Shown one piece after another: positions 1 to 64,000 of a stretch of DNA of 64,000 nt. How positions within the stretch are numbered: the stretch's first letter is position 1; every line of letters starts with the position of its first letter. The notes under the pieces are model-generated. The model saw only the letters and a list, made by a program, of their open reading frames with translations, was not told the origin of the DNA and searched no databases. This stretch comes from Bacteroidota bacterium (GTDB lineage Bacteria; Bacteroidota; Bacteroidia; Flavobacteriales; Flavobacteriaceae): contig JAJRRO010000032.1 of the NCBI GenBank assembly GCA_024279425.1, forward strand, positions 62,001 through 126,000, read 5' to 3'. A program made the position numbers and the translations under genes.

Positions 1-1223
1 AAATCTTCTTCTTTTTCGAGAGCCTCAGCCTTCTCAACCAGTTTTAGCTTTTCTTCGAGATTATGCTTAAAATCAAGATCCCTTAATTCCCTATTGATAT
101 GTAGGAAATCGTAAAATATTTCAATATGGTGATGGTAAGTGCGCCAAACATCATTGTAATTGTTCCGTGGAATGGGTCCTGCGTGGCGCCAACGTTCCTG
201 AACATCTTTAAAATGTTTGTAAGTCGTGTTTATATCCTCTTCAACATTGATTAAACTCTTAAGCTCTTCAATAATCTCCAATCGAATTGCTAAGTTTTCC
301 TTGAGACTATTTTCAAGATTTTTATAGTATTGATTTCGATTTTCGCGGTATTCCGAATAAACTTCGTTGAATTGTCTTTTGGTGACCGAATTGTACTTAA
401 AATCAATTTCGTTGCCACCATTACTTACAAATTCTTCCTTTTTATGTTCTAAAAACTCTTGAAACTTAAGGTCAAACTCATATTTAATACCGTCCACATG
501 TTTTTTAATGGCCTGCACCTTTTCATTCTTGACTAATTTCTGAAGTTCGCCCACCAAATTTTCCATGGAAAGGGAATGGTAATCCAATATGGGAATGTGA
601 TGCCTATGGTGATTGTCCTTGTCCTCGGCATCCTCGGCATTGGACTTATCTATTTCTTCTAAAACCTCCACTTTGACCTCATCAGCTTCTGTCTGGGATA
701 TTTGGGGGGAAGGTTTTTTTATACTCTTATTTTCAGGAACTATTTCAGCGCTTTTCTCTAAATCTTCCTCGGTTGTTTCGGTAGTTTCTGAATTGTTTTC
801 CTTATCTACAGTTTCCTGTAGTTTTTTTTCTTTCTCTTTTAGTTTCCCTAAAACTTCAGGTTTGACCTCATCAGCTTCTGTCTGGGATATTTGTGGGGAA
901 GGGTTTTTTATACTCTCATTTTCAGGAACTATTTCAGCGCTTTTCTCCAAATCTTCCTCGGTTGTTTCGGTAGTTTCTGAATTGTTTTCCTTATCTACAG
1001 TTTCCTGTAGTTCTTGATCTTTCTCTTTTTGTTCCTCTAAAACTTCAGGTTTGACCTCATCAGCTTCTATCTCGGATATTTCAGGGGAAGGATTTTTTAC
1101 AACCTCACTTTCAGAAGCTATTTCAGTGCTATTTTCTAAATCTTCCTGTGTTGTTTCGGTAGTTTCTGAATTGTTTTCCTCACCTACAGTTTTTTGTAGT
1201 TCTCGTTCTTTCTCTTCTTGCAT
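1..1223 (-). CDS. DUF349 domain protein with N-terminal 63-residue repeats (C-terminus cut by window edge)
   Basis: The frame opens with ATG at 1223 and runs off the left edge without a stop, so at least 407 codons are present and the C-terminus is missing. Residues 8-196 are three near-identical acidic 63-residue repeats rich in Glu, Thr and Ser, probably disordered. From about residue 225 the protein turns into charged alpha-helical sequence with the spaced Trp and Arg pattern of DUF349 repeats (for example RWRHAGPIPR). DUF349 proteins are common in Flavobacteria and their function is poorly known. The plus-strand open frames opposite the repeats are shadows of this gene. The repeat makes the coding length prone to slippage. 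The family call is fairly sure; the role is unknown. Confidence 0.8.
   Translation of the reverse strand, partial: MQEEKERELQKTVGEENNSETTETTQEDLENSTEIASESEVVKNPSPEISEIEADEVKPEVLEEQKEKDQELQETVDKENNSETTETTEEDLEKSAEIVPENESIKNPSPQISQTEADEVKPEVLGKLKEKEKKLQETVDKENNSETTETTEEDLEKSAEIVPENKSIKKPSPQISQTEADEVKVEVLEEIDKSNAEDAEDKDNHHRHHIPILDYHSLSMENLVGELQKLVKNEKVQAIKKHVDGIKYEFDLKFQEFLEHKKEEFVSNGGNEIDFKYNSVTKRQFNEVYSEYRENRNQYYKNLENSLKENLAIRLEIIEELKSLINVEEDINTTYKHFKDVQERWRHAGPIPRNNYNDVWRTYHHHIEIFYDFLHINRELRDLDFKHNLEEKLKLVEKAEALEKEED
636..1202. repeat. three tandem 189-bp coding repeats
   Basis: Three in-phase 189-bp units encode residues 8-70, 71-133 and 134-196 of the DUF349 protein. The anchor TTTGACCTC recurs at 672, 861 and 1050, exactly 189 bp apart. 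The two units nearer position 636 are almost identical; the unit next to the start codon is the most diverged. Confidence 0.9.
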
Positions 1224-1315
1224 TGTAAAATATATTTGTTATGCGTAAGATTACTAATGTAAGATAGTAACAACCGCAGGAATACCAAAAATTATGTATG
1301 TTCTTTTTTGGAAGG

Positions 1316-2065
1316 TCACTGGGGATTCCAAATTTCCCACGCTTTTTCAGCTTGTAACTCTAACATTTTAAGTCCGTTACAGATAGAAGCCCCTTGTATT
1401 TCACCTTCTTCTAGGAAAGCGGTTTTCGCTGGATTATAGATTAAATCAAAAAGTAAATGTCTATCGGTAATAAGTTGATATGGGATGTCGGGTTTATCCA
1501 TTATGTTAGGGAAAGTTCCTCGCGGAGTACAATTTACCAAAACAGTATAATCACTTAATATCGCCCTGTTCAAATCTGTATAACCGAATTGATTCTTTTC
1601 TGGATTTCTTGAAACATATTTAAAGTCTATACCCAACTCATCAAAAACAAAGGCCACGGCTTTGGAGGCTCCGCCAGTACCCAGAATCAAAGCTTTTTCA
1701 TGATACTTTTTAAGAAATGGCCTTATTGATTTTTTGAAACCGTAAATATCCGTATTGTAGCCCTTTAGGCCTTTTTCGGTGAATTTGATGGTATTTACGG
1801 CGCCTATTTTTTTGGCCTTGGCATTGAGTTCATCCAAATAAGGAATAACCACTTCCTTATAAGGGATGGTCACATTTAACCCTTTAAGGTTTTTATTCTG
1901 ACTTATAAGTTGCCGAAAATCATTGATTTTCGGCAAATCGAAATTTTCATAGGTGTTTCCATCCAAATTCAAGTCTTTGAATTTTTGCGCAAAATAGCCC
2001 TTTGAAAATGAATAGGAAATATTCTTCCCAACTAACCCGAATTTATTTTTTTCTGTATGCTCCAT
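1316..2065 (-). CDS. aroE: shikimate dehydrogenase
   Basis: This enzyme reduces 3-dehydroshikimate to shikimate with NADPH in the cytoplasmic shikimate pathway. The substrate-site motif NVTIPYK carries the catalytic Lys, followed by AVNTI, and the Rossmann loop reads GTGGASKA. The C-terminus keeps the NGLxMLxxQA pattern. At 249 residues it is slightly short for the family, as in other Bacteroidota. I chose the ATG at 2065; a TTG at 2074 would add three residues. The start lies 23 bp inside the upstream DUF368 gene, so translation is probably coupled. Nothing looks unusual in the active site. Confidence 0.93.
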   Translation of the reverse strand: MEHTEKNKFGLVGKNISYSFSKGYFAQKFKDLNLDGNTYENFDLPKINDFRQLISQNKNLKGLNVTIPYKEVVIPYLDELNAKAKKIGAVNTIKFTEKGLKGYNTDIYGFKKSIRPFLKKYHEKALILGTGGASKAVAFVFDELGIDFKYVSRNPEKNQFGYTDLNRAILSDYTVLVNCTPRGTFPNIMDKPDIPYQLITDRHLLFDLIYNPAKTAFLEEGEIQGASICNGLKMLELQAEKAWEIWNPQ

Positions 2066-3056
2066 ACCACTCAAGTCCCAATAAAATGATTACTCCCAAT
2101 ACCACAAAGAAAAAGGCCCACCAAGTTTCCGGACTACCAAAATTGGGGGAATACCTTTCATAATTAAGGATTATTTCCTTTCCGTTCGAATCCAAAAATA
2201 CCTGCCCTGTTTCATCGGTTTTAAAGATTGTACGTTTCCACGGCCAAACTACACCTAAGGAACCGGTTATGAATCCGATGATAACTGCGGTTGTAATATG
2301 TTTAAAGTGCTTTAAGACATACGACAAAATGTGCGAAAGTGTAACCAAACCTACAGCTGAACCCAAAGTGAATATTGATAATATTTTAAGTGTATTTAAC
2401 CGTTCACTGTTTTCAATAAAACTAAAATCCCCTTTCATCATCTCCGCAAAGGTGTCGTATAAGGCATTTACAGAATCGACTAAAAGCAATACATAATTAC
2501 CTAATAAAATGAGTATAAATGAACCAGATAATCCGGGTAATGCCATCCCCGAAACGCTTATCATGCCACAGATGAAAATAAACCAGAGGTTGTCATTTTC
2601 CCGTGCGGGACTCAAGAAACTAATAGATATCCCGACCAATAGTCCTAACAAACCTGCAGTTATGGTTTTTTTGTTCCAATGCTTAAAATCCTTTGAAATG
2701 TAATAAATAGACCCTAGGATCATTCCGAAAAATGTAGCCCAGACAAAGAGTTCCTTGCGTTCAAGAAAATAGTCCAATATTTTGGAAATGCTAAAATAGC
2801 TGACCAGCATTCCGAGAATCAAAAGCGTTAAGAAAGGTCCATTTACGTATCGGTAAAAGCTCTTAAACCTTCCGTTGAGCAATAATTTTAGGGCCTTTAG
2901 GTTTATTTTTTGGAGAGAATAAATAAATTCTTCATAAAATCCACCGACAAAGGCAACGATGCCACCAGAAATACCGGGCACCTTGTTGGCCGCACCCATG
3001 GCGAGTCCTTTAAGGACCAAAAACAATTTATCCGAGAATGTTCTGGGTTCGTACAT
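2043..3056 (-). CDS. DUF368 membrane protein (candidate polyprenyl-phosphate transporter), copy 2
   Basis: A 337-residue polytopic membrane protein. The N-terminal signature KGLAMGAANKVPGISGG and the mid-protein repeat MALPGLSGSFILILLG mark it as DUF368, and the two Pro-Gly-x-Ser-Gly motifs suggest an internal duplication. DUF368 members (PopT in other bacteria) have been linked to recycling undecaprenyl phosphate across the inner membrane; that role here is inference. It follows another DUF368 gene by 16 bp and overlaps aroE. The first motif is ANKVPG where copy 1 has AELVPG, so the two copies are not interchangeable at this conserved site. Confidence 0.88.
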   Translation of the reverse strand: MYEPRTFSDKLFLVLKGLAMGAANKVPGISGGIVAFVGGFYEEFIYSLQKINLKALKLLLNGRFKSFYRYVNGPFLTLLILGMLVSYFSISKILDYFLERKELFVWATFFGMILGSIYYISKDFKHWNKKTITAGLLGLLVGISISFLSPARENDNLWFIFICGMISVSGMALPGLSGSFILILLGNYVLLLVDSVNALYDTFAEMMKGDFSFIENSERLNTLKILSIFTLGSAVGLVTLSHILSYVLKHFKHITTAVIIGFITGSLGVVWPWKRTIFKTDETGQVFLDSNGKEIILNYERYSPNFGSPETWWAFFFVVLGVIILLGLEWYGAYRKK

Positions 3057-3072
3057 GTGAGGAGTCGACTAA

Positions 3073-3987
3073 TTATTTTTTTGTGGCTACCCTTTCAAGT
3101 ATAAAAATAAGAGAAAAACCAATGATCATAGCGATAATGGCAAACATTAACTGGTTATTACCTTCAAAAGCCATAGGGGATATATTCTCGTCTATTATTA
3201 TTGTCTTTTTGCCAATGGTTTTAGTTTCCAGTACATTTTTCCAAGGCCATATCTTATTCAAGGAACCCAAAATAAAACCGGTTAGGGTTGCCAAAGTAAT
3301 ACTTTTATAATGATCAAACATCCATTTTAAGAGTTTGGCAAAACTCAATAATCCAAAGATCATTCCTAACCCTACCGTAATCAATATCTTGAAATCCCTT
3401 TCGTCAACGGCATCTAAAACTGTTTTATATGAACCTAAAAGTATCAGTATAAAAGAACCTGAAATTCCCGGTAAGATCATAGCGCATATAGCCACTGCTC
3501 CTGAGATGAATAGGAACGGAAGGCTATCAGAATTTTGCGAAGGAGGTAATGTCGTTATATAATAAGCGAGAATGGCACCTAATGCCAACAGCAAGATGGT
3601 TGCAATAGTCCACTTTTCTATTGCTTTGGCCACAAATACCACGCTTGCCAAAACGAGTCCAAAAAAGAAAGACCAGAGAGGAATTGGTTGATTTTCAAAT
3701 AGCCATGAGATTATTTTAGAAAACGAAAATATGCTAATTCCCATGCCTAGTATAAGCGCAATGAGAAAACTACCGTTCATTTCTTTCCAAAAGCTCCTAA
3801 TTCCTTCTTTGCGCCATAATCCGAAGGTTTTTAAGTTGACTTTATTTATAGATGAAATCAACTCTTCATATATTCCTGCAACGAAAGCAATAGTACCCCC
3901 AGAAACACCTGGCACCAATTCAGCAATGCCCATGGCCATTCCCTTCAAGGTGATAAAGAAATAGTGTAAAAGGTTTCGATTTTCCAT
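3073..3987 (-). CDS. DUF368 membrane protein (candidate polyprenyl-phosphate transporter), copy 1
   Basis: A 304-residue membrane protein of the DUF368 family with the two hallmark motifs AELVPGVSGGT near residue 25 and MILPGISGSFILILLG near residue 175. Hydrophobic segments fill most of the sequence. The ATG at 3987 fits family starts; a TTG at 3993 would add two residues. It is the first of two tandem DUF368 genes ahead of aroE and follows the TPR gene by 25 bp, so one transcript is likely. Transport of undecaprenyl phosphate is known for some family members and is inferred here. Confidence 0.88.
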   Translation of the reverse strand: MENRNLLHYFFITLKGMAMGIAELVPGVSGGTIAFVAGIYEELISSINKVNLKTFGLWRKEGIRSFWKEMNGSFLIALILGMGISIFSFSKIISWLFENQPIPLWSFFFGLVLASVVFVAKAIEKWTIATILLLALGAILAYYITTLPPSQNSDSLPFLFISGAVAICAMILPGISGSFILILLGSYKTVLDAVDERDFKILITVGLGMIFGLLSFAKLLKWMFDHYKSITLATLTGFILGSLNKIWPWKNVLETKTIGKKTIIIDENISPMAFEGNNQLMFAIIAMIIGFSLIFILERVATKK

Positions 3988-4012
3988 AAACAAAAAAGCA
4001 AAAGTAGTTTAT

Positions 4013-5413
4013 TTATCTAGAAGCTCTTTTGTTGTTTGCAATTATGTTTTGTGTCCAATCAGATTCGCTGAATTCTGGGAACTCCTTTTGGAACAATGTA
4101 AATTTTTCAGAATTATTTTTCAGGGCATCGATTAAGCAAATTCTAGCATTTATCCTGTCATTATTCAAAAAATGAAAACCCGCTAGTCTGTATTGTATTT
4201 CGGAGTTTTCAGGATAAAATTCCTGACCTTGGACCAAAATATGTAATGCTGATCCATAGTCTTTATTCGCCCTGGCAGTATCTGCCCAACCGAGCCATGT
4301 ATCTAATTCGTAATTGCCTAGGTCTATAGCTTGTTTAAAAGCAAAATCGGCTTGGTCATAGTTCTTGAGTGAAGCATTGATCTTGGCGCACTTTTTCCAA
4401 TAAGTGGGGTTTTCTCCATCGATGTTCAAAGCCTTATTGATATAATATAGCGCCTTTTCGAAATTAGTTTTGCAAAAATAAAAATTGGTAATAGCCAGCC
4501 ATCCTTTGTCCAGCAAGGGGTCCTCATGAACGGTTTGATAATAGTAGTACTTGGCCATTTCATCATTGCCAAGCTTTTCATAACATTTGCCTATTCTCAG
4601 ATAGGCATGCGATGTGGGATCCTCAATTCTTATGGTGTTTTCATAGTTTTCTATGGCATCGGTAAATTTGCCCAATTTTTCAAGGACTTTACCCTTTTCA
4701 AAATAGGCGCCAATAAAAGAATCGTCCGAAATAATGGCAAAATCGAAGGCCGCCAATGCTTCTTTGTACATTTTTCTTGAGAAATATTGTTTTCCTAGCT
4801 GATGCCATGCTACTTCACAATACGGATTTCTCTCCAAATAATCATTCAAGTAAATAATGGCACCCTCGTAATCTTCCAAAAACTCGAAACAATAAATAAC
4901 ATTGTATAGTGAGGAATAATCCTGTTCGTCAGAACCCACACATTTCATGAAACATTCCTTGGCGAGTTTAAAATCGTCCATGAAGAGGTATTCCATACCC
5001 AAAAGTGAATAAATATCCAGATTATCGGTAGAAAGTTCAAGAGCCTTGTTCAAAAGTGTAACCGCTGTTTCATGGTTGTCTTTCTTGGAATATATATTGG
5101 CCCTCTGAATATATATTTCCTCGTTTGTGCTATCGAGCAATTGCAATTGATTCAATAACCGTTCGGCCTTATCAAGATTATTCTCAAAAACCAAGACTTC
5201 AACATCCAAAAGCCTAATCTCTATAGAGGCCGGATGTTGCTTTAAACCAATTTTGATGGCCTTTTTTGCCAAGGCTATTTTGCCATGGTTTAAGTAGTGG
5301 TGTATGATGTCCTCGAAATCCTCCGCATCAAAAAAGTAGACATCGTCAGTTTTAAGCATTGATTCAAACTTGGCAATGGGCTGGTTTGGGCTTTCGTTAG
5401 CTTCTAACGCCAT
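4013..5413 (-). CDS. tetratricopeptide repeat protein
   Basis: A 466-residue protein made almost entirely of TPR helices after about 60 residues; repeats carrying the A-x-x-x-[FY] pattern (for example AIENYENTI, AKYYYYQTV, ALYYINKAL) continue to near the end. There is no signal peptide or lipobox, so it is probably cytoplasmic and acts as a protein-binding scaffold. The ATG at 5413 is preferred to a GTG two codons upstream. It leads the block toward DUF368 and aroE. The partner cannot be read from the sequence. Confidence 0.85.
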   Translation of the reverse strand: MALEANESPNQPIAKFESMLKTDDVYFFDAEDFEDIIHHYLNHGKIALAKKAIKIGLKQHPASIEIRLLDVEVLVFENNLDKAERLLNQLQLLDSTNEEIYIQRANIYSKKDNHETAVTLLNKALELSTDNLDIYSLLGMEYLFMDDFKLAKECFMKCVGSDEQDYSSLYNVIYCFEFLEDYEGAIIYLNDYLERNPYCEVAWHQLGKQYFSRKMYKEALAAFDFAIISDDSFIGAYFEKGKVLEKLGKFTDAIENYENTIRIEDPTSHAYLRIGKCYEKLGNDEMAKYYYYQTVHEDPLLDKGWLAITNFYFCKTNFEKALYYINKALNIDGENPTYWKKCAKINASLKNYDQADFAFKQAIDLGNYELDTWLGWADTARANKDYGSALHILVQGQEFYPENSEIQYRLAGFHFLNNDRINARICLIDALKNNSEKFTLFQKEFPEFSESDWTQNIIANNKRASR

Positions 5414-5511
5414 AGGCACATACTTGGTTAAACTATGGAATTAAAAATAGTCTTTTAGGACTACTTTTGATCCAAGACTTGGGCTATATTATTAACAAAT
5501 TAGTTAACAAA

Positions 5512-6693
5512 TTATTGTTCGAAACTATCTAGAATAACACATATGGTTAGACAGCCTTTTCTAATTTCTTCTACTGAAATAGTCAGGGGCGGTGAGATTC
5601 TTACCGCTTTTTTCTCAAACAAAAGCCAAAATAGAATCAGGTACTTTTTAGCAGCTGATGAAATGAGAAAATCGGCAATTTCAGCATTTTCCATAATCAA
5701 TGCCAACATGAGTCCCTTACCCCTAATTTCCATGATATACCTATGCTTAAGCAAACTACGAATGAGTTTTTCTTTCTCAAGGGTTTCGGGAATAAGGGTG
5801 CCCGCTGTTAGTTCCTTTAAAGTTGCCAAGCAGGCAGAGGCTATTACAGCATTTCCTCCAAAGGTAGTAATATGACCCAGTTTGGGATTGTCCTGGAGAA
5901 CAGACATGATTTTGTTCGATGCTGTAAAGGCACCCGCGGGAAGACCCGAAGCCATTCCCTTACCTATCACCAAAATATCGGGTATACAGTTATAATGTTC
6001 AAAAGCGAACAATTTCCCCGTTCGACCAAATCCGGATTGAATTTCATCCAAGATTAACAAGGCCCCAACTTCGGCACAACGCTCCCTCACCTTTTTTAGA
6101 TATCCGCTTATTGGCTCAACGAATCCTGCACCGCCCTGAATAGTTTCCAAAACAACCGCAGCGGTTCTTGCTGTTATTTTTTCTAAATCGTTTTCGGCAT
6201 TGAAATTAATGAAGCATATATCTGGGATCAAAGGTCTAAAGGCACTTTTTCGCTCTTCAAAGCCCATTATGCTCATGCTTCCCATTGTGTTTCCGTGATA
6301 TGCTTTGTTTGCTGAAATAATCTCGGTTCTGCTTGTAAACCTTCGAGCCAACTTCAATGCTCCTTCTATGGCCTCAGTTCCCGAATTGACGAGGTAGGTG
6401 GTTTCTAGAGGAATGGGGAGCAGGGAGGCCAATAGTTTTGCATATTCAACTGCCGGTTGTTGGACGTATTCCCCATAAACCATTACATGCATGTATTTTT
6501 TGAGCTGATGGTCTACCGCTTCTATTACCTTGGAATGGCAATGCCCTAAGCTACAGGCCGATACACCTGCCACAAAATCAAGATGTGCATTCCCGTCGGT
6601 GTCATAAATATAACTACCCTTGGCATGGGAAACTTCCAAAGCCAATGGATGTGGAGTCGTTTGGGCTTGATATTTTAGAAAGTCTTCTTTCAT
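5512..6693 (-). CDS. class III PLP-dependent aminotransferase (acetylornithine/aspartate aminotransferase-like)
   Basis: A 393-residue fold-type I aminotransferase. Visible motifs are the PLP-phosphate loop VNSGTEAIEGALKLAR, the aspartate motif LILDEIQSGFGRTG and the Schiff-base Lys in VIGKGMASGLPAGA, followed by TTFGGN. It should transfer an amino group from an omega-amino acid or acetylornithine-type donor to 2-oxoglutarate or another keto acid; the substrate is not readable. The ATG at 6693 is favoured over a TTG at 6705. It starts 9 bp after the OstA-like gene, so the two are likely co-transcribed. It is not beside arginine genes, which argues against a firm ArgD call. Confidence 0.85.
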   Translation of the reverse strand: MKEDFLKYQAQTTPHPLALEVSHAKGSYIYDTDGNAHLDFVAGVSACSLGHCHSKVIEAVDHQLKKYMHVMVYGEYVQQPAVEYAKLLASLLPIPLETTYLVNSGTEAIEGALKLARRFTSRTEIISANKAYHGNTMGSMSIMGFEERKSAFRPLIPDICFINFNAENDLEKITARTAAVVLETIQGGAGFVEPISGYLKKVRERCAEVGALLILDEIQSGFGRTGKLFAFEHYNCIPDILVIGKGMASGLPAGAFTASNKIMSVLQDNPKLGHITTFGGNAVIASACLATLKELTAGTLIPETLEKEKLIRSLLKHRYIMEIRGKGLMLALIMENAEIADFLISSAAKKYLILFWLLFEKKAVRISPPLTISVEEIRKGCLTICVILDSFEQ

Positions 6694-6701
6694 AATATTT
6701 A

Positions 6702-8624
6702 TCAATTATTCAAAACCCTGAAAATCCAAGTCTTAGCTTGGTATTGTCCATTAAATTGGCTATCCCTTGCTTTTTTTGCATTTTCTAGCGTATCATAGCG
6801 ATTTAAATACACATAGTAGTACTTGTTGAAATTGCGATAAAAGTGATTGGGCCGTAACCCCTGTGCTATTAGGTTCTTCATGAACTTTTCATAATTACGC
6901 TTGTTTTCATAGACATTGGCAATTAGATAAAACCCGGGACTAAGTCCATCTTCAATAGGTACTTCTTCATACTGCTCTTCGGTTTGGGTTCCATTCGCTT
7001 TATTGGTCTTTTCGTTTTCAACACCAGTGGCCTCTATTTCAAAATCTATAGGATTAGAGATGCCTCTGATAATAGGTAGGATCAAATTGTTGTCGTCCTC
7101 ATCAAATATTTCATCCTTGGTCAAAATACGTTCATCACCGCGCCAATCGAATCCTTTAAGTAACCTGCTGTTTTCAGGAAGTTCCGATTCGGGGAAAATA
7201 TCTCCGTCCGGATTAGTGAAAAAAGTGAGGTCTTCAATGTCATTATTGGCCATTGTTATCTGTATGGCACTACAAATGGTCTTATTAATGCCAATAAGCT
7301 CGTCGTCCTCGTTGTACATGTAATAAATAACTTCGGTGTTCTTAACTAAATCTATGATTTCTAAGCTGTTATCATTAAATTTTCCAAAAAGATCTTTGCC
7401 CTTTGCCTGATTATAACCCACCATGCTAATACTATCCAAAGAAATGATGAAGGCATTGTTGAGAACCTTGAGCGAATCCATTTTTTCGGTTTCCAAGTTG
7501 GATTTTAATAGAATGGTGTCACCCGTTATTTGATTGGGACCATTCCAAAGTATTGGGTTTTTGATTAAGTGGGTTATGCCTGTTTTTTGATCGGAATAGA
7601 TTGAATCACATTTGCCGCTCATATCTTTTTTAAACCATTTGGCATTTCTAAATGCCCTAAGAATACGATGGTCAGGTTTACCGGTAACCATAAGTGTGTC
7701 GCCATGTACGTACAGTGAATCTTGCTCCATTAATCCTATGGAGACTGCCCGTTTGGTCGCAAAAACAGAATCTTTAGCTTTAAAAACCTCCGCATAATGG
7801 GCTTTTATTATCCCGTCATTTACCGTATCAGTGACTGTGATGTTATTGGTTGCCGAGGCGAATTCACGCGCCTTGTTAAAATATACACTATCACCTCTTA
7901 TGATTCGATTGCTATAGTCGATTCTTGTATTTTTTATGAAATACCCGCTTTCGACCTTAGTGTCATAAAAGCCTCGTTCGCAGTATATTTTATAGGCATT
8001 GCCTACAATTGTAGATGGTCCATATAAATAAGCATTTTTTGTGGTTTCGTAATAGTCGAGTTGCTTCGAATCTAAAATATAATCCGGATTTTGAATATGC
8101 ACGCTATCCAAAAATTGAAGCTTTTTCGTTTCCAAAAAATAACGCCCAATTTGGCTCGTTAACGTATTGATGGAATCTACAACCGTTCCAAAATCCTGAT
8201 AATATGCCTGTTGTACTTCCCTGTTGAACCTTAAAGTATCGGTAGTTAGGGTCATTTCATTTTGGGTCAATACAACATTATCCCAAGCTTTGGCTAGATT
8301 TAGGTTTCCATCATAATCCACTTTTCCACTTGTCATTTGAACAGAATCACCTTGCTGTAATCTAATATTACCGGTAGCTTTTAATCTGTTTTCCTTTTGG
8401 TAGTAGATGGCGATATCACACCAAAGGTCGGCTCCTTTATGTTCAAATTGTACTTGTCTATTGTCCTTACTAAAAATCACAGCTCCCGGATATTGTATCT
8501 CATCTTTGGTGAAATTGGCACCATAAACAATGTTGATTTGTTTTACTTCTTCTTCTAGCTGTTCTTGGGCAAAACCCGAAACAGTGATTGAGAGTATCAG
8601 AATATGGAATAATACGTAGCGCAA
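6702..8624 (-). CDS. OstA-like outer-envelope protein with a C-terminal SPOR-like region
   Basis: A 640-residue exported protein with a signal peptide ending VSGFAQ. Residues about 25-500 hold repeated short beta-strand units (GDSVYFN, HGDTLMV, TGDTILL) typical of OstA/LptA-type beta-jellyroll proteins that handle lipopolysaccharide in the periplasm. The last 75 residues (GFYLIANVYENKR to TWIFRV) resemble the SPOR-like tail of several flavobacterial envelope proteins and are separated by an acidic linker. The start is TTG at 8624; no upstream ATG exists in frame before a stop. A TATTTTTG promoter box lies 17 bp upstream. A role in lipopolysaccharide transport is inferred from the fold. Confidence 0.78.
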   Translation of the reverse strand: MRYVLFHILILSITVSGFAQEQLEEEVKQINIVYGANFTKDEIQYPGAVIFSKDNRQVQFEHKGADLWCDIAIYYQKENRLKATGNIRLQQGDSVQMTSGKVDYDGNLNLAKAWDNVVLTQNEMTLTTDTLRFNREVQQAYYQDFGTVVDSINTLTSQIGRYFLETKKLQFLDSVHIQNPDYILDSKQLDYYETTKNAYLYGPSTIVGNAYKIYCERGFYDTKVESGYFIKNTRIDYSNRIIRGDSVYFNKAREFASATNNITVTDTVNDGIIKAHYAEVFKAKDSVFATKRAVSIGLMEQDSLYVHGDTLMVTGKPDHRILRAFRNAKWFKKDMSGKCDSIYSDQKTGITHLIKNPILWNGPNQITGDTILLKSNLETEKMDSLKVLNNAFIISLDSISMVGYNQAKGKDLFGKFNDNSLEIIDLVKNTEVIYYMYNEDDELIGINKTICSAIQITMANNDIEDLTFFTNPDGDIFPESELPENSRLLKGFDWRGDERILTKDEIFDEDDNNLILPIIRGISNPIDFEIEATGVENEKTNKANGTQTEEQYEEVPIEDGLSPGFYLIANVYENKRNYEKFMKNLIAQGLRPNHFYRNFNKYYYVYLNRYDTLENAKKARDSQFNGQYQAKTWIFRVLNN

Positions 8625-8640
8625 TTCAGGATATTTTGCC

Positions 8641-8648
8641 CAAAAATA
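8641..8648 (-). promoter_or_regulatory. -7 promoter box of the OstA-like gene
   Basis: On the minus strand this reads TATTTTTG, an exact match to the Bacteroidota TAnnTTTG element. It lies 17 bp before the TTG start at 8624 and supports that start. No clear TTG box is seen at the usual distance upstream. Confidence 0.55.
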
Positions 8649-8733
8649 GAAAATTTTATAAGAGCGAAGTAGCGTTTGGGATAGATTTAAGTCTTTAAGG
8701 TCTTATGACGTTAAATCCCCTAAAGGGACATAA

Positions 8734-8765
8734 AAAAGGGCGGTCTTCAAGAAGACCGCCCTTTT
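8734..8765 (-). terminator. intrinsic terminator after the oxidoreductase cluster
   Basis: A 15-bp perfect stem (AAAAGGGCGGTCTTC paired with its complement) with a 2-nt centre is followed on the minus strand by a run of six T. It sits 19 bp beyond the stop codon at 8784 and ends the minus-strand unit that starts near 13.1 kb. Confidence 0.88.
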
Positions 8766-8783
8766 AATATTTGATCGAGCCTA

Positions 8784-10229
8784 TTAAAATTCCCTATATG
8801 GTGATTCCAGATATTGATTGGCTTCTTCTTCTGAGAATTTTGCATTCTCGCTGTCCCAGTGCAAGGTCTTGTTCGGGAAACGACCTGCAATAACCCCTAG
8901 AAGAATGGTTTCCGTTAGTCGGGAAGCATAGGAGAAAGGAGCACTGCACTCACCTCTGCCTAAACAGGCATCTACAAACTGATGATAATGCTTAGGCCCT
9001 TCCGAACCATAATTACGTATGGGTTTGCCCATATTATTGGCTTTCTCCACTTTAGCAATTTCTTTTGAGATATCAACATATTTCCCATTCACAATTTTCT
9101 TGGGCAATTCCATAAAATGAGGGAGTAATAAACGTCCTTTGTCGCCTATGAACATTGCACCTTGTTCGGGCAGTTCGCCTGCCCCTGTTGCTTTGGTTTC
9201 AAGCGACATTTTATCTTTTACTGTTGCTTTATCATCATTCGCACCCTTTCCTTTTTTGGCCCTGGCACCGGGCAATTTCAAATCTTCATGCATTTCAGGG
9301 GCCCCAGCCCCATCATACCATACCCATTTTAAGGTGTCGGCCGTATGTTTTGTGGCAGGAAATTCATAAGTGACCACATTGTTTTCAGGATAACCGAATC
9401 CTGTTGGTTTTCTACATTCGTTTTTGATGGTTCGGGGAACATCCAATTCCAACGCGTTATAGGGAGTGTCGAAAATATGTACGCCCATATCCCCGAGAGT
9501 ACCACATCCGTAATCCATTAATTTTCTCCAATTACCTGGATGGTATACTCCTTCTTTGTAAGGGCGTTCGGCAGAAGTGCCCAACCAAAGGTTCCAATCC
9601 AAAGTTTCTGGTACTGGATCACTTCCTTTTGGGGCCTTGCCATCAAATCCCCAATTCTTGGGAGACCAAGCCCTAACGGTATGTACTTTGCCTATTATCC
9701 CAGACTGTATAAGTAATGTGGCCAATTTGTAATCATAGAAAGAGTGTACTTGAATCCCCATTTGGGTAACCAAGTTCTTTTCGGCAGCCAACTTTTTCAT
9801 GGCCCGAGCCTCAGTCACATGGTGTGTCAAAGGTTTTTGACAATACACAGGTTTGTTCATGTTCATAGCCATCATAGATGCGGGAGCATGTGTATGGTCA
9901 GGTGTTGAGACCACTACGGCGTCAATGTCATCACCCATTACCTGTAGCATTACCCTATAATCAGAAAAGACCTTGGCATTTGGATGCATTTTTTTAGCGG
10001 CTGCAAGTCGTGTACTGTCAACATCGCACAGGGCCGTTACATCAACTAAGGGATGTGAAGAAATAGCTTTTAAGTCTTCGCCACCCATGCCTCCTATACC
10101 AATGTGGGCAGTTCTTAATCGGTTATGTGGTCCAATTTTACTTATTATAGAGGGCGCCAATGCCATTCCTAGTATACCTAAGCTACTTTTTTTTACAAAA
10201 TCCCTACGATCTTTATTATATGTACTCAT
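8784..10229 (-). CDS. Tat-exported Gfo/Idh/MocA-family oxidoreductase
   Basis: A 481-residue NAD(P)-dependent oxidoreductase. The N-terminus has a twin-arginine signal (DRRDFVKKSSLGILGMAL), so it should cross the membrane folded with its nucleotide bound. The Rossmann loop is IGIGGMGGEDL and the family Lys lies in KPVYCQKPLTH, followed by a C-terminal alpha/beta substrate domain. The reaction is likely oxidation or reduction of a sugar hydroxyl, possibly at C3. It is the last gene of a run with two DUF1080 lipoproteins and a GH109-like enzyme and ends at a strong terminator. The sugar is unknown. Confidence 0.88.
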   Translation of the reverse strand: MSTYNKDRRDFVKKSSLGILGMALAPSIISKIGPHNRLRTAHIGIGGMGGEDLKAISSHPLVDVTALCDVDSTRLAAAKKMHPNAKVFSDYRVMLQVMGDDIDAVVVSTPDHTHAPASMMAMNMNKPVYCQKPLTHHVTEARAMKKLAAEKNLVTQMGIQVHSFYDYKLATLLIQSGIIGKVHTVRAWSPKNWGFDGKAPKGSDPVPETLDWNLWLGTSAERPYKEGVYHPGNWRKLMDYGCGTLGDMGVHIFDTPYNALELDVPRTIKNECRKPTGFGYPENNVVTYEFPATKHTADTLKWVWYDGAGAPEMHEDLKLPGARAKKGKGANDDKATVKDKMSLETKATGAGELPEQGAMFIGDKGRLLLPHFMELPKKIVNGKYVDISKEIAKVEKANNMGKPIRNYGSEGPKHYHQFVDACLGRGECSAPFSYASRLTETILLGVIAGRFPNKTLHWDSENAKFSEEEANQYLESPYREF

Positions 10230-10254
10230 ATGTGTGAAATTATTTCTATGATTA

Positions 10255-10932
10255 TTAATTGGTTGACAAATCTTTTATTCTAATATTTTTAAATCTTACA
10301 ACATCCCCATGGCCAAGAAAGCCAATATGCCCTTTGGTTCTTTGCAGTCCGGGATGATTTTTTTTGTCCATTGTACCATTTTTACTGGCTTCAATAAAAT
10401 CTCCATCCACAATTGTTGTACCATTTAAAACAACCTTTATTTTGGAGCCTTGAACAATTGCTTCCTGCTGATTCCATTCCCCAACCGGATTTAGGTATCC
10501 CCTTTTTGCAGGAATTATTCCATAGACCGATCCATGGTATTGATAAGGTTGTAAATCAGCATATTTTTCAGCAGTATTGTCCAGTATCTGTAGCTCTTTA
10601 CCTTTGTAGGCCACATCACCTCCAAGAGGAGCGTGAATACCAAGTCCGTTATTACCTCCGGGAGTTAATTGGAATTCAAATCTAAAAACAAAATCACTAT
10701 ACTCTTTTTCAGTCAATAGATTACCCCCGCTACCTCCACCATTGGGATCAATGGTAATCATTCCGTCTTCAGCTTTGTAAGACTCCTTATTTCCGACCCA
10801 ACCATCGAGGTTTTTTCCATTGAAAAGGGCTACAAAACCATTTTCTCCTGAATTTTTGTGAGTGCCACATGACATAAAAAGAACGGATACTAATACTAAA
10901 GAGAGGAAATAAGTACTGAATTGTCTGTTCAT
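10255..10932 (-). CDS. DUF1080 lipoprotein (3-keto-glycoside hydrolase/lyase-like), copy A
   Basis: A 225-residue lipoprotein with lipobox LFMSCG. The DUF1080 fold is a concanavalin-like beta-jellyroll; the signature FNGKNLDGW opens it and GNNGLGIHAPLGG, ELQILD and GFLGHGD follow. Family members act on 3-keto-disaccharides or glucosides, cleaving them after an oxidoreductase has made the 3-keto sugar. Gene order with a Tat-exported Gfo/Idh/MocA enzyme 25 bp downstream fits this. It follows the second DUF1080 gene by 4 bp, so the two are co-translated neighbours. Substrate specificity cannot be read. Confidence 0.85.
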   Translation of the reverse strand: MNRQFSTYFLSLVLVSVLFMSCGTHKNSGENGFVALFNGKNLDGWVGNKESYKAEDGMITIDPNGGGSGGNLLTEKEYSDFVFRFEFQLTPGGNNGLGIHAPLGGDVAYKGKELQILDNTAEKYADLQPYQYHGSVYGIIPAKRGYLNPVGEWNQQEAIVQGSKIKVVLNGTTIVDGDFIEASKNGTMDKKNHPGLQRTKGHIGFLGHGDVVRFKNIRIKDLSTN

Positions 10933-10936
10933 TTAA

Positions 10937-11728
10937 TTATAACTTTTTGATTTTAATGTTCCTGAACCAAATAGGACTTGAATGGTCTTGAAACCCAATA
11001 TAACCGGTTTTAAACTTCCCATAATCGACACTATTCTTCCATTTATCCGAATTCTTCTTTTCATGCCATTCTTCTGTCCAGGGTACAAAGGACAGAACCA
11101 TCATTCCGTTTAACCAGTGTTCTACCTTTCCTGGTGTGAATACTATTTTGGAAGAATTCCATGAGCCAACAGGGTTCAATATTTTTCCCTTTGGATCTGC
11201 TGGATGCATGGCATAATCTGAAGCGGTTTGCTGTAAAGGCTTAAGCTCATTGGGTTTTTCTGTATAGCCCAAACTTGTATTGTACTCGGTTAGATCATGT
11301 ATCTTAGCGTAATTTTCATCGTCGATCAACTGATATTCTGGAGCAGTTTCCTGCGGAAGTTTATAGCCTTCCTTTACATGATAAAATATACCACTGTTAC
11401 CTCCTTTAGGGAGTTTCCATTCCACAAAAAACTCAAAATTATCGAATTCCTCAGCCCCATAGATGATATCCTTACCACCTTTATAATCCTGCTCTAGGCC
11501 AAGCTCCGTGTCAAACGTTAATGCACCATCTTTGGCCACCCATCCAGGAGGCAAGGTTTCACCATTATAGGCTCTCCAACCTTCGGTACTTGTTCCATCA
11601 AATAGGACTATCCACTCATTCGCCTTGGTTTCAATTTCTGCTGTTTTTTCAGCGTTGACCTCTTTCTTTTTAGTTTTACAAGAAAAGAACGCCAATGCCA
11701 CTATCAAAACGCAAATATTTCTCTTCAT
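10937..11728 (-). CDS. DUF1080 lipoprotein (3-keto-glycoside hydrolase/lyase-like), copy B
   Basis: A 263-residue protein with signal peptide and lipobox ALAFFSCKT. DUF1080 motifs are LFDGTSTEGWRAY near the N-terminus, GGNSGIFYHVKEG in the middle and YIGFQDHSSPIWFRNIKI at the end. It is longer than copy A, with the SGIFYHV and YQLID motifs of the commoner DUF1080 subtype, so the pair may divide substrates. It lies 16 bp after the GH109-like gene. Likely periplasmic or surface-exposed glycoside cleavage. Confidence 0.87.
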   Translation of the reverse strand: MKRNICVLIVALAFFSCKTKKKEVNAEKTAEIETKANEWIVLFDGTSTEGWRAYNGETLPPGWVAKDGALTFDTELGLEQDYKGGKDIIYGAEEFDNFEFFVEWKLPKGGNSGIFYHVKEGYKLPQETAPEYQLIDDENYAKIHDLTEYNTSLGYTEKPNELKPLQQTASDYAMHPADPKGKILNPVGSWNSSKIVFTPGKVEHWLNGMMVLSFVPWTEEWHEKKNSDKWKNSVDYGKFKTGYIGFQDHSSPIWFRNIKIKKL

Positions 11729-11744
11729 TACAAGTCTGTCAATC

Positions 11745-13142
11745 TTAATTTACGATTTTTAACGGAGCGGTGTCTTTCCAATTACCCCTTGTAAAATCGG
11801 GGAAGTTTTGAGGTGCCCCACCACTGGCGACTGAGCGTTCACTCAAAGGACCGACAGCGCTCCAAGAACATCCTTCATAAAGGTTTTGATCTAATGGAAG
11901 GCCTTTTTGAAGGCATTCTATAATACGAAACCTCATCATCCCGTCCATACCGCCATGGCCACTTCCCTGGGTTGATTGGCTTAATCTTTTGTACAGCGGA
12001 TGGTCATATTTTTCATAAAGTGCCTCCAATTGGTCTCCTTGTGCCCAAGAATGGTGATTTTCGGTTACTCCTTCCACACCACCTTCCAAGGCCACTCTTG
12101 TTGGGAAGCCTGCAAGCGTCCCTTTGGTACCTTGAATCAAATTATGTCGGGAATAGGGTCTTGGACTTGTTTCATCCCATTGGACCATAATTGTACGGCC
12201 TAAAGTTGTCTTAATTATCGATGTATTCAAATCTCCACCTTTGTAATCCAGCTTGTTCCATTTGTGATCAGCAGGATAGTTTTTTTCCGCGTATAATTTC
12301 CGTCCTAATGATGGTGTCGAAAATGAAACAATACTGCCAAAGTTATCTTCTGTACGAGCCAAATTCATATACTGGGCCACAGGTCCCAAGCCGTGTGTAG
12401 GATAAAGGTTTCCATTTCTATGGGCATAGTGAGGGGTTCGCCATGAACCCGTGCCACGCTCAACTTCATTCATTTGCCCCCTTAATTCATGAATATATGA
12501 GGCTTCAGCATGTAAGGGTTCTCCAATTAGGCCTTGCCTACACATATTTAGATACATCAGTTCATCCCGACCGTAGTTCACATTTTCCATCATCATGCAA
12601 TGTTTTTGGGTCTTCTCTGAAGTATCAACAATTTCCCACATTTCCTCAAGGGTTAACCCAATAGGTACTTCGACAAAAGCATGGGCTCCCTTTTTCATGG
12701 CCTCTATGGCCATTGGGGCGTGGTTGACCCAGTTGGTCGCTATAAAAACAACATCGGGTTTGACTTCGTCCAACATTACCTTCCATTGGTTCTCACTACC
12801 ATGGTAAAGTTTGATTTTTTTGTGGCGCTTGCCTCCACCAATTTCTTTGGCGGCCGCTCCCCATTTTTCAACATTATCTTGGTAAAGATCACTTATGGCC
12901 ACCACTTCGGTACCGGGTAATTGGGCAATAAATCTCAAATGTCCTGGACCTCTCGAGCCAACACCGATAAATGCGGCACGTACGGTCTCGAGTTTTGGCG
13001 CAGCAAAATCTCCCATGTATTTGGCCGTAAATGGACGTTCGGGCATAAGATTTGCGCCTTGGCCAATCATTGGTGTCATGGTCATTGCTGCTCCTGCAAG
13101 CGATGTTTTTCTGATAAAGTTCCTTCTGTTGATGTTCTTCAT
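11745..13142 (-). CDS. GH109-like NAD-dependent glycosidase, Tat-exported (alpha-N-acetylgalactosaminidase family)
   Basis: A 465-residue Gfo/Idh/MocA-fold protein with a Tat signal (INRRNFIRKTSL). Beyond the Rossmann motif FIGVGSRGPGH it keeps features of GH109: WRTPHYAHRNGNLYPTHGLG, SPRPYSRHNLIQGTKG, GSGHGGMDGMM and SAVGPLSERS. GH109 enzymes hold NAD+ and cleave through transient C3 oxidation and elimination, best known on alpha-GalNAc. It is the first gene of the run that continues into two DUF1080 lipoproteins and a second oxidoreductase. A plain oxidoreductase role is possible, but the His-rich YPTHGLG motif favours glycosidase. Confidence 0.82.
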   Translation of the reverse strand: MKNINRRNFIRKTSLAGAAMTMTPMIGQGANLMPERPFTAKYMGDFAAPKLETVRAAFIGVGSRGPGHLRFIAQLPGTEVVAISDLYQDNVEKWGAAAKEIGGGKRHKKIKLYHGSENQWKVMLDEVKPDVVFIATNWVNHAPMAIEAMKKGAHAFVEVPIGLTLEEMWEIVDTSEKTQKHCMMMENVNYGRDELMYLNMCRQGLIGEPLHAEASYIHELRGQMNEVERGTGSWRTPHYAHRNGNLYPTHGLGPVAQYMNLARTEDNFGSIVSFSTPSLGRKLYAEKNYPADHKWNKLDYKGGDLNTSIIKTTLGRTIMVQWDETSPRPYSRHNLIQGTKGTLAGFPTRVALEGGVEGVTENHHSWAQGDQLEALYEKYDHPLYKRLSQSTQGSGHGGMDGMMRFRIIECLQKGLPLDQNLYEGCSWSAVGPLSERSVASGGAPQNFPDFTRGNWKDTAPLKIVN

Positions 13143-13382
13143 GGGTATGGATTTTAATTTTCTTGAGTAAATGATTGAACGGGCAAGCCATCTTTTTTAA
13201 ATAGAAAGCCACATAAAAAGCCATTGTTTAGGCAGTGTCGGTTTAATTTGAGTAATCGAGATTGATAATCCCCTAATGGTGTCATATAGGTTGGACGGCT
13301 TTAATTTGCCAATTTACAATAAAACTGAGCAACTAGAAAATTCAATTTTGTTAGATTACTATTTAAATTTCCAAATCTTAGG

Positions 13383-13985
13383 TTAATCGTAAATTTGGAT
13401 GACTTGACCGTTGGTTTTTCCTAAAACACTTCGTACATAGGCATTGATTACTTTTTTGGTCGGAATGGGATTATGGCCGGGGAAATAATTCTTGTATTTT
13501 TCATAAGCATCTTCAACCACTCCCAAAGAAACTGCATTAACCCGAATCCCGTTTTCTGTCTCCAATGCTACCGCCCGTACAAAACTATGGATGCCTCCAT
13601 TTACCATGGCGGCACTTGTGGTCTTGACCACGGGGTCATCTGCCAAAATTCCGGTTGACAATGTAATCGATCCATTGGGGTTCAGATAATTTTGTCCAAT
13701 CCGAACAAGATTTACTTGTCCCATGAGTTTACTTTTTATACCAATATAGAAGTCGTCCTCTGTCAATTCTTTGAAATTGGCCCATTTGGCTTCTCCTGCT
13801 ATACATACAATGGCATCGACCTTTCCTGTATTTTTGAACATGGTTTGTATTGAATCACTATTGGCTATATCAACAAGGACGTCACCCGTCGTTCTTCCAG
13901 CGATTAGGATTTCATATTCCTTGGAAAAATGCGAGGCAACCCTTCGACCGATAGTTCCATTGCCTCCGATTATCAATAGTTTCAT
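13383..13985 (-). CDS. short-chain dehydrogenase/reductase lacking the classical Tyr-x-x-x-Lys
   Basis: A 200-residue NAD(P)-binding protein with Rossmann loop GGNGTIGRRV at the N-terminus and CIAGEAKW in the NNAG position. The usual catalytic YxxxK is absent: the segment after ITLSTGILADD reads AAMVNGGIHSFVRA, as in a small SDR subfamily whose members are about 200 residues. It overlaps the M81 gene by 4 bp (ATGA), so expression is coupled. It probably handles a small carbonyl or alcohol made by the neighbouring hydrolases; the exact reaction is unknown. Confidence 0.8.
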   Translation of the reverse strand: MKLLIIGGNGTIGRRVASHFSKEYEILIAGRTTGDVLVDIANSDSIQTMFKNTGKVDAIVCIAGEAKWANFKELTEDDFYIGIKSKLMGQVNLVRIGQNYLNPNGSITLSTGILADDPVVKTTSAAMVNGGIHSFVRAVALETENGIRVNAVSLGVVEDAYEKYKNYFPGHNPIPTKKVINAYVRSVLGKTNGQVIQIYD

Positions 13986-15541
13986 ATATCGTCTGATGAT
14001 TGGATCAATCTAGCTTTTAGATTAGGGGCATCCATGTCCTTATCCAACGGGAACATGGGTCTTTTGATTCTTTTATGTCCCAAACGTTCGAGATCTTGGT
14101 CAACTCCCCCTGGAGTCAAAGCCATGACCCACCCCTTTCTCATGTTATATAATTGCGGTACCAAATACCCAATTTTCACAACTACTATATTCGTTTCTCT
14201 TGGATTTAACCCCAAGTTTGTAAAATCAGATTCCCTATGATAGGGTTTACGTTTTTTGGTAACAATGACGTTGACGCTTCCTATTTTCACAACCACTTCA
14301 GTTTCGGCATGCCTATCTCCATGTTCAATGGCTGTTATTGTCCCTGACAAGGTTATGGGTGGAGAGAAACGATTATCTATGGCCGCTCCGGCTGTGGCGC
14401 TAATTTTACCACCTACACCAATTTCAATTGCTTTTTTTACGAATTCTGGCCCTGGGATAGAGGCATAAATCAGGGATGGGCCACTTTTAGATTTGAATTC
14501 TGGTCTTTTTAATATTTCGGATATTGTCCAGGTGACATCTCCGGCACCCCCCGCAGTAGGGTTATCTCCCATATCACTAATCATAAATGGATGATCCTGG
14601 CTAGTAATGGCCATATCGAGACTTTCTTCCAATGTGGCAACGGGCGCTACGAATTCAAATTCATCCCTTACTTCCCAAAAACTATTGGCAAGGTGTTCCG
14701 CGCTGGCAACAACTTTTTCTTTATCGTCACCTGTGACCATGACCACGGCATGATTACGGGGCTCATCAGCCCAAGCATAACCGATCCATATGGCTGCATC
14801 AATAATTCCTTGGTCTTTGGTAACAGGATCTACCTTGGCATAAAGGCTTTTTCCAGGTTCAATTCTTGTACTGGTTTTTTCTCCTGGTAATAATATGGGA
14901 ACTGGAATCCACGCTTTATACGCCGGTTTTCCCTTACCATTTTCCAATCTTTCCAATAGGTTGTCAACCGCCCTTTTTTTGGACTCCAACGCATCTTCAT
15001 GAGGTGCCATGCGATAGCAGGTTATCAAGTCTGTATTTTGTGCCAGTCGTTCTGAAACATTCCCATGTAAATCCATAGAAGTTGATATAAGCGTGTTCTT
15101 CCCGATTACCTCACGTATTCTGATAATAAAATCACCTTCCGGGTCATCAAGCCCAACTACACTCATTGCGCCATGAATATCAAAGAAGAGGCCATCATAC
15201 GGTACATTTTCCTTTAGCATGTCCAGAGTTTGTGTTACCAATGACTCGTAGGCTTCCCTGGTAACCGTACCTCCTGGGAGGGCACGTCCCCTTAGGGTAG
15301 GTATCCAGTCTGCTCGTTTACGGTTAAGGGAATCTGGAGATAAAAACGGATAAGAAGTGAAAATATCATCCTTTAGGAGAGGGTGAAAAGCTTCTTCATG
15401 GGTAAGGGCAGGGGAGAAGGTACTTGACTCAATCGCCAACCCAGCAATAGCAATTCGTGGTAATTCTATTTCTTTGTTGCCCTCTTCTTTACATGCTATT
15501 AGTATAGATAGTATTAGCAGACCTAGGAAAAAATTCTTCAT
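13982..15541 (-). CDS. M81 (MlrC/microcystinase C-like) metallopeptidase lipoprotein
   Basis: A 519-residue protein with lipobox LSILIACKE, so it is predicted to sit outside the cytoplasm. The MlrC N-domain shows IAGLAIESSTFSP, FFDIHGAM, SMDLHGN and MAPHEDA, which supply the metal-binding Asp and His residues; DMGDNPTAGGAGD begins the second domain. MlrC cleaves linearised microcystin peptides, but most M81 relatives act on unknown amide substrates. The lipobox is unusual since many MlrC homologues lack a signal. It is followed by the SDR and preceded by two amidohydrolase lipoproteins. Confidence 0.87.
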   Translation of the reverse strand: MKNFFLGLLILSILIACKEEGNKEIELPRIAIAGLAIESSTFSPALTHEEAFHPLLKDDIFTSYPFLSPDSLNRKRADWIPTLRGRALPGGTVTREAYESLVTQTLDMLKENVPYDGLFFDIHGAMSVVGLDDPEGDFIIRIREVIGKNTLISTSMDLHGNVSERLAQNTDLITCYRMAPHEDALESKKRAVDNLLERLENGKGKPAYKAWIPVPILLPGEKTSTRIEPGKSLYAKVDPVTKDQGIIDAAIWIGYAWADEPRNHAVVMVTGDDKEKVVASAEHLANSFWEVRDEFEFVAPVATLEESLDMAITSQDHPFMISDMGDNPTAGGAGDVTWTISEILKRPEFKSKSGPSLIYASIPGPEFVKKAIEIGVGGKISATAGAAIDNRFSPPITLSGTITAIEHGDRHAETEVVVKIGSVNVIVTKKRKPYHRESDFTNLGLNPRETNIVVVKIGYLVPQLYNMRKGWVMALTPGGVDQDLERLGHKRIKRPMFPLDKDMDAPNLKARLIQSSDDI

Positions 15542-15636
15542 ATTAAAACAGGTATGGATTTAGTTGCGTTTAAAAATACCTTTCAATTAGTTACCGTTTT
15601 TAAACGCAACAATGTTATTGAATTCCTTGAAATCTA

Positions 15637-16728
15637 CTATTCCAATTTCAATAAGTCCATAATGTTTTGATGATAGACCTTGTTCAAAATTTGTTCCGAT
15701 AACCCTAACCCTTTAGTTTTTTGTTTCCGAAGAATCATTGAATCAGGACTGCTTAGATAGTTCCATAGGTTATTGTAGTTGGTGTTTAGGTTTTCTTCTT
15801 CATTTTTAAGCTCTTCTTCAGTCATCTTGTCCTCCATCTTGGAATTTCCATAGTCAGATCCAAACATTAAGCGGTCTTGGTATTTTTCAAAAAAAGCGGC
15901 CACTTTTTTGGAATCCTGACTGGCCAAATCTCCAAACCTTGCGGCAGTCTCGGCATACATATTTGGATATTTGTCCAAGCGCTCGGCGACCATGTCAACA
16001 TCATGGGACATACTGCCTAGATGCGCACAGAAAATTTTGAGGTCTGGGTTGTTTTCTATCCACCTATCCCTGGCAGCAATAATCGTTTCGTAGGATGGTA
16101 TCTCTGGAAGTTTAAACGCATGGTATTGAGGGCTATTAGTGTAGTAGCCGTAATGCGGATTATTGGGATTGTCGAGTGGTCTCCATGCTTGTACAGGTTC
16201 CCCAATATGGGCCATAACAGGAATCCCCTTTTCTTTAAGAAAATCCCAAATGGGTTGTAAACGAACATCGTCTATTAGGATAAAACTGCCAGAGGCGTCT
16301 TTGGTTACCATTCCAAAGTTTTTCCAAACCTTGACCATTCTTGCCCCTTCTTTAATCTCTTTATCCAATCGTTTAATATTCTCTTGGGCAAAATTCGGTG
16401 AATCGATGCCAGTACCTATTAAAGAGGAGCAAAGAAAAAATAAATCAGGATGCTTTTTGGAGTGAGCCAAATAAGGGTCCCAACTTCTCCTAACGCTTGT
16501 TGAGTCCTCTATAGCTACATCGACAAGGATTGATTGCATATTCCATTTGTCAAATAATCCAGGTAGATATTCACGAGAGTGCCTATAGTGTGCATGTGCG
16601 TCAATTTTTTTTATGGCCCTATGATCCATAGAAATGGGTTCCGCATTATTTGAGGGTTTTTCTTCCGATTTAGATTTGCAGGACATGAAACCTACAATGA
16701 CAATACATAATAAAAAAACATTTTTCAT
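15637..16728 (-). CDS. amidohydrolase-family lipoprotein, copy 1
   Basis: A 363-residue TIM-barrel metal-dependent hydrolase with lipobox VGFMSCKS. Motifs are KIDAHAHY (HxH metal site), MAHIGEP, FCAHLGS and MFGSDYG, the order found in amidohydrolase_2 (PF04909). Such enzymes hydrolyse or decarboxylate small cyclic or aromatic acids and lactones; the substrate is not readable. A closely related copy of exactly the same length lies upstream. It is separated from the M81 gene by 95 bp. Confidence 0.86.
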   Translation of the reverse strand: MKNVFLLCIVIVGFMSCKSKSEEKPSNNAEPISMDHRAIKKIDAHAHYRHSREYLPGLFDKWNMQSILVDVAIEDSTSVRRSWDPYLAHSKKHPDLFFLCSSLIGTGIDSPNFAQENIKRLDKEIKEGARMVKVWKNFGMVTKDASGSFILIDDVRLQPIWDFLKEKGIPVMAHIGEPVQAWRPLDNPNNPHYGYYTNSPQYHAFKLPEIPSYETIIAARDRWIENNPDLKIFCAHLGSMSHDVDMVAERLDKYPNMYAETAARFGDLASQDSKKVAAFFEKYQDRLMFGSDYGNSKMEDKMTEEELKNEEENLNTNYNNLWNYLSSPDSMILRKQKTKGLGLSEQILNKVYHQNIMDLLKLE

Positions 16729-16907
16729 AATTGGTTTTAAGGTTTAACCCATACTAATAATGGGATTGAAAGTTAGTGGTTAGATTTTTAAAGTTACTAA
16801 ACTTTGATTGTTTACAAAAATGGGTAGTGCGCTGGCTTCTCTGACCATGCGCATCTATTTAGTTGGTCGTTTTTGAACTAACCAATACTACTGGGCTTTA
16901 TAATTTC

Positions 16908-17999
16908 TTATTCCAATTTTAAGAAATTAGTAATGTTTTGATGATAGAATTTGTCCAAAATTTGTTTGGATAATCCTAAACCTTTGGTTTTCTGCTTCCG
17001 ATGTACCAAAGAGTCAGTACCACTTAGATAATTCCATAAGGTATTGTATTTCGCGTCAAGACCCAATTCTTCGTCCCTAAGTTCATCATCTGACATTGTA
17101 TCTTCGGCCTTCCAATTTCCATAATCAGAACCAAACATTATCCTGTCCTGGTATTTTTCAAAAAATGCAGCTACTTTTTTGGAATCCTGACTGGCCAAAT
17201 CCCCAAATCTTTCGGCAGTTTCGGTATACATATTTGGAAATTTGTCCAAGCGTTCTGCGATCATATCAACATCATGGGACATACTTCCAAGATGGGCGCA
17301 CAAAATTTTAAGATCTGAATTGTTTTCAATCCATCTGTCCCTTGCAGCGATGATTGTTTCGTAAGTGGGTATCTCAGGTAGGTTGTAGGCATGATACTGC
17401 GGATTATTCGTGTAATATCCGAAATGTGGGTTGTTGGGATTGTCGAGTGGCCTCCATGCTTGTACAGGTTCCCCTACATGCGCAATAACTGGAATGCCTT
17501 TATCTTTCAAAAAATCCCAAATGGGTTGTAAGCGTGCATCATCTATTTGGATAAAATCTCCAGAAGCATCTTTTGTTACCATTCCAAAGTTCTTCCATAC
17601 CTTGACCATTCTGGCTCCTGCATCAATCTCCTTATCCAATCGTTCAATATTCTCTTGGGCAAAATTCGGTGAATCTATACCAGTACCTATTAAAGAGGAG
17701 CAGAGAAAGAACAAATCAGGATGTTTGTTTGCATGTGTCAGGTAATCATCCCAAACCCTCTTAATGCCTGTAGAATCCTCAATTGGCACATCGACTAGAA
17801 CAGACTGCATGTTCCATTTGTCGAACAACTCGGGTAGATATTCACGGGAATGCTTATAGTGCGAATGAGCGTCAATCTTTTTTATGGTTTGAAAATCCAT
17901 GGAAACAGGTTCAGGATTACCCAAAGGTTTCTCTTCTGATTTTGATTTACATGACATAAGGCCAATAGTGACAATGAATAAAAAAAAAATATTTTTCAT
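16908..17999 (-). CDS. amidohydrolase-family lipoprotein, copy 2
   Basis: A 363-residue paralogue of the next downstream gene, roughly four fifths identical by eye, with the same lipobox (IGLMSCKS) and metal motifs KIDAHSHY, IAHVGEP, LCAHLGS and MFGSDYG. Differences cluster in the N-terminal linker and residues about 290-330, while the barrel core is almost unchanged. This suggests either dosage or slight specificity change after a recent duplication. It is the first gene of the minus-strand block and its upstream sequence matches that of copy 1. Confidence 0.86.
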   Translation of the reverse strand: MKNIFFLFIVTIGLMSCKSKSEEKPLGNPEPVSMDFQTIKKIDAHSHYKHSREYLPELFDKWNMQSVLVDVPIEDSTGIKRVWDDYLTHANKHPDLFFLCSSLIGTGIDSPNFAQENIERLDKEIDAGARMVKVWKNFGMVTKDASGDFIQIDDARLQPIWDFLKDKGIPVIAHVGEPVQAWRPLDNPNNPHFGYYTNNPQYHAYNLPEIPTYETIIAARDRWIENNSDLKILCAHLGSMSHDVDMIAERLDKFPNMYTETAERFGDLASQDSKKVAAFFEKYQDRIMFGSDYGNWKAEDTMSDDELRDEELGLDAKYNTLWNYLSGTDSLVHRKQKTKGLGLSKQILDKFYHQNITNFLKLE

Positions 18000-18095
18000 A
18001 TATGGTTTTAGGGTTTAACCCATGCTAATGATGAGATTGACAATTGGTAGTTAGCTTTTAAAGTTACTTAACTTTAACCGGCTACAAAAATGGGT

Positions 18096-18838
18096 AACAA
18101 GATACGTTTGTTTTGTGATAAATTTAATTCAATATCATTAATGTCCGGTTAAAGACTATAGATCGCTTCGCTGCAAGATGTAAGACGAAAGACTTGTCTA
18201 TACCGAATTGAAGATCATTATGTCTCAAATATAAATCTTAGATCCGGACCATTGAGTGCCAATTTTGAAAAAAGCAAGGGGTCAGTTAAAAAAAAACACC
18301 GGATTCCCTATTATAACAAGGCTTGTGTAACTCAATGATTTTTTCCCGGACAACAATAATTCAATATAATAAGATATATTAATTTTCAAACTTTAGCTCC
18401 TTGATGATTTTATAAATGGGTAGTGTAATGATCCACTATTTCATCAGTATGGCATTTGATGAATAATCCCCTCTAAATTACATTGAATTGCAGAATATCT
18501 AACACATCCCTTATCGGAACCGTAAATGCCATCATGCAGCTCAAAACGATGGCCCGGAAATTTACCCTTATTGACTTCAACAAGATCGATATATTCTTTT
18601 TCCCCACGTACTGAACCATTTTTCAACCAATATTTTCCCATCCATGATACACTTGTTTTTGTTGCAAAATTGTTTATCACATTGGACGGCTATGATTCTA
18701 GTAGAGAACAAGAAGACTCCTCTAAAAAAAATCACGATTCCCGTCCGTGTGGAGAATTACAAATAGCAATTATGCCCCTTTGTCAATGGCGCCTATATTA
18801 CAATTTAGCAAATGAAAGATGAAGATAATCCGACTGTT
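18096..18838. other. long low-coding stretch with one doubtful small frame
   Basis: About 740 bp between the amidohydrolase leader and the arsenite transporter. It is AT-rich and holds three imperfect 7-bp repeats (AAGATGT AAGACGA AAGACTT) at 18175-18195 and one small open frame described separately. I see no tRNA, no IS end and no convincing terminator. Confidence 0.6.
18444..18680 (-). CDS. small hypothetical protein, doubtful
   Basis: A 78-codon frame starting with GTG at 18680; an in-frame stop lies four codons upstream. The product has no signal peptide and no family I recognise; it holds WMGKYWLKNGSV and a Gly/His-rich middle. It could be a remnant of a larger secreted protein or chance coding. 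An internal ATG at codon 14 would give 65 residues. Confidence is low because no operon partner or promoter supports it. Confidence 0.25.
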   Translation of the reverse strand: MINNFATKTSVSWMGKYWLKNGSVRGEKEYIDLVEVNKGKFPGHRFELHDGIYGSDKGCVRYSAIQCNLEGIIHQMPY

Positions 18839-18839
18839 T

Positions 18840-19889
18840 TTACGCAATACGTTTTGGATAGTATTTTTTTCGCAGCCAAAAGGCAACCTTAACCAATAAA
18901 ATCAAGGCAGGAACTTCTACCAGTGGACCAATGACCCCGGCAAATGCCTGGCCAGAGTTTAGCCCGAAAACAGCGATGGCAACGGCAATCGCCAATTCAA
19001 AATTGTTGCCAGCGGCCGTAAAGGAAATTGCAGCAGTTTTGTCATATTCCGCGCCCATGGCTTTGCTGAAGAAAAATCCAATGAAGAACATCAGTACAAA
19101 ATAGAGTAATAACGGAATAGCAATAATCAAGACATCTCTAGGAATTTCGACAATCAACTCACCTTTTAACGAGAACATAACGACAATCATAAACAAAAGT
19201 GCAATTAAGGTCATGGGAGAAATCGTAGGAATGAATTTTTCGGTGTACCATTCTTCTCCTTTTAATTTCACCAAAGTTAATCGACTTAAGATTCCCATTA
19301 TAAAGGGAATACCTAAATAAATTGCAACGCTTTCGGCTATTGTACCAATTGAAATATCTACGATAGCACTCTCAAAACCAAAATATGGGGGTAAAATGGT
19401 AATAAAAATCCAGGCATAGAAACTATAGGCAAAAACTTGAAAAATACTGTTCAGAGCAACAAGACCCGCTCCGTATTCGCTGCTTCCCTCAGCGAGGTCA
19501 TTCCAGACCAGGACCATTGCAATACATCGGGCCAAGCCTATTAGAATGAGTCCGACCATATACTCGGGATAATCCCTTAAAAACAAAACGGCCAGAACAA
19601 ACATTAAAATAGGACCTACAATCCAATTTAGGGTCAATGAAATAGACAGGATTCTTGTGTTCTTGAAAACTTTTGGAAGTAAGGCGTAATTTACCTTGGC
19701 CAACGGAGGGTACATCATTAAAATCAAGCCTATGGCTATGGGAATGTTGGTTGTTCCTGTGCTAAAGGAGTTTATGATTTTGGGAATTTCCGGGGCGAAA
19801 TATCCAATACCTACCCCAAGGATCATTGCAATGAAAATCCATAATGTTAAATAATTATCAAGGAACCCGAGTTTTTTGGTAAAAGCCAT
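18840..19889 (-). CDS. arsB: ACR3-family arsenite efflux permease
   Basis: A 349-residue inner-membrane protein with about ten hydrophobic segments. The conserved Cys of ACR3 TM4 is present in [17 protein letters not shown], and the TM9 Glu in [16 protein letters not shown]. It exports arsenite using the proton motive force. Its start overlaps the stop of the arsenate-reductase-like gene by one base (TAATG), so the pair is translationally coupled and forms a detoxification unit. No arsR lies next to it. Confidence 0.93.
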
Positions 19890-20524
19890 TATTTTGATTG
19901 TATTTGAGAAAAAACATAAAATAGTTCGGAAGCTATTTGTAGACTCCGCTCCCTGTATTTTTCATTCTGTTGAGGAGCATTATCGAATAGCTTTGGGTCT
20001 TCAAATGGTATTGGAATACGTTTTTCAGCTCCAGAAATAAAAGGACAATCACTATCAGCTTGCGAGCAGGTCATAATTGCTACAAACTCGGATAGTGGAT
20101 TAAAGGAATCATTGAACTTTTTGGAAAAACCAATTACGGGAGATTCATTTTCTGCATATTTAATGCCATATACTGGATTGTTCCCTTCTGAAAGGACTTG
20201 GACTAGAAAGCCTGTTTCTTTTAGAGTTTCCGCAACCAATGGAAAAAGGGCAGTTGCCTCAGTTCCCCCAGAATAGCAAAAAACATTCTTTATTTTGAAG
20301 TATGATGCCATTGTTTGTGCCCAGACTTGCGCTAAATGACTTCTTCTCGAGTTGTGCGTACAAATAAAGTTCAGTCTAATGTCTTTCCCATCATTTACTT
20401 TTTTCCGGATGAAATCGATAAGCGGCCTTAATGCCGTTTTACGATCAACCGAAATGTCACTAGTTTTCAAAGATGAGATTACATCGGTGATTGCATCCAA
20501 GATGGTGTGATTTGCTATTGTCAT
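19889..20524 (-). CDS. arsenate reductase / low-molecular-weight tyrosine-phosphatase-like protein
   Basis: A 211-residue cytoplasmic protein with the phosphatase P-loop CTHNSRRS (CX5R) near residue 60, further Cys residues in [12 protein letters not shown] and the general-acid Asp in PFEDPK. The N-terminal 50 residues are helical and extend the usual core of about 135-150 residues. In this context it should reduce arsenate to arsenite for ACR3, using thiols; a phosphatase activity cannot be ruled out. It is the first gene of a two-gene arsenic unit with a TATATTTG box about 90 bp upstream. Confidence 0.85.
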
Positions 20525-20851
20525 TTAATCCTTTATTGTGATGTACTGATCAATTTGCTTCATTTTCAGCAGTAATCTTGAATGGTTGAATTGCTCTAAT
20601 CTAAGAATGCAAATATAAATTTATCTAAATAGTTGGAATCGTAACTCTATCATGTCCCTTCTCCAAATATCCTAGTCATGTCCTCCAATACGGATAACGT
20701 GTGAATATTTTCAGCTTGTGAAAATGACAATGGGAAATTTAATATAAACCAGATTGAGAATACATTCCAATCATGATAACATATAAATCGAAGCTCTTTT
20801 GGAGTATCCTATTTCAACATACTGTAAGGTCATCGAAGTGTTTTTACGCTA
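20525..20851. other. intergenic region, promoter of arsenic genes
   Basis: About 330 bp, AT-rich. Besides the TATATTTG box at 20610-20617 I see no gene, no ArsR gene and no clear terminator for purA. Confidence 0.6.
20610..20617 (-). promoter_or_regulatory. putative -7 promoter box of the arsenic genes
   Basis: The minus strand reads TATATTTG, matching TAnnTTTG. The leader to the ATG at 20524 would be about 80 nt. No upstream TTG box is obvious. Confidence 0.4.
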
Positions 20852-22123
20852 CTATCGATGTATGGTCTGTGTCCTATCAGGCCCCACAGAAACAATTTTG
20901 ATAGGCACTTCAAGCTCCTTTTCCAAAAAGTTAATATAGGTATTCAAGGCTTGGGGCAATTCTTCCGCTTTGCTCATTTTAGTAAGATCCTGTGACCAAC
21001 CTTCCATTTCGGTATATATCGGCGTTACGTTCTCCGCCTCAATATTGTACGGTAAATGTGAAATGGTCTCTCCTTTGTAATTATAGGCAGTACAGACCTT
21101 GATTTTTTTAAACCCACTTAAAACGTCTCCCTTCATCATCATCAGCTCGGTGACACCATTTATTTGAACGGCATATTTTAGGGCAACAAGATCTAACCAA
21201 CCACAACGTCTAGGCCTACCGGTCGTAGCCCCAAATTCATTGCCGACACGACCCATGGTTTCCCCATCAATGTCAAAAAGTTCAGTTGGGAAGGGGCCAC
21301 TGCCCACACGGGTAGTATAGGCTTTGAAGATACCCTTTACGTTACCAATTTGGTTAGGGGCAACTCCCAATCCCGTACAAGCTCCAGCAGCGGTAGTATT
21401 ACTCGATGTAACAAAGGGATAGGTGCCAAAATCAATATCCAGCAACGACCCTTGTGCACCTTCCGCCAATATTTTTTTTCCAGCTTTTTGGGCTTGGTAC
21501 AAATACTCCTCACTATCTATGAAGGTTAGTGCCTTTAAGGCTTTAAGCGAGTCGAAAAATTCGGCTTCCAATTCTTCTAGGTCATATTGTATGTCGACAT
21601 TGTAAAACCCTATCATAGCCTCATGTTTGTTGGCTAGGGCACGATATTTTTGTTTCCAGGTATTCAACTCCAAATCACCTATTCGCATACCGTTTCTACC
21701 CGTTTTATCCATGTAGGTCGGGCCTATTCCCTTTAAAGTAGAACCAATTTTGGCTTTGCCCTTGGCAGTTTCCGAAGCGGCATCCAAAAGGCGATGGGTA
21801 GGTAAAATCAAATGGGCCTTTCTCGAAATTAAAAGTTTTGATTTTATATCTATATCAAATTGATCAAGGGCATCCAGTTCTTTTTTAAAGATAACAGGGT
21901 CAATGACCACTCCGTTACCTACAATGTTCATGGCATTTTTATGGAAGATTCCCGAAGGGATGGTATGTAAAACATGTTTAATGCCATCAAATTCCAGGGT
22001 GTGCCCTGCATTGGGGCCTCCTTGAAAACGTGCTATAATATCATAGTTTTTTGTGAGTACGTCGACGATTTTTCCTTTTCCTTCGTCTCCCCACTGGAGT
22101 CCCAACAATAAATCTACTGCCAT
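20852..22123 (-). CDS. purA: adenylosuccinate synthase
   Basis: A 423-residue enzyme joining IMP and aspartate with GTP to give adenylosuccinate in AMP synthesis. The P-loop GDEGKGK is at residues 12-18, followed by GGPNAGHT, the IMP-site GSTLKGIGP, TTGRPRRCGWLDL and a C-terminal GPDRTQTI. Length is normal. It follows the Fur-family gene by 12 bp, so both may come from one transcript. Confidence 0.97.
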   Translation of the reverse strand: MAVDLLLGLQWGDEGKGKIVDVLTKNYDIIARFQGGPNAGHTLEFDGIKHVLHTIPSGIFHKNAMNIVGNGVVIDPVIFKKELDALDQFDIDIKSKLLISRKAHLILPTHRLLDAASETAKGKAKIGSTLKGIGPTYMDKTGRNGMRIGDLELNTWKQKYRALANKHEAMIGFYNVDIQYDLEELEAEFFDSLKALKALTFIDSEEYLYQAQKAGKKILAEGAQGSLLDIDFGTYPFVTSSNTTAAGACTGLGVAPNQIGNVKGIFKAYTTRVGSGPFPTELFDIDGETMGRVGNEFGATTGRPRRCGWLDLVALKYAVQINGVTELMMMKGDVLSGFKKIKVCTAYNYKGETISHLPYNIEAENVTPIYTEMEGWSQDLTKMSKAEELPQALNTYINFLEKELEVPIKIVSVGPDRTQTIHR

Positions 22124-22135
22124 TGATAAGTTTGG

Positions 22136-22591
22136 TTAATTATTTGTATTTTTTTCTTTGTTTTTGGTGCCGTAAAAGTACAGTGAATGGTTGTTGATCT
22201 TAATATCAAAAACTTCTTCGATTGTTTTTTGTATTGATTGTATGCGTGGATCACAGAACTCCATTACCTCGCCGGTATCGGTCAAGATCACATGGTCGTG
22301 TTGGTGATCAAAATACGATTTCTCATACTGCGCCTGATTTTTGCCAAATTGGTGTTTGCGTACCAATTTACAATCTAATAAGAGTTCTATGGTATTGTAA
22401 AGTGTTGCCCTGCTCACCCTATAATTCTTGTTTTTCATGTTTATGTACAGTGACTCAATATCAAAATGGTCATCACTTTCATAAATTTCCTGGAGAATTG
22501 CGTAGCGTTCGGGTGTTTTTCTATGCCCCTTTTCTTCCAAAAAGGTAGTAAATACGTTTTTTACGATTTCTTGGTTCTTGTTAGGAGCCAT
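22136..22591 (-). CDS. Fur-family transcriptional regulator
   Basis: A 151-residue winged-helix repressor. The DNA-binding helix region is [15 protein letters not shown] to [14 protein letters not shown], and the dimer domain carries the metal-binding HQHDHVIL motif. The structural zinc CxxC is not present: the first site reads FCDPRI and no second Cys pair follows, so it may sense iron, zinc or peroxide without structural zinc. The ATG at 22591 is chosen because a TACATTTG promoter lies just upstream; a TTG nine codons earlier falls inside that box. It precedes purA. Confidence 0.88.
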
Positions 22592-22615
22592 AACAACATT
22601 TACTGCATTAATGTG

Positions 22616-22623
22616 CAAATGTA
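22616..22623 (-). promoter_or_regulatory. -7 promoter box upstream of the Fur-family gene
   Basis: TACATTTG on the minus strand fits TAnnTTTG, 25 bp before the ATG at 22591. It lies between the relA/spoT stop and the regulator and implies separate transcription of the regulator and purA. Confidence 0.5.
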
Positions 22624-22645
22624 CAGTTAAATTTTAATTAAGTTT

Positions 22646-24850
22646 CTAAAGTCTTGTCACTTTATCAATACCATTGATTTGCTTTAGATTTTCTATCAAT
22701 TTTTTAAGAATACTGTTGTTTTTTACCACTACCGTGATTTGTCCTTTAAAGGTGCCCCCATCTGTGCTAAAATTAAGATTGCGCATATTCACGTTCATAT
22801 AGGTGGAAATGACTCCTGTTATCTCGCTAATCAGTCCCAAATTATCAATTCCAGTAAGTTGAATGTCCGATTTAAACTCTTCTTGGGTAGAATCTATCCA
22901 TTTGGCACCTATAATACGGTAAGCGTAATTTGATTGGAGCGATATGGCATTGGGACAGTTTTTTTTGTGCACTTTAATGCCCTCATTTACACTCACAAAA
23001 CCGAACACCTCGTCACCAGGAATAGGATTACAGCATTGGGAGAGCTTATAATCCAATTTTTCCTCTTCCTTGCCAAAGACGAGCATGTCATATTTCGAAG
23101 TAATTTCCTCTTTATCTATACCTTCTGGGATAGGACTTCTTCGTATTTTATTCTTAAAGAAACTAATGAAGGCGTTATTGTATGAGGAGGCAAAATCCTT
23201 TAATTTTTGGTTGTCAATAGAACCCACGCCCACCCTATAAAAAAGATCTAAGCTAGTTTTAAGCTTAAAGAAGATGACCATTTTGTTTACAATATCCTCA
23301 TTAAGGTTTATTTTCTGGGATTTCAGTTTTCTACGCAATACTTCTCTACCATCCTGTGCAAACGATTTCTTCTCTTCCCGTAAAGACGATTTGATCTTGG
23401 CCCTTGCCCTAGCTGTAGTGGTATAATCCAACCAGTTCTGGTTGGGTTTTGCATGTTCGGAAGTCATAATTTCAACCTGGTCGCCACTGTTTAGTGTGGT
23501 GTTCAAAGGCACCAATTTACCGTTTACCTTTGCGCCACGGGTATGCATGCCTACTTCGGTATGAATGTTAAAGGCAAAATCCAATGGAGTGGCGCCTTTA
23601 GGCATCGATTTCAGCTCTCCTTTGGGGGTAAAGACAAAAATCTCCTTGCTATAGAGGTTCAGTTTAAATTCCTCCACAAAATCTACTGCACTGGTATTCG
23701 AACTTTCAAGGGCTTCTTGCAGGCGATTGAGCCATATTTCAATGCCCTGTTCTTTTTGCTCTCCATGCTTGTATTTAAAATGGGCAGCATATCCCTTTTC
23801 TGCAATCTCATGCATACGCTCGGACCGTATTTGCACTTCGACCCATTTTCCCTTGGGCCCCATAACGGTTATGTGCAAGGCCTCGTAACCTGTTGATTTG
23901 GGGGAGGATATCCAATCACGGAGACGGACTGGGTTAGGGGTAAAGTGATCGGTGACAATCGAATAGATCTTCCAAGCTAGAAACTTTTCGTTCTGCCGGT
24001 CAGATTTATACATGATTCGTATCGCAAATTTGTCGTAAATCTCATCGAAGACAACGTTTTGGACCTTCATTTTCTTTCGAATTGAGAAAATGGATTTCAT
24101 ACGCCCTTTTATATGGTAATTTAAACTCTCCTTATCCAAGGAATCTCTAATGACATTGGTAAAGTCATCGATATAAACCTGTTGTTCTTCTTTGGATTCC
24201 TCTATTTTTCCTGAAATATCCAGGTATACTTCGGGCTCTGTGTATTTAAGGCTCAAATCCTCAAGCTCGGTCTTAATATTATACAATCCAATTCTATGGG
24301 CCAAAGGAGCATAAATGTATAAGGTTTCCGAAGCCATTTTCACCTGTTTATGCTCCGGCATTGAATCCAAAGTGAGCATATTGTGGTAACGGTCGGCAAT
24401 CTTGATAATGATTACCCGAACATCGTCATGAAGGGTCAACAACATTTTACGGAAGTTTTCCGCTTGTTGCGAGATATTCATGTCTTTTTTAAGATGGGCG
24501 ATTTTTGTTAGTCCATCTACGATTCGGGCCACTGTCTCCCCAAACATACGTTCAATATCGTCTAAGGTATATTCAGTATCCTCAACAACATCATGCAATA
24601 GGGCAGAGGCTATTGATACGCCATCGAGCCCAATTTCGGAGGCTACTATTTTTGCCACAGCTATGGGATGAAAAACATAAGCTTCCCCGGATTTTCTTCG
24701 CTGTTCTTTATGTGCATCAACCGCAATTTCAAAGGCGGAGCGTATCAATTTTTTATCATCATCCGACAAATTTTGATAGCTAATACGGAGCAATTCCTTG
24801 TATTGCTTTGCAATTTCCTTATTTTCTTTTTCTATAGCTGCTTGGGTCAT
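22646..24850 (-). CDS. relA: bifunctional (p)ppGpp synthase/hydrolase
   Basis: About 734 residues with the RelA/SpoT order: HD hydrolase (HDVVED near residue 86), synthetase domain (RDWISSPKSTGYEALH near 310), TGS (FTPKGELKSMPKGATPLDFA), helical and zinc-finger-like segment (QCCNPIPGDEVFG), then ACT at the end. The intact HD motif says the hydrolase is active, so this is the SpoT/Rel type that both makes and degrades the alarmone during starvation. I chose ATG at 24850 to match family starts; frames upstream would add 33 residues. Confidence 0.95.
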   Translation of the reverse strand: MTQAAIEKENKEIAKQYKELLRISYQNLSDDDKKLIRSAFEIAVDAHKEQRRKSGEAYVFHPIAVAKIVASEIGLDGVSIASALLHDVVEDTEYTLDDIERMFGETVARIVDGLTKIAHLKKDMNISQQAENFRKMLLTLHDDVRVIIIKIADRYHNMLTLDSMPEHKQVKMASETLYIYAPLAHRIGLYNIKTELEDLSLKYTEPEVYLDISGKIEESKEEQQVYIDDFTNVIRDSLDKESLNYHIKGRMKSIFSIRKKMKVQNVVFDEIYDKFAIRIMYKSDRQNEKFLAWKIYSIVTDHFTPNPVRLRDWISSPKSTGYEALHITVMGPKGKWVEVQIRSERMHEIAEKGYAAHFKYKHGEQKEQGIEIWLNRLQEALESSNTSAVDFVEEFKLNLYSKEIFVFTPKGELKSMPKGATPLDFAFNIHTEVGMHTRGAKVNGKLVPLNTTLNSGDQVEIMTSEHAKPNQNWLDYTTTARARAKIKSSLREEKKSFAQDGREVLRRKLKSQKINLNEDIVNKMVIFFKLKTSLDLFYRVGVGSIDNQKLKDFASSYNNAFISFFKNKIRRSPIPEGIDKEEITSKYDMLVFGKEEEKLDYKLSQCCNPIPGDEVFGFVSVNEGIKVHKKNCPNAISLQSNYAYRIIGAKWIDSTQEEFKSDIQLTGIDNLGLISEITGVISTYMNVNMRNLNFSTDGGTFKGQITVVVKNNSILKKLIENLKQINGIDKVTRL

Positions 24851-25093
24851 TGTATGCATAAATTCTTTGGATTTGTTATCATGGTGTATAAAATCAAATC
24901 CGCTTTTTCCAAATAACAACATTCCCACTATAAAGCGGGATTGGTTCAATTTTGGTTACTTTGATATTCTTTTTTAAAATGTACCCCAAATATAGGTTTC
25001 ACTAATAAAATTACCACAATCTTTGGTACTACACAACAAAAATCATGCCTTGGGATTGTATTTTGTGCACGTTGTGATTTTACCCTTTTGAGC

Positions 25094-26332
25094 CTATGTA
25101 TTAACCTTTAGGTTCTTAATACGTTCTATTAATGGGGGATGGGAGTAATGCATAAAAACGTAAGCAGGATGGGGGGTAAGATTGCTCAAGCTGTTTTTTG
25201 AAAGCTTTTTAAGTGACGTGATCAAAGGTATGGCGGCAAAGGTGTTTTTTGCATAATCATCGGCTTGATATTCAAATTTTCGTGACAGATAATTCATGAC
25301 CAACCCTGTGATTTCCGAAATGGGACTATAAAGGATACCAAAACCGATCAAGGCTGCATGAAAACTAGTTTGTGAAACTCCTATGGCCATGGATACTTCT
25401 GGATTATTAATAAATAGGGATAAGACAAATAGCGTAAATCCAGTGAGTAAAATAGAGGAAACAATATTGAAAATGATGTGGTTGCGCTTGTAGTGTCCTA
25501 CTTCATGGGCCAAAACTGCAACGATTTCGTCTTCCTCCAAATCATTTATCAGAGTGTCAAAAAGGGTTACCCTTTTTTCTCTGCCAAAACCAGAAAAGTA
25601 AGCATTCGCTTTGGTCGACCTTTTTGAACCGTCAATGACAAATATGTTCTTAAGTTCAAAACCCACTTTCTGGGCATAGGCCTCAATTTTGCTTTTTAGA
25701 CTTCCTTCTTCCAAGGGTTTTTGTTTGTTGAATAAAGGCACAATTAATTTACTGTAAAAGAGATTCATGAATAAAGTAAAAGCTGCCACGACCACCCAAG
25801 CATAGATCCAAAAGTTGGTTCCTGCCCATTCAAAAAACCAGATGATCAATGCGAGGATTCCTCCTCCAATAATAGCCATCATCAACCACCCTTTGATTTT
25901 ATCCATAAAAAAAGTGGTCTTGGTCGACTTATTGAACCCAAAGCGTCCCTCGATGACAAAAGTCTTGTAATAGCCAAAAGGAGTTGTAATAATATCGCTT
26001 CCGATCATTATAATACCCATGAACAAAAGCGCTGTGAGGATAGGGTTGTCGGAAATGTTTCGAGCCATACCATCTACCCATTCGAAGCCTCCTAAAAACA
26101 AAAAAGCTAAGGTCAATATCAAGGAAAAGGTAGAGGTCAGAAGACCGAAATTATAATTTGTTTTTTTATAGTCCTGGGACTTTTGGTATTCAGCGGCATC
26201 GAACACATCATTTAATTCTTCCGGAATGGGATCTGCATATCGTTTTGCATTTAAATAATCGAGGACCGTCTCGATCAAAAACTCAAGAACTAAAATGGCA
26301 ATGATGATATAAAATAATATAGTATGATTCAT
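25094..26332 (-). CDS. M48 (Ste24/CAAX) membrane zinc protease
   Basis: A 412-residue integral membrane protein with hydrophobic segments at about 3-20, 60-80, 100-120, 150-175 and 285-345. The zinc motif HEVGH sits in VLAHEVGHYKRNH near residue 275, and the third ligand region is SRKFEYQADDYA. Ste24-like proteases act on membrane or prenylated substrates; in bacteria they are thought to serve protein quality control. It lies between relA/spoT and a methyltransferase gene, 47 bp after the latter. Confidence 0.92.
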   Translation of the reverse strand: MNHTILFYIIIAILVLEFLIETVLDYLNAKRYADPIPEELNDVFDAAEYQKSQDYKKTNYNFGLLTSTFSLILTLAFLFLGGFEWVDGMARNISDNPILTALLFMGIIMIGSDIITTPFGYYKTFVIEGRFGFNKSTKTTFFMDKIKGWLMMAIIGGGILALIIWFFEWAGTNFWIYAWVVVAAFTLFMNLFYSKLIVPLFNKQKPLEEGSLKSKIEAYAQKVGFELKNIFVIDGSKRSTKANAYFSGFGREKRVTLFDTLINDLEEDEIVAVLAHEVGHYKRNHIIFNIVSSILLTGFTLFVLSLFINNPEVSMAIGVSQTSFHAALIGFGILYSPISEITGLVMNYLSRKFEYQADDYAKNTFAAIPLITSLKKLSKNSLSNLTPHPAYVFMHYSHPPLIERIKNLKVNT

Positions 26333-26379
26333 TATATTGATGAGGTTATAATCCCTATCACAGGGCCTTTACATAAAGT

Positions 26380-27192
26380 TTATTGAAATTTTCTTTGTCG
26401 TTTGGCTTCAAATATAAGTATTGCTGCCGATACTGAAACATTCATGGAATCTATTTCGCCTTCCATAGGAATAACAATGTTTTGGATAGCGGCATTTAAC
26501 CAATCTTTGGATAGTCCCGTTGACTCTGTTCCGACGACAATTGCAGATGGTTCCGTGAAATCTATTTTGGTATATCTTTCTGAGCCCGAAAGCGAGGCAC
26601 AGTATATGTTTATGTGTTTTTCCTTTAGAAAGTTGATAATTTCCGACGTAGTTCCGACGCCAATATTATTTGTAAAAATACAGCCCACACTGGAACGAAT
26701 GATATTGGGGTTGTAAAGATCACCTTTGGGATTTGCAATGCATACAGCATCTAAATTGGCAGCATCGGCGGTCCTGAACAAAGCGCCTATATTTCCCGGT
26801 TTTTCGGGAGCTTCAGCTACTAGTATCAAAACCCTACCGCCCTTTACACGCAAATCTTTCAGTGCATGGGATTTGGATTTTGCAATTGCCAAAACACCTT
26901 CGGTAGATTCCCTATATGCTATTTTTTGATATACTGCGTCTGAGACTTCTATCAATTCTGTCTGCTCCTGTGCGTCATATAAAAGACTGACGACTTCCTT
27001 CTCAGAAATGACATCTGGATTGAACAATAGGGTTTCAATGGAATAACCTGCTTTTGAAGCAAGTGAGAGCTCGCGTTGGCCTTCTAGAATAAAAAGACCT
27101 GTTTTTTTACGCTCTCGGGATTTCTCTTTCAGAAGCATGATTTTCTTAACCAAAGAATTCTGCGAACTACTAATATACTTGGATGGGTTCAT
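26380..27192 (-). CDS. SpoU/TrmH-family RNA 2'-O-methyltransferase
   Basis: A 270-residue protein. Residues about 5-90 form the substrate-binding L7Ae/L30e-like domain (SPQNSLVKKI-type start, here SSQNSLVKKIMLLKEK) and the rest is the knotted SPOUT fold with NIGALFRTADAANLDAV, VVGTESTGL and MEGEIDSMNVSVSAAI, the SAM-binding signatures. It should methylate the 2'-OH of a rRNA or tRNA nucleotide, most likely 23S rRNA (RlmB-like). It has its own TATTTTTG box and leads a leftward unit. Confidence 0.92.
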   Translation of the reverse strand: MNPSKYISSSQNSLVKKIMLLKEKSRERKKTGLFILEGQRELSLASKAGYSIETLLFNPDVISEKEVVSLLYDAQEQTELIEVSDAVYQKIAYRESTEGVLAIAKSKSHALKDLRVKGGRVLILVAEAPEKPGNIGALFRTADAANLDAVCIANPKGDLYNPNIIRSSVGCIFTNNIGVGTTSEIINFLKEKHINIYCASLSGSERYTKIDFTEPSAIVVGTESTGLSKDWLNAAIQNIVIPMEGEIDSMNVSVSAAILIFEAKRQRKFQ

Positions 27193-27197
27193 TACTG

Positions 27198-27205
27198 CAA
27201 AAATA
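27198..27205 (-). promoter_or_regulatory. -7 promoter box of the RNA methyltransferase
   Basis: Minus strand TATTTTTG, six bases before the ATG at 27192. The implied leader is very short or absent. Confidence 0.55.
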
Positions 27206-27400
27206 AAGCAATAGCTTTAAAATCTACTCGTCAATTTATATTCGTTGGGTTTAACATAAAAAAAGGTTAAAAAAGGCCGCATTAAAAATAGAAGGTGTTT
27301 TTTTTTGATTAATTTAGGAGTTCATGCAATGCATGGTTCTTTTTTGACCTTTCCCCCCATGCGGGATATAATTCAATTAACTAACGAAATACATTATATA

Positions 27401-27862
27401 ATGCCAACGTACAATTTAATGATCAACGGTAATGCCCAATCAGTTGAGGTGGCTTCGGATACACCTTTATTATGGGTTTTACGGGACCATCTGGATATGG
27501 TCGGGACTAAATATGGCTGTGGAATAGGCCAGTGTGGTTCCTGTACTGTTCATGTTGATGGCACCGCAACAAGAAGTTGTCTTTTGAAGGTTTCCCAACT
27601 GGAAGGAAAAGCAATTACCACCATAGAAGGCCTATCGGAAAATGGCTTACACCCTGTCCAAGAAGCTTGGACAGAAGTGGATGTACCCCAATGCGGTTAC
27701 TGCCAAGCAGGACAAATTATGACGGCTACTGCATTTTTGGAAAATAACCGAAATCCCACTGAGGACGACATCAAAAATGCCATGCAAGGAAACATCTGTA
27801 GATGTGCATCATACAAACGCATCGAGGAAGCTGTAAAGACCGCAGCGGAAAAAATGGGCTAA
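27401..27862 (+). CDS. molybdenum hydroxylase small subunit, two [2Fe-2S] clusters
   Basis: A 153-residue iron-sulfur subunit of the xanthine dehydrogenase/isoquinoline 1-oxidoreductase family. Cluster I ligands are Cys40, Cys45 and Cys48 (CGIGQCGSC) plus Cys60; cluster II ligands lie in PQCGYCQAGQ and GNICRCASY. It passes electrons from the molybdenum centre. The ATG at 27401 is chosen because it puts MPTYNLMINGN at the N-terminus as in relatives; an upstream TTG frame adds 32 unrelated residues. It has no signal peptide and is 21 bp upstream of the large subunit, which does. Confidence 0.94.
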   Translation: MPTYNLMINGNAQSVEVASDTPLLWVLRDHLDMVGTKYGCGIGQCGSCTVHVDGTATRSCLLKVSQLEGKAITTIEGLSENGLHPVQEAWTEVDVPQCGYCQAGQIMTATAFLENNRNPTEDDIKNAMQGNICRCASYKRIEEAVKTAAEKMG

Positions 27863-27883
27863 TCAATCATAAAACAAAGAAAA

Positions 27884-30100
27884 ATGTCAACCCTTATACC
27901 TTCAAATTTTAGCAGAAGGGCATTTCTTAGAACTTCTTCCATAGCGGGAGGGGGAATGCTCATAGGTTTTAATCTGTTTACGGCCTGTAAGCCAGAAGCA
28001 GAAATGCCTATCGATATTTCACAGTTAAATTATAACGATTTTAACGCCTTTATCAAAATCTCCGATGATGGTATGGTTACGATTTTTGCACCCAATCCAG
28101 AAATAGGTCAGGGTGTCAAGACTTCAATGCCCATGCTCATTGCTGAGGAACTTGATGTTCCTTGGGAGCATGTAAATGTGGTACAAGGCAAATTGGATAC
28201 CGAGAATTATACCCGTCAAATAGCAGGGGGTAGCCAGTCCCTTAGATTTGGTTGGGAACCGCTTCGACAAACAGGCGCTACGGCCCGGCAGATGTTGGTC
28301 AATGCAGCAGCAACACGTTGGGGTGTAGATGTTTCAGAATGTACGACAAGTCAAGGGATAATTACGAATGCCGCTGGCGAGACTTTAGGTTATGGTGACG
28401 TAGTCAAGGAAGCTGCCACATTGGAGGTTCCTGAAAATGTGGGATTGAAAGACCCCAAGGATTTTAAACTCATTGGTACAGATGCACAAAACGTTGATAT
28501 TGATAAAATAATAAGCGGAAAACCTTTGTTCGGATTGGACTACAAGACCGAAGGCATGGTTTACGCTTCCGTTTTACGACCTCCAGCATTTGGAAAAACC
28601 TTGAAATCCTTTGATGCCACAGAGGCCAAGGCGATGCCGGGTGTTATCGATGTAATCCAAATAGGCGAAAAGGCAAATCATCTGTTAACCAATAAAGAAC
28701 CAAATTGGACAGTGCAGTTGGGCAAGAGTGATAAAGTTGTGGTTATTGCCAAAACAACTTGGGAAGCAATGAAGGCCAAAAAAGCCATAAAGGCGATTTG
28801 GACAGATGCTTCGCCAATGGAAAGTACTGAATTTCAAGATGAGAAATTACTTGGCCTATTGGATGGTAATGAATTTAATACCCTGAGGAAAGACGGTAAT
28901 GTGAAGAAAGCCTTTGCGGAAGCGGACGAAGTTTTGGAGCGAACCTATGAGTCTCCTTTTTTACCACACAATTGTATGGAACCCATGAATTTCTATGCCA
29001 ATATTACAGATGAAAAAATCCATTTGGTGGGGCCCATTCAAACACCTGAACCCACAGCTGGGATGGTAGCTGCTATGTTAGATCGTGATGTCGCTGATAT
29101 TGAATTGGAAATGACCCGTATGGGTGGTGGTTTCGGAAGAAGGTTATATTGTGATTTTGTTTTGGAGGTGGCCGAAATTTCAAATGCCATCAGAAAACCT
29201 GTAAAAATGGTTTCCTCTCGTGAAGATGATATGACAACAGGTGTTTATCGTCCTGCAATCAAGTATCGAATAAAGGCAGGCATAAAAGACGGTAAGATTA
29301 CAGGATACCATTTAAAAGAGGCCGCAATCAATGATAATATGTACGGATTAATACCCAATTTCTTCCCAGCAGGTGCTTTGGAAAATTATCAGGTGGATGT
29401 GGCCAATTATAAGAGCAATATTACAACAGGTGCCTGGCGTGCACCCTATACCAATTTCCTTTCATTTGCCGAGCAAAGCTTTTTGGATGAATTGGCAGAA
29501 GTATTGGATATTGACCCTGTGCAAATGCGTTTGGATCTTTTACAAAAAGTAAAAGGTACGGATGATGAGCGCATAGAATATTCTGCAGAACGTATGGAGG
29601 ATGTAATCAATCTGGTGGTTGAAAAGTCAGGATTGCGCAATCCAAAAGAGGGCGTATACCAAGGTTTCTGCGCTTATTACTGTCACAATACCCACATAGC
29701 AGAGGTCGCGGATGTTGTTATGGAAAACAATCAACCTGTAGTCAAAAAAATTACGGTTGCTGTTGATTGTGGAATAGTTGTGAATCCGCTTGGGGCTTTG
29801 AATCAGATTGAAGGTGGTGTCATTGATGGTGTAGGCCACTCCATGTATGGCAATTTAACCTTTGAGGACGGAAAACCCCAGAGCGATAATTATAACTCTT
29901 ATCGGTTAATTCGGATGAAAGAGGCACCAAAGGTAGAGACTCATTTTGTCAAAAACACATTGAGCCCCACTGGGCTGGGTGAGCCCACTTTACCCCCTGC
30001 GGGTGCAGCGGTATCTATTGCAATAAACAAGGCAACGGGGAATCGTTTGTATAAGCAACCTTTCACCGATTATATGAATAAAAAGGAATTGATTGGTTAA
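27884..30100 (+). CDS. molybdenum hydroxylase large subunit (isoquinoline 1-oxidoreductase-like), Tat lipoprotein
   Basis: A 738-residue catalytic subunit. The N-terminus has a Tat motif (SRRAFLR) and then a lipobox-like FTACKP, so it is probably a Tat-exported lipoprotein. Cofactor-binding motifs are NPEIGQGV, GGSQSLRFGW, RMGGGFGRR, GAWRAPYTNF and GLGEPTLPPAG, the last carrying the active-site Glu. Substrates of relatives include N-heterocycles and aldehydes; this one is unknown. No cytochrome c subunit is adjacent, so the electron acceptor is unclear. The molybdopterin genes follow 6 bp later on the same strand. Confidence 0.93.
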   Translation: MSTLIPSNFSRRAFLRTSSIAGGGMLIGFNLFTACKPEAEMPIDISQLNYNDFNAFIKISDDGMVTIFAPNPEIGQGVKTSMPMLIAEELDVPWEHVNVVQGKLDTENYTRQIAGGSQSLRFGWEPLRQTGATARQMLVNAAATRWGVDVSECTTSQGIITNAAGETLGYGDVVKEAATLEVPENVGLKDPKDFKLIGTDAQNVDIDKIISGKPLFGLDYKTEGMVYASVLRPPAFGKTLKSFDATEAKAMPGVIDVIQIGEKANHLLTNKEPNWTVQLGKSDKVVVIAKTTWEAMKAKKAIKAIWTDASPMESTEFQDEKLLGLLDGNEFNTLRKDGNVKKAFAEADEVLERTYESPFLPHNCMEPMNFYANITDEKIHLVGPIQTPEPTAGMVAAMLDRDVADIELEMTRMGGGFGRRLYCDFVLEVAEISNAIRKPVKMVSSREDDMTTGVYRPAIKYRIKAGIKDGKITGYHLKEAAINDNMYGLIPNFFPAGALENYQVDVANYKSNITTGAWRAPYTNFLSFAEQSFLDELAEVLDIDPVQMRLDLLQKVKGTDDERIEYSAERMEDVINLVVEKSGLRNPKEGVYQGFCAYYCHNTHIAEVADVVMENNQPVVKKITVAVDCGIVVNPLGALNQIEGGVIDGVGHSMYGNLTFEDGKPQSDNYNSYRLIRMKEAPKVETHFVKNTLSPTGLGEPTLPPAGAAVSIAINKATGNRLYKQPFTDYMNKKELIG

Positions 30101-30106
30101 TATTTT

Positions 30107-30349
30107 ATGGTAGTTTTTCTTTTTGGTATTGCAAAGGATATTGTAGGTAAATCCGAGTTGGATTTATCGGCATTCGAACGGAAACTGAATTCGGTTGAAG
30201 AGTTAATTTGTTTTATGAATGATTCTTATCCAGAATTTAGTAAGTTGTCATCTTTAGCGGTGGCAGTTAACGGCGAATATGCTTCTAATGGGGTTTTATT
30301 GGATAGCAATGACGAAATCGCCTTGATTCCACCAGTAAGCGGAGGCTAA
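30107..30349 (+). CDS. moaD: molybdopterin synthase small subunit
   Basis: An 80-residue ubiquitin-like sulfur carrier ending in VSGG, the Gly-Gly tail that is thiocarboxylated by MoeB plus a sulfurtransferase. It supplies sulfur to precursor Z together with MoaE. Its stop overlaps the moaE start by one base, giving a coupled pair. Confidence 0.95.
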   Translation: MVVFLFGIAKDIVGKSELDLSAFERKLNSVEELICFMNDSYPEFSKLSSLAVAVNGEYASNGVLLDSNDEIALIPPVSGG

Positions 30350-30768
30350 TGCAGAAAATTAGTATCGAAATTGTAGATATAATCGATACCTCAGTGGTGT
30401 ATGATGAACTGTCGGATGCCGCAAGTGGAGGAATTTGTGTGTTCTTAGGTACCGTTAGGGAGTTTACGAATAATGAAACTGTTGTATCTTTGGAGTTTGA
30501 ATCCTATAAAATGATGGCTTTAAAGGAGATGGATAAAATTGCTAATGAGGCTTTGGCAAAATGGCCATTGAACAAAGTGGTGATTCGCCATGCTGTTGGA
30601 GTTAAAAAAGTACAGGAAGCTGTGGTGGTAATCGGAGTATCTGCAGCCCATAGGAATGAATGTTTTGAGGCCTGCCGTTTTTTGATCGATACCCTAAAGG
30701 CAACTGTTCCCATTTGGAAAAAAGAGATGTTTAAGAATAAATCCGTTTGGGTTTCGGCCCATCCTTAG
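30349..30768 (+). CDS. moaE: molybdopterin synthase large subunit
   Basis: A 139-residue catalytic subunit that turns cyclic pyranopterin monophosphate into molybdopterin using MoaD thiocarboxylate. Visible features are GGICVFLGTVRE, LEFESYKMMALKEM, RHAVG, AAHRNECFEA and the active-site Lys region PIWKKEMF. Length is normal. It overlaps moaD by one base and is followed 4 bp later by moaA. Confidence 0.95.
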   Translation: MQKISIEIVDIIDTSVVYDELSDAASGGICVFLGTVREFTNNETVVSLEFESYKMMALKEMDKIANEALAKWPLNKVVIRHAVGVKKVQEAVVVIGVSAAHRNECFEACRFLIDTLKATVPIWKKEMFKNKSVWVSAHP

Positions 30769-30772
30769 ATAT

Positions 30773-31756
30773 ATGCTGATAGATAACCATAATCGAGAAA
30801 TCAATTATCTGCGGTTGGCGGTAACCGATCGTTGCAATTTGCGATGTAATTATTGTATGCCGGAAGAAGGCATTGATTTTTCACAAAAAAATAAGCTTTT
30901 CACCCTAGAGGAGCTATCTTATTTAAGTAAGATCTTAGTTTCCCAAGGAGTAGATAAAATTAGAATAACGGGCGGCGAACCCTTTGTACGTAAAGATTTA
31001 ATGATATTCCTCCGTCAACTATCCAAAATGGAGGGATTGAAAGAAATTTCAGTTACCACAAATGCTACGCTTATAGGTCCACATATTGATGAATTGAAGG
31101 CTTTGGGCATTACCAGTATCAATGTGAGCTTGGATGCCATCAACCGGGATACATTTGAAAAAATTACGCGCCGCGATCAATATGATGTAGTCTACAATAA
31201 TATTTTACGATTGATTACCGAGGGCTTTAATGTACGCATCAATTGCATTGCACTTGAGGGTCAGAACACTCAGGATATTTTACCAATGCTCGAACTGACG
31301 AAGCATTACGATGTTTCAGTTCGATTTTTGGAGGAAATGCCATTCAATGGGGGTTCCCGAAAGTTTGAGGGAATTACCTGGGATTACAAACGGATTTTGG
31401 AACATATAAAGAATGCCTATCCTGATTATTATGTGATTCCATCTGGTAAAGCGTCAACTTCGATGAACTATAAAATTCCTGGTTTCAAAGGTACTTTTGG
31501 GGTTATCCCTTCCTTTAGTCGAACATTTTGCGGTAGTTGCAACCGATTGCGAATTACTGCTACAGGCGATGTGATTACTTGTCTCTATGCGCAGCCATGT
31601 ATGAATATCCGGGACATTTTGCGAAGCGATGATTCTGGGGAAATGGTAAAGCAACAAATTTTGAAAGCTATTGGTAGCAGATCTAAAACCGGCTTTGAGG
31701 CCCAGCAAAAGTATAAAGGGGTATATGCCAATTCAATGACTTCAATAGGCGGGTAA
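30773..31756 (+). CDS. moaA: GTP 3',8-cyclase (radical SAM)
   Basis: A 327-residue radical SAM enzyme for the first step of molybdenum cofactor synthesis. The N-terminal [4Fe-4S] motif CNLRCNYC is near residue 21, followed by GGEPFVR and SLDAI; the second cluster motif is CGSCNRLRIT with a third Cys in VITCLY. It ends in SIGG, the Gly-Gly tail needed by MoaA to bind GTP. It abuts moaC directly (TAAATG). Confidence 0.96.
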   Translation: MLIDNHNREINYLRLAVTDRCNLRCNYCMPEEGIDFSQKNKLFTLEELSYLSKILVSQGVDKIRITGGEPFVRKDLMIFLRQLSKMEGLKEISVTTNATLIGPHIDELKALGITSINVSLDAINRDTFEKITRRDQYDVVYNNILRLITEGFNVRINCIALEGQNTQDILPMLELTKHYDVSVRFLEEMPFNGGSRKFEGITWDYKRILEHIKNAYPDYYVIPSGKASTSMNYKIPGFKGTFGVIPSFSRTFCGSCNRLRITATGDVITCLYAQPCMNIRDILRSDDSGEMVKQQILKAIGSRSKTGFEAQQKYKGVYANSMTSIGG

Positions 31757-32230
31757 ATGAACAAGGAACTTTCACATATTGATGAGGCAGGGAATGCCTC
31801 AATGGTCGATGTATCTGGCAAGGGCACTTCGGAACGAATAGCAATGGCCTCAGGCCGCGTTCAGTTTCCGTCAACAATTTTCGAGACCTTGGCTTCACAG
31901 GATTTTTTAGGTGCGAAAGGCAGCATCATTCAGACCGCGGTAATAGCCGGGATACAAGCGGTAAAGAAAACTTCCGAACTGATTCCCCTTTGCCATCAGA
32001 TTAATCTTTCCAAGGTACAAATTGATATTCAACCTGTTGACAATGCACTGAAAATCATCTGTAAGGTAAAATGTACCGAACGTACAGGCGTTGAAATGGA
32101 AGCATTGACCGGTGTTTCTGTAAGTGCACTGACGATTTATGATATGTGCAAGGCATTATCACATGATATTGTAATTACAAACATTCAATTGGAACAAAAA
32201 TCAGGAGGAAAAAATGACTTCAGTAGATAA
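31757..32230 (+). CDS. moaC: cyclic pyranopterin monophosphate synthase
   Basis: A 157-residue enzyme acting with MoaA on the 3',8-cyclo-GTP intermediate. Conserved motifs are MVDVSGKGTSERIA, ELIPLCHQINL and GVEMEALTGVSVSALTIYDMCKA; Lys in the C-terminal third completes the active site. It abuts moaA and overlaps mobA by 17 bp. Confidence 0.95.
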   Translation: MNKELSHIDEAGNASMVDVSGKGTSERIAMASGRVQFPSTIFETLASQDFLGAKGSIIQTAVIAGIQAVKKTSELIPLCHQINLSKVQIDIQPVDNALKIICKVKCTERTGVEMEALTGVSVSALTIYDMCKALSHDIVITNIQLEQKSGGKNDFSR

Positions 32231-32810
32231 AATATATGGTTTGGTCCTTTCGGGAGGAAAGAGTACGCGTATGGGTAAGGACAAAGGCCTAATTGCCTAT
32301 CATGGCATTCCACAGCGAGAATATCTCTATCAGCTGTTGGAAAAGGTATGTGAGCGAACTTTCATCAGCATTCGACAAGAGCAAGCTTCAGAATTATCGT
32401 CTGCGGTGAATACTATTGTTGATGAGGATGTTTTTAAAGGTCCGTTCAATGGTATCTTGTCTGCCCATAAGAGATATCCAGATGTAGCTTGGTTGGTTTT
32501 GGCCTGTGACCTTCCATTAATTGATGTTAAATCCTTGGAAGGATTAATTTATAATAGAAAAAAAAGTAGCTATGCCACGGCATTTGCACAAAAAGAAAAC
32601 CCTTTACCAGAGCCCTTATGCGCTATTTGGGAACCTCATGCCTTAAGTGAAGCGGCTCCCTATTTAGAAAACGGCAATGGTTCCTGCCCCCGTAAATTTT
32701 TAATACGGAATGATGCACATTTGGTATTCCCAGAAAATGGGAATGTCCTGTTGAATGCAAATTCAGAGGAAGAGTATAAAGCGGCTTTGACTAAATTGAA
32801 ATTGGCATGA
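32214..32810 (+). CDS. mobA: molybdenum cofactor guanylyltransferase-like protein
   Basis: A 198-residue nucleotidyltransferase. The N-terminal loop LSGGKSTRMGKDKG is the MobA form (GG) and not the LAAG form of the CTP-using MocA; GPFNGILSAH and LACDLPLI follow. It should attach GMP to molybdopterin, giving MGD. The local molybdoenzyme is of a family that usually uses the cytosine form, so the nucleotide used here is open. An AGGAGG stretch inside moaC precedes the ATG, a rare good Shine-Dalgarno site for this genome. Confidence 0.87.
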   Translation: MTSVDKIYGLVLSGGKSTRMGKDKGLIAYHGIPQREYLYQLLEKVCERTFISIRQEQASELSSAVNTIVDEDVFKGPFNGILSAHKRYPDVAWLVLACDLPLIDVKSLEGLIYNRKKSSYATAFAQKENPLPEPLCAIWEPHALSEAAPYLENGNGSCPRKFLIRNDAHLVFPENGNVLLNANSEEEYKAALTKLKLA

Positions 32811-33880
32811 ACCCAGAACGGTACCAAAGACAGACCATTCTCAAGGAATTTGGGCCTCAAGCCCAACAGAGATTATTGGAGGCCAAAGTTTTGGTCGTGG
32901 GTGCTGGAGGTTTGGGAGTTCCCGTACTCACTTATTTGAACGCTATGGGTGTGGGTACCTTGGGCATTGTTGATGCCGATGAGGTATCGCTTTCTAACTT
33001 GCATCGTCAGGTGTTATACAATGAGGAAGAAGTAGGTCAATCCAAAGTTTCGGTAGCCTTAAAAAAATTGAAAGACCAAAATTCAGAGACCAATTTGGTG
33101 GCCCATGATACATTCTTGACACGAGAAAATGCCCTGAGTATTGTAAAAGAATATGACCTTGTGGTCGATGCTACTGATAATTTCCCTACGCGATATCTCA
33201 TCAATGATAGTTGTGTTATCCTGAAAAAACCTATTATTTATGGTGCTTTGCATGGGTTTGAAGGTCAGGTGAGCGTTTTTAATCATAAAGGAGGCCCTAC
33301 CTATCGGTGTCTTTTCCCCAGCATGCCATCGTCGGAAGAGGTCCCAAATTGTAATGAACATGGAGTTCTGGGTATAGTACCGGGAATTATAGGCAATCTT
33401 CAGGCTTTGGAAGCTGTAAAAGTATTGACAGGAATAGGGGAAGTGCTATCTGGAAAATTAGTGTTGTTCAATGGGTTGGAACAATCATTTCAAAAAATAA
33501 AATTCTCGGCCGTTCCTGCCAATTTGAAAATCGAGACCTTACAGAAAGATTATGAATTGCACTGTGAATCAGACACAGGGACCATTGATGTAGAGGCATT
33601 TGAAAAGTTGGTGAAAACTGATGATATTCAAGCGATTGATGTGCGTACAATTCAAGAATACCAAGAATTTCATATTAAAAATACAATTAACTATCCTTTG
33701 GCTGAAATAGAGGATTGGAAAATGGCTATCGATTTCAGTAGATCTATTTACCTAATTTGTCAATCTGGGGTACGAAGTCAAAAAGCACTTTCAATCTTAC
33801 TGGAATACAAAGCCGAAGCCATCCTTTTCAATGTGAATGGGGGTATAAATAAACTAAATATCTATGTTGCTAAGTATTGA
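32807..33880 (+). CDS. moeB: MoeB/ThiF-type adenylyltransferase with C-terminal rhodanese domain
   Basis: A 357-residue E1-like protein. Residues 1-240 have the nucleotide loop VVGAGGLGVPV, DADEVSLSNLHRQ, DATDNFPTRYLIND and YRCLFPS; residues about 265-357 are a rhodanese domain with active Cys in CQSGVRSQ. It adenylates the MoaD C-terminus and can provide the sulfur itself. The C-terminal zinc-binding Cys pair of the MoeB core (CxxC after the QF/SF motif) is missing, so the zinc site may be absent. It overlaps mobA by 4 bp and the next gene by 17 bp. Confidence 0.92.
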   Translation: MNPERYQRQTILKEFGPQAQQRLLEAKVLVVGAGGLGVPVLTYLNAMGVGTLGIVDADEVSLSNLHRQVLYNEEEVGQSKVSVALKKLKDQNSETNLVAHDTFLTRENALSIVKEYDLVVDATDNFPTRYLINDSCVILKKPIIYGALHGFEGQVSVFNHKGGPTYRCLFPSMPSSEEVPNCNEHGVLGIVPGIIGNLQALEAVKVLTGIGEVLSGKLVLFNGLEQSFQKIKFSAVPANLKIETLQKDYELHCESDTGTIDVEAFEKLVKTDDIQAIDVRTIQEYQEFHIKNTINYPLAEIEDWKMAIDFSRSIYLICQSGVRSQKALSILLEYKAEAILFNVNGGINKLNIYVAKY

Positions 33881-34637
33881 AGGTCTATCGCTTTTGTGCT
33901 TAGGCTTTTTTATTGTGGCAACTTTGTATTCCTCGGTGGGATTCGGTGGAGGGTCTAGTTATTTGGCTCTTTTGACCCTTTTTCTAGTGAGTTTTTTTGC
34001 AATACGCTCCATCGCTCTAGTCTGTAATTTGGTGGTGGTGTCTGGGAGTACCTTTCTGTATTTCAAGCATGGCCATGCAAGATTAAAGGATTTCTTACCT
34101 TTTGTGTTAACCAGTATTCCCATGGCATTTATAGGGGCATCGTTCCGATTAAAGGAAGAGGTGTTTTTTATAATCCTTGGTAGTGCTTTGATTGTTTCTT
34201 CCATTTTTTTGGCTTGGCAGACCTTTTCCACAAAAGGTAATGATGAAGCCAAAGCGTATCCTAAATACTTTAGTTATTTGATTGGTGGGGGCATTGGTCT
34301 TTTATCAGGGCTGGTAGGTATTGGAGGTGGAGTTTTTTTAGCACCGATTCTCAATCACCTTAATTGGGATAAATCTATAAAGATAGCCGCTCTGGCGAGT
34401 TTTTTTATTTTAGTGAATTCAATTTCTGGATTGGGCGGCCTGATTTGGAGCAATACCTTGGAACTCCCTTGGATTGAAACATTGGTTTTGGCAATTACCG
34501 TTTTCCTAGGCGGACAATTGGGTATCAGAATAAGTCTGAAAAAATTATCCGCCAAGGGAATAAAAAGAATAACGGCTATTTTGGTCTTTGCTGTCGGACT
34601 TCGCGTATTATTGGTAAATGGCCTATCACTATTTTAG
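33864..34637 (+). CDS. TauE/SafE-family membrane permease
   Basis: A 257-residue polytopic protein with about eight hydrophobic segments and the two TauE signature Gly-rich motifs VGFGGGSSYLALL and GLVGIGGGVFLAPIL. Family members export sulfite, sulfoacetate or other small organic anions. Since it overlaps moeB by 17 bp and ends the cofactor operon, a link to sulfur or oxyanion balance during cofactor synthesis is plausible but inferred. It is followed 8 bp later by the stop of trpB on the other strand. Confidence 0.88.
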   Translation: MLLSIEGLSLLCLGFFIVATLYSSVGFGGGSSYLALLTLFLVSFFAIRSIALVCNLVVVSGSTFLYFKHGHARLKDFLPFVLTSIPMAFIGASFRLKEEVFFIILGSALIVSSIFLAWQTFSTKGNDEAKAYPKYFSYLIGGGIGLLSGLVGIGGGVFLAPILNHLNWDKSIKIAALASFFILVNSISGLGGLIWSNTLELPWIETLVLAITVFLGGQLGIRISLKKLSAKGIKRITAILVFAVGLRVLLVNGLSLF

Positions 34638-34645
34638 GAGAACTA

Positions 34646-35854
34646 TCAATCATCTTCCGGTAAGCCATATTTGTCTACCACAAAATCAAGGTCCTTATCA
34701 CCTCTACCGCTTAGATTTACCAGTATTGACGATTGCGGATTGTCCTTTGCCAATTTAATGGCATAAGCAACCGCATGTGCACTTTCCAGAGCTGGAATGA
34801 TGCCCTCCAAGCGACTGAGTTCGTAAAAGGCATCTATGGTTTCTTTGTCGGAAACCACTTTGTAGGTAACCTTCTTTAAATCTTTTAACATACTATGCTC
34901 AGGACCAACACCTGGGTAATCCAATCCACTGGCAACAGAATAAACAGCGCTTGGTTCTCCATTTTCATCTTGTAGCATATAGCATTTAAAACCATGGATA
35001 ACTCCTGGTTTACCTAAAGTCATTGTGGCGGCATGTTCTCCATATTCCAATGAACGGCCACCGGGTTCTACTCCATACAAACTGCATTCAGCATCATCCA
35101 AGAATGCTGAAAATAACCCAATGGCATTACTGCCACCACCCACACAAGCAACTACATTGTCAGGTAATTCCCCGGTCATTTCATGAAACTGTTCTTTGGC
35201 TTCAATCCCAACTACACGTTGAAAGTCACGGACAATCATCGGAAAGGGATGTGGGCCTACTACAGACCCGATACAGTACATAGTGGTAATGGGGTCTTTT
35301 AAATATGCTTCAAAGGCAGAATCCACAGCTTCTTTCAATGTTTTTAGCCCATGGGTCACAGGAACGACCTTTGCACCCAAGATTTGCATACGTACCACAT
35401 TCGGGTGTTCTTTGGCCATATCGACCTCTCCCATGTGTATTTCACATTCCAAACCAAAATATGCTGCCGCGGTCGCTAATGCAACACCGTGTTGACCAGC
35501 TCCTGTTTCAGCAATCAATTTCTTTTTGCCCAGATGTTTGGCCAAAAGAGCCTCACCCATACAATGATTTAATTTATGCGCTCCCGTATGGTTCAGATCT
35601 TCTCTTTTAAGATAAATTCTGCCACCGTATTTTTCTGACAAGCGGTTGCAAAAATAAACGGGAGTAGGACGGCCTTGATAGTGCTTACGAATACTACGTA
35701 ATTCTGAAATGAAGCTGTGCGATTTGCTAATGGAATAATAAGCATCAGCAATCTTCTTCATTTCCTCTTCAAGCATGGGAGGTATGAATGCTCCGCCATA
35801 CTCTTTGAAAAATCCTTCTTTGTTCGGGTGGGTTTTAAAATAATTTTCTGCCAT
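34646..35854 (-). CDS. trpB: tryptophan synthase beta-chain family protein, stand-alone
   Basis: A 402-residue PLP enzyme. The PLP Lys lies in [14 protein letters not shown], the catalytic Glu in AETGAGQHG, and the phosphate loop is [10 protein letters not shown]. It converts indole and serine to tryptophan. No trpA, trpC or other trp gene is nearby, and it lies alone and reversed inside the molybdopterin block. It could be the organism's second TrpB, used for indole salvage, or serve another beta-substitution. Residues differ from the usual HGGAHKTNQ form, which points to a diverged subgroup. Confidence 0.87.
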
Positions 35855-36181
35855 AATGTGGTGTAGTGAGAATATTGATTTATTTTGAAATTGAAGTATT
35901 AAAAATACATAAAATGGAGGTTATAATCATTTTAAATAAGTGCTGATTTTCATCTCTATTTAGAAGGGATTTAGAGGTATGTGGAACTAATGTTTATATT
36001 TGATGTTATGCTGTGATTTAGCGGTTACAGGAATAAAAAAATGACCCAAGATTGAAGGAGTCAACAAGACAACTTGGAAACCATCCCGCCAAAACTGAAA
36101 TTGGATCATGGCTGAATTTGAAACTGGACCAAAAATAGGATTACGCTATTGGAAATAGTAACCCTTTTGAGACTAACTTGA
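35855..36181. other. divergent intergenic region between trpB and moeA
   Basis: About 330 bp holding promoters for two divergent genes. Near 36095-36132 the phrases CTGAAATTGGATCA and TTGAAACTGGACCA form an imperfect 13-14 bp direct repeat reminiscent of IS21-type ends, but no transposase sequence is present. No tRNA or strong hairpin is visible. Confidence 0.5.
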
Positions 36182-37375
36182 ATGATAAACTTTGAAGAGG
36201 CATATAGAAAAGTAATGCAACATACGCTTGATTTGGGGGTAGAGGATGTTGGACTATTAAAAAGCACTGGAAGGGCCCTTGCTGAGGATATTATGGCGGA
36301 TAGGGATTTTCCACCATTTGACCGGGCTACAAAAGACGGAATTGCAATTAATTATTCAGCTATAAAGAAAGGGGTAAATAGCTTTGCAATCGAAGCTGTA
36401 CTCAGTGCAGGAATGCCTCAAACTATGCTTGGTGATACGGCTAACTGTATGGAAATCATGACAGGGGCTGTGATACCTGAAAATGCAGATACGGTCATAA
36501 TGTATGAACAGGTGACTATTGAGAATGGTGTTGCAACCCTTTCCAAAAAGCCAACCAAGGGGCAGGACGTACATAAAAAGGGAAGTGATGTAGTGACAAG
36601 TTCCGTTCTGTTAAAAAAAGGGAAGAGGATAGGAGCGGCCGAGATTGGTGTTCTGGCCTCTGTGGGTAAGTCTAAAGTGCAGGTAAAAAGATTGCCGAAG
36701 GTTTGTGTTGTTTCTACTGGGGATGAATTGGTTGATGTTGATCAGGTTCCATTAGCGCATCAAATCAGAAAATCAAATACCTTATCGTTGTTTGCCGCTC
36801 TGCAGAAAAAAGGTATTATGGCAGAACTCCTGCATCTTAATGATGACAGAAAAGTCATTAAGGAATCCCTTTCCAATATTTTAAAGGATTATGATGTATT
36901 GCTTTTGAGTGGAGGAGTTTCAAAGGGTAAGTTTGATTTTATTCCTGAAGTCATGGAAATGCTAGGTGTTCAAAAGGTGTTTCATAGAGTGGCTCAACGT
37001 CCTGGAAAACCTTTTTGGTTTGGTAAACAGGAGGAAATGAATACCGTGGTATTTTCATTTCCAGGAAATCCCGTTTCCACTTTTGCCAATTATCATATTT
37101 ATTTTTTGTCATGGCTGCAAAAGTGTTTAGGCCTTCCACAAGAAGAAAAAGAGGTGTTGTTGGAAGAATCTATCCAGATAAAACCACCTTTGACGCGCTT
37201 CATTCAAGTTAAGACCGAGGTTAAGAAGGGAGCAACTTGGGCAAAAACAATACGGGAAAATGGATCTGGGGATTTGACCAGTTTGGCCTATTCAGACGGA
37301 TTCATTCGTTTACAAGCTCGTGAGGCGGAATATGAAAAAGGAGAGTTAGTGCCTTTTGTAGCTACACGAAACTAA
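36182..37375 (+). CDS. moeA: molybdopterin molybdenumtransferase
   Basis: A 397-residue enzyme that inserts molybdenum into adenylylated molybdopterin. Motifs are RDFPPFDRATKDG (the PxFDxSxxDG site), TGAVIPENADTVIMYE, STGDELV, LLSGGVSKGKFDF and FPGNPVSTFANY. All four domains are present and length is normal. MogA or MoaB, which normally makes its substrate, is not in this window. It is separated from the rest of the cofactor operon by reversed trpB. Confidence 0.95.
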   Translation: MINFEEAYRKVMQHTLDLGVEDVGLLKSTGRALAEDIMADRDFPPFDRATKDGIAINYSAIKKGVNSFAIEAVLSAGMPQTMLGDTANCMEIMTGAVIPENADTVIMYEQVTIENGVATLSKKPTKGQDVHKKGSDVVTSSVLLKKGKRIGAAEIGVLASVGKSKVQVKRLPKVCVVSTGDELVDVDQVPLAHQIRKSNTLSLFAALQKKGIMAELLHLNDDRKVIKESLSNILKDYDVLLLSGGVSKGKFDFIPEVMEMLGVQKVFHRVAQRPGKPFWFGKQEEMNTVVFSFPGNPVSTFANYHIYFLSWLQKCLGLPQEEKEVLLEESIQIKPPLTRFIQVKTEVKKGATWAKTIRENGSGDLTSLAYSDGFIRLQAREAEYEKGELVPFVATRN

Positions 37376-37378
37376 GAA

Positions 37379-37404
37379 CCTGTTTTGACATATTTCAAAA
37401 CGGG
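37379..37404. terminator. possible bidirectional stem-loop between convergent genes
   Basis: CCTGTTTTGA at 37379-37388 pairs with TCAAAACGGG at 37395-37404 with one G-T wobble and a 6-nt loop. It lies directly after moeA and before the convergent methyltransferase stop. There is no T-run, so termination strength is doubtful. Confidence 0.35.
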
Positions 37405-37419
37405 CTCTAAGACCTATCG

Positions 37420-38187
37420 TTATTTCTCTGCAATTATCCTTAGCCTTTTATAGTCTGCATACCATTTGCCATTTTTAAATAATTTGGACTTTAATTCGTA
37501 TTGAACTTCTGCTAAAATAGCTGCAATGTCCTCTTTTCTGACCCCTATGAAAAAGGCTTTTCCAAACATCAATATCCAATCTTTGATTCCAGTTGTTTCG
37601 TCGGCCAATTCGGTAGGTCGCTCAAAAAGTTGTGCGAAAGTAACCTCAAACCCTACTGTCTCCAATGCATTGGAGTATTTCGCTATGGAAGGAAAATACC
37701 ATAATTGTAACTCGGATTGCGCTTTGTAACCTCTCTGCCTTAGGGATAACCGCAGTTGATCAACAATGGATTGAACATTACCTTTTCCACCAAATTCAAG
37801 GACAATTTTGCCTCCTTTTTTGAGGTTGTCATACATACAGGCAATCGCACTTTTATAATCAATGACCCAATGTAGTGTGGCATTGGAGAATATCGAATCA
37901 AACTTCATGTCAAAATTAAATGCAGCCGCATCGCCAGTTTGAAAATCCAGTTTGGGAAATTGCGATTTGGCACTTCGAATCATTTGTGGAGATTTATCCA
38001 TTCCAATTACATGCTTGGTGCTTTTGCCGATCATGGCGGTGAGCTGCCCCGCGCCACACCCCAAATCAAGGATTGTTTCGTCGTCCTTAGGATTTAGTAC
38101 ATCAACCAATGAAGCTCCATAATCAAAGACGAAGGAATGCTTTCCAGTATACAACTTGGAATCCCATAAAGTGTCCATTTGGCTCAT
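37420..38187 (-). CDS. class I SAM-dependent methyltransferase (trans-aconitate methyltransferase-like)
   Basis: A 255-residue soluble protein with SAM motif I ILDLGCGAGQLTAMIG near residue 38, motif II IGMDKSPQMI and post-motif FDSIFSNATLHWVIDY. The architecture matches small-molecule methyltransferases such as trans-aconitate 2-methyltransferase. The substrate is not readable. It is a single gene convergent with moeA. Confidence 0.86.
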   Translation of the reverse strand: MSQMDTLWDSKLYTGKHSFVFDYGASLVDVLNPKDDETILDLGCGAGQLTAMIGKSTKHVIGMDKSPQMIRSAKSQFPKLDFQTGDAAAFNFDMKFDSIFSNATLHWVIDYKSAIACMYDNLKKGGKIVLEFGGKGNVQSIVDQLRLSLRQRGYKAQSELQLWYFPSIAKYSNALETVGFEVTFAQLFERPTELADETTGIKDWILMFGKAFFIGVRKEDIAAILAEVQYELKSKLFKNGKWYADYKRLRIIAEK

Positions 38188-38246
38188 TTGCTTGTATTCT
38201 TAATGGTAAAACATTCGTATGCTATAGACTAAATCCTTACTTTATG

Positions 38247-39119
38247 CTATTCATACACGCAATCTTCTTGCTTATGGCTGGTATAATAAGATTTATAGTT
38301 TTTTGCTTTTTTATCGGTACATCCACATAGGTCGAGTACTTGTATGTTCCTGAATTCTGCATCATGGCTTTCCCCCTGTATGGCAATATAGCCCTCGGTC
38401 ATCGGGGTGCCGTCTTTAAATAGTTCTTTGTCCAGTCCTTCCAAAAAACCACCTATAATAGGTTTGGTATAGGTCATTACAGTATCGCCCTCCACGATTT
38501 GATGTACTATGGAATCACCTAAAACCACGGCTTCGATATTTACCCATTTTTCTCTGGGATAGGTAGCGCCTTTGGTTTTTGGAATGCAATGCTGCTTTAT
38601 AAGTTTTCCATCGATATGAACATGACATCCAGGGGTACATAAATTACCTGTTGGGCGTTCGCCTTCACCCCTCCCGGCCAATAACTGAAACTCCATCGAC
38701 ATAGGGAAATCCTGGTTCAAGGACATTGTTTTTGGATCTTGGCAATGCAACATAAAGCCATTATTGGCAAATGCCCATCCCGGGCCGCCATTTACTTGCT
38801 CCCCAACCATTCTATATTGGGCTTTTAGGCGATAATGCGAAAACTTGGTCTTGTAAAATAGATGCCCGAATTTGCTATCAAAAGAATCATATTCTTGGTA
38901 AGATACCCTAAGGTTTCCGTTAGTGACCTTGAATGTATTGTTATAGTTATCTCCAAATGCATAACCCTTGACTTTGGGCGTCCAATCGGTTAAATCCTTA
39001 CCGTTGAACAATTGTATCCATTCTTCTTTATCGGCGTCGGGATTTACCTTAGGGCCACAATTGGCAAGTAACAGACAAAGGCCAATAAAGGCTAAAACTA
39101 GGGTGCTTGATTTTTTCAT
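38247..39119 (-). CDS. DUF1080 lipoprotein with Cys-rich C-terminal tail
   Basis: A 290-residue lipoprotein (lipobox LLLANCGP). The DUF1080 beta-jellyroll opens with LFNGKDLTDWTPKV and continues through FMLHCQDP and EFQLLAGRGEGE. After the domain, the last 27 residues read LCGCTDKKAKNY and end DCVYE; this resembles the GC-D-x-x-A-x-N-Y repeat that ends many secreted Bacteroidota proteins. The tail is not seen in the two DUF1080 genes near 11 kb. Likely acts at the cell surface on a glycan derivative; it lies by a sulfatase, which suggests sulfated glycans. Confidence 0.85.
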   Translation of the reverse strand: MKKSSTLVLAFIGLCLLLANCGPKVNPDADKEEWIQLFNGKDLTDWTPKVKGYAFGDNYNNTFKVTNGNLRVSYQEYDSFDSKFGHLFYKTKFSHYRLKAQYRMVGEQVNGGPGWAFANNGFMLHCQDPKTMSLNQDFPMSMEFQLLAGRGEGERPTGNLCTPGCHVHIDGKLIKQHCIPKTKGATYPREKWVNIEAVVLGDSIVHQIVEGDTVMTYTKPIIGGFLEGLDKELFKDGTPMTEGYIAIQGESHDAEFRNIQVLDLCGCTDKKAKNYKSYYTSHKQEDCVYE

Positions 39120-39256
39120 GAGTGATTTTGGATTGGTTTATTCAAAAATAGCAACATTATGTAAGACTTTTGCATTTTGTTTTATTCTTTGGCCAGGAGT
39201 GTTTTTTCAAGTTTTGGCCATCGAATGATTAGATCCAACCGATAATCGATAATTTT

Positions 39257-39697
39257 TTAGGGATTAGATTTAAATATCTTTTCCATAATAATATAATCAA
39301 TACCTCCTTTTGCAAATGTCTTGGAAGTCGAACGCATTCCGAACCTTTCATAAAAAGAGGTTTTATCCGCCCGTGCATTACACCATAATCTTTTTATTTT
39401 CTTGTTGGTGATTACGGCCATTAAATGGTTTAGTAATAGCGTTCCATATCCGCTGCCTTGCTCAGATATTTCTGTGGCCAATTTTCTGAATTGTGTACCA
39501 TCCTTTGTTATGAACAGTGATACGACGGAAATTAACCTGGAGTCTTTACTAAGTCCAAAATGAATACCTTTTGCATCGTTTTCCAACTCCACATATTTTT
39601 TGGACTTATTTGGCCACATAACCCGATGTCTTAAATCTTGGGTTTCTTGGGCCGAAATTTCTATGATTTTGAGGTTACTGCTATTTGTTGCTTTCAT
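39257..39697 (-). CDS. GNAT-family N-acetyltransferase
   Basis: A 146-residue protein. The acetyl-CoA loop region reads QGSGYGTLLLNHLM, preceded by the beta-strand VVSLFITK and followed by WCNARADKTSFYERFGM. ATG at 39697 lies within the 3' end of the sulfatase (17-bp overlap), so the longer frame upstream is not used. It probably acetylates an amine; the substrate is unknown. Confidence 0.87.
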   Translation of the reverse strand: MKATNSSNLKIIEISAQETQDLRHRVMWPNKSKKYVELENDAKGIHFGLSKDSRLISVVSLFITKDGTQFRKLATEISEQGSGYGTLLLNHLMAVITNKKIKRLWCNARADKTSFYERFGMRSTSKTFAKGGIDYIIMEKIFKSNP

Positions 39698-41147
39698 AGG
39701 TAAATTGGAACACTTCGGAGGGCATATGTTCATTCTCCATAATATCGGCTATTTTTTCAATAAGATCGGGATGGTCTTGGGCGATATTATTCTCTTCACC
39801 AATGTCTTGCGTTAGATTGTACAATTCAATAGGGGCGGAAGGGTCATTGTGCATATTTAGTCGTATGCCTTTCCAATCTCCAAGGCGAACGCCCTGTCTA
39901 CCACCTTTTTCGTGGAATTCCCAATATAAATATTCATGTGCATTTTGGTTGTCCCCTACTAGTGCTGGAAGAAATGATATACCATCAATATTCTTAGGGG
40001 TTGGCACTTCCACTATATCACAGACTGTTGGTAAAAAATCCCAGAAAGCTGAAATATGGTCAGAGCTGGACTTTGGGTTTATTTTTCCAGGCCAATAGGC
40101 TATCATGGGTACGCGTATACCTCCTTCATACAGATCGCGTTTATATCCTTTGAATTTTGAATTGCTATCAAAATAATCAGGGTCGGCCCCTCCCTCTAAA
40201 TGGGGCCCATTGTCTGAGGTGAAGATAATCAAGGTGTTTTTGGCAATACCCATTTCCTCAACTTTAGCGCTTATTTCGCCTACTTGTTTATCAAGCAAAT
40301 GTACCATGGCCGCAAAAGCGGCATGACCTTCTTTCTGGGAACCGTATCCCCCATTCTTGTATCTTTCGCCCTCATCTGTGCCTTCATAGCTTTTTTCGGG
40401 TAATAATTCCCCCCTGTACTTTTCCATATATTCTTCCGGGGCAAAAAGCTCGGCATGCGGAATGACGGATGGATAATACATGAAAAAAGGATTGTCCTTG
40501 TTCTTTTCTAGAAACAAAAGGGCCTGCTCATGAATAAGATTGGGCGCATAGGTTTCGGTTTTTTGGCCAGCATTGCCTTCTAGCACTATCTTGGTCTGAT
40601 TATGCCAGAGATGATAGGGGTAATAATTATGCGCCAAGGTCTGGGAGTTGTATCCGTAGAACTCATCAAATCCTTGTTTATTGGGATCTCCTTCAGAGTC
40701 GGGAGATCCCAAGCCCCATTTCCCAAAAGACCCCGTGGTATATCCGGCCTTCTTTAAAATTTCGGCAACGGTTAGGGCCGATGCCTCTAACGGATATTGC
40801 CCCATATTTTCCATCCTTTTATTTCCACGGATAAAGGTATGGCCCGTATGCTGGCCGGTCATCAGTGCGGAGCGCGAAGGTGCACAGACGGTCGATCCTG
40901 AATAATGTTGGTTGAAGAACATACCCTGCGCTGCCAATTTATCAATATTTGGAGTTTTGAATTTCAGCTGCCCCGTGAAACTCAAATCGCCATAACCCAG
41001 GTCATCGGCCAAGATATAAATGATATTTGGCTTTCGGTCCGTTACTTCCACCTTAACCTGCTTTTCTTCCTTGCAACCTAGGGCCAAAAACCCTAAAAAG
41101 ACAAAAAGTAGTACGCGATTCCGTTTAATTCTCGTTATTCTTTTCAT
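39681..41147 (-). CDS. S1-type sulfatase lipoprotein
   Basis: A 488-residue arylsulfatase-like enzyme with lipobox LGFLALGCKE. The formylglycine signature C-A-P-S-R is in STVCAPSRSALMTG, so a maturase (anSME) is needed. The metal site starts LADDLGYGDLSF and FTSDNGPHLEGG follows. It should remove sulfate from a glycan or aryl ester in the periplasm or at the surface. The next gene (GNAT) overlaps its end, implying co-expression. No SusCD pair is in the window, so it is not a full polysaccharide locus. Confidence 0.94.
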   Translation of the reverse strand: MKRITRIKRNRVLLFVFLGFLALGCKEEKQVKVEVTDRKPNIIYILADDLGYGDLSFTGQLKFKTPNIDKLAAQGMFFNQHYSGSTVCAPSRSALMTGQHTGHTFIRGNKRMENMGQYPLEASALTVAEILKKAGYTTGSFGKWGLGSPDSEGDPNKQGFDEFYGYNSQTLAHNYYPYHLWHNQTKIVLEGNAGQKTETYAPNLIHEQALLFLEKNKDNPFFMYYPSVIPHAELFAPEEYMEKYRGELLPEKSYEGTDEGERYKNGGYGSQKEGHAAFAAMVHLLDKQVGEISAKVEEMGIAKNTLIIFTSDNGPHLEGGADPDYFDSNSKFKGYKRDLYEGGIRVPMIAYWPGKINPKSSSDHISAFWDFLPTVCDIVEVPTPKNIDGISFLPALVGDNQNAHEYLYWEFHEKGGRQGVRLGDWKGIRLNMHNDPSAPIELYNLTQDIGEENNIAQDHPDLIEKIADIMENEHMPSEVFQFTYESNK

Positions 41148-41285
41148 GGGTATTAATTTCTTTAAGGTTGTTTTTTTACAAAATAATCGTTGGGCCGATT
41201 GATCTGTCGGTTTTAAAAATAAGATTTTTCTTTTTACGAAATGACTTCCTGAGGTTGAAAGTCCATCAAGTGGGTTATTTCTACA

Positions 41286-41978
41286 CTATTCGTAGAAAGA
41301 GGACATTTCATTCAGTGCTTTTCGTTTGATATCCGGAACATAGGCTGGTACTTTGGGATAGCCCACGGGCAGTAATAGAAAAGGTCTTTCGTTGCTGGGC
41401 CTGTCAAGGATTTTTGTCAAAAACTTCATGGGACTCGGCGTATGGGTCAGCGTGACCATTCCTGCATTGTGAATCGCGCTTATCAGCATGCCGCAGGCTA
41501 TTCCCACCGATTCGTTTACATAGTAATTAGTATGTTTTCCCCCATTGGAACCTACTTCATAAGCCTTCTTAAAAACAACAATGAGCCAAGGGGCGATTTC
41601 CAAAAAGGGTTTGTTCATATTTGTGCCCAAAGGAGCAAGGTCTTTTTTCCAACGCTCGCTCATTCGACTTTCGTAACTTTCCTTTTCCTCAATCTCGGCT
41701 TCTTTGCGAATTTGGGCTTTTAGTTCAGCATTTGAAATGGCACAAAAAGTCCAGGGCTGTTTGTGTGCACCAGAGGGAGCGGTGGACGCACTTTTGAAAA
41801 TATTTTCAATAACTTCCTTAGGCACCTTTTTGTCTAAAAAATCCCTTACCGACCTTCTTTTGTCCAACCATTCGTAAAAGGACTTACTTTTTACAATCAA
41901 TTCCTCTTCGGAAAACGTATCCAAATGATAGGGGATATGGTCGAAACCATTTATTTTAATGGAGTTGGGTGATTTCAT
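41286..41978 (-). CDS. iodotyrosine deiodinase-like nitroreductase
   Basis: A 230-residue flavoprotein. The nitroreductase FMN motif is RRSVRDFLDKKVP and TAPSGAHKQPWTF follows. In the lid, Glu, Tyr (Glu four residues before Tyr) and a Lys 21 residues after Tyr match the three residues that hold the zwitterion of halotyrosine in iodotyrosine deiodinase. Reductive dehalogenation of iodo- or bromotyrosine is thus likely; NADH use cannot be told. The ATG at 41978 matches relatives; a long upstream extension in the frame is not needed. It is divergent from a His-rich secreted protein. Confidence 0.88.
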   Translation of the reverse strand: MKSPNSIKINGFDHIPYHLDTFSEEELIVKSKSFYEWLDKRRSVRDFLDKKVPKEVIENIFKSASTAPSGAHKQPWTFCAISNAELKAQIRKEAEIEEKESYESRMSERWKKDLAPLGTNMNKPFLEIAPWLIVVFKKAYEVGSNGGKHTNYYVNESVGIACGMLISAIHNAGMVTLTHTPSPMKFLTKILDRPSNERPFLLLPVGYPKVPAYVPDIKRKALNEMSSFYE

Positions 41979-42205
41979 ATTTTTTTTATCATATTGTTTT
42001 ATAGTTGCTAACGACTTGTTAAACACAACATCTGCCAATGCAAAGGATGTGTTAAAGCGCAGGCATGATTTCAAAGGAAATATAACAAAATCCTTTCGAT
42101 GATATAGCAATTCGTTTTGTTTAAATCAAAACAAGGCAAAGTTGTAGCAGGGAGGAATGTTAGGAAAGGAATTATTATCTTTCCAAAAATTAATAAAAAC
42201 CAACC

Positions 42206-43351
42206 ATGATAAAAAGAACCACGCTTGCGGTATTGTTAATCGGATCCTTTCTCGGATTTTCATTCGCCGCAAATGCACAAAATACCCATGACAAGCAAGA
42301 TCATACGCATCATGCGCATGAACATTCCGGAATCGTACATAGTCATGAGCATGGCCCCATGCCATCCGATCATATACCTACACAGGCTAAACTGGTAACA
42401 GGCCAAGGAGAGTTCATTTTTTCCTGGGACGAGGAATTGACCGCCGCCTTTCCCAAAGAAGCCCACGAATTTGAACCGGGAATGCATGGAGGTTTTAATG
42501 AGGATCCCGAAACGGGAATCGTATATACAGGAATTCCGGGGTATGGACTTTGTTCTATCAGTCCAGACCTTACAAAATGGAAAACAATTGGAACCGATGC
42601 CCGTTTAAAGGATAACATTCATGGCATTGTTTTCTTTGTTCATAAAGGCGTAAAGTACCTTGCTGTGGCCCAGGAGGGCAAAAGAGTACTTGTATTGACC
42701 TTGGATGGTACAATCGTAAGTGAAATTTTAAAGCCTAGCGGAACCGAATTCAAGTTTGCTGCCGCTAATGAGTTCTTTGCATCTAAAGATAGCAATTTTG
42801 GGGTAACAGATGTGACCTACCTGAAGGGGACCATATATGTGGCCCATGGGTATTCCAAAGGAGATTTTGTGATGACGATAAAAGAAAAAGGTGGTGTTTG
42901 GAGTTGGGGAAAACTGGCTTGGGGCGGCAAGGGAGATGCTCCCGGCCAGTTTAAGACCGCACATGGTGTATATGCCCACGGTAAGCACATCCTCGTTGCC
43001 AATCGCGCAGCAGGGCAGGTGGTGAAATTCACTAAAAAGGGCAAGTTTGTCGAAACCTTTGATGATATCCCAGAAGGTAGCCTTGTCTGTAATGTCTCCT
43101 ATAAATCAGAACATTACTTCCTAAATGCATTGAGCGCCCTTGGCGAACAGAAATCGGCTCCTATCTATGTGCATACAGGTGAAAAGCTGGCATCAACGGT
43201 TATTCCCGGAGACCTGGATATTCCGGTCTTAACCAATATTCATCAGGTATGGCCCCATTTTGTGGAAACTGGGAATGGATCTAAACAGTTGTATTTGTTG
43301 GTGCATGGTTGGAACAAAGGAAAATTTGCCGTATTGAAGATGGAGAAGTAA
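42206..43351 (+). CDS. His-rich secreted beta-propeller-like protein
   Basis: A 381-residue exported protein with a signal peptide ending FAANAQ. Right after it come about 35 residues dense in His (THHAHEHSG, HSHEHGPM), a likely metal-binding segment. The rest has NHL-like beta-propeller spacing (GKGDAPGQFKTAHGVYAHGKHILVANRAAGQVVKFTK is typical; given here as pattern GQFxxxHGVxxxxxxILVANR). The role is unknown: candidates are metal binding, a scaffold or a lyase of the peptidyl-alpha-hydroxyglycine type. It has no paralogue in the window. Confidence 0.78.
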   Translation: MIKRTTLAVLLIGSFLGFSFAANAQNTHDKQDHTHHAHEHSGIVHSHEHGPMPSDHIPTQAKLVTGQGEFIFSWDEELTAAFPKEAHEFEPGMHGGFNEDPETGIVYTGIPGYGLCSISPDLTKWKTIGTDARLKDNIHGIVFFVHKGVKYLAVAQEGKRVLVLTLDGTIVSEILKPSGTEFKFAAANEFFASKDSNFGVTDVTYLKGTIYVAHGYSKGDFVMTIKEKGGVWSWGKLAWGGKGDAPGQFKTAHGVYAHGKHILVANRAAGQVVKFTKKGKFVETFDDIPEGSLVCNVSYKSEHYFLNALSALGEQKSAPIYVHTGEKLASTVIPGDLDIPVLTNIHQVWPHFVETGNGSKQLYLLVHGWNKGKFAVLKMEK

Positions 43352-43499
43352 GTGTGCCTGAGCGGGTAATGTTATTTGTAAATCCTCAAGATTTACCAGT
43401 ACTGTATTTTTGGGAATCGAAACGGTTTTAATCCTTGCTTTTTTACACTGATCTCTGGGTATTATATGTACAAGATTTCACTCTTGACAAAACTGATAT

Positions 43500-44567
43500 T
43501 TACAGCGGATGCATCCGGTGATAGGTAACCATCAATGTAACCACGGCATTATAACTTTTTATGCCATCCGCTTGGTTGTTGGCCTTTAAGAAGGTGTTGA
43601 AAATAGACTTGAAAACAGGTTCCAAGGGGTTTTCGAAAGATTTCCAAAAATCGGCCATTTCTTGAAAGTTCTTTTGAACGCCCGGATTCAATTTGGCGTA
43701 GAGCAACTGGAACTTTTCCTCATCGTAGTTCCGAATATCACTAAGCGTATAGGCCAGGGCATAACTATATGCGGAATACTGAAAATAAGGGTCTGGATTA
43801 TACAGCGTGGCCAAATAACCAATGAAATTGGTCTCGTTTTCGGCCGAATATCCTACTTGATGCCCAATTTCATGTCCACTTACCACGGGAAATCTAAAAT
43901 TCGGTAATCTACCGTTCACTTGCCCTTCATGGGTGAACGGGTTTAGATACCCTCCATAACCCATATAGGTCAAAGCCGTACTGAACAATGATTTCTTAAT
44001 ACTTGGTTTTTTATATGCAATAAAGGGAAAGTCCTTTTCCAAGTGTTTATACCCTTCCAGGGTCTTGTCGAAAATCTCTTTTTTTGAATACGGAATTTTA
44101 ACCATTTGGGCCGTGTCCTTGGTTATATCGAACTGTATTTCGTTGGTCCTGATAATCAAGGCCTCAACTAGCTGTGTAAGCTCCATGTCCGAATAGGTTT
44201 CCTCTAATGTAAACCGTTGCGCTATGGGCTGTCTGTAATAATTCATTCCCCAGAGTAAATGAAATGTAAAATAAGTAATGGACAATACAAAGAAGACATT
44301 CCGTAGAAATTTGAAGGGATAGCTGCGAATTTCCCGGCGATTGACCACCAGATACTTTATGGTCAAGACAGTCAATACGAAATAGAAAATATCACCGACA
44401 GAAAAGGGAATCCAGCCGTATAAAATCCTAAAGAACTGGGATATCCACGGATATATGCCCTCGCTATAATATTTCTCTACCACATCGGGATGATTACCTA
44501 ACCATTTAACAAGAATTATTTGCGGAATTAGTGCTAGTGCAACCCTATTTTTGATTTTTGGGACCAT
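43500..44567 (-). CDS. DUF3810 family membrane protein, putative zinc metalloprotease
   Basis: A 355-residue protein with three N-terminal hydrophobic segments (residues about 5-25, 50-75 and 90-115), then an extracytoplasmic domain. HEIGHQVGYSAENETNF gives an HExxH zinc motif with a downstream Glu, as in gluzincin-like enzymes. The family is seen in Bacteroidota and Firmicutes and its substrate is unknown. ATG at 44567 is used because the longer frame overlaps the divergent pepD leader. Confidence 0.83.
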   Translation of the reverse strand: MVPKIKNRVALALIPQIILVKWLGNHPDVVEKYYSEGIYPWISQFFRILYGWIPFSVGDIFYFVLTVLTIKYLVVNRREIRSYPFKFLRNVFFVLSITYFTFHLLWGMNYYRQPIAQRFTLEETYSDMELTQLVEALIIRTNEIQFDITKDTAQMVKIPYSKKEIFDKTLEGYKHLEKDFPFIAYKKPSIKKSLFSTALTYMGYGGYLNPFTHEGQVNGRLPNFRFPVVSGHEIGHQVGYSAENETNFIGYLATLYNPDPYFQYSAYSYALAYTLSDIRNYDEEKFQLLYAKLNPGVQKNFQEMADFWKSFENPLEPVFKSIFNTFLKANNQADGIKSYNAVVTLMVTYHRMHPL

Positions 44568-44639
44568 TGAGCCAAAAATAGGTATTAATACTACAAAGTT
44601 ATATTGCAAAGCGTATTTTTGGGGAACAAATTTGAAATT

Positions 44640-46100
44640 ATGAGTCAAGAAATACGTCAACTTGAGCCAAGGGTTATTTGGAATAAATTTACCGACCTGA
44701 ATGAAGTACCGAGACCTTCGAAGAAAGAGGAAAGAGTTATCCAGTTTATGTTGGATTTTGGCAATTCCCTTGGTTTGGAGACCTTTTCAGATGCAGTGGG
44801 TAACGTCATTATTAGAAAACCCGCTACAGTGGGAATGGAGGGGCGAAAGAAGGTGACCCTACAATCACATTTAGATATGGTGCATCAAAAAAATGCCAAT
44901 ACCGATTTTGATTTTGATACAGAGGGAATCAAGATGTACGTCGAGGGCGATTGGGTAAAGGCCAAGGGAACCACTTTGGGTGCGGACAACGGTCTAGGGG
45001 TCGCCACCATTATGGCCCTTTTGGAAAGCAATGATATTCCACATCCTTTTTTAGAAGCCTTGTTCACTATTGACGAAGAAACGGGAATGACTGGAGCAAT
45101 GGGGCTCCAAGGAGGCATATTACAAGGGGAAATACTCTTGAATTTGGACACCGAAGAGGATGATGAGTTGGATATTGGTTGTGCCGGGGGAATAGACGTA
45201 ACAGCGACCAGAGACTATATTGAAGAGCTTACCACCGAAGATTATGTAGGCTGTTTACTAAGTGTGAAAGACTTACAGGGAGGGCATAGCGGTATAGATA
45301 TTCACAAAGGTTTCGGTAATGCCAATAAAATCATGAACCGATTGCTCTTCAATGGTATGGAAAAATATGGTATTCGGATCTCAGAAATTGATGGTGGTAG
45401 CTTGCGTAATGCGATACCTCGTGAAAGTTTTTCAAAAATTGCCATAAAGGGTTCGAGTAAGACGAAATTTGAATCTGACTTTGCAGAGTGGACGTCCCTC
45501 ATAAAACCTGAACTTTCTGTGCATGAGCCTGACTTGTCCATTTCCTTGGATTGGATCGACCTGCCTTCCAAAGTGATGCAAAAAGATGCCCAAGAGCTAA
45601 TGGTAAAGGCAATTTATGCCGCCCACAATGGTGTATATGCGATGAGTGCCTCCATCCCTGATTTGGTGGAAACCTCAAATAATGTTGCCAGGGTGGAAGT
45701 GAAAAACGGAGCGCTAATAATTGGCTGTCTGACCCGTTCCTCGGTAAACTCCGCAAAAATGGACTTGGCAAATGCCCTAAAATCCGTTTTTGAGTTGGGT
45801 GGTTGTGAAGTTGTATTTGATGGGTCTTATCCAGGATGGAATCCGAACCCCGATTCGGTTATATTGAAAGTACTTGAAAATAAATATGAAACACTTTTCA
45901 ATGCAAAGGCACATGTGGCAGCGTGCCACGCAGGCTTGGAATGTGGTATTCTGGGTCAAAATTATCCTGATATGGATATGATCAGCTTTGGCCCCACAAT
46001 CAAAGGGGCACATTCACCTGATGAAAGGGTCAGTATTTCATCAGTCCAGAAATTTTGGAATTTCGTTTTGGAAATTTTGAAGGATATACCCAAAAAGTAA
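44640..46100 (+). CDS. pepD: M20-family aminoacyl-histidine dipeptidase
   Basis: A 486-residue cytoplasmic di-zinc peptidase. Metal and catalytic motifs are SHLDMVHQK, LGADNGLGV, IDEETGMTGA, LNLDTEEDD and GGHSGIDIHKG, the usual PepD order. It hydrolyses Xaa-His dipeptides. The ATG at 44640 is preferred to a codon 12 upstream, which would overlap the divergent gene's leader. Confidence 0.94.
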   Translation: MSQEIRQLEPRVIWNKFTDLNEVPRPSKKEERVIQFMLDFGNSLGLETFSDAVGNVIIRKPATVGMEGRKKVTLQSHLDMVHQKNANTDFDFDTEGIKMYVEGDWVKAKGTTLGADNGLGVATIMALLESNDIPHPFLEALFTIDEETGMTGAMGLQGGILQGEILLNLDTEEDDELDIGCAGGIDVTATRDYIEELTTEDYVGCLLSVKDLQGGHSGIDIHKGFGNANKIMNRLLFNGMEKYGIRISEIDGGSLRNAIPRESFSKIAIKGSSKTKFESDFAEWTSLIKPELSVHEPDLSISLDWIDLPSKVMQKDAQELMVKAIYAAHNGVYAMSASIPDLVETSNNVARVEVKNGALIIGCLTRSSVNSAKMDLANALKSVFELGGCEVVFDGSYPGWNPNPDSVILKVLENKYETLFNAKAHVAACHAGLECGILGQNYPDMDMISFGPTIKGAHSPDERVSISSVQKFWNFVLEILKDIPKK

Positions 46101-46198
46101 CACTATTGCTGCGGGAGAAACCTAGGGGAATTAATGGAAAATTGTACCTCATCTGCCTAAAAATCACTAACTTTAAGAGAATTGCTAAATAAATAGTT

Positions 46199-46672
46199 AT
46201 GGGTATTAAGAGTTTTCAAGGTGTGAGAAAGAACCAACAGCCGACCGAGGATATTCCTTTTAAAGTAAGTGATTTCATGACTAAGGATTTAATCACTTTT
46301 AGACCTGAACAATCTATGGAAGAGGTAGTAGACTCATTGATTAATCATAAGATTTCTGGTGGCCCAGTTGTAAATGATAAAAATGAATTGATCGGGATAA
46401 TTTCTGAAGGGGATTGTATAAAACATATTAGCGATAGTAGGTACTATAATATGCCTATGGAAGATGATAGGATTGAAAACTGTATGGTCAAAAATGTTGA
46501 AACCATTGATGGTGACATGAATATTTTTGATGCCGCGAATAAGTTTTTGAATGACAAACGACGACGTTTTCCCATTGTAAAAGACGGTAAATTGGTAGGT
46601 CAAATTTCGCAAAAGGACATTCTTAAGGCAACCATAAAGATGAAGTCCCAAAATTGGAAAAAAAATCATTGA
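46199..46672 (+). CDS. CBS-domain pair protein
   Basis: A 157-residue protein with two CBS domains (VSDFMTKDLITF at residue 23 and ENCMVKNVETID at 94) and no other domain. CBS pairs bind adenine nucleotides and sense energy state. The middle has GGPVVNDKNELIGIISEGD. The short basic N-terminal stretch is unstructured. It ends before a strong bidirectional palindrome terminator. Its target is unknown. Confidence 0.9.
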   Translation: MGIKSFQGVRKNQQPTEDIPFKVSDFMTKDLITFRPEQSMEEVVDSLINHKISGGPVVNDKNELIGIISEGDCIKHISDSRYYNMPMEDDRIENCMVKNVETIDGDMNIFDAANKFLNDKRRRFPIVKDGKLVGQISQKDILKATIKMKSQNWKKNH

Positions 46673-46686
46673 AATTTTAATCAACA

Positions 46687-46730
46687 AAAAAAGCCCTGAC
46701 CCCGATAGCTATCGGGGTCAGGGCTTTTTT
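46687..46730. terminator. perfect 44-nt palindromic bidirectional terminator
   Basis: AAAAAAGCCCTGACCCCGATAG is exactly repeated in reverse complement around 46708/46709. Runs of A on the left and T on the right flank a 16-bp GC-rich stem, so it works for the plus-strand CBS gene and the convergent minus-strand PPIase gene. Confidence 0.95.
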
Positions 46731-46749
46731 CTATGCTTTGAATTGTAAA

Positions 46750-47907
46750 CTATTGGGCAATACCCGTAATCTCTACATCAAAAATTAAAGTTGCATTTGG
46801 GGGAATAGGACCACCACCTTGTTCGCCGTACCCTAAATGTGGGGGGATGAACAAGCGTGCCTTATCACCGACCTTCATGGTCAAAATACCTTCTTTAAAT
46901 CCGGCTATCATTCTAGCATCGGGACTGTATTGCATGGGCATAGGGCTATAGCGCCCCGCTTGTTTTCTGCTTTCATCAAATTTATTGAACTTTTTTGCAA
47001 TATCTTCTTTGTTGCTGTCGAAGAGGTTTCCATCTTCCAGATACCCGGCATAGAAGACGGTTATTTTTTGCCCAATCTTTGGTCGTTCTCCAGTTCCTTC
47101 AGTCAGACTAAGAATTTTAAGGCCTGAGGGAAGCTCCTTGGCTTTCTTTTTAGTTTCTTCCAATTCTGAAACAAATTCTGGGAGCATTTTTTCGAAGGCT
47201 TCTTGTCTTGCTTTTTTTTCTTTTTCCAACGCAGCTAGTCTTTCTTCCTCGCCGGCAAAGTAATCCGTCATTATCTGAACTGCATCGAATTTCCTGGCCT
47301 CTTTGCCATTTCTGATAATTTCCACAGTATTCATTACAACATCGACAACTGGCTTATCTTTTTGCGGAGCTTGTGATGTTGTAACATTGGCAATGGAATC
47401 AAGAACATCCAACCCTTTCAATATTTCGCCAAAAACAGTATGTCTTCCATTTAAAAATGGAGTCTCCTTATGAGTGATAAAAAACTGGCTTCCGTTTGTA
47501 ACAGGGCCAGAGTTTGCCATTGATAGAATCCCTGACTTATGATGGGTCAACGAATCGTTGAATTCATCCTTGAATTTGTATCCTGGACTACCTGTACCTG
47601 TACCTGTTGGATCCCCACCCTGAATCATAAAACCCTTAATGACCCTATGAAAGATAATTCCATCAAAGTATTTTTTACCCTTATACTGCTCACTTACAAA
47701 CGGACTGTCTCCTTCAGCCAAGGAAATAAAGCTTGCCACGGTAATAGGTGTTTTGATATGTTCTAATTTAACGATAATATCACCTTTGCTGGTTTTAATA
47801 TCCGCAAAGACACCATCACCCAAATCGGGGTGCTTGCTCGATTTACAACTGGCCAAGGCAAGGGTAACGGTCAATAGTAATAGATGTATTTTTTTCATTT
47901 TTTTCAT
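46750..47907 (-). CDS. dual-family peptidyl-prolyl isomerase: cyclophilin plus FKBP, lipoprotein
   Basis: A 385-residue lipoprotein (lipobox LALASCKS). Residues about 30-210 are a cyclophilin (IIFHRVIKGFMIQGGD, GSQFFITHKETPFLNGRHTVFG), then a charged coiled linker, then an FKBP domain at about 275-385 (TVFYAGYLEDGNLFDS, LGYGEQGGGPIPPNATLIFDVE). Both should isomerise prolyl bonds of envelope proteins. Fusions of this order are known in Flavobacteria. Start is ambiguous between ATG at 47907 and 47898. The stop of gldI lies right upstream. Confidence 0.9.
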   Translation of the reverse strand: MKKMKKIHLLLLTVTLALASCKSSKHPDLGDGVFADIKTSKGDIIVKLEHIKTPITVASFISLAEGDSPFVSEQYKGKKYFDGIIFHRVIKGFMIQGGDPTGTGTGSPGYKFKDEFNDSLTHHKSGILSMANSGPVTNGSQFFITHKETPFLNGRHTVFGEILKGLDVLDSIANVTTSQAPQKDKPVVDVVMNTVEIIRNGKEARKFDAVQIMTDYFAGEEERLAALEKEKKARQEAFEKMLPEFVSELEETKKKAKELPSGLKILSLTEGTGERPKIGQKITVFYAGYLEDGNLFDSNKEDIAKKFNKFDESRKQAGRYSPMPMQYSPDARMIAGFKEGILTMKVGDKARLFIPPHLGYGEQGGGPIPPNATLIFDVEITGIAQ

Positions 47908-47908
47908 T

Positions 47909-48457
47909 TTAATTTTGGATACTATCCTGATGTTTTTCAATTTTTAATAGGGTTATTGTTGATTGTATCGGAACATTGATTCCAATTTTGTTGTCATCAC
48001 CATGATAACCATAGGCCAATGATGAAGGAAATAAAAAAGTCGCTGTTTCATTTTCCTTAAGCAATTTAATACTGTTTCTTAGTCCGGGAAAAAGCTCTTG
48101 CTTATCTACTTTGTATTTTAAAACCCCAATGTCTTTATGGGAATAAATGGTATCATTTGTAAAACTTATGATATTATAGGTCAAGGTCACCAAGTCATCA
48201 GGTAGTGGCGTATAGGTACCCTCCTTATTTTTCTCCTCATAGTAATACCAAGCACCTGTAGAACTATGTTCATAATCATGTAAAGAATCCTTGGTAATGA
48301 TCTGGTTGATCATACTTTCTTCCAAAGCCAACAGTTTCTTACTGCGTTCAACTGAGGTATTGAAACTGCCTGACTTTACCTTGACAGGTCTTCGGGGTTC
48401 AGGCCCCCCACAACTTACCAATCCCAATACCAGCCCTATGATCAATATTTGTTTCAT
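47909..48457 (-). CDS. gldI: gliding motility-associated PPIase lipoprotein
   Basis: A 182-residue lipoprotein (lipobox GLVSCGG) with one FKBP-like domain from about residue 80 (TLTYNIISFTNDTIYS, FPGLRNSIKLLKENETATF, SSLAYGYHGDD). GldI supports gliding and type IX secretion in Flavobacterium johnsoniae as a folding catalyst; the same is inferred here. It overlaps nrnA by 4 bp (ATGA) and precedes the fusion PPIase, so three PPIase domains are encoded in a row. Confidence 0.9.
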   Translation of the reverse strand: MKQILIIGLVLGLVSCGGPEPRRPVKVKSGSFNTSVERSKKLLALEESMINQIITKDSLHDYEHSSTGAWYYYEEKNKEGTYTPLPDDLVTLTYNIISFTNDTIYSHKDIGVLKYKVDKQELFPGLRNSIKLLKENETATFLFPSSLAYGYHGDDNKIGINVPIQSTITLLKIEKHQDSIQN

Positions 48458-49470
48458 GAATTCAGTTCTTCTTTGTAATCCTTTAAAAGAGCAACGAAGT
48501 GTTTAGCTGTTTCTTTGAGTGAAATATCGCTTCTTCCTCCAGCAGCATTGGTATGGCCACCTCCATTGAAGTGTTTTCTAGCAAATTCATTTACTGAAAA
48601 ATCACCTTCAGACCGGAAAGATATCTTAATAATCGCTTCTTCTTTATTCTCAATGAAAATTACAGCAAAATTGATTCCCATTAAGGTAAGTCCGTAGTTC
48701 ACAAAGCCTTCTGTGTCACCTTTTTGAAAGTTATTGGCATCAAGCTCACCTTGACTTAAAGTGATGTAAGCCGTATTATATTCTTCCAAAATCACCATGT
48801 TCTTAAGGGCACAGCCCAAAAGATGTAATCTGCTTGGCGTATTGGTGTCATAAACAAGGTTGTGTATTTTGGTGTCTTCAGCTCCTTTTTCAATCAGTTG
48901 GGCGACCACTTTATGGGTTCTACTCGTTGTTGATGAATATTTGAACGAACCGGTATCGGTCATTATCCCTGTATAAAGGCAATCTGCCATTTTTGGTGTA
49001 ATCCTATCAGTATCACTTAAAACCTCCAAGAAATTATAGACCATTTCACAGGTAGAACTCATGGTAACATCAGAATATGTGATATGTGCATAATCTGAAG
49101 GGGCTTGGTGATGATCGATCATTATAAACTCTGCCGATGCTTCTTCCAAGGCGGGTCCCATTTGTCCAATACGTCCAAGGTGATTAAAGTCCAAGGTGAA
49201 TATTAAAGAAGCTTGCTTTATTTTTTCCTTGGCTTGGGAATTTTCTTTTTCAAAGTTTAGAATATACTCGTTTCCTGGCATCCATTTAAGGAATTTGGGA
49301 TAATCATTGGGTGAGATAATAAAGACATCATGCTCCTTATTCTTAAGATAATGCCATAATGCCAATGTTGAACCAATGGCATCACCATCTGGATTTTTAT
49401 GGGGAACAATGACAATTTTCTGTGGTTTGGAAAGCAGTTTCTTTACTGCATTTATCTCCTCTAAATTCAT
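48454..49470 (-). CDS. nrnA: DHH-family oligoribonuclease/pAp phosphatase
   Basis: A 338-residue cytoplasmic phosphodiesterase. The DHH motif is IMIDHHQAPSDYA, with upstream PHKNPDGDAIGSTLAL and TLDFNHLGRIG; the DHHA1 domain ends GGGHTNAAGGRSD. It degrades nanoRNA and 3'-phosphoadenosine 5'-phosphate. A TATCTTTG box lies within six bases of the ATG, so the mRNA may be leaderless. The next gene gldI overlaps by 4 bp. Confidence 0.92.
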   Translation of the reverse strand: MNLEEINAVKKLLSKPQKIVIVPHKNPDGDAIGSTLALWHYLKNKEHDVFIISPNDYPKFLKWMPGNEYILNFEKENSQAKEKIKQASLIFTLDFNHLGRIGQMGPALEEASAEFIMIDHHQAPSDYAHITYSDVTMSSTCEMVYNFLEVLSDTDRITPKMADCLYTGIMTDTGSFKYSSTTSRTHKVVAQLIEKGAEDTKIHNLVYDTNTPSRLHLLGCALKNMVILEEYNTAYITLSQGELDANNFQKGDTEGFVNYGLTLMGINFAVIFIENKEEAIIKISFRSEGDFSVNEFARKHFNGGGHTNAAGGRSDISLKETAKHFVALLKDYKEELNS

Positions 49471-49475
49471 GCGCG

Positions 49476-49483
49476 CAAAGATA
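49476..49483 (-). promoter_or_regulatory. -7 promoter box of nrnA-gldI
   Basis: The minus strand reads TATCTTTG, six bases before the ATG at 49470. The transcription start would fall at or next to the start codon. Confidence 0.55.
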
Positions 49484-49546
49484 GTGATATACAGTAGACT
49501 ATCATCATAAAAGGCTATTTTTACCTGACGTTCTCAACTTTTAAAA

Positions 49547-50575
49547 ATGAAAAAATATTTTTTTCTTTCCATTGGTATACTTTTTTTATTCGCATGTAAA
49601 ACGGACAAAAACAAGATTTTAAATCATAATGGAGATAGTCGATTCGTCATTGCTTTTGGGTCCTGTAACAAGCATGATGTCAGTAATCTTCTTTGGGATG
49701 ATATTTTGGACGTGAATCCTGATGTTTGGGTCTGGGGAGGTGATATTATTTATGCAGATACAGATGATATGAAGATAATGAGCGGTATGTACGATGCGCA
49801 AAACCAGGTTGAAGGTTATAGAATGCTTAGAAGTAAAGTTCAGGTAGTTGGCACTTGGGACGACCATGATTATGGATTGAACGATGGCGGGGTTGAATTC
49901 CATGCCAAAAAAGAGAGTCAGCAAATGTTATTGGATTTTTTGGGAGTCGCCAAAGATGACCCAAGAAGAAAACAGGAGGGTGTCTATGCATCGCATGACT
50001 ATGATCTGCCAATGGGAAAGGTAAAAATAATTACATTGGACACCCGCTATTTTAGAACTGCATTAACTCCTGATACACTGACAAAAAAAAGAAATAAACC
50101 CAATATATATGGTCAGGGGACCATGCTCGGGGCAAAGCAGTGGGATTGGCTCCAAGATGAATTGAATACTTCAAAGGCCGATTTTAACCTGATAGTGAGC
50201 AGCGTACAATTTTTATCGAATAAACATGGATTTGAATGTTGGGGGAACTTTCCACACGAAGTTGATAAACTAAAGCAAACTATCGTGAAATCCAAGGCCG
50301 AGGGTGTAATGGTTTTGTCAGGTGACCGACATATTTCAGAATTCTCGAAAACAAGGATTGATGGACTTGCTTATCCTTTGATTGATTTTACCAGTAGCGG
50401 ACTTACCCATGTATATTCTGATTTTAGTGGAGAAGAGAACCCGTATCGTGAAGGTGATGTCGTCTTCGAAAAGAGCTTCGGGCTGATCAGCATTGATTTG
50501 CCATCAAAAGAAGTGCAATTTAAGATTATGGGTAACCGGGGTAAGGTGTTGGGCGAAATGCAACAATCTTATTAA
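49547..50575 (+). CDS. PhoD-like metallophosphoesterase lipoprotein
   Basis: A 342-residue lipoprotein (lipobox FLFACKT). Phosphoesterase motifs are AFGSCNKHDVS, VWGGDIIYADTDD, GTWDDHDYGLND and VLSGDRHISEFS, matching alkaline phosphatase D type. It hydrolyses phosphate mono- or diesters outside the cytoplasm. No export-coupled partner is adjacent. Head-to-head with nrnA. Confidence 0.9.
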   Translation: MKKYFFLSIGILFLFACKTDKNKILNHNGDSRFVIAFGSCNKHDVSNLLWDDILDVNPDVWVWGGDIIYADTDDMKIMSGMYDAQNQVEGYRMLRSKVQVVGTWDDHDYGLNDGGVEFHAKKESQQMLLDFLGVAKDDPRRKQEGVYASHDYDLPMGKVKIITLDTRYFRTALTPDTLTKKRNKPNIYGQGTMLGAKQWDWLQDELNTSKADFNLIVSSVQFLSNKHGFECWGNFPHEVDKLKQTIVKSKAEGVMVLSGDRHISEFSKTRIDGLAYPLIDFTSSGLTHVYSDFSGEENPYREGDVVFEKSFGLISIDLPSKEVQFKIMGNRGKVLGEMQQSY

Positions 50576-50578
50576 GAC

Positions 50579-50608
50579 TTGCCGATTCGTCAATAAAACG
50601 TATTTTTG
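50579..50608 (+). promoter_or_regulatory. promoter of ndk (TTG ... TAnnTTTG)
   Basis: TTG at 50579-50581 and TATTTTTG at 50601-50608, spaced 19 bp, match the Bacteroidota consensus. The ATG of ndk is 18 bp beyond. Confidence 0.7.
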
Positions 50609-50626
50609 CGCAAAATTTAATAGATT

Positions 50627-51043
50627 ATGACAAACAGAACTTTTACGATGATTAAGCCCGACGCTGTTGCAAATGGGCATATTGGAGCTATATTAGAGAA
50701 GGTGACTTCTGCCGGTTTCAAAATCGTAGCCATGAAATATACTCAATTGAGTAGAAGGGATGCCGAAAAGTTTTATGCCATACACAAAGAGCGTCCATTT
50801 TATGGCGAATTGGTACAATTTATGACACGAGGACCAATTGTTTCTGCCATTTTGGAAAAAGATAATGCCGTAGATGATTTTAGGGCTTTGATCGGAGCCA
50901 CAAATCCTGCCGAAGCTGCGGAGGGAACTATTCGAAAATTATTTGCCACGAATATTTCCGAAAATGCAGTACACGGTTCTGACAGCGATGAAAATGCCGC
51001 TATCGAAGGTGCTTTTCATTTTTCTGGCAGGGAAATATACTAG
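50627..51043 (+). CDS. ndk: nucleoside diphosphate kinase
   Basis: A 138-residue enzyme exchanging gamma-phosphates among nucleotides. The N-terminus [11 protein letters not shown], the GDKPFYxELV-like [16 protein letters not shown] and the active-site His in [13 protein letters not shown] are all in place. It has a promoter of its own and a terminator after it, so it is monocistronic. Confidence 0.97.
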
Positions 51044-51067
51044 ACCCAAGTTGTAGGTCAAAAATTG

Positions 51068-51098
51068 GACCTGTCAGGTTTTCATAACCTGACAGGTC
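51068..51098 (+). terminator. intrinsic terminator of ndk
   Basis: A 13-bp perfect stem GACCTGTCAGGTT with loop TTCAT, then CTTTTTC. It lies 24 bp beyond the ndk stop and may also serve the convergent DUF721 gene on the other strand through upstream A residues. Confidence 0.85.
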
Positions 51099-51125
51099 TT
51101 TTTCATTTGCGAGATACCAATTTTT

Positions 51126-51422
51126 CTAACGTAATACTATTTTTTTGATGAGGTCTTTTTTCAACCCCTCATTAAGCATATCGATGATTTTGGATTTACC
51201 AAGGCTTAATTCTTCCCGAAGCACTGAAGAAGATAAAGAAACATAAAGAACATCATTCCGTAATTCAACTGCTGTCGTATAATTATTGACGCCCTTGCCC
51301 ATCAGGTTTTCCCAAGCTTCACGAACTTTGACCTTATCAATACCCCTCTGTAGCTTGTTTTCTTGAATGAAATCTTGCAAGGCCTCACTTAAGGGAAGAT
51401 TATGATTTTTCCTTTTTGCCAT
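51126..51422 (-). CDS. DUF721 (DciA-like) protein
   Basis: A 98-residue small basic protein. The KH-like core reads VREAWENLMGKGVNNYTT and ends in VLREELSLGKSKIIDMLN. DciA proteins help load or control the replicative helicase DnaB in many bacteria that lack DnaC. This fits its place in a unit starting with recF. The start overlaps the stop of the lipocalin-like gene by one base. Confidence 0.86.
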   Translation of the reverse strand: MAKRKNHNLPLSEALQDFIQENKLQRGIDKVKVREAWENLMGKGVNNYTTAVELRNDVLYVSLSSSVLREELSLGKSKIIDMLNEGLKKDLIKKIVLR

Positions 51423-51841
51423 TATTCTTTCGCATTTATGGGTATAAATCTTTTGTATGTATAATTGACGCCTTCCTCATTGCTTACCGTAAACGAAACA
51501 TCATCTATTGATTCTATTTTTTCAACCCACTTACTAAGTTCATTCTCGTAGTGCATTTCAAATATGTTGTCCGTGGAAACTATGGTAAACGGCTCTGCAT
51601 CATTTGACGTATCATAAGTGCCATCAAATTGAGGGTATACCTTCTTTCTATAACCCGATAATTCCTTGATTTCGATATAATCAATGGTCGTACTTACCGT
51701 ATATGATTTAGTTTTACCATTGACCATGGTAACTTTATCAATTTCCCAATAACCATTTAAAAGCGCTATGTCCTCTTGGGATACTTCGTTTTTGCATCCG
51801 ACCAACAATAGAAAAACCCCCATGACTATTGCTCTTTCCAT
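51422..51841 (-). CDS. lipocalin-like lipoprotein
   Basis: A 139-residue lipoprotein (lipobox LLLVGCKN). After it comes the lipocalin-like start NGYWEIDKVTMVNGKTKSY and a run of beta strands. Such small proteins are common in Flavobacteria and their ligand is unknown. ATG at 51841 is preferred over a start far upstream inside recF; it overlaps recF's stop region by none (recF ends at 51843). Confidence 0.78.
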   Translation of the reverse strand: MERAIVMGVFLLLVGCKNEVSQEDIALLNGYWEIDKVTMVNGKTKSYTVSTTIDYIEIKELSGYRKKVYPQFDGTYDTSNDAEPFTIVSTDNIFEMHYENELSKWVEKIESIDDVSFTVSNEEGVNYTYKRFIPINAKE

Positions 51842-51842
51842 T

Positions 51843-52922
51843 TTACAATTTAAATATCTTATACGATTGATGTATTTTTTTAACGACATCCTCAGTGCGC
51901 TCGGCATGCGTGTCACTAATGAATATTTGTCCAAAATCCTCGTTGTCTACCATCTCAACGATTTGGGCCACCCTATGCTCATCCAATTTGTCAAAAATAT
52001 CATCCAATAGAAGTATAGGAGTGGTTTTTACCTGTTGTTTTATAAAATGGAATTGGGCAAACTTTAGTGCTATCAAGAACGATTTCTGTTGCCCTTGACT
52101 ACCGAATTTTTTGATGGGATGCCCTGTTATTTGAAAACTTAGGTCATCTTTATGTATGCCAACGTTTGTGTATTGTAACACCCGATCCCTTTCAACGCTT
52201 TTTGATAGCAGCGAAAGAAGATCGTCATGTAACAAACCGCTATCATAGCTAAGGGTTACCTCTTCATTCCCTCCTGAAATTGCTGCATATTGTTCCTTGA
52301 ATATGGGGGTGAATACTTCTATAAACTCCAAACGTTTCTTGAAAATTACAGAACCAAAATTGTGTAATTGTTCGTCATAAACAGAAAGTGTGGTGGCGTC
52401 AAAAGTATGGTTGGCCACAAAATATTTAAGCAGGGAATTACGCTGAACCAATACTCTATTATACTTGATCAAGCTTTGCAAATAGCTTTTGTCTGATTGT
52501 GAAATGACACCATCAATAAACTTTCTACGGGTATCACTTCCCTCAATAATCAAATCGCGATCGGCTGGCGAAATAATCACCAGAGGCAAAAGACCAATAT
52601 GATCCGATAGGCGTTCGTAAGCCTTACCATTGCGCTTAATGATTTTTTTCATGCCTTTCTTAAGGCTGCAGGCAATCTTTTCCTCCCTATCAAATTTTTC
52701 AAACTCACCATCGACGACAAAGAAATCCTCTCCATGTCTAATGTTTTGCGTCGCGACGGGGTTAAAATAACCTTTACCAAATGCAAGATGATAAATGGCA
52801 TCAAGAATATTCGTTTTTCCTATGCCATTAGGCCCTACAAAGCAATTGGTCTTGGTGTCGAACTCAAAATTCTCTGAGTCGAAATTCTTATAATTGATAA
52901 GGGATAACTTCTTGAGAAACAT
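51843..52922 (-). CDS. recF: DNA replication and repair protein RecF
   Basis: A 359-residue SMC-like ATPase that binds DNA gaps and helps RecR/RecO load RecA. Walker A is [16 protein letters not shown], the signature motif [17 protein letters not shown] and Walker [15 protein letters not shown]. Length is usual. It leads a unit with a lipoprotein and the DciA-like gene and is divergent from the TPR protein. Confidence 0.95.
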
Positions 52923-53018
52923 TGTAGGAATCGCTGTTTTTTTATTTCAATACACAAGCAACTTGCAAAATATCCAAAAATAACGAATAAATACCGCTTC
53001 GGATTTCAATAAAAACTT

Positions 53019-53026
53019 TATTTTTG
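53019..53026 (+). promoter_or_regulatory. -7 promoter box of the TPR/ribH genes
   Basis: TATTTTTG, 20 bp before the ATG at 53047. No TTG box at the expected spacing. Confidence 0.55.
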
Positions 53027-53046
53027 CGCGATTAATAAAATTACTG

Positions 53047-53814
53047 ATGGCAACATATAAAAAGCGTGGTTTTAAACCAAAAAATAAAGCTGAAGAGCAA
53101 AGATTTGATGAGAAGGAAAGTACTACAGCCGAGGTATTTAGCACCTTGAACGAAAGTGCATCGAAGACCGAGGAATGGGTATCTAAAAATCAAAACTATA
53201 TTTTGGGGGTCATTGGTGTAATCGCAGTGGCCGTTTTGGGTTTTTTGGCGTATAGCCAGTTTATTCTTAAACCTAAGAACGCTGAGGCCACCAACGAACT
53301 TTTATATCCTCAGCAATATTTTGAACAAGCCTTGCAAAATACAGCGGTAAAAGATTCACTTTATAATCTGGCATTGAATGGAGCTGAAGGTAAATATGGA
53401 TTTTTGGACATTATTGAAGAATACAAAGGGACCAAGGCAGCTAATTTGGCTAGCTACTCCGCCGGAATGGCTTATCTGGATATGCAAAAGTACGATGAGG
53501 CAATTGCCCATTTGGAAAATTTTTCTTCAGATGACGATATTTTGGGCGCCTTGGGAAAAGGTGGTCTAGGAGATGCATTTATGCAACTAGGGCAACCTGA
53601 AGATGCACTGGGATATTATGAGAGTGCCATAGCCCATAGCTTAAATGATTATACAACTCCAAAATTTCTTTATAAATCTGGAGTAACGGCTTTGGAGCTA
53701 AAACAAAATGAAAAAGCACTGAAATATTTCCAAAGGATAAAGGATGAGTTCTCATCTTCTGATGAGGCAAGCACAGTAGATGCATTTATTGGAATGGCTA
53801 AAAGTGGAAAGTAA
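53047..53814 (+). CDS. YfgM/TolA-binding-like membrane TPR protein
   Basis: A 255-residue protein with a charged basic N-terminus, one membrane segment at about residues 56-75 (ILGVIGVIAVAVLGFLAY) and TPR repeats from about 125 to the end (AIAHLENF, ALGYYESAI, ALKYFQRI). By topology the repeats face outside the cytoplasm. Family members are thought to assist envelope protein handling. Its stop overlaps ribH start (TAATG). Confidence 0.85.
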   Translation: MATYKKRGFKPKNKAEEQRFDEKESTTAEVFSTLNESASKTEEWVSKNQNYILGVIGVIAVAVLGFLAYSQFILKPKNAEATNELLYPQQYFEQALQNTAVKDSLYNLALNGAEGKYGFLDIIEEYKGTKAANLASYSAGMAYLDMQKYDEAIAHLENFSSDDDILGALGKGGLGDAFMQLGQPEDALGYYESAIAHSLNDYTTPKFLYKSGVTALELKQNEKALKYFQRIKDEFSSSDEASTVDAFIGMAKSGK

Positions 53815-54296
53815 TGGCCACAGCAAATAAGAACTTATCGGTCTACGATAAAACAATAATCCCAAACGCGAAAGATTTTCGGTTTGGGATTGTTGTTTCT
53901 GAATGGAATGATGAAATTACCGAAGGACTTTACAAAGGCGCTTTCGAAGCATTATTGGATTGTGGTGCACAAAAGGACCAAATTATTCGATGGGATGTTC
54001 CTGGAAGTTTTGAACTTACCTTTGGGGCAAAAAAAATGCTGACTACACAAAAGCTTGATGCTGTTATAGCTATTGGAAGCGTTATTCAGGGAGAAACCAA
54101 ACATTTTGATTTTGTCTGCAGTGCTACTGCCCAGGGCGTTAAGGATTTGAACGTTATATATGATACCCCGGTTATCTTTTGTGTACTTACCGACAACACA
54201 TTGCAACAGGCCCGGGAACGAAGTGGGGGGATTCACGGCAACAAAGGGACCGAAGCTGCGATAGCTGCTATAAAAATGGCCGCTTTGGGAAGATAA
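53814..54296 (+). CDS. ribH: 6,7-dimethyl-8-ribityllumazine synthase
   Basis: A 160-residue enzyme of riboflavin synthesis. Motifs are VVSEWNDEITEGLYKGA, DVPGSFELTFGAKKM, AIGSVIQGETKHFDFVC and FCVLTDNTLQQARERSGG with GNKGTEAAIAAI. It condenses a ribityl-pyrimidine with a four-carbon phosphate. One base overlap with the TPR gene. Confidence 0.97.
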   Translation: MATANKNLSVYDKTIIPNAKDFRFGIVVSEWNDEITEGLYKGAFEALLDCGAQKDQIIRWDVPGSFELTFGAKKMLTTQKLDAVIAIGSVIQGETKHFDFVCSATAQGVKDLNVIYDTPVIFCVLTDNTLQQARERSGGIHGNKGTEAAIAAIKMAALGR

Positions 54297-54420
54297 TGCT
54301 CTTGTTCCCTAGTATATCTTTAATGATTATCCCTTAAAAGTTCTGTTTATTAATATCTGTTAACAATTTTTGGCAATAGCTTTACGACATATTTTTCGAT
54401 TTTAAGTAACTTTGAGATTA

Positions 54421-54720
54421 ATGGGTATGTTGAGCAAAATAACGAAAATAGGCAAGAACAAAAAGTTCGAATATAAGCCCCGTTTCTATGATGATAAAGG
54501 GAAAGGCAACCCTTATAAAATGGAATCAAAATTCGATAAATTCCGTACTACCATCGACAACCCGAGGGGAATAAAAGGTAAATTGAATTCTGCTATGGAT
54601 GATATCAAGACCGAAGGTGATCGAGATTTAAAAATACGCATGATCATTATTTTGACTATCCTGGTTCTCATATTTCTATATATTATCGATTTTGACATCT
54701 CTATATTCATGAATCAGTAA
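54421..54720 (+). CDS. small membrane protein of unknown function
   Basis: A 99-residue protein: basic first half (KKFEYKPRFYDDKGKG), a helical linker and one C-terminal membrane segment (IRMIIILTILVLIFLYII). Homologues in Flavobacteria are often labelled as a riboflavin synthase beta subunit because of the neighbouring ribH, but there is no lumazine synthase sequence in it. It precedes mutL with one base overlap (TAATG). Function unknown. Confidence 0.75.
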   Translation: MGMLSKITKIGKNKKFEYKPRFYDDKGKGNPYKMESKFDKFRTTIDNPRGIKGKLNSAMDDIKTEGDRDLKIRMIIILTILVLIFLYIIDFDISIFMNQ

Positions 54721-56570
54721 TGGCAGATATCATAAAACTTTTGCCAGACCATGTTGCCAATCAAATTGCTGCGGGTGAGGTAGTGCAAAGACCCTCTTCT
54801 GTGGTCAAGGAACTGCTCGAAAATGCAATTGATGCTAGGGCGAAATGCATTAAACTTATCATTAAGGATGGCGGTAAAAGCCTTATCCAAATCGTTGATG
54901 ACGGCATTGGGATGAGTGCGACCGATGCCCGTTTGAGTTTTGAGCGCCATGCCACTTCAAAAATCCAAAAGGCCGAAGACCTCTTCAATCTGAGTACGAA
55001 AGGGTTTCGAGGAGAAGCGTTGGCTTCCATCGCGGCCATCGCACATGTAGAGATGCAAACAAAGGACGAGCAGGAAGAGATGGCTACCCATTTGAAAATT
55101 GAGGGTAGTGAAGTTATTCATCAAGAGATATGTGTTGCCCCAAAAGGAACTTCCTTGTCAGTCAAGAATCTTTTTTTTAATATTCCGGCCAGACGCAATT
55201 TCTTAAAGTCAAATCAAGTTGAACTGAGACATATTACAGATGAGTTTCATCGGGTAGCATTGGCCCATCCTAGCATTGCCTTTAATTTTTATAATAATGG
55301 GAGCGAGTTGTTCAACTTGCCTCAGACGAATCGACGACAACGTATAGTCCATATTTTTGGTATTAGGACCAACGAAAAATTAGTTCCCGTAGCAGAGGAC
55401 ACACAGGTTGTGAAAATCTCTGGTTACATCAATAAACCAGAATTTGCCAAAAAGAGTAGAGGTGAACAATTTTTCTTTGTAAATAATCGATTTATCAAAA
55501 GTCCGTATTTGCACCATGCCATTACATCGGCTTTTGAGGGTTTGGTAAAACCAGATTCCTATCCGGGATACTTTTTATATTTAGAGGTTGCCCCCAGTTC
55601 TATAGATATCAATATCCATCCCACAAAAACAGAGGTGAAGTTTGATGACGAACATACACTTTATGCCATTCTTAGATCTACGGTCAAGCATAGTCTAGGT
55701 CAGTTTAATGTGGTGCCGGCTTTGGATTTTGAACAGAACCAGAATCTAGAGACCCCTTATGATTATAAGAACAAAAGTGTTTTACAGCCAAAAGTAACCG
55801 TTGATAAGGGGTTTAACCCCTTTCAGGAAGTTTCCCAAAAACAAGTGGGAATCCCTGTCTTAAAAAAACAAAGTACAGAAGGTTGGGAGAATCTGTATGT
55901 TGGATTGGATTCAAAGGTTGGGAACGATGAAGGTTATAGCAGCATGCAATTTGAATCGGATACTATAACAGGTTCCATTTTTGAAGGACAGCAAGATCTT
56001 ACGGAAACCTTGGCAACCACCTTTCAGTTGAGGCGTAAATATATAGTTACCACTATAAAATCGGGAATGGTGGTGATTGACCAAAGTAGGGCCCACCAGA
56101 GGGTACTCTATGAGCAGTTTTTAAGGAATATTACCATAAATGAAGCTATTAGCCAGCAATTATTGTTTCCTATAACATTGCTCTTTTCAAAGACGGAAAT
56201 TGGGGTGCTTACAGAAATTAAGGAAAGTCTGGCGACCATAGGTTTTGTTTTTTCGGAAGTCGGTATTGAAGAAGTGAAAATTACGGGAGTGCCCATGATG
56301 GTCACAGAGAGTGAAGTGGCCCTGATTTTGGACCAGTTAATATCTGATTTTCAGTTGGAAACGATTGAAGATAGTTTTTCCCAAACAGATATATTGGCAA
56401 AGACCTTGGCGAAAACCTTAGCGGTAAAAACGGGAGAAGTATTGAACAATGCCTCGCAATTGGCTTTGGTCAATGATTTGTTTGCCTGCAAGGAGTCTAG
56501 GGTGAGCCCGTTTAGCAAGCCAATTTATATTACCATAAGTGAAAATGATATTGATAAAAAATTTATTTAA
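54720..56570 (+). CDS. mutL: DNA mismatch repair protein MutL
   Basis: A 616-residue protein. GHKL ATPase motifs ELLENAIDARA, VDDGIGM, TKGFRGEALASIA are near the N-terminus, and FFVNNRFIKSP and INIHPTKTEVKF mark the transducer region. The C-terminal dimerisation domain runs from about 430; the terminal CKESRVSPF keeps one conserved Cys. The DQHAxHER motif of the endonuclease form appears as DQSRAHQR, so the endonuclease site should be tested. It follows the small membrane protein and leads two rhomboids. Confidence 0.95.
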   Translation: MADIIKLLPDHVANQIAAGEVVQRPSSVVKELLENAIDARAKCIKLIIKDGGKSLIQIVDDGIGMSATDARLSFERHATSKIQKAEDLFNLSTKGFRGEALASIAAIAHVEMQTKDEQEEMATHLKIEGSEVIHQEICVAPKGTSLSVKNLFFNIPARRNFLKSNQVELRHITDEFHRVALAHPSIAFNFYNNGSELFNLPQTNRRQRIVHIFGIRTNEKLVPVAEDTQVVKISGYINKPEFAKKSRGEQFFFVNNRFIKSPYLHHAITSAFEGLVKPDSYPGYFLYLEVAPSSIDINIHPTKTEVKFDDEHTLYAILRSTVKHSLGQFNVVPALDFEQNQNLETPYDYKNKSVLQPKVTVDKGFNPFQEVSQKQVGIPVLKKQSTEGWENLYVGLDSKVGNDEGYSSMQFESDTITGSIFEGQQDLTETLATTFQLRRKYIVTTIKSGMVVIDQSRAHQRVLYEQFLRNITINEAISQQLLFPITLLFSKTEIGVLTEIKESLATIGFVFSEVGIEEVKITGVPMMVTESEVALILDQLISDFQLETIEDSFSQTDILAKTLAKTLAVKTGEVLNNASQLALVNDLFACKESRVSPFSKPIYITISENDIDKKFI

Positions 56571-57314
56571 ATGGGGAGATTAACTAAAGCAATAAAACAT
56601 TTACTGATAATTAATATACTATTCTTTGTTGCTACTGGCCTTTATGGCGATCAGATGTATGAATGGTTCTCATTATGGTTTCCAAAGAACGAAAATTTTG
56701 GTTTCTGGCAATTGGTTTCGCATATGTTCATGCACGGGGGATTGGGCCACATTGCCTTTAATATGTACGCACTTTGGGCTTTTGGCACGCCCCTTGAACG
56801 AATGTGGGGAAAGAATAAATTCTTGTTCTTTTATTTTTCGGCTGGCTTGGGTGCTGCAGTGATTCATTCGGGTGTTAACTATTATTATTTTAGTGAAGGG
56901 ATCAATGCTTTGGTCAATTCTGGTATGACCAAAAATGGGATTATGGAAATTATTTCCGGTGGACAATATAGTCCTGGATGGTATGATATAGTACCCAAAA
57001 ACACCATAGATAATTTTTTAAGTGCCTATAATACACCTGCGGTTGGTGCTTCAGGTGCCATTTACGGTATATTGGTGGCATTCGGAATGTCATACCCCAA
57101 TAGCGAACTTTTCTTGATATTTTTACCAATTCCTATAAAAGCAAAAATATTTATTCCGGTTTTAATTGCGTTAGATTTGTTTTCAGGGGTAACCGGTTAC
57201 GGAATTTTTGGACAGGGAATCGCCCATTTTGCCCACGTTGGAGGAGCAGTGGCCGGATTTATTATGATGTGGTATTGGAAAAAAAACCAATTCAACAATA
57301 AACGTTGGGATTGA
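56571..57314 (+). CDS. rhomboid intramembrane serine protease, copy 1
   Basis: A 247-residue polytopic protease with about six helices. The catalytic Ser is in GASGAIYGILVAFG and the His in IAHFAHVGGAVAGF; HMFMHGGLGHIAFNMY carries the oxyanion His/Asn. It cleaves transmembrane substrates. Begins right after mutL and ends 2 bp before the second rhomboid. Confidence 0.94.
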   Translation: MGRLTKAIKHLLIINILFFVATGLYGDQMYEWFSLWFPKNENFGFWQLVSHMFMHGGLGHIAFNMYALWAFGTPLERMWGKNKFLFFYFSAGLGAAVIHSGVNYYYFSEGINALVNSGMTKNGIMEIISGGQYSPGWYDIVPKNTIDNFLSAYNTPAVGASGAIYGILVAFGMSYPNSELFLIFLPIPIKAKIFIPVLIALDLFSGVTGYGIFGQGIAHFAHVGGAVAGFIMMWYWKKNQFNNKRWD

Positions 57315-57316
57315 GT

Positions 57317-58192
57317 ATGGTAACAGGAAATTTGAAATATCAGTATGCAAGATTGAATGTGGCGGAGAAGCTTATCGCCATCAACGTCTTGATTTTTATA
57401 GTCAACGGATTATTGACCTTTCTGTTGCGTACAGATGAGGACATCATTGTACAGTGGTTCCAGCTTCCCAAAAATTTTTTCGACTTTTTGACACAACCTT
57501 GGTCCATCCTTTCCTATTCTTTTTTTCATGGGGGATTGAGTCATATATTTTGGAATATGTTGGTATTGTATTTTGTTGGTCGTATATTTCTTAATCTTTT
57601 TGATGGCAAGCGATTCTTGAATGTCTACTTCCTTGGGGTTATTTCGGGTGGACTCTTTTTTATGGTCAGCTACAATATATTCCCTGCTTTCTTTGAGGTA
57701 AATGCTGCATTAATAGGTGCATCGGCAGGGGTAAGGGCCATATTGATTTTTATTTGTGCCTATATACCCAATCAAGAGGTGCGTTTAATATTCTTTAATA
57801 TAAAACTTTGGTATATCGGTGCCTTTGTTGTCTTATCAGATTTGATTCAGATTCCATACGGAATAAATGCAGGGGGGCAATTGGCCCATTTGGGTGGAGC
57901 ATTATTAGGGTATGTATACGCACGACAATTATTCAAAGGAAAAGATATCGGAGAAGGTTTTTCAAAACTTATGGACGGCATTGGCAATCTTTTTAAGCAT
58001 ACAGAGAAAAAGGCTCCTTTGAAAACAGTGTATCGTAAAAAGAAAAGGACGACAAATTCGAAGGTTGATTATAAAAAAGAAAGCCATCAGCGTAAAATTG
58101 ATACCATTCTTGATAAGATAAGCAAGTCTGGCTATGAAAGCCTTTCAAAAGAGGAAAAGGATTTTTTATTCAAAGCAGGTAAAGATAATTGA
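57317..58192 (+). CDS. rhomboid intramembrane serine protease, copy 2
   Basis: A 291-residue relative of the previous gene. Active Ser lies in IGASAGVRAILIFI, His in GGQLAHLGGALLGY, and SFFHGGLSHIFWNMLVLY holds the oxyanion residues. The Arg in SAGVRA replaces a small or hydrophobic residue usually found there. A basic C-terminal tail of about 70 residues after the last helix looks cytoplasmic. Tandem rhomboids with different loops suggest different substrates. Confidence 0.92.
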   Translation: MVTGNLKYQYARLNVAEKLIAINVLIFIVNGLLTFLLRTDEDIIVQWFQLPKNFFDFLTQPWSILSYSFFHGGLSHIFWNMLVLYFVGRIFLNLFDGKRFLNVYFLGVISGGLFFMVSYNIFPAFFEVNAALIGASAGVRAILIFICAYIPNQEVRLIFFNIKLWYIGAFVVLSDLIQIPYGINAGGQLAHLGGALLGYVYARQLFKGKDIGEGFSKLMDGIGNLFKHTEKKAPLKTVYRKKKRTTNSKVDYKKESHQRKIDTILDKISKSGYESLSKEEKDFLFKAGKDN

Positions 58193-58196
58193 TTAA

Positions 58197-59213
58197 ATGG
58201 TAAAACTAGGTTTATTCAGTAAGCTGGTTTATATTTTAAATGTAGTCTTTGCTTTTACATTGCTACTTGCCTGTTTGGCCCCTTTTATTACCTGGAAGCT
58301 GTTTTCATTTTTATCATTCTTAAGTTTGATAATTCCCTATTTAGTAATGATAAATATTCTGTTTTTTGGATATTGGTCATTTCGAAGAAAAAAACACTTC
58401 CTAATCTCTCTTTTCGTTCTACTTCTAGGGTATTTGACCCAAGGTACATTTGCGAAGGTCTTTGGCTCTAATGATGAGATTAGAGATGGTGAGATTAGTT
58501 TATTGACATTTAACTCTCATAGCTCGCATGGTGTTAGATGGTCCAGAAGTCCAACTTTTAATAAAGAAATTGCAGATTTTATTACAAATCAAAACCCTGA
58601 TATTATTTGCTTTCAGGAATTCAGTAAAACTATTGATAGAGAATTAAAGCAATATCGATTTAAATACCAAACTCAATTTTTTAGAGACAAAAGCAAACAA
58701 GCTATTTATTCGAAACATAAGATAATAGGGACAGGTTCTTTGGATTTCCCCAATAGCCCCAACAATGCTATTTATGCAGATGTTTTAATCAATGAGGATA
58801 CAGTTAGGGTGTACAATCTTCACTTGCAATCATTAAGGATAAGACTGGGTTCAATTAAAAGAGAGGATACACAGCGATTGTTGGGCAGATTGGATAGGTC
58901 TTTTCAAAAGCAGTTGGAGCAAGCTCTTATAGTTAGAAAACACAAAGATGAAGTTCCTTATAAATCTATCATTTGTGGAGATTTTAATAATACGCAATTT
59001 TCTAGAGTATATAATACCATTAAAGGCGATATGAAGGATTCCTTTCAAGAAATGGGATTCGGTTTTGGTAGTACTTATGATTTTAAGTTTTTGCCGTTTC
59101 GAATTGATTTTATTCTAGCGGATTCAGGAATCGAAATTAAATCCCATAAAAATTTCAACATTAAATTATCCGACCATACCCCGGTAATGGCTTCATTTCG
59201 ATTGAAGGATTAG
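58197..59213 (+). CDS. endonuclease/exonuclease/phosphatase-fold protein with N-terminal membrane anchor
   Basis: A 338-residue protein with three N-terminal hydrophobic segments (about residues 7-85) and then an EEP domain: LLTFNSHS, IICFQEFSK, CGDFNNTQFS and KLSDHTPVMASF. The catalytic Asn, Glu, Asp and His are present, so it may cut nucleic acid or phosphoester lipids outside the membrane. Its 3' end overlaps the convergent DUF6122 gene by 21 bp. Confidence 0.88.
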   Translation: MVKLGLFSKLVYILNVVFAFTLLLACLAPFITWKLFSFLSFLSLIIPYLVMINILFFGYWSFRRKKHFLISLFVLLLGYLTQGTFAKVFGSNDEIRDGEISLLTFNSHSSHGVRWSRSPTFNKEIADFITNQNPDIICFQEFSKTIDRELKQYRFKYQTQFFRDKSKQAIYSKHKIIGTGSLDFPNSPNNAIYADVLINEDTVRVYNLHLQSLRIRLGSIKREDTQRLLGRLDRSFQKQLEQALIVRKHKDEVPYKSIICGDFNNTQFSRVYNTIKGDMKDSFQEMGFGFGSTYDFKFLPFRIDFILADSGIEIKSHKNFNIKLSDHTPVMASFRLKD

Positions 59214-59516
59214 CATACCGCAATCTACCGTATCTGCCAAAATGTGGATTAGAAGGGCAATCCCAACAATTCGTGTTTTCCTGAAAGACAGGAACGCTAC
59301 ATAGAGGGCAATGGCCCAATAGCTATGCAATGGGTGAAAATCAATGCTGCAACGATTTGTGTCAAAAATAGGGCTCGCTAAAAAATGATCCACATCAATT
59401 AAAATCCCAGAAAGTAGAATTAGGGTTATTCTCATTCTATGCTCCTTGAAAAAATAAAAGCCAACTAGAATAGGTATGATAAAATGAATTCCATAATGAA
59501 CAAAAAACTTAAGCAT
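59193..59516 (-). CDS. DUF6122 small membrane protein
   Basis: A 107-residue hydrophobic protein with about three to four membrane segments; conserved polar residues include GILIDVDHFLASP and HPLHSYW and HILADTVDC, so Asp/His metal binding is possible. Its role is unknown. It overlaps WbqC's stop by 8 bp and its end overlaps the EEP gene. Confidence 0.78.
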   Translation of the reverse strand: MLKFFVHYGIHFIIPILVGFYFFKEHRMRITLILLSGILIDVDHFLASPIFDTNRCSIDFHPLHSYWAIALYVAFLSFRKTRIVGIALLIHILADTVDCGMLILQSK

Positions 59517-60141
59517 TTAGGAAGTTTGATTTTTGGTTTTTTAAGTATGACAATGCATTGGTGCCTTCATTGAATAATAGATCCAAAACACTGGTATTCT
59601 TTATAAAACCATTCCGTTCTTCAAATACCTGTGCATATTCTTCGAGACAGAAGTCAAGTTCGTTCTTGCACTGCACCAGTACTCTGGAATCCTTGAAATC
59701 CAACGTATGGGGCTCATATGATATGGTACGTTCTTTGGGCATTTCAATCTGAAGACAGTCACAAATGATTTCAATGGTTTTCAGATTGAAATCCATAAGA
59801 AAATCATGTTCCTTTTCAAATAGTGGTGCTATTTCATCTTCATAATACTCAAAAAATGGAGATGCCCTATAAGCCGTTTGAAGCGTGCGCCAGTGCTGTC
59901 TTTGCCAATGACACTCATTTTCGAGCCGTAGATCCTTGTATTTTTGTCTGCCCTGATGTCCACCTACATGCTTTATGGGGATATTGAGCATTTGTTTGCC
60001 TTGGTCGGTACTAATATAACAACGATTTCTATACGTCTGTTTCTGGTAATTATCCTCAACTTCCCAACAGATATCGTTGTTTGCCAAGACTGCAAAAGTT
60101 GCAATATTGGGAAAGTAAGTAGGGTGAAGGAGATGTTTCAC
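59509..60141 (-). CDS. WbqC-family protein
   Basis: A 210-residue cytoplasmic protein. WbqC features are HPTYFPNIATFAVL, YQKQTYRNRCYI and HWRTLQTAYRASPFFEYYED. Family members occur beside O-antigen or envelope genes and may aid synthesis of modified sugars; activity is not certain. The start is GTG at 60141; no ATG lies between the in-frame stop and it. Follows lepB by 9 bp. Confidence 0.87.
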   Translation of the reverse strand: MKHLLHPTYFPNIATFAVLANNDICWEVEDNYQKQTYRNRCYISTDQGKQMLNIPIKHVGGHQGRQKYKDLRLENECHWQRQHWRTLQTAYRASPFFEYYEDEIAPLFEKEHDFLMDFNLKTIEIICDCLQIEMPKERTISYEPHTLDFKDSRVLVQCKNELDFCLEEYAQVFEERNGFIKNTSVLDLLFNEGTNALSYLKNQKSNFLNA

Positions 60142-60150
60142 TTTGATGGA

Positions 60151-61854
60151 TTAACTTTTATTCTGTTTCCTTCTTTTTCTGAAGAAATCGAAAACAAACC
60201 AACCCGCCAAGACGATTAAAAAGTATTTAAAATACGAAACGGGTTCCCCATTTCCATGAACAGTTGTGAAAACCCGATCCCAGCGAATCTTCCAATTTCG
60301 CCAACCGTCTCTAAAGTTATCAATGCTCATCCAAATGAATATGGGAGTACCCACAATGTGATTTTCAGGAACAAAACCCCATGTTCTACTGTCTTCGGAA
60401 TGATCTCTATTGTCACCCATCATCCAATAATAGTCCTGCTTAAAAGTATAAGTATCTGTGACTTCACCATTGATACTGATCTGATTACCGGAAACCGAGA
60501 TTGAATTACTCTCGTAGTCCTTGATTATTTTTTTATAAATGGGTAATACTTTTAGATTCAAAGGCACCGTCTTTCCTTTTTCAGGTAGGTAAATCGGGCC
60601 AAAGTTATCATTGTTCCAGTGATATGCATTGTGCTGCGGGAAAATATTATAACCCGCTTGGTCTTGAGGTTTAATTACCTTTACCACAGAATCAATTGCA
60701 GCATTGTTCTGTAGCTTTTGGGCCAAATCTTCGGTTACGGTAAGCAATCGTTGTCTATCTGTCTGCTCTTTTAATGATAAACCAGCACTTCGGATTACTT
60801 TGGTAGGTATGCCCAGGTGATTGGTATAGAGTTCAATATTACCCGAGTTACCTCTTCGACTGCCCTCAAGGTACCTACTTATTTGATCAAATTGATTTTG
60901 GTTCAACTGCGAGGTGATATAGATTCTATTAAAATCCGTTATACCCAATTCTTTAAGTAATCTAGAGGAAACCCCTTTCTGGGCATAAGCCATATAATCA
61001 TATTGTGGCAAGGCACGATCCGGCAGAACGGTTTGTTTGCCATTAATATGTACATAACCATCAATTACTGCCAATGAATCGCCAGGTATCCCAACACAAC
61101 GTTTAACATAATTCGATTTTTTATCTATGGGTTTCTTAACACCTTTCTCTTTTTTGAAAAATATTCGAACGGTGTCTGCTGGCCAACTGAACACCACTAT
61201 TTCATTTCTTTTTATTTTTTTGAAACCAGGTAATCTAAAATAAGGCAATTGCGGTTTGTTCAAATAGGATCGTATGCCCAAAACAGGTAAAGTATCATGA
61301 ACCATAGGTGCTGCAACAGTGGTCATAGGGGTTCTCGCCCCATAATGGAACTTACTAACGAATAAAAAATCACCCACTCTAAGGGTTTTTTCCAATGACC
61401 CTGTTGGTATTACATAAGGTTGTATAAAATAAGTATGTACCAATGTTGCCGCCACAACGGCAAATACTATGGAGCTTACCCATTCGCCCAATGCAGTTCT
61501 AGGGTGCAAACTTCGATCTTTAACATAGGAAACGTCTAAGGCATAATTTACATAATAGATATAAAACCCAAGTGTGAGCACTACCAGACAAGATTCTGAT
61601 TGTCGGTTCCTACCAAAGCTACGGATGGTTTCTACCCAGATCACCGGGAACATCAATAAGTTTATAATCGGGATAAAAAGCAATATCACCCACCATTTTG
61701 GGCGATTTATTATTTGCATTAAAATAATCGCATTATAAATAGGCACTGCCGCCTCCCATGCTTTTCTACCTGCCTTTACATACAATTTCCAAGTTCCTAA
61801 AAAATGGATGGCTTGAACAATCAAAATAAAAATAATCCACTGGGTACCGCTCAT
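60151..61854 (-). CDS. lepB: signal peptidase I, long form
   Basis: A 567-residue membrane protease. The first about 110 residues hold three extra hydrophobic segments (a DUF5684-like region); the catalytic Ser is in VIPTGSLEKTLRVGDFL near 150, the Lys in SNYVKRCVGIPGD, and a roughly 180-residue insertion separates them from GDNRDHSEDSRTWG near 480. It cleaves Sec and lipoprotein-independent signal peptides in the inner membrane. The insertion is common in Bacteroidota. It follows dapB. Confidence 0.93.
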   Translation of the reverse strand: MSGTQWIIFILIVQAIHFLGTWKLYVKAGRKAWEAAVPIYNAIILMQIINRPKWWVILLFIPIINLLMFPVIWVETIRSFGRNRQSESCLVVLTLGFYIYYVNYALDVSYVKDRSLHPRTALGEWVSSIVFAVVAATLVHTYFIQPYVIPTGSLEKTLRVGDFLFVSKFHYGARTPMTTVAAPMVHDTLPVLGIRSYLNKPQLPYFRLPGFKKIKRNEIVVFSWPADTVRIFFKKEKGVKKPIDKKSNYVKRCVGIPGDSLAVIDGYVHINGKQTVLPDRALPQYDYMAYAQKGVSSRLLKELGITDFNRIYITSQLNQNQFDQISRYLEGSRRGNSGNIELYTNHLGIPTKVIRSAGLSLKEQTDRQRLLTVTEDLAQKLQNNAAIDSVVKVIKPQDQAGYNIFPQHNAYHWNNDNFGPIYLPEKGKTVPLNLKVLPIYKKIIKDYESNSISVSGNQISINGEVTDTYTFKQDYYWMMGDNRDHSEDSRTWGFVPENHIVGTPIFIWMSIDNFRDGWRNWKIRWDRVFTTVHGNGEPVSYFKYFLIVLAGWFVFDFFRKRRKQNKS

Positions 61855-61952
61855 GAAATTTTATTATTTATGGTTATTTGAACCACTTGTTTTGAAACTT
61901 ACACTCATATGCATTGCAAATAAGTACTTTTATTGGTGTTTTATGGTATTTG

Positions 61953-62654
61953 TTAACCAAGGTTTAACACATCCTTCATTGAAAAGACCCCAGTTTTACC
62001 AGTTATCCACTCTGCTGCTATAACTGCTCCGAGGGCGAAACCTTTACGGTTATGGGCGGTATGCTTGATTTCGATACTATCAACGATACTCTCATAGTCC
62101 ACCTTATGGGTTCCAGGAACATCACCTACCCTTTTGGAGATAATTGGTAGTTCATTTTCATCGGCTTTATCCAGTTTCCAACCTTTATATCTAGAGTTTT
62201 CAATGATGCCATCTGCCAAGGTAATAGCTGTCCCACTAGGGGCATCCAGTTTTTGGACATGATGGATTTCCTCCAAACTAACTTTATATTGCTCCAAGTT
62301 TTTCATCATTTTGGCTAAATATACGTTCAATTCAAAAAACACGTTCACACTCAAACTATAATTGGACGCATATATAAACGCCCCCTTATGATTGTTGCAT
62401 AATTCAACGGCCTCTTCATAATGGTCGAGCCAACCCGTTGTGCCTGAAATGATAGGGACGTTATTTTGGATGCATTGCCTTATGTTTCCGTAAGCGGCAC
62501 TTGGCATACTAAAATCAATGGCTACGTCCATCGTTGAGAAATCAATATCGGTTGTGTCAATATCGATTTTTGCTACAATCTGATGCCCCCTTTCAACGGC
62601 AAGTTGCTCAATCATCCTGCCCATTTTTCCGTATCCAAATAAAGCTATTTTCAT
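61953..62654 (-). CDS. dapB: 4-hydroxy-tetrahydrodipicolinate reductase
   Basis: A 233-residue enzyme of lysine/diaminopimelate synthesis. Motifs are ALFGYGKMGRMIE (NAD(P)H loop), SGTTGWLDHYEEAV and EIHHVQKLDAPSGTA, the latter with catalytic His and Lys. It is shorter than the E. coli enzyme, as in other Bacteroidota. Follows the DUF5683 gene by 4 bp and precedes lepB. Confidence 0.96.
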   Translation of the reverse strand: MKIALFGYGKMGRMIEQLAVERGHQIVAKIDIDTTDIDFSTMDVAIDFSMPSAAYGNIRQCIQNNVPIISGTTGWLDHYEEAVELCNNHKGAFIYASNYSLSVNVFFELNVYLAKMMKNLEQYKVSLEEIHHVQKLDAPSGTAITLADGIIENSRYKGWKLDKADENELPIISKRVGDVPGTHKVDYESIVDSIEIKHTAHNRKGFALGAVIAAEWITGKTGVFSMKDVLNLG

Positions 62655-62658
62655 TGCA

Positions 62659-63306
62659 CTAAAATTTTATCAAAAATGCCAACCCATAATTGGGATTGTT
62701 CGTGATTGGATCTAGATTAAAATAGGGTTGTATATCCATGCTCAAATTCTCATCTACATTAAATTGTCTTAAATGTGCATCCACATTGGCATCGATTATA
62801 TTAAGGGCGTACATGGCAATAGAAATCACCAAGGCCAAATCCCGATCTTTCTGAAAGCGCTCTTGCTGTTTTTCCAAATCATCCATATCTAAATCAGGTG
62901 CTGCACCAATCTCATTGTCACCGTTTATATCATAGAATTCATCATCAATAAAACCCGTCTGTCTTCTTTTAAAAGCTGTTCTGAAACGATCGTAAAGGTC
63001 TCCATTATAAGTATAGGAGTATACCCCTAATCCCAACACAGCATAAACGATGGGGACTTTCCAATAGCGTTTATTGTAGACTTGCCCAAGACCTGGTAAA
63101 ACGGCGGAATAAAACGCCGCTTTGCTCGGTGCTAAAGGATTAATGGCTTTTCGTTTTTTGAAAATAGAATCCTGAACAACAAAGCCCTCCTGTTTTAAAT
63201 CTGTCTGTAACGATTCTTTTACAGATGCCGGTGCGTCTTTTTCTTGTGCGGAACAGGCACAAATGAAAATAAAGGTTAAAAGAAATGTTGTCAAGGCTTT
63301 ATTCAC
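62659..63306 (-). CDS. DUF5683 exported protein
   Basis: A 215-residue protein with a signal peptide ending CACSAQ. The DUF5683 core has SAVLPGLGQVYNKRYWKVPIVY and a membrane segment, then a long loop and a second hydrophobic stretch near ALVISIAMYALNIIDA. Function unknown; it occurs after parB in Bacteroidota. The start is GTG at 63306 and lies inside parB (8-bp overlap). Confidence 0.86.
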   Translation of the reverse strand: MNKALTTFLLTFIFICACSAQEKDAPASVKESLQTDLKQEGFVVQDSIFKKRKAINPLAPSKAAFYSAVLPGLGQVYNKRYWKVPIVYAVLGLGVYSYTYNGDLYDRFRTAFKRRQTGFIDDEFYDINGDNEIGAAPDLDMDDLEKQQERFQKDRDLALVISIAMYALNIIDANVDAHLRQFNVDENLSMDIQPYFNLDPITNNPNYGLAFLIKF

Positions 63307-64000
63307 CTACAATCAGTTTTTTGATTCGGCGGAATTCTTCTTCAGAGTTGAAAGGAATGGTTATTTTTCCCTTTCCGCTTTCTGAAGTGTTGATGGAAAC
63401 TTTTATCGATAGGTGATCTGTGAGTTCACCAGTACCATTTTTGACAAAAGTAGGAGTAACCATACTTCTCTTCGGGCTTTTGGATTCACTACCTTGTTCT
63501 TGGTATTTCTTTACTGCACGTTCAGTTTCTCTAACCGATAAATTATCGCGGATTATTTTTTCATATAGAGAAATTTGATTCTCTTTTTTGTCAATATTCA
63601 CCAAGGTCCGTCCGTGGCCCATACTAACAAAACCATCACGAATACCCGTTTGAATAATAGGATCTAGTCGTAACAACCTCATATAATTGGTAATCGTAGA
63701 TCTTTTTTTACCAACACGCTCACTTAATTTCTCCTGAGTAAGTTTAATTTCATCGATCAACCTCTGATAGGACAAAGCAATTTCAATAGGGTCAAGATCT
63801 TGACGTTGAATATTTTCAACAAGGGCCATTTCAAGAGATTCCTGGTCATTGGCGATGCGAATATAGGCCGGAATGGTTGCCAACCCGATTAGTTTGGCAG
63901 CTCTAAATCGCCGTTCTCCAGAGACTAATTGATAGGTGTTGAACTCAAGTTTTCGAACGGTAATGGGTTGAATGACCCCTAGCTCGCTAATAGAGGATGC
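63299..64000 (-). CDS. parB: ParB/Spo0J chromosome partitioning protein (N-terminus outside window)
   Basis: The frame is open to the right window edge, so at least 233 residues of the C-terminal part are present. The partition motif GERRFRAAK is near the edge, followed by the HTH region LTQEKLSERVGKKRSTITNYMRLLRL and VSMGHGRTLVN. ParB is a CTP-dependent clamp on parS sites that directs chromosome segregation with ParA. A start further upstream in the neighbouring sequence must be assumed. It is followed by DUF5683, dapB and lepB, an order seen in this group. Confidence 0.95.
   Translation of the reverse strand, partial: ASSISELGVIQPITVRKLEFNTYQLVSGERRFRAAKLIGLATIPAYIRIANDQESLEMALVENIQRQDLDPIEIALSYQRLIDEIKLTQEKLSERVGKKRSTITNYMRLLRLDPIIQTGIRDGFVSMGHGRTLVNIDKKENQISLYEKIIRDNLSVRETERAVKKYQEQGSESKSPKRSMVTPTFVKNGTGELTDHLSIKVSINTSESGKGKITIPFNSEEEFRRIKKLIVGE

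What the first reader, a model, noticed from the sequence alone, without database searches (positions are those of the whole stretch)
8784..13142. Candidate 3-keto glycoside cleavage operon: two Tat oxidoreductases plus two DUF1080 lipoproteins
Four genes in one direction, 3' end at a strong terminator, encode two Gfo/Idh/MocA enzymes with Tat signals and two DUF1080 lipoproteins. Known logic for such sets is C3 oxidation of a sugar followed by cleavage by a DUF1080 protein. Tat export keeps the nucleotide bound. No SusCD pair, ordinary glycoside hydrolase or sugar transporter is near, so the substrate may be a small soluble glycoside. That the genes form a pathway is inference.
Basis: partly seen in the sequence, partly recalled or inferred. 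Interest (0 to 1): 0.6.

Follow-up and report, generated by a model that had tools for sequence, protein, structure and literature searches.

The report
GH109 plus 3-keto glycosidase operon
Four neighbouring genes of a marine Maribacter-type bacterium probably form an exported enzyme set that cuts sugars by briefly oxidising them; one of the two supposed oxidoreductases is really a known type of NAD-using glycosidase, and the gene set recurs in related bacteria.

Summary
The four genes are real, tightly spaced and end at a strong terminator. One correction: 11745-13142 is a GH109 NAD-dependent glycosidase (243 of 427 aligned residues identical to AmGH109A; catalytic Tyr, His, His kept), not a second C3-dehydrogenase, so a glycoside hydrolase is inside the set. 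8784-10229 (DH2) is a distant glycoside 3-dehydrogenase: its model matches Alistipes AL3 best (Z 45.8; next fold 32.4) but it fails the BT_2158 equivalog cut-off. Both DUF1080 lipoproteins keep the hydration histidine of the known eliminase/hydratase. In 81 Bacteroidota loci chosen by DH2, a DUF1080 gene lies within 2.3 kb in 67; two DUF1080 types, about 30% identical, alternate as partner and occur together in 2 of 81, the window included. GH109 lies near DH2 in 13 of 81, and the set is present in 10 of 11 same-genus genomes. GH20, NagB/PIG-L and galactokinase-like neighbours hint at amino sugars, but that is inference; 22 of 85 loci have the DUF1080-DH2 pair alone. Best reading: an envelope oxidoreductive deglycosylation operon, probably for N-acetylhexosamine glycans, joining a one-site machine (GH109) to a split one (DH2 plus DUF1080). 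New variant of a known kind.

The parts
11745..13142 (-). GH109 NAD-dependent glycosidase (465 aa), Tat-type leader; catalytic Y216, H250, H396; carries G401 where AmGH109A has F409
   Evidence: PF21252 189.6 bits; 543 bits, E 5e-162 to 6t2b; 243 of 427 identical to AmGH109A; catalytic positions invariant in 11 aligned GH109
10937..11728 (-). DUF1080 lipoprotein, type A (QDH motif, H249); putative 3-keto-glycoside eliminase/hydratase
   Evidence: PF06439 154 bits; 147 bits to 3u1x and 120 bits to 8rr2/8tda; type A accompanies DH2 in 51 of 81 loci
10255..10932 (-). DUF1080 lipoprotein, type B (FLGHGD motif, H208); alternative partner of DH2
   Evidence: PF06439 153 bits; model pLDDT 88.3, Z 24.9 to 9fbe and 24.0 to 8rr2; H208 invariant in 29 aligned DUF1080
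8784..10229 (-). DH2: glycoside 3-dehydrogenase-like protein (481 aa) with an RR leader; K132 and H251 kept
   Evidence: NF058561 306 bits, cut-off 750 not reached; model pLDDT 84.9, Z 45.8 to 8tdf AL3, 396 residues, 32% identity; K132, H251 invariant in 35 rows
8734..8765 (.). intrinsic terminator-like hairpin, 14 pairs, T run on the minus strand
13143..13382 (-). 240-base intergenic gap before GH109, where a promoter of the operon would lie
   Evidence: spacing only; no promoter was shown

Best explanation
The four genes encode an envelope-located (exported and lipoprotein) oxidoreductive deglycosylation set. GH109, with its bound NAD+, removes a terminal N-acetylgalactosamine-type sugar by C3 oxidation, elimination of the aglycone, water addition and reduction in one active site. 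DH2, with its own nucleotide, oxidises C3 of another glycoside; the DUF1080 proteins eliminate the aglycone, add water to the resulting 3-keto-glycal and release a 3-keto-sugar; DH2-NADH can reduce that back, so no soluble NAD pool is needed. The two DUF1080 types are alternative versions of the same step, perhaps for different anomers or leaving groups. The most likely shared target is an N-acetylhexosamine-containing glycan. Shown by computation: families, catalytic residues, fold, operon spacing, conservation. Inferred: activities, nucleotide retention and recycling, export route, substrate.
For: GH109 identity and catalytic residues (residue roles from passages of PMC10755693). DH2 fold closest to AL3 glucoside-3-dehydrogenase, far ahead of the rest. 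DUF1080 relatives include solved 3-keto-glycoside eliminase/hydratases, and the residue changed in the hydration-deficient H275N variant (PMC13273386 passage) is kept in both (the mapping of H275 is mine, from chain numbering). DUF1080 within 2.3 kb of DH2 in 67 of 81 loci. GH109 near DH2 in 13 of 81 loci, needing at least 8 changes on the DH2 tree, so recruited or lost repeatedly. Amino-sugar context: GH20 within 10 kb of DH2 in 7 of 49 genomes against 0.82 expected by uniform placement, P about 2.5e-5, or 2.2e-4 if two close kin count once; GH20 is the commonest GH family among 98 contiguous neighbours (6 by its domain 2; GH2 3, GH92 2; FtsX is as common, 6); a NagB/PIG-L fusion within 2.3 kb of DH2 in 3 of 80 loci. 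The close GH109 relatives sit beside a galactokinase-like GHMP kinase in 15 of 60 further loci.
Against: 22 of 85 loci have DUF1080-DH2 as a bare two-gene unit (some end at contig edges), so the substrate may differ between lineages. Sugar genes cluster in general, so the GH20 P value is too small. Next to GH109 in 8 of the 10 same-genus sets is GH97, not GH20. The nearest fold acts on glucosides. Most G401-type GH109 in the wider draw have no DH2 within reach (24 of 38 even at the most generous count). DH2-linked loci lack the kinase/nucleotidyltransferase pair, of which the window genome has no convincing kinase copy (best 21% identity, E 3e-5). The RR leader of DH2 is not well kept (37 of 81), which weakens the Tat and bound-NAD argument for DH2. 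Nothing here shows activity.
Confidence: 0.5

Rival explanations
1. Mixed-glycan model: GH109 takes off GalNAc while DH2 plus DUF1080 act on ordinary (gluco- or galacto-) glycosides of the same glycan, as BT2158/AL3-type enzymes do; the pair has nothing to do with amino sugars as such.
For: Nearest fold is a glucoside-3-dehydrogenase. BT2157 is called a 3-ketotrehalose hydrolase, and BT2158 with BT2156 or BT2157 converts glucosinolates (passages of PMC9007349 and PMC12385236). Bare DUF1080-DH2 units are common (22 of 85). GH97 and GH2 also occur beside the set.
Against: GH20 or NagB/PIG-L neighbours occur also without GH109 (L093, L094, L097, L163, L154).
Confidence: 0.33
2. Rescue model: GH109 is the working glycosidase, and DUF1080 and DH2 salvage 3-keto or unsaturated intermediates that leak from it, hydrating and reducing them back.
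For: All the partners would handle the same kind of intermediate; DH2 linkage was found only beside G401-type GH109: 6 of 32 against 0 of 28 of the other types in 60 newly fetched loci (P 0.026).
Against: DUF1080-DH2 usually occurs without GH109 (59 of 81 loci show none, 9 more have too little sequence upstream to tell), so it must have its own job.
Confidence: 0.1
3. One reading: two C3-dehydrogenases and two DUF1080 hydrolases for a small soluble glycoside.
For: Both large proteins share the Gfo/Idh/MocA Rossmann domain.
Against: One of them is GH109 over its full length with all three catalytic residues.
Confidence: 0.05

Closest known systems
GH109, AmGH109A of Akkermansia (PDB 6T2B)
   Same: Full-length homology, 57% identity over 427 aligned residues, Tyr/His/His catalytic set, Rossmann plus GH109 C-terminal domain
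   Different: Loop reads GSGHGGMDG instead of MGGHGGMDF (first loop glycine to serine, F409 to G); here it shares an operon with DUF1080 and a 3-dehydrogenase
Alistipes glucoside-3-dehydrogenase AL3 (PDB 8TDF/8TDH) and BT_2158 family NF058561
   Same: Whole-chain fold match, Z 45.8 over 396 residues; a DUF1080 partner next to it, as with BT2157/BT2158
   Different: 32% identity; 306 of the 750 bits that NF058561 demands. The same genome holds a true equivalog elsewhere, 852 bits at C20:134136-135605
3-keto-glycoside eliminase/hydratases of the DUF1080 family (8RR2, 8TDA and 3OSD, the last titled BT2157; AL2: 8V31)
   Same: PF06439 over cut-off, same fold, hydration histidine kept
   Different: Two types at about 30% identity side by side; type B has FLGHGD instead of the QDH motif
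C. crescentus lactose 3-dehydrogenase (LacABC) plus DUF1080 (PMC9007349, passages)
   Same: Periplasmic C3 oxidation followed by a DUF1080 protein; two DUF1080 genes nearby
   Different: The oxidising enzyme is the membrane-bound LacABC; no GH109 is mentioned in the passages I saw

Membership tests
GH109 glycosidase | GH109 C-terminal domain PF21252 over the curated cut-off | tested here: met
   189.6 bits against 27
GH109 glycosidase | Catalytic Tyr226, His259, His404 (AmGH109A numbering) | tested here: met
   Y216, H250, H396 in the window protein, invariant in 11 aligned GH109; roles from PMC10755693 passages
GH109 glycosidase | Literal GGHGG loop | tested here: inconclusive
   SGHGG here; 2ixa, titled alpha-N-acetylgalactosaminidase, has AGHGG, so the first glycine is not strict
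GH109 glycosidase | NAD-dependent hydrolysis of GalNAc glycosides | not testable with these tools
   needs purified protein
BT_2158 glycoside 3-dehydrogenase equivalog (NF058561) | Score over the curated cut-off of 750 bits | tested here: not met
   306.4 bits
AL3-type glycoside 3-dehydrogenase (wider family) | Whole-chain fold of AL3, clearly above other Gfo/Idh/MocA folds | tested here: met
   Z 45.8, rmsd 2.3, 396 aligned; next fold Z 32.4
AL3-type glycoside 3-dehydrogenase (wider family) | Catalytic Lys and His of Gfo/Idh/MocA enzymes (recalled) | tested here: met
   K132, H251 invariant in 35 rows
AL3-type glycoside 3-dehydrogenase (wider family) | C3 oxidation of glycosides with NAD | not testable with these tools
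   needs assay
DUF1080 3-keto-glycoside eliminase/hydratase | PF06439 over cut-off | tested here: met
   153.1 and 154.1 bits against 26.8
DUF1080 3-keto-glycoside eliminase/hydratase | Histidine needed for hydration (H275 of the B. thetaiotaomicron lyase) | tested here: met
   H249 (type A) and H208 (type B); invariant in 29 rows; mapping of H275 inferred from chain numbering
DUF1080 3-keto-glycoside eliminase/hydratase | Elimination and hydration activity | not testable with these tools
   needs assay
SusCD-type polysaccharide utilisation locus | SusC/SusD pair in the locus | tested here: inconclusive
   none among the ORFs scanned at 2043-30100 (19 of the 22 ORFs of 150 aa or more lying there); the rest of the window was scanned only at six ORFs between 36182 and 43351
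Tat-exported enzyme: GH109 | Conserved twin-arginine leader and a TatC in the genome | tested here: met
   RR kept in 11 of 11 aligned rows; TatC 219.8 bits; export itself not tested
Tat-exported enzyme: DH2 | Conserved twin-arginine leader | tested here: inconclusive
   RR in the window protein, but RR in 37, KR in 40 and neither in 4 of 81 loci, window included

The most novel reading that the evidence does not exclude
DH2 plus DUF1080 is a split, multi-protein counterpart of GH109 that cleaves N-acetylhexosaminides through 3-keto-HexNAc intermediates, and the operon unites the one-site and the split form of the same chemistry on one glycan. The G401-type GH109 (F409 to G beside the catalytic loop) may be what permits this partnership.
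Probability: 0.28. Interest if true: 0.6.

Novelty: new variant of a known kind. Interest (0 to 1): 0.42.

Why it matters
Oxidoreductive glycosidases were recognised late, and their substrates in marine bacteria are little known (recalled). This operon puts the two known designs together in one transcription-like unit, gives a named gene set to test, and offers two interchangeable DUF1080 types beside one dehydrogenase as a natural experiment on what the second DUF1080 does. If the amino-sugar reading holds, it would extend the split 3-keto pathway to N-acetylhexosamines.

Tried and rejected
Rejected: (1) both Rossmann proteins as plain 3-dehydrogenases; GH109 full-length match. (2) The upstream SDR, M81/MlrC and amidohydrolase genes as core parts: of the 12 fetched loci with GH109 at 80% identity or more (the window's own L087 set aside), M81 occurs in one (L061), AH1 in two (L051, L061) and SDR in none; some of these loci hold little sequence upstream. 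(3) 'G401-type GH109 is always linked to DH2': in the first sample 21 of 22 motif-G rows were linked, but 18 of those 21 had been fetched through DH2 or come from the same genus. Two further draws of 395 and 299 genomes gave 69 matches over 700 bits; 60 were fetched anew, most with about 6.5 kb on each side, and 9 had been seen before. Of the 60, 6 of 32 G-type and 0 of 28 other-type had DH2 in reach (Fisher P 0.026). With the 9 earlier ones (six linked G-type, three unlinked F-type): 12 or 14 of 38 against 0 of 31 (P 3e-4 or 1e-4). Without two loci already known through DH2 (L230, L231), 4 of 30 against 0 of 28, P 0.11. So the strong form is withdrawn; G401 is at most necessary. (4) Two DUF1080 genes as a recent duplicate: 32% identical, two old types. 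(5) DUF1080 as rare: the genome has 30 PF06439 matches, 29 over cut-off, and 19 matches to NF058561 at E up to 1e-30, so family membership alone is unremarkable. (6) A twin-arginine leader as a conserved mark of DH2: only 37 of 81.

Led nowhere: literature searches for the combination. 'GH109' with 'DUF1080' found 0 papers; 'GH109' with '3-keto' found 4, of which I read passages of one, PMC10628242. Only open-licence papers are searched, so this is no proof of absence. Nasseri 2024 (Nature) and Teze 2020 were not read; I saw them as reference entries and PDB titles, and anything else about them is recalled.

Not tested: promoter, anomer and substrate preference, the structural place of F409.
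Full report
Observation. Window 8784-13142 holds four minus-strand genes: 11745-13142 (465 aa), 10937-11728 (263 aa), 10255-10932 (225 aa), 8784-10229 (481 aa), with gaps of 16, 4 and 25 bases. A 14-pair hairpin at 8734-8765 with a T run on the minus strand closes the set; 240 bases separate it from the SDR gene upstream. The first and last proteins begin with twin-arginine leaders (RRNFIRK, RRDFVKK) and the middle two with lipobox-like cysteines (read; the motif rules are recalled). The genome has a TatC. The twin arginine is kept in 11 of 11 aligned GH109 but only 37 of 81 DH2 (KR in 40, neither in 4), so Tat export is well founded for GH109 and open for DH2. The genome is of the genus Maribacter by its kin: genome G009, listed as same genus, has a first contig of 1,143,067 bases, the length of the Maribacter arenosus contig behind L090.

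What the genes are. The 465-aa protein matches PF21252, the GH109 C-terminal domain, at 189.6 bits, against 52 bits for the Rossmann family. It aligns over residues 30-464 with PDB 6t2b (543 bits, E 5e-162), with 243 of 427 aligned residues identical. The catalytic Tyr226, His259 and His404 of AmGH109A (roles from passages of PMC10755693) correspond to Y216, H250 and H396, which are invariant in 11 aligned GH109. So the statement that no glycoside hydrolase is near is wrong. It is the only PF21252 match in the genome. The 481-aa protein (DH2) scores 306 bits to NF058561, the BT_2158 glycoside 3-dehydrogenase, below its cut-off of 750. Its AlphaFold2 model (pLDDT 84.9, pTM 0.85; 1-30 and 326-345 poor) matches Alistipes glucoside-3-dehydrogenase AL3 at Z 45.8 over 396 residues at 32% identity; the next fold is at Z 32.4. 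The genome has one true BT_2158 equivalog elsewhere, 852 bits. Both small proteins are PF06439. The model of 10255-10932 (pLDDT 88.3) matches DUF1080 structures at Z 20.7-25.8, among them 3-keto-glycoside eliminase/hydratases and 3-keto-2-hydroxy-glucal hydratases; the next fold, CBM66, is at 16.8. H249 and H208 stand where the B. thetaiotaomicron lyase has the histidine whose H275N variant is deficient in hydration (PMC13273386 passage; position mapped by me), and this column is invariant in 29 rows.

Conservation. GH109 was found in 28 of 60 genomes searched, own included. GH109, DUF1080 and DH2 lie together in 10 of the 11 same-genus genomes; in the 11th (G002) the contig ends 90 bases after GH109. 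Three other genera of the family have GH109-DUFa-DH2 (L063, L065, L069; in L069 another gene lies between). With the window that makes 81: DUF1080 type A alone in 43, A with a third type in 6, type B alone in 14, A and B in 2 (window and its closest relative L088), unclassified DUF1080 in 2, none within 2.3 kb in 13, contig end in 1. One of the 13, L147, has its DUF1080 about 3.9 kb away. So DUF1080-DH2 is the core, A and B are alternative partners, and the window's double set is unusual; G008 (L051) and L241, outside the 81, also have both. GH109 is near DH2 in 13 of 81, not seen in 59, and not assessable in 9 with little upstream sequence. On a quick tree of 86 DH2 (22 of 83 inner branches open), GH109 presence needs at least 8 changes and DUF type 5.

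Neighbours and substrate. Beside GH109 or DH2 in other lineages lie GH20 (L069, L089, L093, L094, L097, L147, L148, L163), a NagB/PIG-L fusion (L154, L158, L164), GH2, sulfatases, a sulfatase-modifying enzyme, and in 8 of the 10 same-genus sets GH97. In 49 genomes with 156 GH20 matches, 0.82 GH20 are expected within 10 kb of DH2 by uniform placement; 7 genomes have one (P 2.5e-5, or 2.2e-4 for 6). This is optimistic, because sugar genes cluster. Among 98 contiguous same-strand neighbours the commonest GH was GH20 (domain 2 in 6, catalytic domain in 5), then GH2 (3) and GH92 (2); FtsX-type permeases were as common (6). Against this, 22 of 85 loci have DUF1080-DH2 alone.

A control that cut a claim down. 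In the first sample, all 21 GH109 linked to DH2 with the exact motif carried glycine (G401) where AmGH109A has F409, and 21 of 22 unlinked rows carried F or Y; the one unlinked G row, L061, sits at a contig end. But 18 of the 21 were fetched through DH2 or come from the same genus. Draws of 395 and 299 genomes gave 69 matches over 700 bits; I fetched 60 anew, most with about 6.5 kb on each side, 9 having been held before. Of the 60, 6 of 32 G-type and 0 of 28 other-type GH109 had DH2 in reach (P 0.026). L275 and L277, on the contigs of L158 and L164, have DH2 just outside the stretch (8 of 32); with the 9 earlier loci the counts are 12 or 14 of 38 against 0 of 31 (P 3e-4 or 1e-4); without L230 and L231, already known through DH2, 4 of 30 against 0 of 28 (P 0.11). 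So G401 is at most necessary, not sufficient, for the linkage, and most G401-type GH109 were seen without DH2 nearby. In the same 60 loci a kinase like the L240 copy, a GHMP kinase with a galactokinase signature, lies beside GH109 in 15 (10 of 32 G-type, 5 of 28 others), usually with a nucleotidyltransferase (13 of 60). This fits release and salvage of a galacto-configured sugar, GalNAc being the known GH109 product. The DH2-linked loci lack that pair, and the window genome has no convincing kinase copy (21% identity, E 3e-5).

How it most likely works. GH109 cleaves a terminal GalNAc-type sugar by itself with bound NAD+. DH2 oxidises C3 of a glycoside; a DUF1080 protein eliminates the aglycone and hydrates the product; the 3-keto-sugar is reduced, most simply by DH2's own NADH, as in glucose-fructose oxidoreductase (inference). 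That single-DUF1080 loci are the rule suggests one DUF1080 can do both steps, in line with the eliminase/hydratase titles. The second type may serve other anomers or leaving groups (inference). All four proteins appear to be exported to the envelope (leaders read; not tested).

Known and new. Each component belongs to a known kind, and DUF1080 with a 3-dehydrogenase is known from B. thetaiotaomicron BT2157/BT2158 (passages of PMC9007349 and PMC12385236; a mutant study found no defect on raffinose-type sugars, PMC11501099 passage). GH109 acting as an alpha-GalNAcase in a mucin locus is known (PMC11992087, passages), and a Maribacter GH109 has been noted with presumed GalNAcase activity (PMC8072126, passage). 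My searches found no paper that holds both GH109 and DUF1080 (open-licence papers only). Hence: new variant of a known kind, moderate interest.

Noticed in passing
window 38247-39119 and 39681-41147: A further PF06439 gene (119.7 bits) lies near a sulfatase with an SGSH_C domain; possibly another 3-keto sugar site.
   Followed up: partly
window 13982-19889: M81/MlrC-type gene, two amidohydrolase-2 genes and an SBF-family symporter follow one another upstream of the operon. In most relatives fetched they were not seen at this place.
   Followed up: partly
L089, L093, L156, L159: PQQ dehydrogenase with cytochrome c, DUF7133 with cytochrome c, or PSCyt/DUF1501 proteins (L159 by clustering with L156) lie next to DUF1080-DH2 or GH109; possible electron acceptors for sugar oxidation.
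   Followed up: no
L158, L164, L275, L277, L278: GH109 relatives (62% identical to the window protein) whose catalytic loop reads SDHGGSDG instead of SGHGGMDG; L275 and L277 are the same contigs as L158 and L164.
   Followed up: partly
L238, L240, L242, L246, L270 and ten more of the 60 loci: GH109 beside a galactokinase-like GHMP kinase (15 of 60 loci), usually with a nucleotidyltransferase (13 of 60); looks like a GalNAc salvage cassette.
   Followed up: partly
DH2 leaders in L087-L167: The twin arginine of DH2 varies between RR (37), KR (40) and neither (4 of 81), so close orthologues may use different export routes.
   Followed up: partly
window 27884-30100 and 36182-37375: A molybdopterin cofactor-binding protein and a MoeA gene lie in the same window.
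   Followed up: no
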